Of a stretch of DNA of 25,710 nt, positions 1 through 25,710 are shown one piece after another. The notes beneath the pieces were generated by a model. That model was not told where the DNA came from. It searched no databases and saw only the letters and a list, made by a program, of their open reading frames with translations. Within the stretch, counting starts at the first letter, position 1. Each line of letters begins with the position of its first letter. The stretch comes from a virus. Position numbers and translations under genes: made by a program. The stretch is taken from the IMG/VR virus record IMGVR_UViG_3300049595_005447, positions 1 to 25,710 of that record; one strand, given 5' to 3'.

Positions 1-911
1 AGCGCGTGGTTCGCGGCAGCGTAGCGGCCCATCAAGTTCATCGCGGCCCAGTATTCCTGGCCGTCGGCGTCGTCGAGCGAGAGCCACGCGAGGTGCTTGA
101 GTTCCTTCGGCAGGTGCTCGTGGCGGGCCATCGCGCGCTTGCTGTAGAAATCGCACACCTGCGCGCCCGTGCCGCGCGAACCCGAGTGCGTGAGCAGCGC
201 CAGGTATTCGCCCGGCTCAAGGCCGAGATCGTTTTGCTCGACCGTAAACGCACCGAACTCGACGAAGTGATTGCCGCTTCCGCTCGTGCCGAGCTGCGAC
301 CACGCCTTGTCGCGCAGCCGGTTTGTCACCGGCGAAACGCTCCAGTCTTCGTCCATCACGTCGTGCTCGCGGCGCTGCTTGAACTCGCAGCCCATGCCGA
401 AGCGCGTTTCGCTTTCGATGAGGTTCGCGAGGCGGTCACGCTGACCGGCGAGGGTGTTCGCCTTGCGGTCATAGACGGTGAGCTTCATGCGGCACGCGAT
501 GTCCACGCCGACGGCGTAAGGAATCACCGCGTTGTCCGTCGCGAGCACGCCGCCGATCGGCAGGCCATAGCCCACATGCGCGTCGGGCATGAGCGCGCCC
601 GCCACTGCCACCGGCAGCGCACACGCATTGGCCATCTGCTTCACCGCCTCGGCTTCGAGGCCCTCGCCCCACTGACGCCACGGCGCGAGTTCCGCGCGCG
701 GCGTGAACGCCGGGCGATAGATCGCACGGGCCAGCGGCGCACGCAGTTCGTCGGCGAAGAACGCCGGCGGATTGGCCACGATGTTGAAAATCTCGACTTC
801 AAGCAGCGCGCCGTCCTGGCCCTGCGCGATGAAGTTCTGGATGAACTCGTGCGCGAGCTTGATCGGCTCGTCCACAGGCACGCCGAGGCGGATGAGGTCT
901 TTGGTGTTCAT
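1..911 (-). CDS. rtcB: RtcB-type RNA ligase (3'-phosphate/5'-OH), partial at the window edge
   Basis: RtcB joins 2',3'-cyclic-phosphate or 3'-phosphate RNA ends to 5'-OH ends using GTP and Mn2+, and repairs cleaved tRNAs. The protein starts at the ATG at 909-911 and runs off the left edge after about 303 residues. Visible family blocks in order: MPDAHVGYGLPIGGV, then VGVDIACRM with the metal-binding Cys, then GTSGSGNHFVEFG with the metal His, then THSGSRGTGAQV, then EYWAAMNLMGRYAAANH. The GMP-accepting His lies in the missing C-terminus. The leader is A/C-rich (ACCGAACCAAAACC) with no clear Shine-Dalgarno. The gene lies downstream of the SPFH gene and tRNA array, on the same strand, behind a terminator-like hairpin and one copy of the inverted repeat. 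The family assignment is very secure. Confidence 0.95.
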   Translation of the reverse strand, partial: MNTKDLIRLGVPVDEPIKLAHEFIQNFIAQGQDGALLEVEIFNIVANPPAFFADELRAPLARAIYRPAFTPRAELAPWRQWGEGLEAEAVKQMANACALPVAVAGALMPDAHVGYGLPIGGVLATDNAVIPYAVGVDIACRMKLTVYDRKANTLAGQRDRLANLIESETRFGMGCEFKQRREHDVMDEDWSVSPVTNRLRDKAWSQLGTSGSGNHFVEFGAFTVEQNDLGLEPGEYLALLTHSGSRGTGAQVCDFYSKRAMARHEHLPKELKHLAWLSLDDADGQEYWAAMNLMGRYAAANHA

Positions 912-944
912 GGTTTTGGTTCGGTTGAAAATGGTGGGCGCAGC

Positions 945-993
945 GTGCGGACACACTCCGAGTGCGCAGCGGTGTTTGTTCTTTTTTGTCGTA
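945..993 (+). repeat. Left copy of a ~49-bp imperfect inverted repeat flanking the SPFH/tRNA module
   Basis: Read on plus it contains TCCGAGT, GCAGCGGTG and then TTTGTTCTTTTTTGTCGTA. The same sequence, with a 2-nt gap, a few substitutions and one T fewer in the T-run, is found on minus at 5627-5578. The copies point toward each other. On minus this copy is the leader region of rtcB (33 nt upstream of its ATG). It may be a shared regulatory/leader element or a boundary repeat. Confidence 0.8.
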
Positions 994-1001
994 GCAGAAA
1001 T

Positions 1002-1044
1002 GCCCCGTCGGCGCTGCCGGATTGCAGCCACCGACGGAGCTTTT
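1002..1044. terminator. Hairpin with T-run between SPFH and rtcB
   Basis: Arms 1002-1013 (GCCCCGTCGGCG) and 1029-1040 (CACCGACGGAGC) pair at 10 of 12 positions around a 15-nt loop. TTTT follows on plus (1041-1044) and AAAA precedes the hairpin on minus. It sits after the stop of the minus-strand SPFH gene, so it probably ends the tRNA-SPFH transcript. The T-run on the minus side (ATTTCTG) is weak. Confidence 0.5.
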
Positions 1045-1098
1045 CCTCCTTTCAATTGGCGAGCCCCAAGTGCTGTGAAGGTGACTCACTGTGTCTGT

Positions 1099-1902
1099 TC
1101 ACGTTTCTCCCGGCTCAGTCGCGGACGGCTTGGTGCCACGCGAACTGAGCGAGGGGAGCAGGGCCGAGAGGTCGTTCATCACGAACGTCTGGCCCGCATG
1201 GGACGCTTCGAGCGTTTGCAGGAAGCGGAGTGTCGCGAGCGCCGGCTGGCCTTCGATGAGGCGCGCCGCGTTGGCGAGGTTGCGCAGCGCGGCGGATTCA
1301 CCGCGGGCGCGTTCCAGCGCGGCCTGGCCTTCCTGCTTGGCCTTGAGCACTTCGCTGAAGGCCTTGCGCAGTTCTCCTGGCAGCATCACGTCGCGCACTT
1401 CGACGGCGTGGACTTGCACGCCGACAGCTTCTGCCTGCGGCGCGACGAGTTCGCGGAGTTGTGCCCCGATGGCGACACGCTGGGTGAGCAGCGCTTCCAT
1501 CGTGACGCCAGCGACGACGGTGCGGACGGCCGTCTGGGTCGCGCTGTAGATGTGCGCCGCGTGGTTGTCCGCGGTCTGCAGGCTCTTGGCCGCATCGACG
1601 ATCTGCGTGGTGAGCACGATGCTGAGTTTCACGCCGACGTTATCGGCGCTGAGCACTTCCTGGCCGGCGACCTGGAGCAACATCTTGCGCGTATCGACAA
1701 GCGCGACGCGGTAGTTGCGGCCCCAGCGGATGTGGCGTCCGGCGGCGAGCGTATCGACGAGCTTGCCGTTGTGGTAGAGCAGGGCCGCGTAGCCTTCGGT
1801 CACGATGAACTCGTGGCGGTAGCGGGCGCGGACGAACTTGGCCACGCCGCCGATGGCGACGGCGACCGCGAGAATGAGAATGAGGATCTGTTCGATGGTC
1901 AT
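1099..1902 (-). CDS. SPFH/band-7 domain membrane protein (slipin-like)
   Basis: A 267-residue protein with one N-terminal membrane segment (about residues 4-24, ILILILAVAVAIGGVAKFV) followed by an SPFH/band-7 domain (about 30-200). Features seen are an EFIVTEGYAALLYHNGK strand pair, VDTRKMLLQVAGQEVLSAD, a KLSIVLTTQIVD strand, and the helical segment RELVAPQAEAVGVQV leading to VEVRDVMLPGELRKAF. An Ala/Glu-rich helix (KAKQEGQAALERARGE) follows. SPFH proteins oligomerise at membranes and scaffold other proteins; the role here is unknown. It lies directly downstream of the tRNA array on the same strand and is probably cotranscribed. Its leader is a run of CCAACCAAC-like repeats without a Shine-Dalgarno. 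Family secure, function open. Confidence 0.88.
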   Translation of the reverse strand: MTIEQILILILAVAVAIGGVAKFVRARYRHEFIVTEGYAALLYHNGKLVDTLAAGRHIRWGRNYRVALVDTRKMLLQVAGQEVLSADNVGVKLSIVLTTQIVDAAKSLQTADNHAAHIYSATQTAVRTVVAGVTMEALLTQRVAIGAQLRELVAPQAEAVGVQVHAVEVRDVMLPGELRKAFSEVLKAKQEGQAALERARGESAALRNLANAARLIEGQPALATLRFLQTLEASHAGQTFVMNDLSALLPSLSSRGTKPSATEPGET

Positions 1903-2035
1903 GGTTGGTGTTGGTTGTTGGTTGGTTGAAAGTTGCGACCCACGGCGGCGGCCACCGCTCGGCAGCGGGCAGCGTGGCCTTTCGGCTGGCTGCGCAGGCT
2001 GCGTCGCGGCTGCACTTGCGTGCGGGTCACCACCG

Positions 2036-2103
2036 TGGATCGATTGGATGGGAGTCGAACCCAGTCGGTTGTGAGCCGATTACCATGCCGCCGGATTGCC
2101 GAT
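2036..2103 (-). tRNA. Degenerate tRNA-Val(CAC)-like gene
   Basis: Anticodon loop CTCACAA (anticodon CAC) on a 4-bp stem, and a canonical T-loop TTCGACT. This is the distal (3'-most) gene of the array. The acceptor stem pairs poorly and there are 13 rather than 12 nt between the TCCA end and the T-loop, so it may be a decayed tRNA. A second Val(CAC) is at 4301. Confidence 0.4.
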
Positions 2104-2165
2104 GTGCAGAACCGGGCGCGGCGATGCCGTTCGGCTGCGGGTTTGTCATTCCGGCGGAAAGAAGA

Positions 2166-2237
2166 TGAACCCGTAGGGACTTGCACCCTCCTGAGCCGCT
2201 TAAAAGGCGGCAGCTTCGCTATCAAAGCTTCGGGTTC
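2166..2237 (-). tRNA. tRNA-Lys(TTT)
   Basis: Perfect 7-bp acceptor (GAACCCG), 5-bp anticodon stem GCCGC/GCGGC with loop CTTTTAA, D-loop TGATAGCG, non-canonical T-loop TGCAAGT. CCA is not encoded. A73 agrees with Lys. Confidence 0.85.
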
Positions 2238-2241
2238 TAAA

Positions 2242-2318
2242 TGGTAGTCGCGGCTGGATTTGAACCAGCACTGGCGGCGTTCTCGACGCCGTGCCTCTTC
2301 CAGTTGGGCTACGCGACC
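2242..2318 (-). tRNA. tRNA-Leu(GAG)-like, short variable loop, C33
   Basis: Anticodon loop TCGAGAA gives GAG, but position 33 is C instead of T. T-loop TTCAAAT and a D-loop containing TGG are canonical, unlike most of the array. The variable loop is only 5 nt (type I). The D-arm is shared with the other three Leu genes. CCA encoded, G1-U72 wobble, A73. The isotype is less certain because of C33. Confidence 0.65.
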
Positions 2319-2330
2319 GTTGTGTTGAAA

Positions 2331-2406
2331 TGGCACCCGTGGCCGGACTCGCACCGGCTAGGACTCGCTTGAAAGGCGAGGCGCTCGGCTCTTTGCATTC
2401 ACGGGC
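2331..2406 (-). tRNA. tRNA-Glu(TTC)
   Basis: Anticodon loop CTTTCAA on CTCGC/GCGAG, T-loop TGCGAGT, no GG in the D-loop (AGCC instead). G1-U72 wobble, G73 as in Glu, CCA encoded. Confidence 0.85.
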
Positions 2407-2417
2407 GTTTGATGAAA

Positions 2418-2510
2418 TGGCGGAACGCGGAGGGCATGCTCCCCATCACGCGAAATGCGCGACGATCTCTTTAGCAAAGAGTCCCGGCTCGCTTGTCCGG
2501 TTCACGTTCC
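2418..2510 (-). tRNA. tRNA-Ser(GCT), long variable arm
   Basis: Anticodon loop TTGCTAA; variable-arm hairpin with CGCG arms; D-stem CCGG with loop ACAAGCGAG; T-loop AGCATGC (A54/T58 in place of T54/A58). G73, CCA encoded. Confidence 0.85.
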
Positions 2511-2512
2511 AT

Positions 2513-2588
2513 TGGCGCCCACGGCAGGAGTTGCACCTGCACTGTCCGAGGTTTGAAGTCGGTGCCTCTTCTGTTGGGCTACGCGGGC
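2513..2588 (-). tRNA. tRNA-Leu(CAA), short variable loop
   Basis: Loop TTCAAAC gives CAA; the closing anticodon pair is a C-C mismatch, which leaves slight doubt about the frame. T-loop TGCAACT, 5-nt variable loop, D-arm like the other Leu genes. G73, CCA encoded. Confidence 0.7.
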
Positions 2589-2600
2589 ATTGAGATGAAG

Positions 2601-2672
2601 TGCTCCCGGCCGGATTCGCACCGACACTGAGCGGGGTTTAAGTCCGCTGCCTCTGCGTTGGGCTACGGGAGC
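2601..2672 (-). tRNA. tRNA-Leu(TAA), short variable loop
   Basis: Perfect acceptor (GCTCCCG), loop CTTAAAC, T-loop TGCGAAT, 5-nt variable loop, D-loop AACGCAGA without GG. A73. CCA not encoded. Confidence 0.8.
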
Positions 2673-2677
2673 GAGAG

Positions 2678-2753
2678 TGGTCCCGGCGGCAGGATTTGCA
2701 CCCGCACTGGCTCCGTTCTGAGCGGAGTGCCTCTGCTGTTGGGCTACGCCGGG
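2678..2753 (-). tRNA. tRNA-Leu(CAG), short variable loop
   Basis: Perfect acceptor CCCGGCG, perfect anticodon stem CTCCG/CGGAG with loop CTCAGAA, 5-nt variable loop, D-loop with AGCAGA, T-loop TGCAAAT. A73, CCA encoded. The clearest example of a type I Leu tRNA here. Confidence 0.85.
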
Positions 2754-2760
2754 GAAAAAA

Positions 2761-2837
2761 TGGTGCTCCCGGTAGGAATTGCACCCACGACCCGCCGGTT
2801 CGAAGCCGGCCGCTCTGATCTGCTGAGCTACGGGAGC
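2761..2837 (-). tRNA. tRNA-Arg(TCG)
   Basis: Perfect acceptor GCTCCCG, anticodon stem GCCGG/CCGGC with loop CTTCGAA, D-stem GCTC/GAGC with loop AGCAGATCA, T-loop TGCAATT. CCA encoded. Confidence 0.9.
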
Positions 2838-2847
2838 TTTGTTGAAA

Positions 2848-2922
2848 TGGTGCGCCGGGGCGGTTCTGCCCCGCCTGCCTCCGCAATGTCGGTGCGGCGA
2901 TCTGCTATTGATCTACCGGCGC
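2848..2922 (-). tRNA. tRNA-Val(GAC) with C33
   Basis: Acceptor GCGCCGG perfect, anticodon loop CCGACAT (C33 instead of T33), D-stem GATC with loop AATAGCA, T-loop GGCAGAA (G54/G58). CCA encoded. Confidence 0.8.
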
Positions 2923-2953
2923 GTGAATGCCGCGCGCTGTGCGCGGCGATGAG

Positions 2954-3029
2954 TGGCGGCCCCGGATGGATTCGCACCATCAACCTCCCGATTCAAAGTC
3001 GGGCGCTCCGCTGATTGAGCTACAGGGCT
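2954..3029 (-). tRNA. tRNA-Gln(TTG)
   Basis: Anticodon loop CTTTGAA on CCCGA/TCGGG, D-loop AATCAGCG, T-loop TGCGAAT, G73, CCA encoded. Position 1-72 is an A-C mismatch. Confidence 0.85.
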
Positions 3030-3034
3030 ACAAG

Positions 3035-3109
3035 TGGAGCCGGCTACCGGTGCTGCCCCGGTCTGATCTCGTTTACAAGACGAGTGCATGGCTGCTCTGC
3101 CAAGCCGGC
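3035..3109 (-). tRNA. tRNA-Thr(TGT)
   Basis: Perfect acceptor GCCGGCT, perfect T-stem, anticodon loop CTTGTAA on CTCGT/ACGAG, T-loop GGCAGCA (G54, G55, G58). CCA encoded. Confidence 0.87.
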
Positions 3110-3115
3110 GGAAAG

Positions 3116-3206
3116 TGGCGGAAGCCGGAGGTCATGCTCCCCATTCTGCCTAGCAGAACGATCCGCTCTCGAGGCGGTCCCGGCGCGCTTGTCCGGTTCA
3201 GCTTCC
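3116..3206 (-). tRNA. tRNA-Ser(CGA), long variable arm
   Basis: Anticodon loop CTCGAGA; variable-arm hairpin TTCTGC/GCAGAA; D-stem CCGG with loop ACAAGCGCG; T-loop AGCATGA. G73, CCA encoded. Confidence 0.85.
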
Positions 3207-3216
3207 ATGTTGGAAT

Positions 3217-3290
3217 TGGTGGGTCGCCACGGTGCTGCCCCGTGCTCCGCGGTTTAAGAGACCGCTGCATCGCTGCAATGCTTGCGACCC
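3217..3290 (-). tRNA. tRNA-Lys(CTT)
   Basis: Perfect acceptor GGGTCGC, anticodon stem GCGGT/ACCGC with loop CTCTTAA, D-loop TGCAGCG, T-loop GGCAGCA. A73, CCA encoded. Confidence 0.88.
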
Positions 3291-3294
3291 AAAG

Positions 3295-3383
3295 CGGAAG
3301 TCAGTGGACATGCTCCACAAGCTGCGGTCGCAGCTCCATCCGGCTTCCAACCGGCGGCGGCGCGCTCGTCCGCTTTGACTTCC
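3295..3383 (-). tRNA. tRNA-Ser(GGA), long variable arm
   Basis: Acceptor GGAAGTC perfect, anticodon loop TTGGAAG, variable arm AGCTGCG/CGCAGCT, D-loop ACGAGCGCG, T-loop AGCATGT. G73; CCA not encoded. Confidence 0.82.
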
Positions 3384-3389
3384 AGAAAG

Positions 3390-3465
3390 TGGCTGCCCCG
3401 GATGGATTCGCGCCATCAACCTCCCGGGTCAGAGCCGGGCGCTCTAGCTGTTGAGCTACAGGGCA
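3390..3465 (-). tRNA. tRNA-Gln(CTG)
   Basis: Anticodon stem CCCGG/CCGGG with loop CTCTGAC, D-stem GCTC/GAGC with loop AACAGCTA, T-loop CGCGAAT (C54). G73, CCA encoded. Very similar to Gln(TTG) at 2954, so probably a local duplicate. Confidence 0.87.
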
Positions 3466-3470
3466 AAACG

Positions 3471-3542
3471 ATCCGCCAACCGGAGCTGCACCGGTCTCTC
3501 GCCGATACCAGCGGCGTGCGTCGCTACCAACGCTTTGGCGGA
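3471..3542 (-). tRNA. tRNA-Thr(GGT)
   Basis: Acceptor TCCGCCA perfect, anticodon stem CGCCG/CGGCG with loop CTGGTAT, D-stem GCGT/ACGC with loop TGGTAGCG, T-loop TGCAGCT. CCA not encoded. Confidence 0.83.
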
Positions 3543-3550
3543 ATTTGAAA

Positions 3551-3625
3551 TGGTCGGGCACCTCGGTGCTGCCCCGAGTGTCTCGCCGATCCGAACGGCG
3601 CGGATTGCTGTCTTCCTCGTGCCCG
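3551..3625 (-). tRNA. tRNA-Pro(CGG)
   Basis: Perfect acceptor CGGGCAC, anticodon stem CGCCG/CGGCG with loop TTCGGAT, T-loop GGCAGCA, D-loop containing CAGCAA. CCA encoded. Confidence 0.87.
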
Positions 3626-3646
3626 GACACGTTGTGTCCTTCCAAA

Positions 3647-3720
3647 TGGTGGAGCCACGGGGAATCGCACCCCGATCTACGCAATGCCATTGCGTCGTCC
3701 TGCTGTTGGACGATGGCCCC
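3647..3720 (-). tRNA. tRNA-Ala(GGC)
   Basis: Anticodon stem ACGCA/TGCGT with loop ATGGCAT. The acceptor keeps the G3-U70 wobble, the main alanine identity element. D-loop AACAGCA, T-loop TGCGATT, A73, CCA encoded. Confidence 0.9.
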
Positions 3721-3724
3721 GAAA

Positions 3725-3801
3725 TGGAGCGCGCGCCCGGACTTGCACCGGGTAAGAGCGGGTTTGCAAGCCGCCGCCTCGACGATTTCGGCATCGCGCG
3801 C
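3725..3801 (-). tRNA. tRNA-Cys(GCA)
   Basis: Perfect alternating GC acceptor, loop TTGCAAA with a mismatched closing pair, T-loop TGCAAGT, and U73, the cysteine discriminator. CCA encoded. Confidence 0.85.
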
Positions 3802-3810
3802 TTTTGGAAA

Positions 3811-3886
3811 TGGGGAGGCCGACGGGTGCTGCCCCCGCTCGGCGATCTTCACAGGATCGAATGCTGGCTGTTACATCACGGCCTCC
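3811..3886 (-). tRNA. tRNA-His(GTG) with encoded G-1
   Basis: Anticodon stem CGATC/GATCG with loop CTGTGAA. The extra 5' base G-1 faces C73, the histidine identity pair. T-loop GGCAGCA. CCA encoded. Confidence 0.9.
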
Positions 3887-3897
3887 GTTTGAAAGTG

Positions 3898-3971
3898 ATC
3901 CTCCGGCCGGCGCTGCCCCGGCATGGTCTCCTTTACGAGAGGAGTGCATTGCTGACCTCTGCCACGGAGGA
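3898..3971 (-). tRNA. tRNA-Thr(CGT)
   Basis: Perfect acceptor TCCTCCG, anticodon stem CTCCT/AGGAG with loop CTCGTAA, T-loop GGCAGCG. CCA not encoded. Confidence 0.85.
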
Positions 3972-3979
3972 ATCTGAAA

Positions 3980-4056
3980 TGGTGCTCCCGCGAGGACTCG
4001 CACCTCGAACCTCCGCCTTCGCAAAGCGGCGTGCAGAACTCTTACACCTCGGGAGC
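3980..4056 (-). tRNA. tRNA-Arg(GCG)
   Basis: Perfect acceptor GCTCCCG, loop TTGCGAA with a mismatched closing pair, T-loop TGCGAGT. CCA encoded. D-arm reduced to a GTG/CAC stem. Confidence 0.82.
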
Positions 4057-4062
4057 TAAAAA

Positions 4063-4137
4063 TGGTGCGCCATGCCGGTGCTGCCCCGGCGCCCGCGGTT
4101 TGGAAGACCGCCGTGCTTGCTGTTACACCAATGACGC
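4063..4137 (-). tRNA. tRNA-Gly(TCC)
   Basis: Anticodon stem GCGGT/ACCGC with loop CTTCCAA, T-stem GCCGG perfect, T-loop GGCAGCA, one G-U in the acceptor. CCA encoded; A73. Confidence 0.86.
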
Positions 4138-4142
4138 GAAAA

Positions 4143-4217
4143 TGGTGGCTGCGTCCGGTATCGCGCCGGACTCCCTTCGTCTTCAGCGAAGTGCTAATCT
4201 ATCTCAGCTACGCAGCC
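4143..4217 (-). tRNA. tRNA-Phe(GAA)
   Basis: Perfect acceptor GGCTGCG, anticodon stem CTTCG/CGAAG with loop CTGAAGA (normal T33), T-loop CGCGATA. A73, CCA encoded. Confidence 0.88.
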
Positions 4218-4219
4218 AG

Positions 4220-4293
4220 TGGTCCCTCCGCGCGGTATTGCGCCGCGGTCTCTCGCTTATCGGGCGAGGGCTCTGCTTTTGAGCTACGGAGGA
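4220..4293 (-). tRNA. tRNA-Ile(GAT) with C33
   Basis: Anticodon stem CTCGC/GCGAG with loop CCGATAA, so position 33 is C. D-stem GCTC/GAGC with loop AAAAGCA, T-loop CGCAATA. CCA encoded. Confidence 0.83.
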
Positions 4294-4300
4294 ATGAAGA

Positions 4301-4374
4301 TGGTCGCCCGACGAGGTAACGCTCCTCGGTCTGCCGGATGTGAGCCGGTCGCTCTCCTTTTGAGCTATCGGGCG
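4301..4374 (-). tRNA. tRNA-Val(CAC)
   Basis: Perfect acceptor CGCCCGA, anticodon loop CTCACAT, D-stem GCTC/GAGC with loop AAAAGGA, T-loop AGCGTTA (A54/T58). A73, CCA encoded. Confidence 0.87.
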
Positions 4375-4382
4375 AATGAAGG

Positions 4383-4456
4383 TGGCACCCGCACCCGGTA
4401 ATGCTCCGGGGTTTCCTGGTTGAGAACCAAGCGTGCTGCTATTGCACCATGCGGGC
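4383..4456 (-). tRNA. tRNA-Glu(CTC)
   Basis: Anticodon loop TTCTCAA, D-stem GTGC/GCAC with loop AATAGCA, T-loop AGCATTA. G73 and a G1-U72 wobble, as in Glu(TTC). CCA encoded. Confidence 0.85.
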
Positions 4457-4458
4457 GT

Positions 4459-4533
4459 TATCCCTGGCGAGAGTTGCACTCGCATCTGATCCTTTAGGAG
4501 AGGATCGCTCTAAGTCTGTTGAGCTACAGGGAC
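4459..4533 (-). tRNA. tRNA-Arg(CCT)
   Basis: Anticodon stem ATCCT/AGGAT with loop CTCCTAA, D-stem GCTC/GAGC with loop AACAGACTTA, T-loop TGCAACT. G1-U72 wobble. CCA not encoded. Confidence 0.84.
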
Positions 4534-4543
4534 GTGAGAAAAG

Positions 4544-4628
4544 CGGAGCGCCAAGGACTCGAACCTTGGACACCATTGCTGGTGCGACTGTTTTCAAGAC
4601 AGCGTCCTCGGCCAGCCGGACGCGCTCC
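4544..4628 (-). tRNA. tRNA-Ser(TGA), canonical loops
   Basis: Loop CTTGAAA, a variable arm, canonical T-loop TTCGAGT and canonical Ser D-arm (GGCTGGCCGAG, with GG). Perfect acceptor GGAGCGC, G73, CCA not encoded. The only Ser gene of normal D/T-loop type. Confidence 0.88.
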
Positions 4629-4638
4629 GTTTGTGAAA

Positions 4639-4713
4639 TGGCTCCTCCCCTTGGCATCGCACCAAGCTCACACCGCTTAACAGGCGGGCCGCACACTCTG
4701 TGCGTTGAGAGGA
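4639..4713 (-). tRNA. tRNA-Asn(GTT) with a minimal D-loop
   Basis: Anticodon loop CTGTTAA, T-loop TGCGATG, G73, CCA encoded. The D-arm is GCAC/GTGC around only 5 nt (AGAGT), much shorter than usual. Confidence 0.82.
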
Positions 4714-4758
4714 ATGCTTCGCGCGAAAGCGCTCACCGAAAACCGCGGAGCGCATTCC
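4711..4758. other. Compact structured element inside the tRNA array
   Basis: Ends GGAATGC and GCATTCC pair perfectly over 7 bp. Inside is GCGC-GAAA-GCGC (a GNRA hairpin if read on plus), which competes with a GCTC/GAGC stem. At 48 nt it lacks a recognisable anticodon or T-arm. It fills the largest gap in the array and overlaps the 5' end of Asn by 3 nt. It may be a tRNA remnant or small RNA. Confidence 0.35.
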
Positions 4759-4781
4759 GCATAGCCGCCGGAGCGGCAATT

Positions 4782-4856
4782 TGCTCCCGGCAGGAATTGC
4801 ACCTGCGTCGTTCCGTTTAGAAGGCGGATGCCTGTGGTCTGCTCGGCCACGGGAGC
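4782..4856 (-). tRNA. tRNA-Arg(TCT)
   Basis: Perfect acceptor GCTCCCG, anticodon loop CTTCTAA, T-loop TGCAATT, D-loop with GCAGA. CCA not encoded. Confidence 0.85.
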
Positions 4857-4866
4857 TTCAATGAAA

Positions 4867-4941
4867 TGGTCGCGCGCCTCGGTGCTGCCCCGAGTGTCTC
4901 CTCGTCCCAAGCGAGGCGGGTTGCTGTCTCCCTCGCGCGCG
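4867..4941 (-). tRNA. tRNA-Pro(TGG)
   Basis: Perfect acceptor CGCGCGC, anticodon stem CCTCG/CGAGG with loop CTTGGGA, T-loop GGCAGCA. CCA encoded. T-arm identical to Pro(CGG). Confidence 0.88.
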
Positions 4942-4951
4942 ATATTGAAAA

Positions 4952-5028
4952 TGGCGGCCTGTGCGGGCATTGCTCCCGCGACCTTCCGCTCGACAGGCGG
5001 CTGCTCTTCGTAGCTGAGCTAACAGGCC
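4952..5028 (-). tRNA. tRNA-Asp(GTC)
   Basis: Acceptor GGCCTGT perfect, anticodon loop CTGTCGA, D-stem GCTC/GAGC with loop AGCTACGAA, T-loop AGCAATG. G73, CCA encoded. Confidence 0.87.
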
Positions 5029-5033
5029 AAGGA

Positions 5034-5122
5034 TGGTGGGTTGTGTCGGTAACGCTCCGACGCTGGTCCGGCTGGACATCCGCTTTACAGGCGGCTCGCG
5101 ATCTTTACGCGGCTACCAACCC
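5034..5122 (-). tRNA. tRNA-Tyr(GTA), long variable arm
   Basis: Anticodon loop CTGTAAA, variable-arm hairpin GTCC/GGAC, T-loop AGCGTTA, A73, CCA encoded. The long arm is normal for bacterial Tyr. D-stem CGCG/CGCG. Confidence 0.85.
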
Positions 5123-5126
5123 GAGA

Positions 5127-5198
5127 TGGTTGCGGGACGTGGAGTCGCACCACGATAGGGGAGCTTATGAGACTCCTCTGGTTCTCAACCTTCCCGCG
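5127..5198 (-). tRNA. tRNA-Met(CAT), initiator-like acceptor, minimal D-arm
   Basis: Anticodon loop CTCATAA. The acceptor starts C1 opposite A72, the mismatch typical of bacterial initiator tRNA. The anticodon stem lacks the usual three G-C pairs. D-arm is GGTT/AACC with a 3-nt loop. T-loop TGCGACT. CCA encoded. Could be fMet, elongator Met or Ile(CAU). Confidence 0.75.
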
Positions 5199-5207
5199 AT
5201 TTTGAAA

Positions 5208-5282
5208 TGGTGGACCGCCACGGCTTTGCACCGTGCTCTCCCGCTTGCGAGGCGAGTGACCTCCTGAATGGTCGAGCGGCCC
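5208..5282 (-). tRNA. tRNA-Ala(CGC)
   Basis: Anticodon loop CTCGCAA, G3-U70 alanine identity wobble, D-stem GACC/GGTC with loop ATTCAGGA, T-loop TGCAAAG, A73, CCA encoded. Confidence 0.87.
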
Positions 5283-5292
5283 ATGAAATTGA

Positions 5293-5365
5293 TGGCGGGG
5301 GCGGGAATCGAACCCGCTCATTGACGGCTTATGAGGCCGCTGCCTTCCCACCTGGCTCCCCCGCG
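5293..5365 (-). tRNA. tRNA-Met(CAT), canonical T-loop
   Basis: Anticodon loop CTCATAA, T-loop TTCGATT, D-loop with GG. The 5' end CGCGGGG resembles initiator tRNA, with C1 unpaired to position 72. The 3' end register is uncertain by 1-2 nt. Confidence 0.75.
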
Positions 5366-5376
5366 ATTTGAAGAAA

Positions 5377-5450
5377 TGGCACGGCGTCTCGGTGCTGCCC
5401 CGAGCCCGCAAGGTTTTGGAGACCAAGCTGCGCAAGCTGGCGCCCGCCGT
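5377..5450 (-). tRNA. tRNA-Trp(CCA)
   Basis: Anticodon loop CTCCAAA with a weak (3-pair) stem, D-stem GCGC/GCGC with loop CAGCTT, T-loop GGCAGCA, G73 as in Trp, CCA encoded. Confidence 0.8.
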
Positions 5451-5468
5451 GTTGTGGGTATTTGAAAG

Positions 5469-5542
5469 TGGTGCGGTCAGCCGGAATTGCACCGGCATCG
5501 CCTGATTGGCATTCAGGCATCCTGCTCTTGGACGATGACCGC
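5469..5542 (-). tRNA. tRNA-Gly(GCC), first gene of the array
   Basis: Perfect acceptor GCGGTCA, anticodon stem CCTGA/TCAGG with loop ATGCCAA, D-loop AAGAGCA, T-loop TGCAATT. CCA encoded. Most promoter-proximal tRNA if the array is read on minus. Confidence 0.88.
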
Positions 5543-5548
5543 AAATGG

Positions 5549-5576
5549 GCGGCGCGGGTTGTGACACCCGCGCCGC
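5549..5576. other. Perfect 11-bp GC-rich hairpin at the head of the tRNA array
   Basis: GCGGCGCGGGT pairs with ACCCGCGCCGC around TGTGAC. There is no T-run on either side, so it is not a standard terminator. It lies between the inverted repeat and the first tRNA and would be in the leader of the array transcript. Confidence 0.7.
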
Positions 5577-5577
5577 A

Positions 5578-5627
5578 TACGACAAAAAGAACAAACACCG
5601 CTGCCAACTCGGAACTTGAGTTCGCAC
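5578..5627 (-). repeat. Right copy of the ~49-bp inverted repeat
   Basis: Mirror of 945-993: TACGAC, a 5-A run, GAACAAACACCGCTG, then an AACTCGGA segment. It lies just upstream of the tRNA array. Read on minus it holds TTGGCA and T-rich sequence that might act as a promoter for the array, but no convincing -35/-10 pair with normal spacing is seen. Confidence 0.8.
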
Positions 5628-5639
5628 CCGCAGGATGAT

Positions 5640-5871
5640 TTCACGGCGGTTGTTTCGGTGTTTCAGGCACACCTCCCGATGCATGATGGATAGTCATGCG
5701 AAGCCTCTGGACTGGAAAAGTCAGGGCGAGGAATCAGACAATACAGACCCGCTAGCTAGTCATCGTAAGATTGACTGGCTTGACAGTTACTCCGTGAGCT
5801 GCCACCGTTTGTGCGGTTACTAACTCACAGGCGTCTCCGCTAGGGACTTATCTGGATTGGTGACCGATTCC
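5640..5871 (+). ncRNA. Possible structured RNA upstream of a terminator
   Basis: No protein gene is supported here. The segment folds into several local stems: AGTCATC with GATTGACT near 5757-5778, and CCGTGAG with CTCACAGG enclosing ACCG/CGGT near 5792-5832. It is followed at once by a strong intrinsic terminator on plus. It is not recognised as tmRNA, RNase P or 6S RNA. Boundaries are approximate, and the promoter-side repeat at 5578 could feed it. Confidence 0.35.
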
Positions 5872-5908
5872 GCCCCGTCGTCAGTTACAGCTGGCGGCGG
5901 GGCTTTTA
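5872..5908 (+). terminator. Rho-independent terminator
   Basis: A 13-bp stem, GCCCCGTCGTCAG with CTGGCGGCGGGGC (G-U pairs allowed), loop TTACAG, then TTTT. A clear intrinsic terminator for plus-strand transcription leaving the non-coding region. Confidence 0.8.
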
Positions 5909-5965
5909 TCGCCCACGTTGTGGTTCAAATGTGTTGGTCGATCAGTATGGTTGCTTTTGGTTTGT

Positions 5966-5981
5966 GCGGCCGTCTGGCCGC
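5966..5981. other. Short perfect hairpin
   Basis: GCGGCC and GGCCGC pair around GTCT. No T-run on either side. Function unknown. Confidence 0.4.
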
Positions 5982-6014
5982 GGTTTGGAAAAGTGGTGAG
6001 TCACCCGGAAACGA

Positions 6015-6049
6015 AGAACCCTGCTTGCTTATCAGGCGAGCAGGGTTCT
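6015..6049. terminator. Long hairpin, possible bidirectional terminator
   Basis: Arms AGAACCCTGCTTGC and GCGAGCAGGGTTCT pair over 14 bp with one T-G, around loop TTATCAG. T-richness is modest on minus (TTCGTTT follows) and absent on plus. It lies between the minus-strand late genes and the tRNA array, so it could stop transcription leaving the glycosyltransferase gene. Confidence 0.5.
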
Positions 6050-6382
6050 CGAAAATCGATGATCTGTTGGATCGTGAACTACCTGCCTGCCTCCTTGGTA
6101 TGGTCTTCGTTTGCGGAACTCGGCTGCGTGACGCCGAACCCGGATCCGGGTTTGCCAATACGCAGGAACATACCCGCGCAACGCAACCATGCGGTTGCTT
6201 GCGAGTGCCTTGAATATGTTCTTAACGAGTTCATTGGTGATGAAGGTATGGCTCAGTAAGTCAGTGTTCTCTGCGAGTCAACAGGAAAGTTTGAATAGTT
6301 GGTAAGATTCTTTGATGAACACAGACTTACTCAGCCGCTAACACCCGAATGGCTTGGGAGTTTCAGGCGTTTTTGCGAAAGT
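6050..6382. other. Non-coding stretch downstream of the late operon
   Basis: Reading frames here are short and resemble no known protein. AACCCGGATCCGGGTT at 6138-6153 is a small perfect palindrome. No tRNA, promoter or repeat could be supported. Confidence 0.4.
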
Positions 6383-7123
6383 TCATTTATTCAGGCGCGG
6401 CTGTCGGCGATGGCCCTCCCAGTTTTCGCCAAGCGTTGGTGCCCGTGCGCAGAGATGGTGGCAGATGACCGTGGGCAGATGGCGGCGGTGCTCGGTGGCC
6501 CATTGCTCGGCGAACATCACGTCGTCGTGCGCCGCCGTGCCGAGCGAATATGGGTAGGGCTTCTGGGCGTGCGCGTGCCAGAGTTGGAAGAACCCGATGG
6601 GCACGTAGCCGCGCAGCGCATCGACGTAGCGCGGGGAGAGCGGGCGATGGTGCTGCGGCGAGATGAACGCGCCGCAGGCGTGCTGCGGATCGCGGGCGCG
6701 GGTCGCACGCAGTTCCTCGTGGCCGATCACGTCGCACCGGTCCGCACCGTAGATGCAGGTTGGATCGAGATGCGTGTGGTTGAAGAGCAGGCGGCGGAAG
6801 TTGTCGGGCAGCGCGATGTCGGCATCGAGATGCAGCCGCCAGCCATGATACTGGAACCGGCTCAGGCCCGCGTTGATGGCCGCGCCCTTGTTGAAGGTGC
6901 GCCCGTTCTTTTTGAACAGATCGGTCTGGACGCAGGTGGCTCCGTGCTTGTGCGCGACGGCCTGGGTACGACGGTCGTCGTGGCTGGTCACGACGATCAT
7001 CGTGTCGAGATGCGGATGATTCAGCGCGAGGGTGGCATCGAGCAGATCGTCGAATCCGACGCACGCGGTGACGGCTTCCAGCCGGAGGGATTCCGGCCCG
7101 TGAGGCAGGGCGTAGGGGTTCAT
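6383..7123 (-). CDS. GT-A fold glycosyltransferase (family 2-like)
   Basis: A 246-residue protein beginning MNPYALPHGPESL; a longer reading frame upstream lies inside the preceding gene, and the ATG at 7123 overlaps that gene's stop as ATGA. Visible features are an N-terminal Rossmann-like half with MIVVTSHDD, TDLFKKNGRTFNKGAAINAGL (nucleotide-sugar site), the DxD metal motif in LHLDADIALP, and a C-terminal AHDDVMFAEQW segment. Enzymes of this type move a sugar from a nucleotide-sugar to an acceptor. In a phage late operon the target could be virion protein, host surface or DNA; nothing here decides. It is the last gene of the late operon. Confidence 0.8.
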   Translation of the reverse strand: MNPYALPHGPESLRLEAVTACVGFDDLLDATLALNHPHLDTMIVVTSHDDRRTQAVAHKHGATCVQTDLFKKNGRTFNKGAAINAGLSRFQYHGWRLHLDADIALPDNFRRLLFNHTHLDPTCIYGADRCDVIGHEELRATRARDPQHACGAFISPQHHRPLSPRYVDALRGYVPIGFFQLWHAHAQKPYPYSLGTAAHDDVMFAEQWATEHRRHLPTVICHHLCARAPTLGENWEGHRRQPRLNK

Positions 7124-7737
7124 CCCCGGACGTAGCGGCCCGCGCCGGGCAGGCGAAAGCTGACTTTGAACGCGACCCGGTTGCACCGGATGTCTTCAAG
7201 CGACGAACCGAGCGCGAGGCACGCGGCGGGCGTCAGGTCGATGCCGGCGGGCTCGGGATCATTCGGCGGCGGTGCCGATGGGCCGTTATCGACCAGTTCG
7301 ACCGTGATGGTTTTGCCGCCGCGCGTGACCGCGACCTTGGTGAGCCACGGGAGCCCCGGCACTTTCGGAAATGCGGAGCCGCGCGTGGACCGGCGTGCCT
7401 CGCTCACCGGCAGGGCGCAGCCCATCAGCCCGGGATGGTCCTTCGTGCTCTTGCCGCTGGAGCACTCGCCATTGTCATCCGGGTCGCGAACCCCGAGCGC
7501 CGTGTCCCAGCCGAAAACGGTAGCAATGGCGTCCGGCACAACGATGTCGTCGCCTTCACGATAGACTTTGAGAAAACGCCACTCCGGTTCCGAGGGCAGG
7601 AGCACGCGCGCATCAGCCGGTGGTCGTTCGCCGATGATCGCGAGGTGGATGGCGTCCCACGTTTTTGGACCGGCCTTGCCGTCAACGGTTACGCCGACTT
7701 TGGCCTGCACGGCACGAATGGTGGCATCGAGATTCAT
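7120..7737 (-). CDS. Peptidoglycan-binding and DPBB (RlpA-like) protein, likely endolysin/cell-wall hydrolase
   Basis: 205 residues starting MNLDATIRAVQAKVG. The N-terminal ~35 residues match a peptidoglycan-binding domain (VTVDGKAGPKTWDAI). The C-terminal part (about 130-190) resembles a double-psi beta-barrel as in RlpA: TVELVDNGPSAP, then IDLTPAACLALG, with the Asp-Asn-Gly-Pro turn where RlpA has DRGPF. RlpA-type domains include lytic transglycosylases, so a wall-degrading role in lysis is likely. The start overlaps the stop of the small lipoprotein gene (ATGA), and a GGGGG run lies about 9 nt upstream. Upstream in-frame extension to 7932 is rejected because it covers that lipoprotein. Catalytic activity is inferred. 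Confidence 0.72.
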   Translation of the reverse strand: MNLDATIRAVQAKVGVTVDGKAGPKTWDAIHLAIIGERPPADARVLLPSEPEWRFLKVYREGDDIVVPDAIATVFGWDTALGVRDPDDNGECSSGKSTKDHPGLMGCALPVSEARRSTRGSAFPKVPGLPWLTKVAVTRGGKTITVELVDNGPSAPPPNDPEPAGIDLTPAACLALGSSLEDIRCNRVAFKVSFRLPGAGRYVRG

Positions 7738-7913
7738 TTCGCGTAGCCCCCTTTCTTCGGCAGCGTGAATTCGACGGCCCCGGCGCCGTATTTTGGATTC
7801 TGATACTCGAGGCGCATCGGCGCACCGCAGCCGGCGAAAATCAGCGCGAGCGCCACGATGAGGAGAATACCGAGGACGAGTCGGAGTGAATGGAAGAGGG
7901 GATCGTGCTTCAT
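7734..7913 (-). CDS. Small lipoprotein, possible spanin-like subunit
   Basis: A 59-residue protein starting MKHDPLFHSLRLV. A hydrophobic segment (LGILLIVALALIFAGC) ends in a lipobox-like sequence with Cys at about residue 29, suggesting signal peptidase II processing and membrane anchoring. The mature part is about 31 residues. It lies immediately before the peptidoglycan-binding protein with an ATGA overlap, the position expected for an outer-membrane spanin or lysis accessory protein. No partner inner-membrane spanin is seen nearby, so the lysis role is inference. Confidence 0.72.
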   Translation of the reverse strand: MKHDPLFHSLRLVLGILLIVALALIFAGCGAPMRLEYQNPKYGAGAVEFTLPKKGGYAK

Positions 7914-7928
7914 GCCTCGCCGCCCGCG

Positions 7929-8651
7929 TCAACTGGCGGGCAGCAGGAGCGGCAGTTGGGCAGGTGCGAGCAGTTTGTCCTTTTTGCGCAGATTCTCCTC
8001 AACGCGGAGGGGCTGGAGGTTGAGGTAGTGGAAGCAGAGTCGCTGCTGGCGCTCGTCGGTCAGATCAAACTTCGCGCACGGGATGATGTGGTCGATGTGC
8101 CAGACACGGCCGTGGTTGGCCCACGTCATGCCATACTTAAACTGCCGCTCAAGGTGGCGACGAAGTTCGGCCAACGAGCAGCCGACGTATTCGATGGTGC
8201 GATCGCTTTTTTGCGCGCGAGATCGCTTTAGGCACGCCTTGAGGCGACTGCGCAAGTTCCTCATGATCGCGAAGGATGGGCATTCTTTGACGCGGTTCCG
8301 GTGCCACTCGCGAATTCGCGCGAGTCGGCGCGCATTTCGAACCGGGTCGCCCTTGCACCGGTAGTATGAAGCAAGCGCTTCAGCCCGCCTCTTGTTGACT
8401 TTGGCGAGGTTCTGCCTCGCCCGCTCATAGCAACGCTTCGAATACTTGCGTTTGAGCGTCCGCCAAGCTGGGTCTTTGCTACGTCGTCGTGCATATTCCC
8501 GCGCCCATTCTCGACTGGCTTTCTGAAACGTCGGCTTTGCCTTTTGGCGCTCCTTGCTGCGGCGACTGATCGCCCGCACCTTCTCGGGATTGTTGCGGCG
8601 CCAGCGCCTGTGGTATTCGCGGTTATAGGCCCGAAGTTCCTCCTTGGTCAC
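7929..8651 (-). CDS. HNH endonuclease next to the terminase
   Basis: 240 residues from a GTG start that overlaps the terL 3' end by 29 nt. The first ~150 residues are very rich in Arg and Lys and probably bind DNA. The HNH motif is WHIDHIIPCAKFDL at about 184-197, followed by LNLQPL with the Asn and a terminal RKKDKLLAP. HNH proteins beside terminase genes assist packaging-related cleavage in some phages; others are homing endonucleases. The basic N-terminus with repeated WARExARRR-like segments would fit either. Family secure, role open. Confidence 0.85.
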   Translation of the reverse strand: MTKEELRAYNREYHRRWRRNNPEKVRAISRRSKERQKAKPTFQKASREWAREYARRRSKDPAWRTLKRKYSKRCYERARQNLAKVNKRRAEALASYYRCKGDPVRNARRLARIREWHRNRVKECPSFAIMRNLRSRLKACLKRSRAQKSDRTIEYVGCSLAELRRHLERQFKYGMTWANHGRVWHIDHIIPCAKFDLTDERQQRLCFHYLNLQPLRVEENLRKKDKLLAPAQLPLLLPAS

Positions 8652-10446
8652 TCTCGACCGGGGGTGTCAATTCCGACTCGGCTCCGATGAGCTTGAGCAT
8701 CGTCGCCGCGCACACCTGCATGACCTCACAGTCGAAAAAATGCTGAGGCCGCTTGCCGATACGCTCCCAGAGCCATTTGCCTGATTTTTTCACGCGCTGC
8801 TCGCCTTCCATCTGCGTGAGGTAATCGTCGTCGATGTCGCTGGGCACTTCCCACGTCCCTCCGCGCTCCGGGTTCTGATTGCGCCGCACCCGCGCGAGTG
8901 CGTCCTTGATGTTTAGCGCACTGAAGTAGTGGACGAAGCAGTGCCGGTTGTGGCCGAGCACGACCTTACGCCGGGGCGAGTAGAAACGCTGCACGCTCTT
9001 CCCGCTCCTAGTGCGGTGGACGAACGTCGCGCGCCGGTCGCCCATCAGCGCGACCCAGCCACGCTTGGCACATTCGCGATACACGTCGTAGGTCGCATAG
9101 CCCGCATCAAGAAAGACGAGGCTCGGATGCACGTCGAAGCGCGTTTGTAATGCATCGACGTCCTCAAAGGTGAGCAAGCGTTCGTTCCAGATTAGTCGGG
9201 ACGAACCGGTCGCACTCCACAAGCGCACGACCGCGAAAACGTGATCCATCTGGCAGTCCACGGTGAGGATGCGCAGAGGAGCCACGATGTCGCCCGGCTC
9301 GTAGGGCGCGGCGACAATCTGGCCGCGCGCGTTCACGCCGGCCTCGTCGTCCCACAGTTCGCCTTTGCGATAGCCGCCGCGTGTGATCTCCAGCTTGTAG
9401 TCTTCCTCATACTCGCGCCACGGCTGGGCCAGGCGTTTCTGGAAAAACTGCTTCAGCGTGCTGATGTCGCCACGGCGGGCAATGGCTTTGGCCCGCAGAT
9501 ACAGCTCCGCGAGCGCGCCCCAGCTCATCGTGCTGAGGCTGTTCCAGTGGAAACCGACATTTTCCTTCGCGGCGCGCGGGTTCTGGGCGACGAAACGGCC
9601 GGTGGCGTTCAGCTCGCGCCTGATGCGGTCGCTGTCATCGAAGTAGAAATTGCACGACACGCAGCGCATAGCCGCCGTGCGCCGCACCTCGGCAAAATCC
9701 CATTCGCCGTTTTCGTCGCGGGCCGTTTTGGACCATTCGACCTGCTCCCAACTCCACGGCTGGCGCGTGTGGCAATGCGGGCACTCGAAGGTCCACTCGC
9801 GCATGTCGGTCGTCTGGAACTTGCGGTCGAAATCGTCGCCCTCCTCCCCGCCCTGGCTCATCCAGATGCACTTGCCCAGCCAGCCGAAGGCGGTGACGCG
9901 CGCCTCGGCCTCGGCCATGTGGCCCTGCGGATAGGACCAGCATTCGTCGGCGAAGATCCAGCGGATCGAGCGCCGCTGCAGGTTCGTTTTGTTGTGCGCT
10001 CCCAGCACCCAGAGCGTCATACCGTTGGCGAAGTGGATCGTGGCCGTGCGTTTCTTGTGGCGGTCGCGCGGGAAGAGCCGGGTCACCGGCTCGCATTCCT
10101 CGAAGAGCTTGTGCAGCCGGGACTCGGCCTGGTCCTTGGCGTCGTCGTCCGTTTCGTTGAGCCAGAGCGTCGGGCCGGGTAGATTGGCGATCACGTAGCA
10201 CAGGGCCAGCTCGGCGGCCGTGGTCTTGGAGGATTGCACCGAGGCGAGGATGCAGACCTGGCGCACGGCGGGATCGACAATGGTTTCGAGCGGCTCGCGG
10301 ATGTGGGGCGAGTTCTCGATGCGAAACCGCCCGGGGATCGGCGAATACGGAATCGCCGCGATATGCCGGTGCGCCCAGAGCCACGGAGGCGAGCGATCCG
10401 GCGGACGCCAGGCGTCGCGCCAAATGCCATCCAACAACGCGCTCAT
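8623..10446 (-). CDS. terL: Terminase large subunit, GpA (lambda-like) family
   Basis: 607 residues, a normal length for the GpA family. It is the DNA-packaging motor: an ATPase that translocates DNA into the prohead, plus a nuclease. Visible motifs: Walker A variant ASVQSSKTTAAE (about 69-80), Walker B WIFADECW (163-170), a zinc-ribbon-like pair CPHC and CVSC, and the nuclease block beginning TVDCQMDH (about 397) with an Asp-containing FLDAGYATYDVY further on. The start overlaps the stop of terS (ATGA), so the two are probably coupled. Best marker of phage identity in the window. Confidence 0.96.
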   Translation of the reverse strand: MSALLDGIWRDAWRPPDRSPPWLWAHRHIAAIPYSPIPGRFRIENSPHIREPLETIVDPAVRQVCILASVQSSKTTAAELALCYVIANLPGPTLWLNETDDDAKDQAESRLHKLFEECEPVTRLFPRDRHKKRTATIHFANGMTLWVLGAHNKTNLQRRSIRWIFADECWSYPQGHMAEAEARVTAFGWLGKCIWMSQGGEEGDDFDRKFQTTDMREWTFECPHCHTRQPWSWEQVEWSKTARDENGEWDFAEVRRTAAMRCVSCNFYFDDSDRIRRELNATGRFVAQNPRAAKENVGFHWNSLSTMSWGALAELYLRAKAIARRGDISTLKQFFQKRLAQPWREYEEDYKLEITRGGYRKGELWDDEAGVNARGQIVAAPYEPGDIVAPLRILTVDCQMDHVFAVVRLWSATGSSRLIWNERLLTFEDVDALQTRFDVHPSLVFLDAGYATYDVYRECAKRGWVALMGDRRATFVHRTRSGKSVQRFYSPRRKVVLGHNRHCFVHYFSALNIKDALARVRRNQNPERGGTWEVPSDIDDDYLTQMEGEQRVKKSGKWLWERIGKRPQHFFDCEVMQVCAATMLKLIGAESELTPPVESDQGGTSGL

Positions 10447-11054
10447 TTCCGCGCGGCGTCCGTAGCCCCGTGCAGCAGTTCGTAAAATTCGATCACGAAC
10501 CGCTCCAGTTCCTCGCGGATGCCGTGGGCGTCCTTGCCGGAAAGCACGGGCGGCATTTCATCAAGGAGCCGGGCTTCGAGCAGCGCCCGCGCACGGCTGA
10601 TCTGGGCGATCCATTCCTTTTTCACCTGCTCCACCGCCACGAAGTCACCCCGGCGGACGGCCAGCCGCAGCTCGCGCTCCTCCACCTCGGCGAGCAGCTT
10701 CCGGGCTTTGAGCGCCTGCTGAACGTCCGGGGTTTCCTCGCCGCCCTTGAGTCCGCGCGCCCGCATGAACTCCCGCCACTTGGCCACGTCATGCAGGCCG
10801 TTGGCCTCGGGCTTAGGCGCGTCCTCGAATTTCTTCCACCCGTTGATCGTCTGCCGGCTGACCTTCAGCGCCACCGCCAGCTCGACGAAGTTGCGCACGT
10901 AGGCCGGGCCGTCGCCGCCCGCGCCCGAGGCCATCGACTGCAACATCGCCCGCTCGGTGCGGTTGATCTTCCCGCCCGCCTGCACACGTTTGACGAGATT
11001 GGCGAAGTCGCGGTTGAGCAGCTTCTTGGCGATGTCCGGTGGGATGGCGTCCAT
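10443..11054 (-). CDS. terS: Terminase small subunit-like protein
   Basis: 203 residues. An N-terminal basic region is followed by a helix-turn-helix (VELAVALKVSRQTINGWKKF, about 57-76) like Nu1-type small terminases that recognise the packaging site. A long charged helical region follows (ARKLLAEVEERELRLAVRRGDFVAVEQV), resembling the oligomerisation part, with LRRGDFV-like wording common in this family. It directly precedes terL with an ATGA overlap. A GC-rich GCGGGG lies just upstream of the start. Confidence 0.85.
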   Translation of the reverse strand: MDAIPPDIAKKLLNRDFANLVKRVQAGGKINRTERAMLQSMASGAGGDGPAYVRNFVELAVALKVSRQTINGWKKFEDAPKPEANGLHDVAKWREFMRARGLKGGEETPDVQQALKARKLLAEVEERELRLAVRRGDFVAVEQVKKEWIAQISRARALLEARLLDEMPPVLSGKDAHGIREELERFVIEFYELLHGATDAARK

Positions 11055-11124
11055 GCCCCGCGCCGGGCGTCAACGGCCCACAGTTCATGCCGACACGAAC
11101 ATTCGCCACGCCGGCCGCTCAATA

Positions 11125-11610
11125 CTATGGCGATTTCAGGGCGCGGGACAGCGCCTCCCTCGGTGCATGATATTCGTTTCGCGAAAACAGAAGTCCGTTC
11201 AGCCGATCCTCCACCTTGTTCCAGTCGGAATGTTCGTTCAGGTGCTCGATCTCCAGTCGCGCGTGTTCTCGCGCTTCGTTCATTGTGCCGATCAGGCTGC
11301 GGTCGCTCCGGCGCAGGACGATGATGGTCTGAGTGTGTGTGTCGAGCACACCGCCCGCTTCTTCAAAAATGCGTGCCGCCCGTCGCAGGAAAACGCCGAG
11401 GAACTGATCAAATGAACGGATTCCTTTCAGCGGCAGCACGACCATCGAGAGAGTGGTGTCGTTCATCACCAAGCCGCACTGCCCTTCATGCGATTGGAAA
11501 ATGTCCGCAGTCCATGAATCAAGCCACCCAAGGTGCAACGGGCGGAGATCCGGAAACGATACCGGGCAATTCAGGCGTTTCGCGAATTTGGCTGAAACAT
11601 TGAGGACCAT
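11125..11610 (-). CDS. DUF6933-like protein
   Basis: 161 residues starting MVLNVSAKFAKRL. The pattern (N-terminal LNVSAKFAKRL, then LGWLDSWTADIF, then CGLVMNDTTLSMVVLPLKG, then a helical segment around FLRRAARIFEEAGG) matches the DUF6933 family as I recall it; function unknown. The ATG shares its A with the TAA stop of the XRE gene (TAATG), so it is translationally coupled to a DNA-binding regulator. Such an arrangement resembles toxin-antitoxin pairs, but no toxin activity can be read from the sequence. A longer upstream frame is rejected because it runs across the XRE gene. Confidence 0.7.
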   Translation of the reverse strand: MVLNVSAKFAKRLNCPVSFPDLRPLHLGWLDSWTADIFQSHEGQCGLVMNDTTLSMVVLPLKGIRSFDQFLGVFLRRAARIFEEAGGVLDTHTQTIIVLRRSDRSLIGTMNEAREHARLEIEHLNEHSDWNKVEDRLNGLLFSRNEYHAPREALSRALKSP

Positions 11611-11834
11611 TACCGCTGCTTTCTGCGTTGTGGCTTCGCCTTCCCCAACGCTCCGCCGTGCTGAATGATCTGGAGCATCGCACCCAGACCAAACCCCTGC
11701 GGCATCGCGCGTTCCTGCTCCCAGTTCTCCAGCGAGCGCCGCGACACGCCGAGCCGGTCCGCAGCCTCCTGCTGCGTGTAGTTGTTCTGCTCGCGCCACG
11801 CGACGAGCGTTTTTGCGAAGTCACGATGTTTCAT
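11610..11834 (-). CDS. XRE-family helix-turn-helix regulator
   Basis: 74 residues starting MKHRDFAKTLVAWREQ. A complete HTH_3-type domain is visible: YTQQEAADRLGVSRRSLENWEQ with the typical turn GVSRR, followed by MPQGFGLGAML. The start overlaps the stop of the DUF429 gene (ATGA) and the stop overlaps the next start (TAATG), so all three are one transcriptional unit. It may autoregulate this cassette; no operator is identified. Confidence 0.88.
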   Translation of the reverse strand: MKHRDFAKTLVAWREQNNYTQQEAADRLGVSRRSLENWEQERAMPQGFGLGAMLQIIQHGGALGKAKPQRRKQR

Positions 11835-12550
11835 GTCCTTCGAGGGATAAGAATTCGCATCGGTAATCCGTGCAAGCCGAACGCGGGCGTTTCGGTGATT
11901 TCGAAGAGGCTCCGCTGCGCCGCGAGGAACAGCACACAAGCATCCAAAATGTCATCGCGCGCTGACACAGAACGCGCATATTTCCCGCACGCTGCGTTAT
12001 AGAGGTCATCCAAGCGCACGTCTTCCCGCTTCAGAAGGACAAGCCGCGCGCGTAATCCATCGGGATTCTTTTTCCCAATCGGAACTGGCGATCCACGCAG
12101 CCACAGGAAGCAGAGTTCGGGGTGCGATTCGGCTACAACTGTTTGCGCCTCGGCACTGCTTGCGAGAAAGGAATTCACTTCGTTGATCTTTTCCCGAAGT
12201 GCATGGGCCTGGCGCGAAATGCCCTTGGATGTGAGTCGGCGACTCAAACTGCTCGCTCGGGCATGATCGGGTTCGGCTAGCGCATCGGCTATCGGCACCC
12301 GAAATACAGTGCATGATCGGCGACCGAGGCGAGCTTGCGCCTCGACATCACATTTGCGCGGAAACTGAGACGGATGCGATGGGACGCCGATGGGGATGTC
12401 CACAAGTATCCGCTTCGCTGCTCGGTGCTCATTCCACAGTGCGACGAAACTCTCGTACGCACGATACCGCAGGGTGTCTCCCTGATTCCAAACAGCGAAC
12501 CAGCCGTGAGGGCAGCCATCCACACCAACGAAGTATGCGTGCTTTGACAT
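11831..12550 (-). CDS. DUF429 protein (predicted RNase H-like nuclease)
   Basis: 239 residues starting MSKHAYFVGVDGCPHGW. Family features in order: the Asp-containing GVDGC strand, LVDIPIGVP, a KCDVEAQARLGRR segment, SKGISRQAHALREKINEVN, ESHPELCFLWL and the C-terminal RDDILDACVLFLAA. These acidic positions are the predicted RNase H-fold active site; the family's substrate is unknown. It is the first gene of the DUF429-XRE-DUF6933 cassette and is divergent from the ParB-like gene, with only 12 bp between the two starts, so promoters must lie within the opposite coding sequence. Confidence 0.88.
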   Translation of the reverse strand: MSKHAYFVGVDGCPHGWFAVWNQGDTLRYRAYESFVALWNEHRAAKRILVDIPIGVPSHPSQFPRKCDVEAQARLGRRSCTVFRVPIADALAEPDHARASSLSRRLTSKGISRQAHALREKINEVNSFLASSAEAQTVVAESHPELCFLWLRGSPVPIGKKNPDGLRARLVLLKREDVRLDDLYNAACGKYARSVSARDDILDACVLFLAAQRSLFEITETPAFGLHGLPMRILIPRRT

Positions 12551-12562
12551 CCTGCGAGTGTC

Positions 12563-13366
12563 GTGAAGATCCACTGCGCCCACAATGCCCTCGTCGATCC
12601 GGCGACGCTCAAGCCGAATCCGGTTAATCCGAACCGGCACAGCGCGCATCAGATTCAGTTGCTCGCTTCCATCATTCAGGACCAGGGCTGGCGCGGGCCG
12701 ATCACGGTAAGCAAGCGCAGCGGCCTGATCGTGCGCGGCCACGGCCGCCTCGAGGCCGCGCTGCTCATGGGCGCGGAGAAGGTGCCGGTGGATTATCAGG
12801 ACTACGCGAGTGAGGCGGAGGAACTCGCCGACCTGCTCGCCGACAACCGCCTCTCGGAACTCGCGGAACTGGATGAGGACGACCTGAAGCGCGTCATCGA
12901 AAGCATCCGCAGCAGCGATCCCTCGTTCGACGTGGAACTTACCGGCTTCATGGAAGACGAAATCGCCCGTCTCTACGATGAGCAGCCGGAAGATGACGTG
13001 GAGACGGTGCCGCGCATGGAGATTCAGGCGTTCGAGCACCACGACTACCTTGCCTTCTTCTTTCACGACCTTCGCGACTGGATGCTCGCGCTCCAGCTCC
13101 TCGGCGTCCGCGAAGTGGATTTCTCGATCACCCGCAAAACCAAGAAAATCGGCCTCGGCCGCGTCCTCCATGGAAAACGTCTCCTCGAACTCGCCCGCCG
13201 TGCTGCCGCCGGCGGAAATCAACCTGCTCTCCCCGAAGGACTGGCCGGAACTGGCTCCGCTGAGCCTGCGCCTGGTCATCATGAGCCGCAGCCGCCCGCG
13301 GTCGATCACCAGCCACCGCCTGTTTCCGGCGGCGACACTCGTCGTTCCCGAAAGCGAGCTGGCTGA
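12563..13366 (+). CDS. ParB/sulfiredoxin-fold domain protein
   Basis: 267 residues from a GTG start. The N-terminal ParB-like nuclease domain is clear: LKPNPVNPNRHSAHQIQLL, WRGPITVSKRSG, the signature VRGHGRLEAALLMG, VPVDYQDYASEAEELADLLADNRLSELAE. A second part (YLAFFFHDLRDWM to KKIGLGRVLHGKRLLE) is common in phage members. The last ~65 residues are low-complexity and lie over the glycosyltransferase start, so they may be poorly constrained. Phage proteins of this fold are often encoded near DNA-modifying enzymes; the next gene fits that. Confidence 0.83.
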   Translation: MKIHCAHNALVDPATLKPNPVNPNRHSAHQIQLLASIIQDQGWRGPITVSKRSGLIVRGHGRLEAALLMGAEKVPVDYQDYASEAEELADLLADNRLSELAELDEDDLKRVIESIRSSDPSFDVELTGFMEDEIARLYDEQPEDDVETVPRMEIQAFEHHDYLAFFFHDLRDWMLALQLLGVREVDFSITRKTKKIGLGRVLHGKRLLELARRAAAGGNQPALPEGLAGTGSAEPAPGHHEPQPPAVDHQPPPVSGGDTRRSRKRAG

Positions 13367-14000
13367 TTACGCCTCCGTCCCGCTGGAGAAAGTCACCCTC
13401 CCCGACGCGGTCAGCGGCGTCAGCGCGGTGCGAAACTGGATCATCGCTCACTTCAAGGAGGACGCGCTCGTGATGCTCGACGACGACATCACCGCCTGCG
13501 TCTGCATGGTGTCGCTGCGCTGCCGCAAGCTCTCGACCGACGAGACGCTGGCCATGCTGGAAAACTCCGCCTACGGAGCGCGTGGTGCCGGGGCGCGGCT
13601 GTTCGGCTGGCACCAGCGCAGCGATCCCCGGCTGCTTCAGCGCAATGATCCGTTCGGTGTGCATCACTGGGTCGGCGGCGCGGTGGGTGTGGTCCGCGAT
13701 GCGAACGGCGGCGTGCCGAAGTGGGATGGACTGCTCAAGTGTAAGTGCGACATCGACGCGACCCTGCAAGAGCTGATGGACAATCGCCTGGTCTTTAACG
13801 AGGCCCGGTTTTGTTTCGTCCAGGAGCGGGACAAGAACCTCGGCGGCAATTCGCTCTTCCGGTCCGCCGACCGCATCGCGGCGGAAAAGCGTTACCTCAA
13901 GCGGAAGTGGAAGGCGCACATCCGGTTCGAGAGTTACCAGAGCCAGGACAAGACCGCGATGGATGTGCAGCGCCGACAATCCGTCTCCCTCTCGGCATGA
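13170..14000 (+). CDS. TET-associated-type glycosyltransferase-like protein
   Basis: 276 residues if started at the ATG at 13170. The opening strand LRLVIMSRSRPRSITSHRLFP, then LVVPESELADY, GVSAVRNWI and the DxD-like LVMLDDDITAC resemble the GT-A glycosyltransferases found beside TET/JBP oxygenases and other DNA hypermodification genes in phages. The second half carries FGWHQRSDPRLL, VHHWVGGAVGV and a CKCDIDATLQEL segment. The later ATG at 13281 would cut off the first strand, so the earlier one is chosen despite a ~197-nt overlap with the ParB-like gene. No TET/JBP gene is in the window. Family fit good, substrate unknown. Confidence 0.65.
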   Translation: MENVSSNSPAVLPPAEINLLSPKDWPELAPLSLRLVIMSRSRPRSITSHRLFPAATLVVPESELADYASVPLEKVTLPDAVSGVSAVRNWIIAHFKEDALVMLDDDITACVCMVSLRCRKLSTDETLAMLENSAYGARGAGARLFGWHQRSDPRLLQRNDPFGVHHWVGGAVGVVRDANGGVPKWDGLLKCKCDIDATLQELMDNRLVFNEARFCFVQERDKNLGGNSLFRSADRIAAEKRYLKRKWKAHIRFESYQSQDKTAMDVQRRQSVSLSA

Positions 14001-14002
14001 AA

Positions 14003-14054
14003 ATGGAGCCATTCAGCAATGGACAAAACGCGGGGACGACGACGAGGGGAGGGC
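14003..14054 (+). promoter_or_regulatory. Short copy of the recurrent upstream element (R0)
   Basis: Contains AATGGAGCCA as in R2 and ends GACGAGGGGAGGGC just before ATG, like R1 and R2. It lacks the TTTCGCGCCAA block. It provides a strong ribosome-binding site that supports the ATG at 14055. Confidence 0.45.
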
Positions 14055-14696
14055 ATGTCCAAGTCACCCTCGCACGACCGCTCGCGGCACCCCTCAACAC
14101 CCTCCTTTCTTTTTGGCCTCACGTTCTTGGCGAACGAAAATCGAGACATGCGATTTCTAACTAAACGCGGTTACGAGTTTGGCGAGGTGTCCTCGGCGAT
14201 GCAGAAAGCCATCCGTCGGGGAGATACTCGCCTTGCGGGTTATTGGGCGCTGGAACTCTGGGCCAGCGGCTACGGCAACTATGTCTGGAAGCGGTTGCTT
14301 ACTGTGAGCGCCGAAGATTGTTGGGGGATTCTGACTCAGGAAGTGAAGGCGCTGCACGACAGCTACGCGCTCGTGAACGCCACCGTGCCGGCGAAGCAGC
14401 CGAAGGGCCGCATCTTCATCAGCAAGGCCGTGATCCTGCTGTGCGCGGCGAAGAAGAACCGCGACGCGGACCATTTGCAGAACTTTGTCTATGACCAGTG
14501 CGCAGGGCTGGATGCGGACAAGCTGGCTGCGGATTTGGAGAAAGCGGGCCGTGAGAGAATCCCCGACTACGCCTTCGACTGCCACACGCAGAAGGGCCGT
14601 AAGATGGGCAAATCTAAAGCGGAGTTCTTCCGCGATGAGCAGGCGGCGCTGGAGCCGTTCCAGCCGGGGTTGTTCGACGATCTCATTGACGGCTGA
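14055..14696 (+). CDS. Stand-alone MgsA/RarA C-terminal-like domain protein
   Basis: 213 residues from the ATG preceded by GAGGGGAGGGC; an internal ATG at 14148 (MRFLTKRGYEFG) is the alternative. The core GYEFGEVSSAMQKAIRRGD...YWALELWASGYGNYVWKRLL...AEDCWG resembles the C-terminal, tetramerising part of MgsA/RarA (pattern: xxSAxxKxIRxxDxxxALYWLxxM...EDIG), but no AAA+ domain is attached. RarA-type proteins act at stalled replication forks. A C-terminal Phe-rich tail (FQPGLFDDL) resembles a sliding-clamp-binding peptide (QxxLFDDL), supporting a replication role. Moderately sure of the domain. Confidence 0.6.
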   Translation: MSKSPSHDRSRHPSTPSFLFGLTFLANENRDMRFLTKRGYEFGEVSSAMQKAIRRGDTRLAGYWALELWASGYGNYVWKRLLTVSAEDCWGILTQEVKALHDSYALVNATVPAKQPKGRIFISKAVILLCAAKKNRDADHLQNFVYDQCAGLDADKLAADLEKAGRERIPDYAFDCHTQKGRKMGKSKAEFFRDEQAALEPFQPGLFDDLIDG

Positions 14697-14720
14697 ATTG
14701 CATCGTGGCAAGGATCTTCC

Positions 14721-15437
14721 GTGCGTATCGCAGCGTGGAATCTTGGTCATCAAACATACGAGAAGGAAGTCCCCACTCAGTTTTTTGATGCTGTAGCGCT
14801 CCTTCATCCGGAGGTGCTCGTGCTGAACGAATACGTTTATGGCGAAAAGCACGCGGAAAAAATGCGCGCAGGGCTTGAACGAATCGGATTTCCTGCGGTT
14901 AGCGTTTCACCGCGCATTCCCGGACAGAACCAAGTGTTGCTTGCCTCCCGCGCTCCCCACTTGAGCGGCGATTTGGTCGGGCCTGCTACAACGCCTGCCG
15001 CAACCGTCAATTTCCTGCACGTAGCCATGTCCGACCTTGAGGTTGTGGGTATGCGTGCGCCCGCATACTCGAACAGCAGCCAACTGGAAGACTACTGGAC
15101 GGAAACAGAAAGTCTGATCATGCGAACCGTAACGCGGCGCATCGTTTTCATTGGCGACATGAACTGTGACCCGGACAGACCTCTAAAGCCAGGGGGACGC
15201 GCGCTCAAGCGACTTCGGGATGCCGGTTGGCTGATTCCGACGCCAATCGGCGAATGGAGTTTTATTGGAAAAGACGGAACCAAGTTTTCGCGCATAGACC
15301 ACTGCATTTGCAGTCCAGCGCTTGTGCGTCCAATCGCAACTTACGTCTACAGAATCAATGGTCTCATTCTCGCGGGACAGACTTCCGATAAGGCGATTTC
15401 AGACCACGCTGCTTTGATTTTGGATGTCGGCGTCTGA
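14721..15437 (+). CDS. Endonuclease/exonuclease/phosphatase (EEP) family protein
   Basis: 238 residues from a GTG start with AAGGA 8 nt upstream. The EEP fold motifs are present in order: IAAWNLG (WN, residues 6-7), VLVLNEY with the metal-binding Glu (37), VFIGDMNCDPDRP, SRIDHCICS and the terminal ISDHAALILDV (catalytic SDH). Family members hydrolyse phosphodiester or phosphomonoester bonds in nucleic acids, lipids or small molecules. The compact length with no extra domain suits a DNA- or RNA-acting phosphodiesterase, but the substrate cannot be read. It is followed by about 250 nt holding repeat elements. Confidence 0.85.
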   Translation: MRIAAWNLGHQTYEKEVPTQFFDAVALLHPEVLVLNEYVYGEKHAEKMRAGLERIGFPAVSVSPRIPGQNQVLLASRAPHLSGDLVGPATTPAATVNFLHVAMSDLEVVGMRAPAYSNSSQLEDYWTETESLIMRTVTRRIVFIGDMNCDPDRPLKPGGRALKRLRDAGWLIPTPIGEWSFIGKDGTKFSRIDHCICSPALVRPIATYVYRINGLILAGQTSDKAISDHAALILDVGV

Positions 15438-15496
15438 GCGAGCCTCAGCCCATATCACCATACCACCCGCGGCTGCCGACTCTTTTGCGGCCGGAT

Positions 15497-15530
15497 AAAT
15501 CGAAGGCCAATTTAGGGCGATAAACGAGCG
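15497..15530 (+). repeat. AAATCGAAGGCCAA...GCGATAAACG repeat, copy 1
   Basis: Shares AAATCGAAGGCCAA, TT, GCGATAAACG and GC with 23672-23704, at the same spacing within one base. Unlike copy 2, it has lost the right arm of the palindrome. It sits in the gap between the EEP gene and the next operon, where an operator or promoter is expected. Confidence 0.6.
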
Positions 15531-15590
15531 GTGGCGGTCACGGACATTTTCCGCCAATGGCGCGGGTTGATAGCAGGCAAATGGCTTGGC

Positions 15591-15690
15591 TCATCTTTCG
15601 CGCCAAGCGGCCCTTCGTCGGCCAAATGGAGCGTTCATTTGGTGCGCCAAAACGGATGGCTTCCCGCGAAAACGGGTACGAGGCAAGGGC
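15591..15690 (+). promoter_or_regulatory. Recurrent upstream element R1
   Basis: Starts TCATCTTTCGCGCCAA, contains the dyad CCAAATG-7 nt-CATTTGG, then GGTGCGCCAAAA, and ends ACGAGGCAAGGGC directly before an ATG. Its relatives are at 17371 and 21111. The last segment is the ribosome-binding site; the dyad looks like an operator. Confidence 0.65.
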
Positions 15691-15933
15691 ATGATTACGC
15701 AACCCATCAACGCCCCAGCCGGCAGGCGCACTGAATTTGTCGGCACCTTCATCAAAGCCTCGGGCGCGGCGCGCACGATGCGCTTCACGACCTCGCAGGA
15801 CAAACTGCGCGGCGGCGGTTTGATCACCGTCTTCGACGTGGAACGTGGCGGTCTGCGCAAGTTCAACCTCACCACGCTCGTTGGACGGCTGAGCGCTGTC
15901 ACGCCGGACGGGCAGCTTTCTTTCTGCGCCTAA
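15691..15933 (+). CDS. Small phage protein with a possible DUF2693/SH3-like fold
   Basis: 80 residues starting MITQPINAPAGRRTEF. The pattern (FIKASGAARTMRFTTS, then LITVFDVERGGLRKFNLTTLVG) resembles small phage proteins in which a short beta-barrel ends in xVxDxEKGxxRxFxxDxV, as in DUF2693. No catalytic residues are evident. Start chosen from the GAGGCAAGGGC ribosome-binding site; an upstream extension reads through the repeat element and is rejected. First gene of the operon running to the DNA ligase. Confidence 0.65.
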   Translation: MITQPINAPAGRRTEFVGTFIKASGAARTMRFTTSQDKLRGGGLITVFDVERGGLRKFNLTTLVGRLSAVTPDGQLSFCA

Positions 15934-15949
15934 ACTCCGCACACTGCGT

Positions 15950-16366
15950 ATGCACGACCCCATTCGCTTTATCCTCGCCGGGAACGCGCTTTTCACGGTC
16001 GAGAACACCACCACGGGCAACCGCTTCACTTTCAAGGTGCGCAAGCCCGATGACACGAAGCCTTACTTCGTGAGCGTCCTGACCGGCCCCAACAACGAGA
16101 GCGACTACGCCTTTCTCGGCACGGTCTTTACTCCCGAGCGTTACCACCACGGGCGGCGGTCGCGCATCGCCCAGGATGCGCCGAGCGCGAAGGCGTTCGA
16201 GTGGCTGTTCCGGCATTTGAGCGCGGGACGGTCGCTGCCGCCGCAAGTGCGGCTCTGCCACTGCGGGAAGTGCGGGCGCTGCGGCAAGACGTTGACCGTG
16301 CCCGCGTCGGTGGAGTCGGGCTTCGGCCCCGAGTGCATCAAGGCCATCGAAGGAGGCAGGGCATGA
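15950..16366 (+). CDS. DUF6011-like zinc-ribbon protein
   Basis: 138 residues. The N-terminal part (MHDPIRFILAGNALFTVENTTTG, then RFTFKVRK, then YFVSVLTGPNNESDYAFLGTV) is a conserved small domain in phages and plasmids. The C-terminus carries a treble-clef-like zinc site CHCGKCGRCGKTLTVP...SGFGPEC, the hallmark of DUF6011. Function unknown; probably a nucleic-acid-associated accessory protein. Its stop overlaps the next small gene (ATGA). Confidence 0.8.
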   Translation: MHDPIRFILAGNALFTVENTTTGNRFTFKVRKPDDTKPYFVSVLTGPNNESDYAFLGTVFTPERYHHGRRSRIAQDAPSAKAFEWLFRHLSAGRSLPPQVRLCHCGKCGRCGKTLTVPASVESGFGPECIKAIEGGRA

Positions 16367-16446
16367 ACGCGCTCCGCCGGTGGCTGCACGCCCTTTTCAC
16401 GCAGGTGTTCGCCGACCTCGGCGTGCTGCTGCGCAGCCTAGAATAG
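16363..16446 (+). CDS. 27-residue amphipathic miniprotein
   Basis: Begins MNALRRWLHALFTQVF and ends LLRSLE. It has an excellent ribosome-binding site (AAGGAGG) and an ATGA overlap with the DUF6011 gene, which is why I call it. It would form one amphipathic or membrane-associated helix. No known family; could be a lysis- or host-takeover peptide, but that is speculation. Confidence 0.5.
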   Translation: MNALRRWLHALFTQVFADLGVLLRSLE

Positions 16447-16469
16447 AAACCAAAACCAAGAACCAAACG

Positions 16470-17351
16470 ATGAATGCCATCACCAAGCCGATGCTCGCCG
16501 GCAAATGCGAGCACCCCGATGCCCTGAGCTTTCCCGTGCTCGCCACGCCGAAGCTCGACGGTATCCGCTGCCTGAAGATCAACGGACGCGCCCTGACGCG
16601 CTCGTTCAAACCCGTGTCCAACCGCTTCACGCGCGGGTGGATTGAAGCCAACCTGCCCGACGGCCTCGACGGAGAGCTGATCGTCCGCGGCACCACGTTC
16701 AGCGAAACCGCCGGCCACATCGGGCGCGAGTCCGGGGAGCCGGACTTCACCTTCGCCGTGTTCGACTACGTGAGCGAAGGCGTCGACGTGCCGTATGCCT
16801 GCCGGATGCAAGAACTCCAGCGCCTGCCGGAGTTTCAGCACGTCAAGAAAATCCTGCCCGTGGAGATCCGCGATGCCGTGCAGCTCGCGGAGTATGAAGA
16901 GCAATGCCTCAGCGAAGGCTACGAGGGCGTGATGATCCGCACGCCGGATTCGCCCTACAAGTGCGGGCGTTCCACGGAACGCGAGGGCTGGCTGCTCAAG
17001 ATCAAGCGATTCGAGGATGACGAGGCCGTGGTGCTGGAGACGTATGAGGGACTGAGCAACCTGAACCCCGCCGAGCGTGATGCGTTCGGGCGCACCACGC
17101 GCTCAAGCTGCAAGGAAAACAAGGTTGGACGCGGCGAACTGGGCGGGTTCGTGGTGCGGGTGATGAGCACGGGCGTGGAGTTCCGGCTCGGCTACAACCA
17201 TGTGCTCGGCGGGGTCGACCGCGTGACCCTGTGGGAGCAGAGGGCGTCGCTCCCCGGCAAAATCGTGAAGTTCATGCACCAGCCCAGCGGGGCGAAGGAT
17301 GCGCCGCGGTTTCCAAAGTTCATCGGGTTCAGGGAGGCGTGGGACTTGTGA
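16470..17351 (+). CDS. ATP-dependent DNA ligase (T7-type)
   Basis: 293 residues, the size of a compact phage ligase. It seals nicks via a lysyl-AMP intermediate. Motif I is PKLDGIR with nucleophile Lys28; then DGEL (67-70), FAVFDY (95-100, motif III/IIIa), EGVMIR (152-157, motif IV) and LLKIKR (175-180, motif V). The remainder forms the OB-fold with GELGGFVVRV. The start lacks a Shine-Dalgarno and follows AACCAAAACCAAGAACC-like sequence. It likely supports phage replication. Confidence 0.93.
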   Translation: MNAITKPMLAGKCEHPDALSFPVLATPKLDGIRCLKINGRALTRSFKPVSNRFTRGWIEANLPDGLDGELIVRGTTFSETAGHIGRESGEPDFTFAVFDYVSEGVDVPYACRMQELQRLPEFQHVKKILPVEIRDAVQLAEYEEQCLSEGYEGVMIRTPDSPYKCGRSTEREGWLLKIKRFEDDEAVVLETYEGLSNLNPAERDAFGRTTRSSCKENKVGRGELGGFVVRVMSTGVEFRLGYNHVLGGVDRVTLWEQRASLPGKIVKFMHQPSGAKDAPRFPKFIGFREAWDL

Positions 17352-17370
17352 AAGCCGCACCAATGGAGCC

Positions 17371-17496
17371 AAGCGTTAGCAGGCTTCCGGCTTACACCCA
17401 TCTTTCGCGCCAACCGAAGGCTGCCACGAACAATGGCGCAAAATTTGGCGATCAATTTGGTGCGACACACGAAGGCCGGCTGGACGAGGGAAGGGC
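17371..17496 (+). promoter_or_regulatory. Recurrent upstream element R2
   Basis: AATGGAGCCA (shared with R0), then CATCTTTCGCGCCAACCG and AGGCTGCC (shared with R3), then AATTTGGCGATCA, ATTTGGTGCG and GACACACG, ending GACGAGGGAAGGGC before the ATG of the amidoligase gene. It occupies the whole intergenic gap. Confidence 0.7.
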
Positions 17497-18513
17497 ATGT
17501 CTGCAACCACCATCAACAGTCGTGCGCCAAAGCTACGCGGTCTGCGTAGTCTGCGCAAACCCGAGGACGTCGAGGCGATGAACATCCGCTTCGGCGTTGA
17601 ACTTGAAACCAAAGTGCCGCGCACCTGCGGCCTCGCCGTGGGCGGCTACCACGCCGGGTATCCGGTGAGGAGCGCCATTGCAACCAGCGGTCAGCAGCTC
17701 GTCGCGCCCACCTTCCACGGTGCGACGTGGCGGGCTGACCGCGACGGCTCAATCACCTGCGAAGCGAACGAGATGCCTTGTGAATTCGTCTCGCCCATTC
17801 TCCACGGAGCCGAGGGTGTCGAGAACCTCTGCAGGTTCATGGAATGGATGACCGCGATCGGCGCGACCGTCGATAACTCGTGCGGCGTCCATATCACCGT
17901 GGGCATCGAGTCGGTGATCGGCAGCCGGGAGGCGGGCAAGATCAGCGACTTCGTGCGCAAGCTCGCCCACATCGCCCAATGGCACGCGATGTCGCTCTAC
18001 GGCCAGACGGGCACTGGCCGCCACCTGAGCCGCTACAGCCACACGCTCGCCGCCGACGTGGAGCGCCACATGCGGAAGATCATCAACACGAGCAGCGTGG
18101 CGGACAAGGAAGCCGCGGCGGCCGCGTGCGGACGCGGGATGCTGAACTTCCAAAAGGCGTTCAGGATGCGGGGCGATGAGTATGTGGGGGCGGTGGAGTT
18201 CCGCGTGTTCGCCGGCACCACGAGCCTCGTGAAAGTCCTGCATCACTTGGGCTGCGTGCTCGGGCTGTGCCGCCGGGCAGCGCAAGTGCAGTGCCTCGGG
18301 GCGTTCCGGAAGAACAAGCTGCAAGCCAAGCGCACCCAGACCGCCGAGAGCGCGGTGCATTTCCTCTGGGATTACCTCGGGTGGACCGGTGGCGCACGGC
18401 CCTGCGCGTTGGGGCTGTTCGGCCGGCTGCACCGTGAGTTTGCCAGCTACGGCCCCGAGGCAGTGCGCCTCTGCCGCAAGTTCGATGAGCGCTACCCGGA
18501 GGCCCGGCTGTGA
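17497..18513 (+). CDS. Putative amidoligase (Amidoligase_2-like, COOH-NH2 ligase)
   Basis: 338 residues. The opening FGVELETK (residues 32-39), WRADRDGSI with EFVSPIL (the D-G-S/E-x-V-S-P pattern), CGVHITVG and the later VEFRVFAGTT match amidoligases of the glutamine-synthetase-like fold. These join an amino group to a carboxylate using ATP in peptide or small-molecule modification. The next gene encodes a class II glutaminase that could supply ammonia, a known partnership for this family. Start chosen from the R2 ribosome-binding site; MNIRFGVE at 17578 is an alternative. The target is unknown. Confidence 0.78.
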   Translation: MSATTINSRAPKLRGLRSLRKPEDVEAMNIRFGVELETKVPRTCGLAVGGYHAGYPVRSAIATSGQQLVAPTFHGATWRADRDGSITCEANEMPCEFVSPILHGAEGVENLCRFMEWMTAIGATVDNSCGVHITVGIESVIGSREAGKISDFVRKLAHIAQWHAMSLYGQTGTGRHLSRYSHTLAADVERHMRKIINTSSVADKEAAAAACGRGMLNFQKAFRMRGDEYVGAVEFRVFAGTTSLVKVLHHLGCVLGLCRRAAQVQCLGAFRKNKLQAKRTQTAESAVHFLWDYLGWTGGARPCALGLFGRLHREFASYGPEAVRLCRKFDERYPEARL

Positions 18514-18550
18514 CCCCCAGCTTTTTCCACCTTCAACCCATCCAATTCTT

Positions 18551-19210
18551 ATGTGTGTCGTCCTAATCTGTCCGCCCAAGCAACGTCCTGACCTGACAAT
18601 CCTCCGAGCGTGTCACGCCGCCAACCCGCACGGCGCGGGCGTGGCGTGGCGCGAGAAGCGCCAGATTTATTGGAAGAAGGCGCTCACGCCGGGAGAGTTG
18701 AACCATCTGATTGCGCAGGTGCCCGGCGAGGTGATCATCCATTTCCGCTGGGCCAGCGTCGGCGGGGTGGAGCCGCTGCTCTGCCATCCGTTCCCGGTGA
18801 CCGCCGCGGCGGCGCTCGGTTACGAGGGGCTGTGCAAGTCCGTGCTCTTCCACAATGGGACGTGGGGCAATTGGGAGGCGGCGCAGGAGGTGATCGGCGA
18901 ACTCGACGGGCCGATGAGCGACAGCCGGGCGGTGGCCGCGCTGTTGCATCACAAGGGCACGAAGCTGCTCAAAAAGCTGCCGGGCCGTTGGGCGGTGATG
19001 ACGCCCAAGGAGATTGAGCTGTTTGGGGACTGGCAGCCGTGGCGCGGGTTCCTCGTCAGCAACACGAGCTTTCTGCCCTACCTCACCGCGAGCGCCGGGC
19101 GCGCATCCTTGTCGACGCAAACTCCGCACTCCGCGGAGCCACGCCGCAAACCGAGTCCAACGGGAAACATGGGTCAGCTCCCGCTGGCGCTCGGCAATCC
19201 AAAAGCCTGA
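18551..19210 (+). CDS. Class II glutamine amidotransferase-like protein
   Basis: 219 residues starting MCVVLICPPKQRPDL. Cys2 would become the N-terminal nucleophile after Met removal, as in class II (Ntn) glutaminases. Supporting features are HAANPHGAGVAW, VIIHFRWASVGG (the R/W-A-S/T-x-G strand), HPFPV, LFHNGTWGNW (the NG-oxyanion region) and SDSRAVAALL. It could hydrolyse glutamine and pass ammonia to the amidoligase encoded just upstream. The C-terminal ~40 residues are low-complexity. There is no clear ribosome-binding site; the leader is pyrimidine/A-rich. Confidence 0.78.
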   Translation: MCVVLICPPKQRPDLTILRACHAANPHGAGVAWREKRQIYWKKALTPGELNHLIAQVPGEVIIHFRWASVGGVEPLLCHPFPVTAAAALGYEGLCKSVLFHNGTWGNWEAAQEVIGELDGPMSDSRAVAALLHHKGTKLLKKLPGRWAVMTPKEIELFGDWQPWRGFLVSNTSFLPYLTASAGRASLSTQTPHSAEPRRKPSPTGNMGQLPLALGNPKA

Positions 19211-19230
19211 CCTGCATCCACAGAAACCAA

Positions 19231-19833
19231 ATGAAGTTGTTCAAACTGATCGCCAGCAAGGCTGGCAAAGTCGTCTTCGATGATCGCATCGAGGCCGAGA
19301 ATCCGCGCACGGCGCGCGAGCAGATGAAGAGTCTGCTCGGGCTCCAGTCGCTCACCGGCGTGGTCTATTCGATCACGGAAATCCCCGTGGAACTGATCCG
19401 CGAGATCGTCGCCACGAAAGTGCTCGAAGTCGTGGGCAGCCGCCGGAGTGGCGGTGCCGCCATCGACGTGAGCAAGATCGTCGGGGACGCCGCCAATGTG
19501 GCCGTGGCCGACCGGCTGCGACCCATCGAGCAGCGGCTCGCCGCGCTCGAAGGCCGGCAGACCGCGGCCCCGGCGACCGGTGCGAACGGGGCACACTCCA
19601 ACACCAGCCGTCGGTTCGACGCCTTTCAACGCGATTCCACGCGTCCCCGTGAGGCGGCTTCCACGGCTTCCAACGTGCGGCCGGCACCGCCCGTGCCGGC
19701 CCCGCAGCCGGGCACGGACTGGCGGGCGGTGAAGAAGCTCTACAAGCAGAACCGCAGCCCGAAGCAGACGGCGGCGCACTTCGACCTGTCGGTCAACACC
19801 GTGAAGGCGCGGGCACGCCGGGAGGGCTGGTAG
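19231..19833 (+). CDS. Protein with C-terminal helix-turn-helix
   Basis: 200 residues starting MKLFKLIASKAGKVV. The N-terminal half (FDDRIEAENPRTAREQMKSLLG and a helical IPVELIREIVATKVLEVVG) is not recognised. A central region (DRLRPIEQRLAALEGRQ) suggests a short coiled coil, followed by a Pro/Ala-rich linker. The last ~30 residues form a resolvase-like HTH (SPKQTAAHFDLSVNTVKARARREGW). It may bind DNA; the partner is unknown. The leader ACAGAAACCAA lacks a Shine-Dalgarno. Confidence 0.65.
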   Translation: MKLFKLIASKAGKVVFDDRIEAENPRTAREQMKSLLGLQSLTGVVYSITEIPVELIREIVATKVLEVVGSRRSGGAAIDVSKIVGDAANVAVADRLRPIEQRLAALEGRQTAAPATGANGAHSNTSRRFDAFQRDSTRPREAASTASNVRPAPPVPAPQPGTDWRAVKKLYKQNRSPKQTAAHFDLSVNTVKARARREGW

Positions 19834-19835
19834 CC

Positions 19836-19994
19836 GTGGTCGAAGTCACCCGCTACGGCACGCGCCATTGGGCCGTGTGGCTCGACGGCGAACTGGTGGT
19901 GGTCGCGCTCTACAAAAAGGGCGCGGCCACCGTGGCCGGCAAGCTGCGCGAGCTGGTCACCTTGAAAGGAGGCACGCATGCGGCTGCGGCTTGA
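19836..19994 (+). CDS. Small conserved phage/plasmid protein
   Basis: 52 residues from a GTG 2 nt after the previous stop. Sequence VEVTRYGTRHWAVWLDGELVVVALYKKGAATVAGKL matches a small family with the pattern RYGxxHWAVxxxGxLVxVxVYKKGAxxVA; function unknown. Overlaps the start of the AAA+ gene by 17 nt. Confidence 0.65.
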   Translation: MVEVTRYGTRHWAVWLDGELVVVALYKKGAATVAGKLRELVTLKGGTHAAAA

Positions 19995-20667
19995 ATCGCG
20001 AAACGGCCACAAGCCGGCTCGGTTGAAACCCGAGCCGAAGCCGTCCCCGATGAACTGGCGTCCGCAGACTGCGGAAGCCCTGATCGGTCAGGCCCGCGCG
20101 GTCTGCGCCGCCCAGGTCGCGAAGGCGCGCCGGCTGCGCGACACCCGGACGGCCGCGTGCAAGCTCCTGCTCTACGGTCCGCCGGGCGTGGGCAAGACGA
20201 CCGTCGCGGAAATGGTGGCGCGCGAACTGACCGGCACGGCGCTCGGCGTCGAGAGCTACAACGGCAAGGAAGTGACCGTCGATGCCGTGCGTGGCTGGAT
20301 GGAGACGCTGCCTTATGGGTCGCTGTTCTCGAACTGGTCGGTGAAAATCATCAACGAGTTGGACCGCTGCAGCCGTGACGCACAGGACATTCTCCTGACG
20401 TATCTGGACAAGCTGCCGCCGGGCAAGGCGCTGATCGGCACAAGCAACCTGCAGCTTGACCTGCTGACGGAGCGGTTTCACACGAGGTTCCAGTCGATCA
20501 AGCTGACGGCACCGGGGACGGAGGAAATCGCCGAGTTTCTCCGGGCGCACTGGAAAGTGCCGCGCGACGTGGCCCTGCGCATCGCAGTCGGCAGCGGCGG
20601 CTGCGTGCGGGCGGCGATGGCCGATCTGGAGACATGGCTCGACGTGGAAGGAGGCGGTCTGCTGTGA
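19978..20667 (+). CDS. AAA+ ATPase, clamp-loader/RarA-like
   Basis: 229 residues. Walker A is LLLYGPPGVGKTT (about 63-75), Walker B is KIINELDRCS with Asp-Arg in place of the usual Asp-Glu, then sensor-1-like LIGTSN and a C-terminal small helical domain. The order resembles clamp-loader subunits and RarA. AAGGAGGCACGC precedes the ATG. The separate MgsA-C-like gene at 14055 could be its functional other half, but this is speculative. Likely a replication or DNA-maintenance factor. Confidence 0.8.
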   Translation: MRLRLESRNGHKPARLKPEPKPSPMNWRPQTAEALIGQARAVCAAQVAKARRLRDTRTAACKLLLYGPPGVGKTTVAEMVARELTGTALGVESYNGKEVTVDAVRGWMETLPYGSLFSNWSVKIINELDRCSRDAQDILLTYLDKLPPGKALIGTSNLQLDLLTERFHTRFQSIKLTAPGTEEIAEFLRAHWKVPRDVALRIAVGSGGCVRAAMADLETWLDVEGGGLL

Positions 20668-20930
20668 GCGCGACACCACTCCGCCGTTTCCTCGTCTATC
20701 GCAGCGCAAAATCCCGGCAGCACCTGTGCGTGTGCGCCGCGCGCGATCGTCGTCACGCCCTGTCTATCGCCCGGCAGATGTTCCCGCTGGAGCGCACCGC
20801 CTTCGCCGTGCCGGAGAGCAGACCGCACTCCAACGTGAGGGGGAACGTCCGCTGCCGGCACTGCGGGCGACCAAGCGAGGACGGCTCTGGCGTGTGCGCC
20901 CGCTGCCATCAGACCTATGAAGTGGCTTAG
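20664..20930 (+). CDS. Small zinc-ribbon protein
   Basis: 88 residues from a GTG that overlaps the AAA+ stop (GTGA) with GGAAGGAGG upstream. The N-terminal segment (RRFLVYRSAKSRQHLCVCAARDRRHALSIARQMFP) is a small domain; the C-terminus has two CxxC knuckles (CRHC, CARC). No known function. Ends overlapping the next start by 14 nt. Confidence 0.7.
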   Translation: MSATPLRRFLVYRSAKSRQHLCVCAARDRRHALSIARQMFPLERTAFAVPESRPHSNVRGNVRCRHCGRPSEDGSGVCARCHQTYEVA

Positions 20931-21237
20931 CACCTATCGCGGTTACGAGATCCGCCATAGCACCGTGCGCGACGGCGACGGCTTCGCCCGCTACGACGCC
21001 GAGATCAAGGTGGACGGGCAGTGGCATTTCGCCAGCAGCGAGGCTCTCGACGAGGACACCGTGGAACGCGACCTCGATGACTTCATCGGGAAGATCGAAG
21101 CGGCAGCGACTCATCTTTCGCGCCAACCGCAGGCTGCCGCGCCATTTGGCGATCACAAATGGTGTTCACAAAAATTGGACACACGCGGCCCGCGCGTACG
21201 AGGCAAGGGACGCAACCTTAACTCACCTTATGCCTGA
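20917..21237 (+). CDS. Small hypothetical protein reading through repeat R3
   Basis: 106 residues. The first ~65 (MKWLSTYRGYEIRHSTVRDGD, then DAEIKVDGQWHFASSEALDED, then DLDDFIGKIEAAA) look like a compact conserved domain. The last ~40 are encoded by the recurrent upstream element R3, so the natural end may once have been near 21110. Function unknown. Confidence 0.65.
   Translation: MKWLSTYRGYEIRHSTVRDGDGFARYDAEIKVDGQWHFASSEALDEDTVERDLDDFIGKIEAAATHLSRQPQAAAPFGDHKWCSQKLDTRGPRVRGKGRNLNSPYA
21111..21212 (+). promoter_or_regulatory. Recurrent upstream element R3
   Basis: TCATCTTTCGCGCCAACCG, AGGCTGCC, then the dyad CCATTTG-7 nt-CAAATGG, TTGGACACACG and ACGAGGCAAGGGA. Same order as R1 and R2, but located within the 3' part of the preceding frame, with about 18 nt before the next ATG. 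Confidence 0.65.
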
Positions 21238-22165
21238 ACAAGAACATACCCTGCCACCGGATGCCGCGACCGCGGCAGACCATCGCAATCCACGCCGTCG
21301 CAACAACGGCGCATCAACCAACGGCGACGCGCCCGATCTCGGTGTGCTCGTCACTCCGCAACCGCACCACGCCCTCGATGACCTCGTGCTCCACGCCGAC
21401 GTGCGCAACGACATCGCCGCCGGCCTGCGCGCCATCCAGCGCCGCGGCGACCTAGAAGCAGTCTGGAGCATCAGCCGGCTCCAGCCGCAAGACGGCCGCT
21501 GCATCCTGAACTTCCACGGCCCGCCCGGGACGGGCAAGACGCGCGCCGCTCTGGGCGTGGCCCTGTGCCTCGATCAACCGCTTTACCAAGTCGATTACAG
21601 CGCGGTGATCTCGAAATACTTGGGCGACACCGCCAAGCACATCGCCGCCTGTTTCAAGCGGGCGAGCGAACTCGGCGCGGTGCTCTTCTTCGATGAAGCG
21701 GATTCGCTGCTCTCGCGCCGTGTGAACATCGGTGAGAGCTGCGCGACCTCGATCAATCAGAACCGGAACGTGCTCATGCAGGAACTCGATCGGTTCAACG
21801 GCGTGGTGATCGTGACGACGAACCTGTTCGGCAATTACGACCCGGCGCTACTCCGGCGCATCTCGCGCCACATCAAGTTCCGGCTGCCGGACAAGGCGAT
21901 GCGCCGCCGCTTGTTTGAGCTGCATCTGCCCAACCGCGAGCGCGTGTTCGCCGACCTGAACATCCTCGCCACGGAAGCGAAGGGACTCTCCGGCGGGGAC
22001 ATCCTGAACGTCTGCCTGAACGCAATCTATGCCGGCTCCACGGCGGACGATGCCGCGCAATGGAAAGTCACCGGAACCGACCTGCTCGCCGAGATTACCA
22101 AGGTGAAGTCCGCCCAAAGCGACCACCGCACCACTTTTTGCCGCGAAGATACGCACTCCGCGTAG
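21230..22165 (+). CDS. AAA+ ATPase (FtsH/Vps4/spastin-like core)
   Basis: 311 residues. After a ~50-residue disordered N-terminus: LVLHADVRNDIAAGL, Walker A FHGPPGTGKTRAA (about 95-107), the pore-type loop ISKYLGDTAKHI, Walker B AVLFFDEADSLL, sensor-1 VIVTTN, then PALLRRISRHIKF with arginine-finger candidates and a small helical domain (LSGGDILNVCLNAIYAG). The core resembles AAA proteins that remodel protein complexes. No protease is attached. Target unknown. Confidence 0.85.
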   Translation: MPEQEHTLPPDAATAADHRNPRRRNNGASTNGDAPDLGVLVTPQPHHALDDLVLHADVRNDIAAGLRAIQRRGDLEAVWSISRLQPQDGRCILNFHGPPGTGKTRAALGVALCLDQPLYQVDYSAVISKYLGDTAKHIAACFKRASELGAVLFFDEADSLLSRRVNIGESCATSINQNRNVLMQELDRFNGVVIVTTNLFGNYDPALLRRISRHIKFRLPDKAMRRRLFELHLPNRERVFADLNILATEAKGLSGGDILNVCLNAIYAGSTADDAAQWKVTGTDLLAEITKVKSAQSDHRTTFCREDTHSA

Positions 22166-22204
22166 TCCGCGGCGAGAACCAGAAACAACCAAACCGAAAA
22201 ACCA

Positions 22205-22915
22205 ATGAAGAAACCGAAAGCAACCACCAGTGCGGCGCCCGTCGTCGCAGAACCGAAAGCAACCACGCCCGCGCCTGCGCCGGCCTTGAAGAAGGTCAGC
22301 CTCGCCGGGTTCGCCACGCAGACGCCGGCCAGCAAGTCGGCGAAAGCCTATCCGCTGCTGCCCGATTCCGACGGGCAGGTCGCCGAGTTGGTCATCAGCA
22401 TCCTCGACAAGAGCGCCCAGGTCGAAGCGCTTGAGGGAAGTCTGGAACTTGAAAAGGCCGAGCTTATCGCCATCGCGAAGCCGTTCTATTTCGAGCACTA
22501 CCACGGGCAGCACGCCGTGGCCTCGTCGGTCGAGGCGCGCGCGGCCGATGGCAAGGTCGTGCGTGTCGGGTTCAGCAACTCCTACCGGGGCACGAGCGAT
22601 GAGCCCGCCATCACGCGCATCGCGGGCGAACACGCCGCCCGGTATTTCAAGCAGTCGTTCGAGCTGAAGATCAAAGGCGACCTGATTCCGGATGCCGCCG
22701 TTGAGCCGCTGCTCGCGGAGCTGCAGGAGTTGTTCGCCCGCCACGGGGCCAGCTCGGCGCTCTCGGCGAAGGCGACCATCAAGCCGACGAAGGAGTTCCA
22801 TACCGCGCGCCACACGCTGTTCTCGGTGGCTGAGAACCATGAGTTGGACAAAGTCGTGCCCATCAGCGCGAGCGTGAAGACGAAACTCGGGCGCGGAGGG
22901 AGTGATGATGAATAA
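22205..22915 (+). CDS. Conserved hypothetical protein
   Basis: 236 residues. A Lys/Ala/Pro-rich N-terminus (two PKATT segments) is followed by a structured part with LVISILDKSAQVEALEGSLELEKAELIAIAKPFYFEHYHG and an FHTARHTLFSVAENHELDKVVPI end. Not recognised as an enzyme. The leader is AACAACCAAACCGAAAAACCA, cut short, with no Shine-Dalgarno. The downstream gene starts within its 3' end, so it is part of a tight operon. Confidence 0.6.
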   Translation: MKKPKATTSAAPVVAEPKATTPAPAPALKKVSLAGFATQTPASKSAKAYPLLPDSDGQVAELVISILDKSAQVEALEGSLELEKAELIAIAKPFYFEHYHGQHAVASSVEARAADGKVVRVGFSNSYRGTSDEPAITRIAGEHAARYFKQSFELKIKGDLIPDAAVEPLLAELQELFARHGASSALSAKATIKPTKEFHTARHTLFSVAENHELDKVVPISASVKTKLGRGGSDDE

Positions 22916-23534
22916 GTTCACGCTGAAGCTGGCGGACGGCCGCTGGGTGAGTTCGCCGACGAACACGGTCACTGAGAACCTGAACCTCGCGGGTGTGTTC
23001 ACCGCCGCCGATGATGAGCAGGCGGCGGAAATGCGGGACGCAATGGAGCGGCTCCACGGCCCGCTGGAAGTCGTGCCGTGGCAGAGCAAGCGCGCGGATG
23101 CGCTCACCCGCCACGTCGAAAACGTGGCGCTCATGGATGAGGCGCAAGACCCGTTCGCCGGTGCGGAAGTGCTCTACGCTTACACGCGCAAGCAGGCGCT
23201 CGCCGACGGCGTGCAGATCGACGTGAGCGAAGTCGCGCGCGAGGCCGGGTTGAAGTTCCCGGTCTATCTGACCCGCGCCGTGTGGGAGAATTACGTGCGC
23301 GTGCCGGACGGTGTGCGCTGTCAGGACGAGAATGGACGGCTGTGGGACATCGTATGGATGCTCAGGTGCGCGGCCCGCCGGACGAGCGGCCCACAGATGC
23401 GGTTTCAACTGCACGTCCGCAACGACAACCGCGACCGCACGCCGCCGCTGGTGACGCTCAAGGCCGTGTGCGGCCCGCGCGACATCGACGACCCGGCTCC
23501 GGCCATAACCGTGCTCATGCTCGATGAAGACTGA
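22902..23534 (+). CDS. DUF6573-like protein
   Basis: 210 residues; the ATGs at 22902, 22905 and 22908 are all possible. An N-terminal part (NKFTLKLADGRWVSSPTNTV and DDEQAAEMRDAMERLHGPLEVVPW) precedes the DUF6573 domain (GVQIDVSEVAREAGLKFPVYLTRAVW, then VRVPDGVRCQDENGRLWDIVWMLR). DUF6573 is widespread in plasmids and phages; function unknown. Ends LMLDED, overlapping the next start. Confidence 0.72.
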   Translation: MMMNKFTLKLADGRWVSSPTNTVTENLNLAGVFTAADDEQAAEMRDAMERLHGPLEVVPWQSKRADALTRHVENVALMDEAQDPFAGAEVLYAYTRKQALADGVQIDVSEVAREAGLKFPVYLTRAVWENYVRVPDGVRCQDENGRLWDIVWMLRCAARRTSGPQMRFQLHVRNDNRDRTPPLVTLKAVCGPRDIDDPAPAITVLMLDED

Positions 23535-23742
23535 GCCCATCGTCCTGACGATCTTCGGCAACGAGCGATGCGTGGTCATGCTCGATGATCTCGAAGCCGC
23601 CGCGAACGCCATCCATCAGAAGGCCGTTCGTGAACGGGAGACGAGCGGCAATCCATCCACCCTCGGCGCGGAAATCGAAGGCCAAATTCGCGCGATAAAC
23701 GCGCAATTTGGCCCTCTCGATACGGAGGCTCCAAGGCCATGA
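23524..23742 (+). CDS. Small hypothetical protein containing an operator-like palindrome
   Basis: 72 residues (MKTEPIVLTIFGNERCVVMLDD...). Overlaps the previous gene by 11 nt and the next by 4 (ATGA). Its 3' third encodes an unusual dyad (23680-23713). No family recognised. Confidence 0.5.
   Translation: MKTEPIVLTIFGNERCVVMLDDLEAAANAIHQKAVRERETSGNPSTLGAEIEGQIRAINAQFGPLDTEAPRP
23680..23713. promoter_or_regulatory. GGCCAAATT palindrome (repeat copy 2)
   Basis: GGCCAAATT, one base, GCGC, GATAAAC, GCGC, AATTTGGCC: an almost perfect inverted repeat of 13-bp arms. The left arm and centre, with AAATCGAA before it, match 15497-15530. It lies inside a coding frame, just upstream of the ligase-like gene. 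Operator-like. Confidence 0.6.
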
Positions 23743-24359
23743 ACGTGCCTGCGCTGATCACGTATCCGGCGCGGCCGATTCAGGGCGGGCGGCTGGAGTT
23801 GGCCCCGCCCAAGCGCGGGCTGTGGTATGCGGAGCCGAAGCTGAACGGCTGGCGCGCGCTCATCCACACGCCGACCGGGACGATGTGGAACCGGCACGGA
23901 GCCCTGCTCACGATCGCGGATTGTTTCCGGCCCGCGCTCGGGACGCTGGCCAGGCTCGCGGGTCGCGGGCTTGTGTGGGCTGACTGTGAAGCACTGGAGC
24001 GCCGGCACAACCTCGGTCGCGGCACGCTCGTCGTGCTCGATTTGGTGCCGGAATCCGGCGCGCCGAGCTACGAGCAAAGGCGTGCGCTGCTGGAAGCGTT
24101 GCTCCCGATGGATGCGGTGTTCAGCGGCGACACGTCGCGCGCGGTGCCGTGTGGGGCTGTGGTGCTGACGCCGACGCTACGAGGCGATCACGCCGATGCG
24201 CTGGCGTTCTACCAGCGGTTGCGTGAGGCGAACCGAGCCTTGCGATGCGACTTTTTCGAGGGAGTCGTGATGAAACGGGCCGAGTCGCCGTATCCCGTGC
24301 AGTTGCGGTCGGCGACGGAGGAATTTCGCGGCTTTGTGAAGCATCGCTTCCTCACCTAA
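23739..24359 (+). CDS. Ligase-fold nucleotidyltransferase with altered motif I
   Basis: 206 residues. The covalent nucleotidyltransferase fold is visible: EPKLNGWR with Lys34 (the usual KxDG Asp is Asn), WADCEALERR (motif III region), LVVLDLV, FEGVVMKRAESPYPVQ (motif IV) and VKHRFLT (motif V-like). No OB domain follows. It could be a minimal DNA ligase, an RNA ligase/capping-like enzyme, or a degenerate relative of the ligase at 16470. Last gene of the plus-strand block. Confidence 0.72.
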   Translation: MNVPALITYPARPIQGGRLELAPPKRGLWYAEPKLNGWRALIHTPTGTMWNRHGALLTIADCFRPALGTLARLAGRGLVWADCEALERRHNLGRGTLVVLDLVPESGAPSYEQRRALLEALLPMDAVFSGDTSRAVPCGAVVLTPTLRGDHADALAFYQRLREANRALRCDFFEGVVMKRAESPYPVQLRSATEEFRGFVKHRFLT

Positions 24360-24553
24360 CCACCCGCGCCCGCTCGCGCGTATTTTCAGGCTGAAAAACG
24401 GCTCCCTCGCGCGAATTACGAAATCTTCCCCTGCGCCTTGGCGATCTCCGTGATGGCCGCGAAAATCGCCGCCATCTTGCGGCTGTGGAGCGATCCTCGC
24501 TTCCCCGACGCCGATCCCCGCTCTGAGCCTCCCCGGTGCGGCGGGCGCGAATG
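24360..24553. other. Gap at the convergent gene boundary
   Basis: Between the plus-strand ligase-like gene and the minus-strand HMA gene. Contains TTTTCAGGCTGAAAA (a small perfect dyad at about 24384-24398), which may end transcription from either side. A 19-residue minus frame here (MAAIFAAITEIAK...) has no support. Confidence 0.35.
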
Positions 24554-24889
24554 CTATGGCTTCACCGTCGCCGTGTAGCCCGCGCGGCGCACGGCGATTA
24601 TCAGGTCGTCCACCTTTAGCTTTGCCGCGTCGTAAGTCAGTCGCGCTTCCTTGGCCGCGAGTTCCACCGTGCATTCGCCGACCGCGCCGGTTTTGCGCAG
24701 TTCCGTGGTCACGCTTTTGACGCAGGCCTCACAACTCATGCCGTCGATCGCGAAGGCGATCTGTTTGGGTTCGGCAAGATCGGTAGCGGCGGGCGGCGGT
24801 TCCGGCGCGATGTGCGGCTGCGGCGCTTCGTTGCAGGCGGCGAGGGTGAAAGCGAGGAGGCTAATGGTGAAGATGCGCGAAGACGTCAT
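24554..24889 (-). CDS. HMA (heavy-metal-associated) domain lipoprotein
   Basis: 111 residues starting MTSSRIFTISLLAFTLAAC. A lipoprotein signal ends in the lipobox LAAC (Cys19), then a Pro-rich spacer, then an HMA ferredoxin-like domain: IAFAIDGMSCEACVKSVTTEL with the metal-binding CxxC, ECTVELAAKEARLTYDAAK and AVRRAGYTATV. Such proteins bind Cu or Zn in the periplasm. It is unusual in phage DNA and may be a cargo gene or mark host-like DNA. The longer upstream frame is rejected because it overlaps the next gene. Confidence 0.82.
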   Translation of the reverse strand: MTSSRIFTISLLAFTLAACNEAPQPHIAPEPPPAATDLAEPKQIAFAIDGMSCEACVKSVTTELRKTGAVGECTVELAAKEARLTYDAAKLKVDDLIIAVRRAGYTATVKP

Positions 24890-24899
24890 TTTAGGAAAA

Positions 24900-25265
24900 T
24901 CATACGACGCCCAGCAGCACGGCGATGCAAGCCAGCATGGCGCGGTCATAAAGTGGCGCAAGCAGGGTCAGACTCATCGGCGTCATTCTCTGGCAGTTGA
25001 CCAAAGCGGCATTGTGTTGGCGGCATCTGCGGAAGTTTGGTGCGGCGACGATGACCTCGTAGAGCGTCGCCGTGTCGGTCTGAAACACGTAGTCGCCGTT
25101 CTGCACCTGCACCGGGGTCAGCGCATAGCGGGCGGCCTGATTGGCGACGGTGATCTTGATGGCGTTCGACGCGGGCGCGGCGGCAATGGCCGCCTGCACG
25201 GCAGCGGTGATCGCGGCGTCAATGGTGCCCGTGGCGAGATCGAGAACGAGAAAGCGTTTGGCCAT
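24900..25265 (-). CDS. Possible tail/structural protein fragment
   Basis: 121 residues starting MAKRFLVLDLATGTID. The part YALTPVQVQNGDYVFQTDTATLYEVI matches a motif common in phage tail-fibre and structural proteins (x-VQNGDxVxQTDTxxLYxV). After about residue 75 the sequence changes character and ends in a hydrophobic stretch (LLAPLYDRAMLACIAVLLGVV), suggesting truncation, frameshift or replacement of the original C-terminus. Starts 6 nt after the next upstream gene's stop. Confidence 0.55.
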   Translation of the reverse strand: MAKRFLVLDLATGTIDAAITAAVQAAIAAAPASNAIKITVANQAARYALTPVQVQNGDYVFQTDTATLYEVIVAAPNFRRCRQHNAALVNCQRMTPMSLTLLAPLYDRAMLACIAVLLGVV

Positions 25266-25271
25266 GGCGGG

Positions 25272-25421
25272 TCAGAAAATGCGGCGCAGGACGACTTCGT
25301 TCGTGCCGTCCGCGTAATTCGCCGGGCGCACCACGCCGCTGAGCTGCGGCTTGACCGGGGCGAATCGGGAGCCCGGTGCAAGCATCCAGAGGCCACCGTC
25401 GAGGTCGTACGTGAGGAGCAT
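25272..25421 (-). CDS. Small protein upstream of the tail-like gene
   Basis: 49 residues starting MLLTYDLDGGLWMLAPG, with GGAG about 8 nt upstream. Ends RPANYADGTNEVVLRRIF. Closely spaced with the tail-like gene and probably in the same operon. No family recognised; the composition resembles small phage structural accessory proteins. Confidence 0.5.
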   Translation of the reverse strand: MLLTYDLDGGLWMLAPGSRFAPVKPQLSGVVRPANYADGTNEVVLRRIF

Positions 25422-25522
25422 CGCGCTCCGGGGCGTGTCAACGGAGCCGCAGGGTAGCGTTACTCAGCCGGCGGCTAGTAGCTCTGAGGAAGGAATGGAT
25501 CATCCTATGCTCCAATGCGACC

Positions 25523-25710
25523 ATGACCACCGGCGATTGTCCGCAAACCATAGCCCGCTTCGACACAAAATGGGAACTTCTAGGCCAGGCATTCGTTGAT
25601 GCACTGCGCGTTCGCGGCCATGCCCCCGCGACAGTCGTGGCGCGTTCTCAGGCGCTGGGGACATTCTTCGCGTGGCTGACCGAAACGGCCATCATTGAAA
25701 TATTCCACGT
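25523..25710 (+). CDS. Probable tyrosine recombinase/integrase, N-terminal part (partial)
   Basis: 62 residues before the window edge. The segment WELLGQAFVDALRVRGHAPATVVARSQALGTFFAWLTE resembles the SAM-like core-binding domain of XerC/D-type integrases (xFLxxLxxRGxSxxTxxxYxxxLxxFxxWL). The catalytic domain is outside the window. The frame is open upstream without a better ATG; no clear ribosome-binding site is seen. If correct, an attachment site may be nearby. Confidence 0.55.
   Translation, partial: MTTGDCPQTIARFDTKWELLGQAFVDALRVRGHAPATVVARSQALGTFFAWLTETAIIEIFH

Follow-up and report, generated by a model that had tools for sequence, protein, structure and literature searches.

The window, the whole stretch of 25,710 nucleotides of viral DNA that we analysed, carries three copies (R1, R2 and R3) of an upstream element of about 110 bases, and the recurrence of these copies is real; a fourth site, R0, is a copy of the 3' half. 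We give about even chances to the reading that this is a cis-regulatory DNA element read by a phage DNA-binding protein, most likely the HTH protein encoded at 19231-19833, and that the gene units behind it are switched together. R1-R3, and R0 in part, would be copies of one element heading each transcription unit of a single cassette. Every copy would offer a single inverted half-site of TTGGC type (box A), followed by three direct WTGG half-sites whose spacing hardly varies and by a GAGG box for ribosome binding where the unit's first gene starts, and binding of the protein to the half-sites of all copies would make the cassette a self-contained regulon. The element thus proposed probably lets the phage turn groups of genes on or off together. 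We infer binding at the DNA level, the identity of the reader and the sense of control, which may be activation or repression.

Recurrence and anatomy of the element

The units of the cassette contain glycosyltransferase/ParB-like, DNA ligase, amidoligase-GATase and AAA ATPase genes. Genes and element copies in the window are as follows.

11613-11939, minus strand: XRE-type HTH protein, divergent neighbour of the cassette and alternative candidate reader
14000-14062, plus strand: R0, 3' half-element with WTGG sites and GAGG box, without box A (model positions 54-116, E 4e-4), in the 54-nt gap upstream of gene 14055
14055-14696, plus strand: gene after R0, phrog_16866, weak MgsA_C similarity
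15585-15702, plus strand: R1, full element upstream of gene 15691, head of the 15691-DUF6011-DNA ligase unit
15592-15606, plus strand: box A of R1, CATCTTTCGCGCCAA, with GCCAA at 15602-15606 as the inverted TTGGC half-site
15622-15642, plus strand: R1 dyad, CCAAATG-N7-CATTTGG
15626-15659, plus strand: direct WTGG sites of R1 (ATGG 15626-15629, TTGG 15639-15642, ATGG 15656-15659)
15680-15693, plus strand: start-associated box of R1, GAGGCAAGGGC-ATG (RBS)
15691-15933, plus strand: 80-aa gene after R1, function not assigned
16470-17351, plus strand: ATP-dependent DNA ligase, in the unit headed by R1
17392-17506, plus strand: R2, full element upstream of the amidoligase gene, head of the amidoligase-GATase-HTH-AAA unit
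17497-18513, plus strand: Amidoligase_2 gene after R2
18551-19210, plus strand: class II glutamine amidotransferase-like gene (GATase_6)
19231-19833, plus strand: C-terminal HTH protein, candidate reader
21105-21211, plus strand: R3, full element upstream of AAA ATPase gene 21230; its start overlaps the 3' end of ORF 20917-21237
21142-21162, plus strand: R3 dyad, CCATTTG-N7-CAAATGG
21230-22165, plus strand: AAA ATPase after R3

The original prediction held that R1, R2 and R3 have CATCTTTCGCGCCAA in common, and a scan of the window found it exact in all three, at 15592, 17399 and 21112 on the plus strand, with no near-miss at up to three mismatches elsewhere. Three matches at three allowed mismatches were also reached in 11 of 100 shuffles; R1-R3 are all exact. 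The pattern GCCAA-N19-WTGG occurs six times in the window, R1, R2 and R3 included, against 0.46 expected, and none of 100 shuffles reached six. A profile made from 20 copies, all of them from distant phages outside the window's clade, recovered R2 (E 4.8e-14), R3 (E 1.2e-11) and R1 (E 5.8e-5), and with the reversed window it gave no match below E 0.9. R0, which had been said to share the ends of the element, does so in its 3' half (WTGG, GAGG); box A is missing and the distant-only profile gave a non-significant E of 2.2. Half-copies of this kind lie at the equivalent place in contigs L080-L085 and L134. The predicted final ACGAGG-AAGGG is likewise present, its GAGG part being invariant in 41 copies.

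It is extremely improbable that the repeat is an artefact of chance or composition, or that each copy is an ordinary intergenic RBS region. A 15-mer with three mismatches is by itself not rare, and the dyads noted earlier are not conserved. However, the matches come from an independent model of distant phages whose E-values already contradict an artefact, all 132 places found among relatives show the same strand bias, and the element is kept between phages with 55-60% protein identity.

What the copies conserve is a set of direct WTGG repeats together with one inverted GCCAA box. Box A (TCA-N8-GCCAA) is followed by three direct WTGG sites and then by GAGG near the start codon, with the spacing GCCAA-24-WTGG-12/13-WTGG-16/17-WTGG in most of 41 aligned copies. 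WTGG was counted 124 times in these copies versus 39 in shuffles; it is a short and common motif. The phage has 63% GC, the AT-rich WTGG region 40%. The median distance between GAGG and the next gene hit is 25 nt, and GAGG is retained even where the start codon is 25-30 nt or further downstream. The 7-nt-spaced dyads, originally taken for an operator, do exist in R1 and R3, but they are particular to this phage: perfect 7-7-7 dyads were absent from the other 39 of the 41 copies, those of R1 and R3 are two of nine in the window, and no palindrome is conserved across the copies.

A scan of 13900-21400 gave no sigma-70-like site, with a consensus that may not be the host's, and no conserved -10/-35 pair was seen. 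By eye only, the reverse strand of box A resembles a sigma-54 site (TGGCGC-N5-TTGA); we rejected it, as the GC of the -12 box is missing and the site faces away from the genes. We also rejected a small leader peptide (HLSRQPKAA... or ATG-GTG-AAA... frame): stops occur in 11, 23 and 18 of the 41 copies in the three frames, together with 1-nt indels between sites. The description of a promoter-operator-RBS cassette copied to several operons stands for a recurrent, phage-specific and homogenised element of single orientation that ends in an RBS at the head of several units, and no promoter was demonstrated.

Distribution and concerted evolution of the copies

Related elements were found in 52 of 54 phage contigs, several of them near-duplicates, at 132 places, every one on the gene strand. 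Each record holds about one to six, nearly all within the same 5-8 kb cassette. The element is phage-specific but not phage-wide: the motif search, run on full records, placed it in this one cassette. The prophage of Chthoniobacter flavus has four elements at 46.0-51.7 kb of its 79 kb, and the 7.8-Mb host genome yielded the same four plus three chance-level hits. Among 288 Verrucomicrobiota genomes scanned, full lineage A elements occurred in C. flavus only. A host-wide repeat was therefore rejected; five other hits (L139-L143) are weak and look like chance matches. Of the uncultured phages that bear the element, some live in Verrucomicrobiota.

The elements stand at unit heads before gene 14055, gene 15691/ligase, the amidoligase and the second AAA gene (AAA2), and gene content and order between them are mostly conserved over about 50 phages, with altered order in L086 and L128. 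Distant phages have a clade-specific version ahead of both ligase and amidoligase, and in lineage B a 3' block of 55 nt recurs almost unchanged at two genes. Between clades, identity was the same for same-site pairs (0.590) and different-site pairs (0.589); copies within a phage share an identity of 0.66 (permutation fractions 0.008-0.017). The copies are homogenised inside each phage, and this likeness implies a shared reader or gene conversion; gene conversion could homogenise them without any reader.

The element could instead be mainly a seam for recombination and modular exchange, where gene conversion homogenises the copies, units are swapped between phages and regulation is secondary. 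We regard this as quite improbable. Concerted evolution, the lineage B 3' block, the start of R3 within an ORF's 3' end, where the junction has no stop, and the differing gene order in L086 and L128 all fit such a seam. Gene content and order between the elements are nevertheless mostly kept, and fixed half-site spacing with invariant bases implies recognition of the sequence.

Candidate readers

The evidence favours, short of proof, the cassette's own C-terminal HTH protein as the best candidate for reading the element. The original prediction had named this protein or the XRE-type protein as regulator, and both are conserved beside the element. The HTH protein is predicted to have an N-terminal beta-beta-alpha-beta domain, a coiled coil, a disordered linker and a C-terminal HTH, and it is encoded in nearly all element-bearing contigs that extend past the GATase gene. 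T7 Gp2 and YkzG, both RNA-polymerase-binding proteins, are among the weak structural neighbours of its N-terminal domain. Comparison with PDB folds gave no significant match (Foldseek E 0.2 at best, VIA Z not above 6), nor did a profile search of PDB sequences give a meaningful one. Contigs L185-L188, which come from distant phages and lack the amidoligase, encode a homologue of the HTH protein whose recognition helix, LSVNTVKARIRREGW, is the same, and they have seven TGCCAA/TTGGCA sites on both strands within 270 nt between divergent genes (for L187, seven versus a maximum of four in 300 shuffles). This use of both strands favours recognition of DNA. L189 is a counterexample, having an element-like copy (E 7.8e-6) yet an HTH homologue without the C-terminal HTH. 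Lineage B retains GCCAA while its recognition helix differs (such as NLRDLNARARREGW). L189 and the conserved XRE neighbour leave the HTH protein a candidate reader. Points against the best explanation also include the lineage B helix, the lack of a recognised promoter or a significant PDB fold, and the commonness of WTGG.

That the conserved XRE-type protein reads the element as a cassette repressor seems rather unlikely. It is kept beside the cassette in most relatives, and the identity of its HTH core stays near 64-71% even for lineage B, which parallels how GCCAA and WTGG are conserved. L185-L188, however, hold the TGCCAA cluster with no XRE hit beyond a doubtful one (E 0.006), and XRE operators are usually palindromic, unlike this element. 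A possible but still unlikely alternative is that the element acts as RNA, a 5' leader controlling translation whose WTGG (AUGG) sites are bound by a single-strand RNA-binding protein or serve as decoy starts upstream of the RBS. The constant gene strand, the RBS at the end with GAGG near the next gene, and the purine-rich, unstructured core with three direct AUGGs agree with a leader. Against it, a comparison of 13900-21400 with Rfam gave nothing up to E 5, RNAalifold found only five pairs (GCCA/TGGY) without compensatory change, and a hairpin before GAGG was not above shuffles (mean z 0.17). The inverted box A and the two-stranded cluster of L185-L188 point to DNA, and GAGG is kept even far from the start codon.

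Returning to the DNA-binding reading, the cassette might, tentatively and with low confidence, represent an undescribed class of cassette-autonomous phage regulon, in which a nucleic-acid-modification/repair cassette encodes its own coiled coil-linker-HTH regulator, with an N-terminal domain weakly like T7 Gp2/YkzG, that coevolves with the one-inverted-plus-three-direct element it reads, in a phage group without an INPHARED match. No relative of the amidoligase or the HTH protein was found among INPHARED phages, and the literature on Verrucomicrobiota phages and amidoligase cassettes yielded no relevant element of this kind. Little is known of gene control in phages of these abundant soil and water bacteria. 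With element and candidate reader together in one cassette of a cultured lysogen, C. flavus Ellin428, the proposal is directly testable. Copies that follow the phage they sit in, and not the orthologous position, offer a natural experiment on the joint change of regulator and site. In dozens of phage contigs that otherwise have no annotation, the element shows where transcription units lie.

Comparison with known repeated phage elements

PeSL (promoter early stem-loop) cassettes of T4-type phages contain an early promoter and a stem-loop and recur at gene boundaries, with a proposed role in module shuffling. The present element is likewise a repeated regulatory cassette at gene boundaries, but no stem-loop was detected in it (no covariation, hairpins at shuffle level) and, by a sigma-70 consensus that may not be the host's, no site matching an early promoter. 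The stoperator consensus of phage L5, GGTGGMTGTCAAG, is not enriched here (16 matches at up to three mismatches versus 12 expected, none exact). Stoperators and operators of cluster A (L5-like) mycobacteriophages are repeated, asymmetric sites to which a repressor encoded by the phage binds (PMC9283540). Our element resembles them in its asymmetric repeated sites, its phage-encoded reader being a candidate; stoperators are short single sites genome-wide, whereas here elements of about 110 bp with several sites stand at unit heads of one cassette.

SAS/ESAS of cluster K mycobacteriophages are repeated in single orientation just upstream of many start codons, some copies being short (SAS only) and some extended, with an extended consensus that varies between phage subclusters; no reader was identified in that study (PMC3203893). 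The SAS core is the 13-bp GGGATAGGAGCCC, and ESAS contains 17-bp imperfect inverted repeats with a short variable spacer (PMC3203893). Unlike these, our element has one inverted and three direct half-sites, with perfect dyads in two copies only, is restricted to one cassette and belongs to a different host phylum; GGGATAGGAGCCC is absent (two matches at three mismatches versus seven expected, neither at R0-R3). Its copies nevertheless sit directly ahead of translation starts and run in the same orientation as the genes, and R0 is short like the SAS-only copies. The element is comparable to SAS/ESAS, and the mechanism that we infer for it would be joint switching of the units it heads.

Copies and anatomy of the element

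The exact sequence CATCTTTCGCGCCAA was found in three of the four copies of the recurrent element (R0-R3), which bears out the shared sequence that the original prediction had reported for R1, R2 and R3. The window is a phage fragment of 25,710 bases from IMG/VR, and its copies are:

R0, ahead of the gene at 14055
R1, CATCTTTCGCGCCAA at 15592, ahead of the gene at 15691
R2, CATCTTTCGCGCCAA at 17399, ahead of the amidoligase gene
R3, CATCTTTCGCGCCAA at 21112, ahead of the AAA ATPase gene at 21230

A profile of 20 copies taken from distant phages, to which neither the window's clade nor contigs L084 and L085 contributed, recovered R2 (E 4.8e-14), R3 (E 1.2e-11) and R1 (E 5.8e-5), and nothing below E 0.9 was obtained with it in the reversed window. 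R0 stood as a copy only in part: it matched the element's 3' half (E 4e-4) but not the rest, and the distant-only model gave no significant match there. R0 is nevertheless credible because in L080-L085 and L134 half-copies occupy the same place ahead of that gene. GCCAA-N19-WTGG occurred six times in the window versus 0.46 expected, four of these at R1-R3 including one reverse-strand reading at R3, and most of the cassette's long gene-free gaps in the window are element positions. On visual inspection, an extra upstream module, AATGGTGCGG-NN-CGWTAGCAGG, is common to R1 and R2 in the window's clade.

An alignment of 41 full copies showed little or no variation in box A (TCA-N8-GCCAA), in three direct WTGG sites and in GAGG; the spacing between GCCAA and the first WTGG is 24 nt, and the next two spacings are 12 or 13 and 16 or 17. 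WTGG was found 124 times in the cores versus 39 in shuffles, and its opposite orientation, CCAW, was depleted; the WTGG region is AT-rich (40% GC vs 63% for the window). The 7-nt-spaced dyads that had been proposed as part of the element do exist in the window's R1 and R3, but only there (2 of the 41 copies), and the window holds nine perfect dyads of this spacing in all. The GAGG box lies a median of 25 nt from the next gene match, and in many cases the start codon is 11 nt away, so the box includes the proposed ribosome-binding site; it is kept where the start lies further downstream, as at R3. As for the proposed promoter, no sigma-70-like site was found in 13900-21400. The element had no match in Rfam, no covarying RNA structure, no open reading frame conserved across all copies and no excess of hairpins before GAGG (mean z 0.17).

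Several other observations were made around the copies. The ORF at 20917-21237 continues into R3 with no stop codon where the two meet, and likewise in L135, as if the element had replaced the gene's end. Upstream of R1, a 33-nt stretch (15497-15529) is 88% identical to 23672-23704, which lies in the coding sequence of the gene at 23524, close to its 3' end; the stretch may be left over from a gene duplication. The dense array at 2166-5542 (minus strand) comprises 19 tRNA genes (ARAGORN), several closely spaced, and many have an encoded CCA end followed by TTT; the resulting AAATGG repeats on the plus strand are unrelated to the element.

Distribution over phages and hosts

The amidoligase as query brought up 51 viral loci and the 80-aa gene after R1 nine, and 54 contigs were scanned after removal of repeats. 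With two profiles, for lineages A and B of the element and cassette, the element was detected at E 1e-3 at 132 places in 52 of the 54 contigs, and in 132 of 132 places it lay on the gene strand; since several contigs are near-duplicates, the 52 are not all independent cases. The genes mostly follow one order: ParB-like, glycosyltransferase, [R0], gene 14055, [R1], 80-aa gene, DUF6011, DNA ligase, [R2], amidoligase, GATase, HTH protein, AAA ATPase, [R3], AAA ATPase. The proposal of one element recurring ahead of several gene units is upheld. In a search of complete records with the model, elements were essentially confined to this cassette.

Chthoniobacter flavus Ellin428 (Verrucomicrobiota) is a host of the lineage-A cassette. 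Its prophage record (79 kb) carries four elements between 46.0 and 51.7 kb, and the 7.8-Mb host genome has them at the same four places, with three other matches at chance level. Of the lineage-B core, each record likewise has one or two copies; G357, a second genome from the sampled phylum, has a lineage-B cassette with two elements. A host-wide repeat was rejected. At the thresholds used, none of the 50,697 phage records in INPHARED encoded a protein related to the amidoligase or to the HTH protein. The C. flavus amidoligase match L190 (G004:C60:241375-242391) has one TGA within the aligned span, which may be just the terminal stop. Upstream of the lineage-B core in L097, L106, L116 and L127, a second repeated stretch, CCGACCATATTGCCATCCCTTG...GGCTGATTACGCGG, was seen; in some copies it takes the place of box A together with the first sites.

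The protein encoded at 12978-13997 matches PF20691 (TET-associated glycosyltransferase) and phrog_842 (HMC glucosyltransferase), and its gene adjoins the ParB-like gene; this suggests DNA hypermodification. Together with the amidoligase, GATase, ligase and AAA genes, these matches suggest a putative role of the cassette in DNA modification or repair. The AAA ATPase after R3 (21230-22165) is matched by PADLOC models for IetA, an ATPase of a described defence system (best E 4e-33).

Candidate reader and evolution of the copies

The HTH protein (19231-19833), a candidate reader of the element, is encoded in nearly all element-bearing contigs that extend past the GATase gene and is conserved at both ends. 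In the predicted structure, an N-terminal beta-beta-alpha-beta domain is followed by a coiled coil, then by a disordered linker and, at the C-terminus, by a three-helix HTH. The C-terminal part matches several HTH families weakly, and structural searches were likewise weak (Foldseek, best E 0.2; VIA, Z 3-6), with GcrA, NtrC1 and homeodomains as neighbours of the C-terminus and ribosomal LX-like proteins, T7 Gp2 and YkzG as those of the N-terminus; these predicted similarities serve as leads only. An independent clue comes from L185-L188, phages found via the HTH protein, which have no amidoligase in the fetched stretch: their HTH protein retains the recognition helix LSVNTVKARIRREGW, and in L187 seven TGCCAA/TTGGCA sites on both strands fall within 270 nt between divergent genes upstream (at most four in 300 shuffles). 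The divergent intergenic regions at L187 4950-5220 and L185 2640-3260, upstream of the HTH-protein operon, also contain mirrored TATAGAC-like motifs beside their TGCCAA/TTGGCA clusters.

Against this assignment, L189 has the element and a homologue of the protein without the HTH, and lineage B retains GCCAA with a different recognition helix. The XRE neighbour (11613-11939, minus strand), an alternative but less likely reader, is also conserved beside the cassette, though not convincingly present in L185-L188. How the copies have diverged is compatible with sites changing together with a shared reader, judged from the alignments: different-site copies within one phage were 0.66 identical, whereas between clades same-site copies (0.590) were no closer than different-site copies (0.589). 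When R1 was paired with the R2 of its own phage, none or almost none of the alternative pairings did as well (fractions 0.008, 0.017 and 0.008), and lineage B has its own strong version ahead of both ligase and amidoligase. Gene conversion between copies would leave an identical pattern.

Comparison with known systems

The nearest known kind is the SAS/ESAS of cluster K mycobacteriophages, which are repeated, oriented and start-associated, as is the element described here; their extended part varies by subcluster, and no reader was identified in that study (PMC3203893). When tested, however, the element had neither the SAS core sequence nor the inverted-repeat layout of ESAS. Stoperators (PMC9283540) resemble the element with its candidate reader in being recurrent sites recognised by a phage-encoded protein, but layout and distribution differ. 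Because of these differences the element is not a member of either family; by analogy, it would work like a start-associated operator set outside both.
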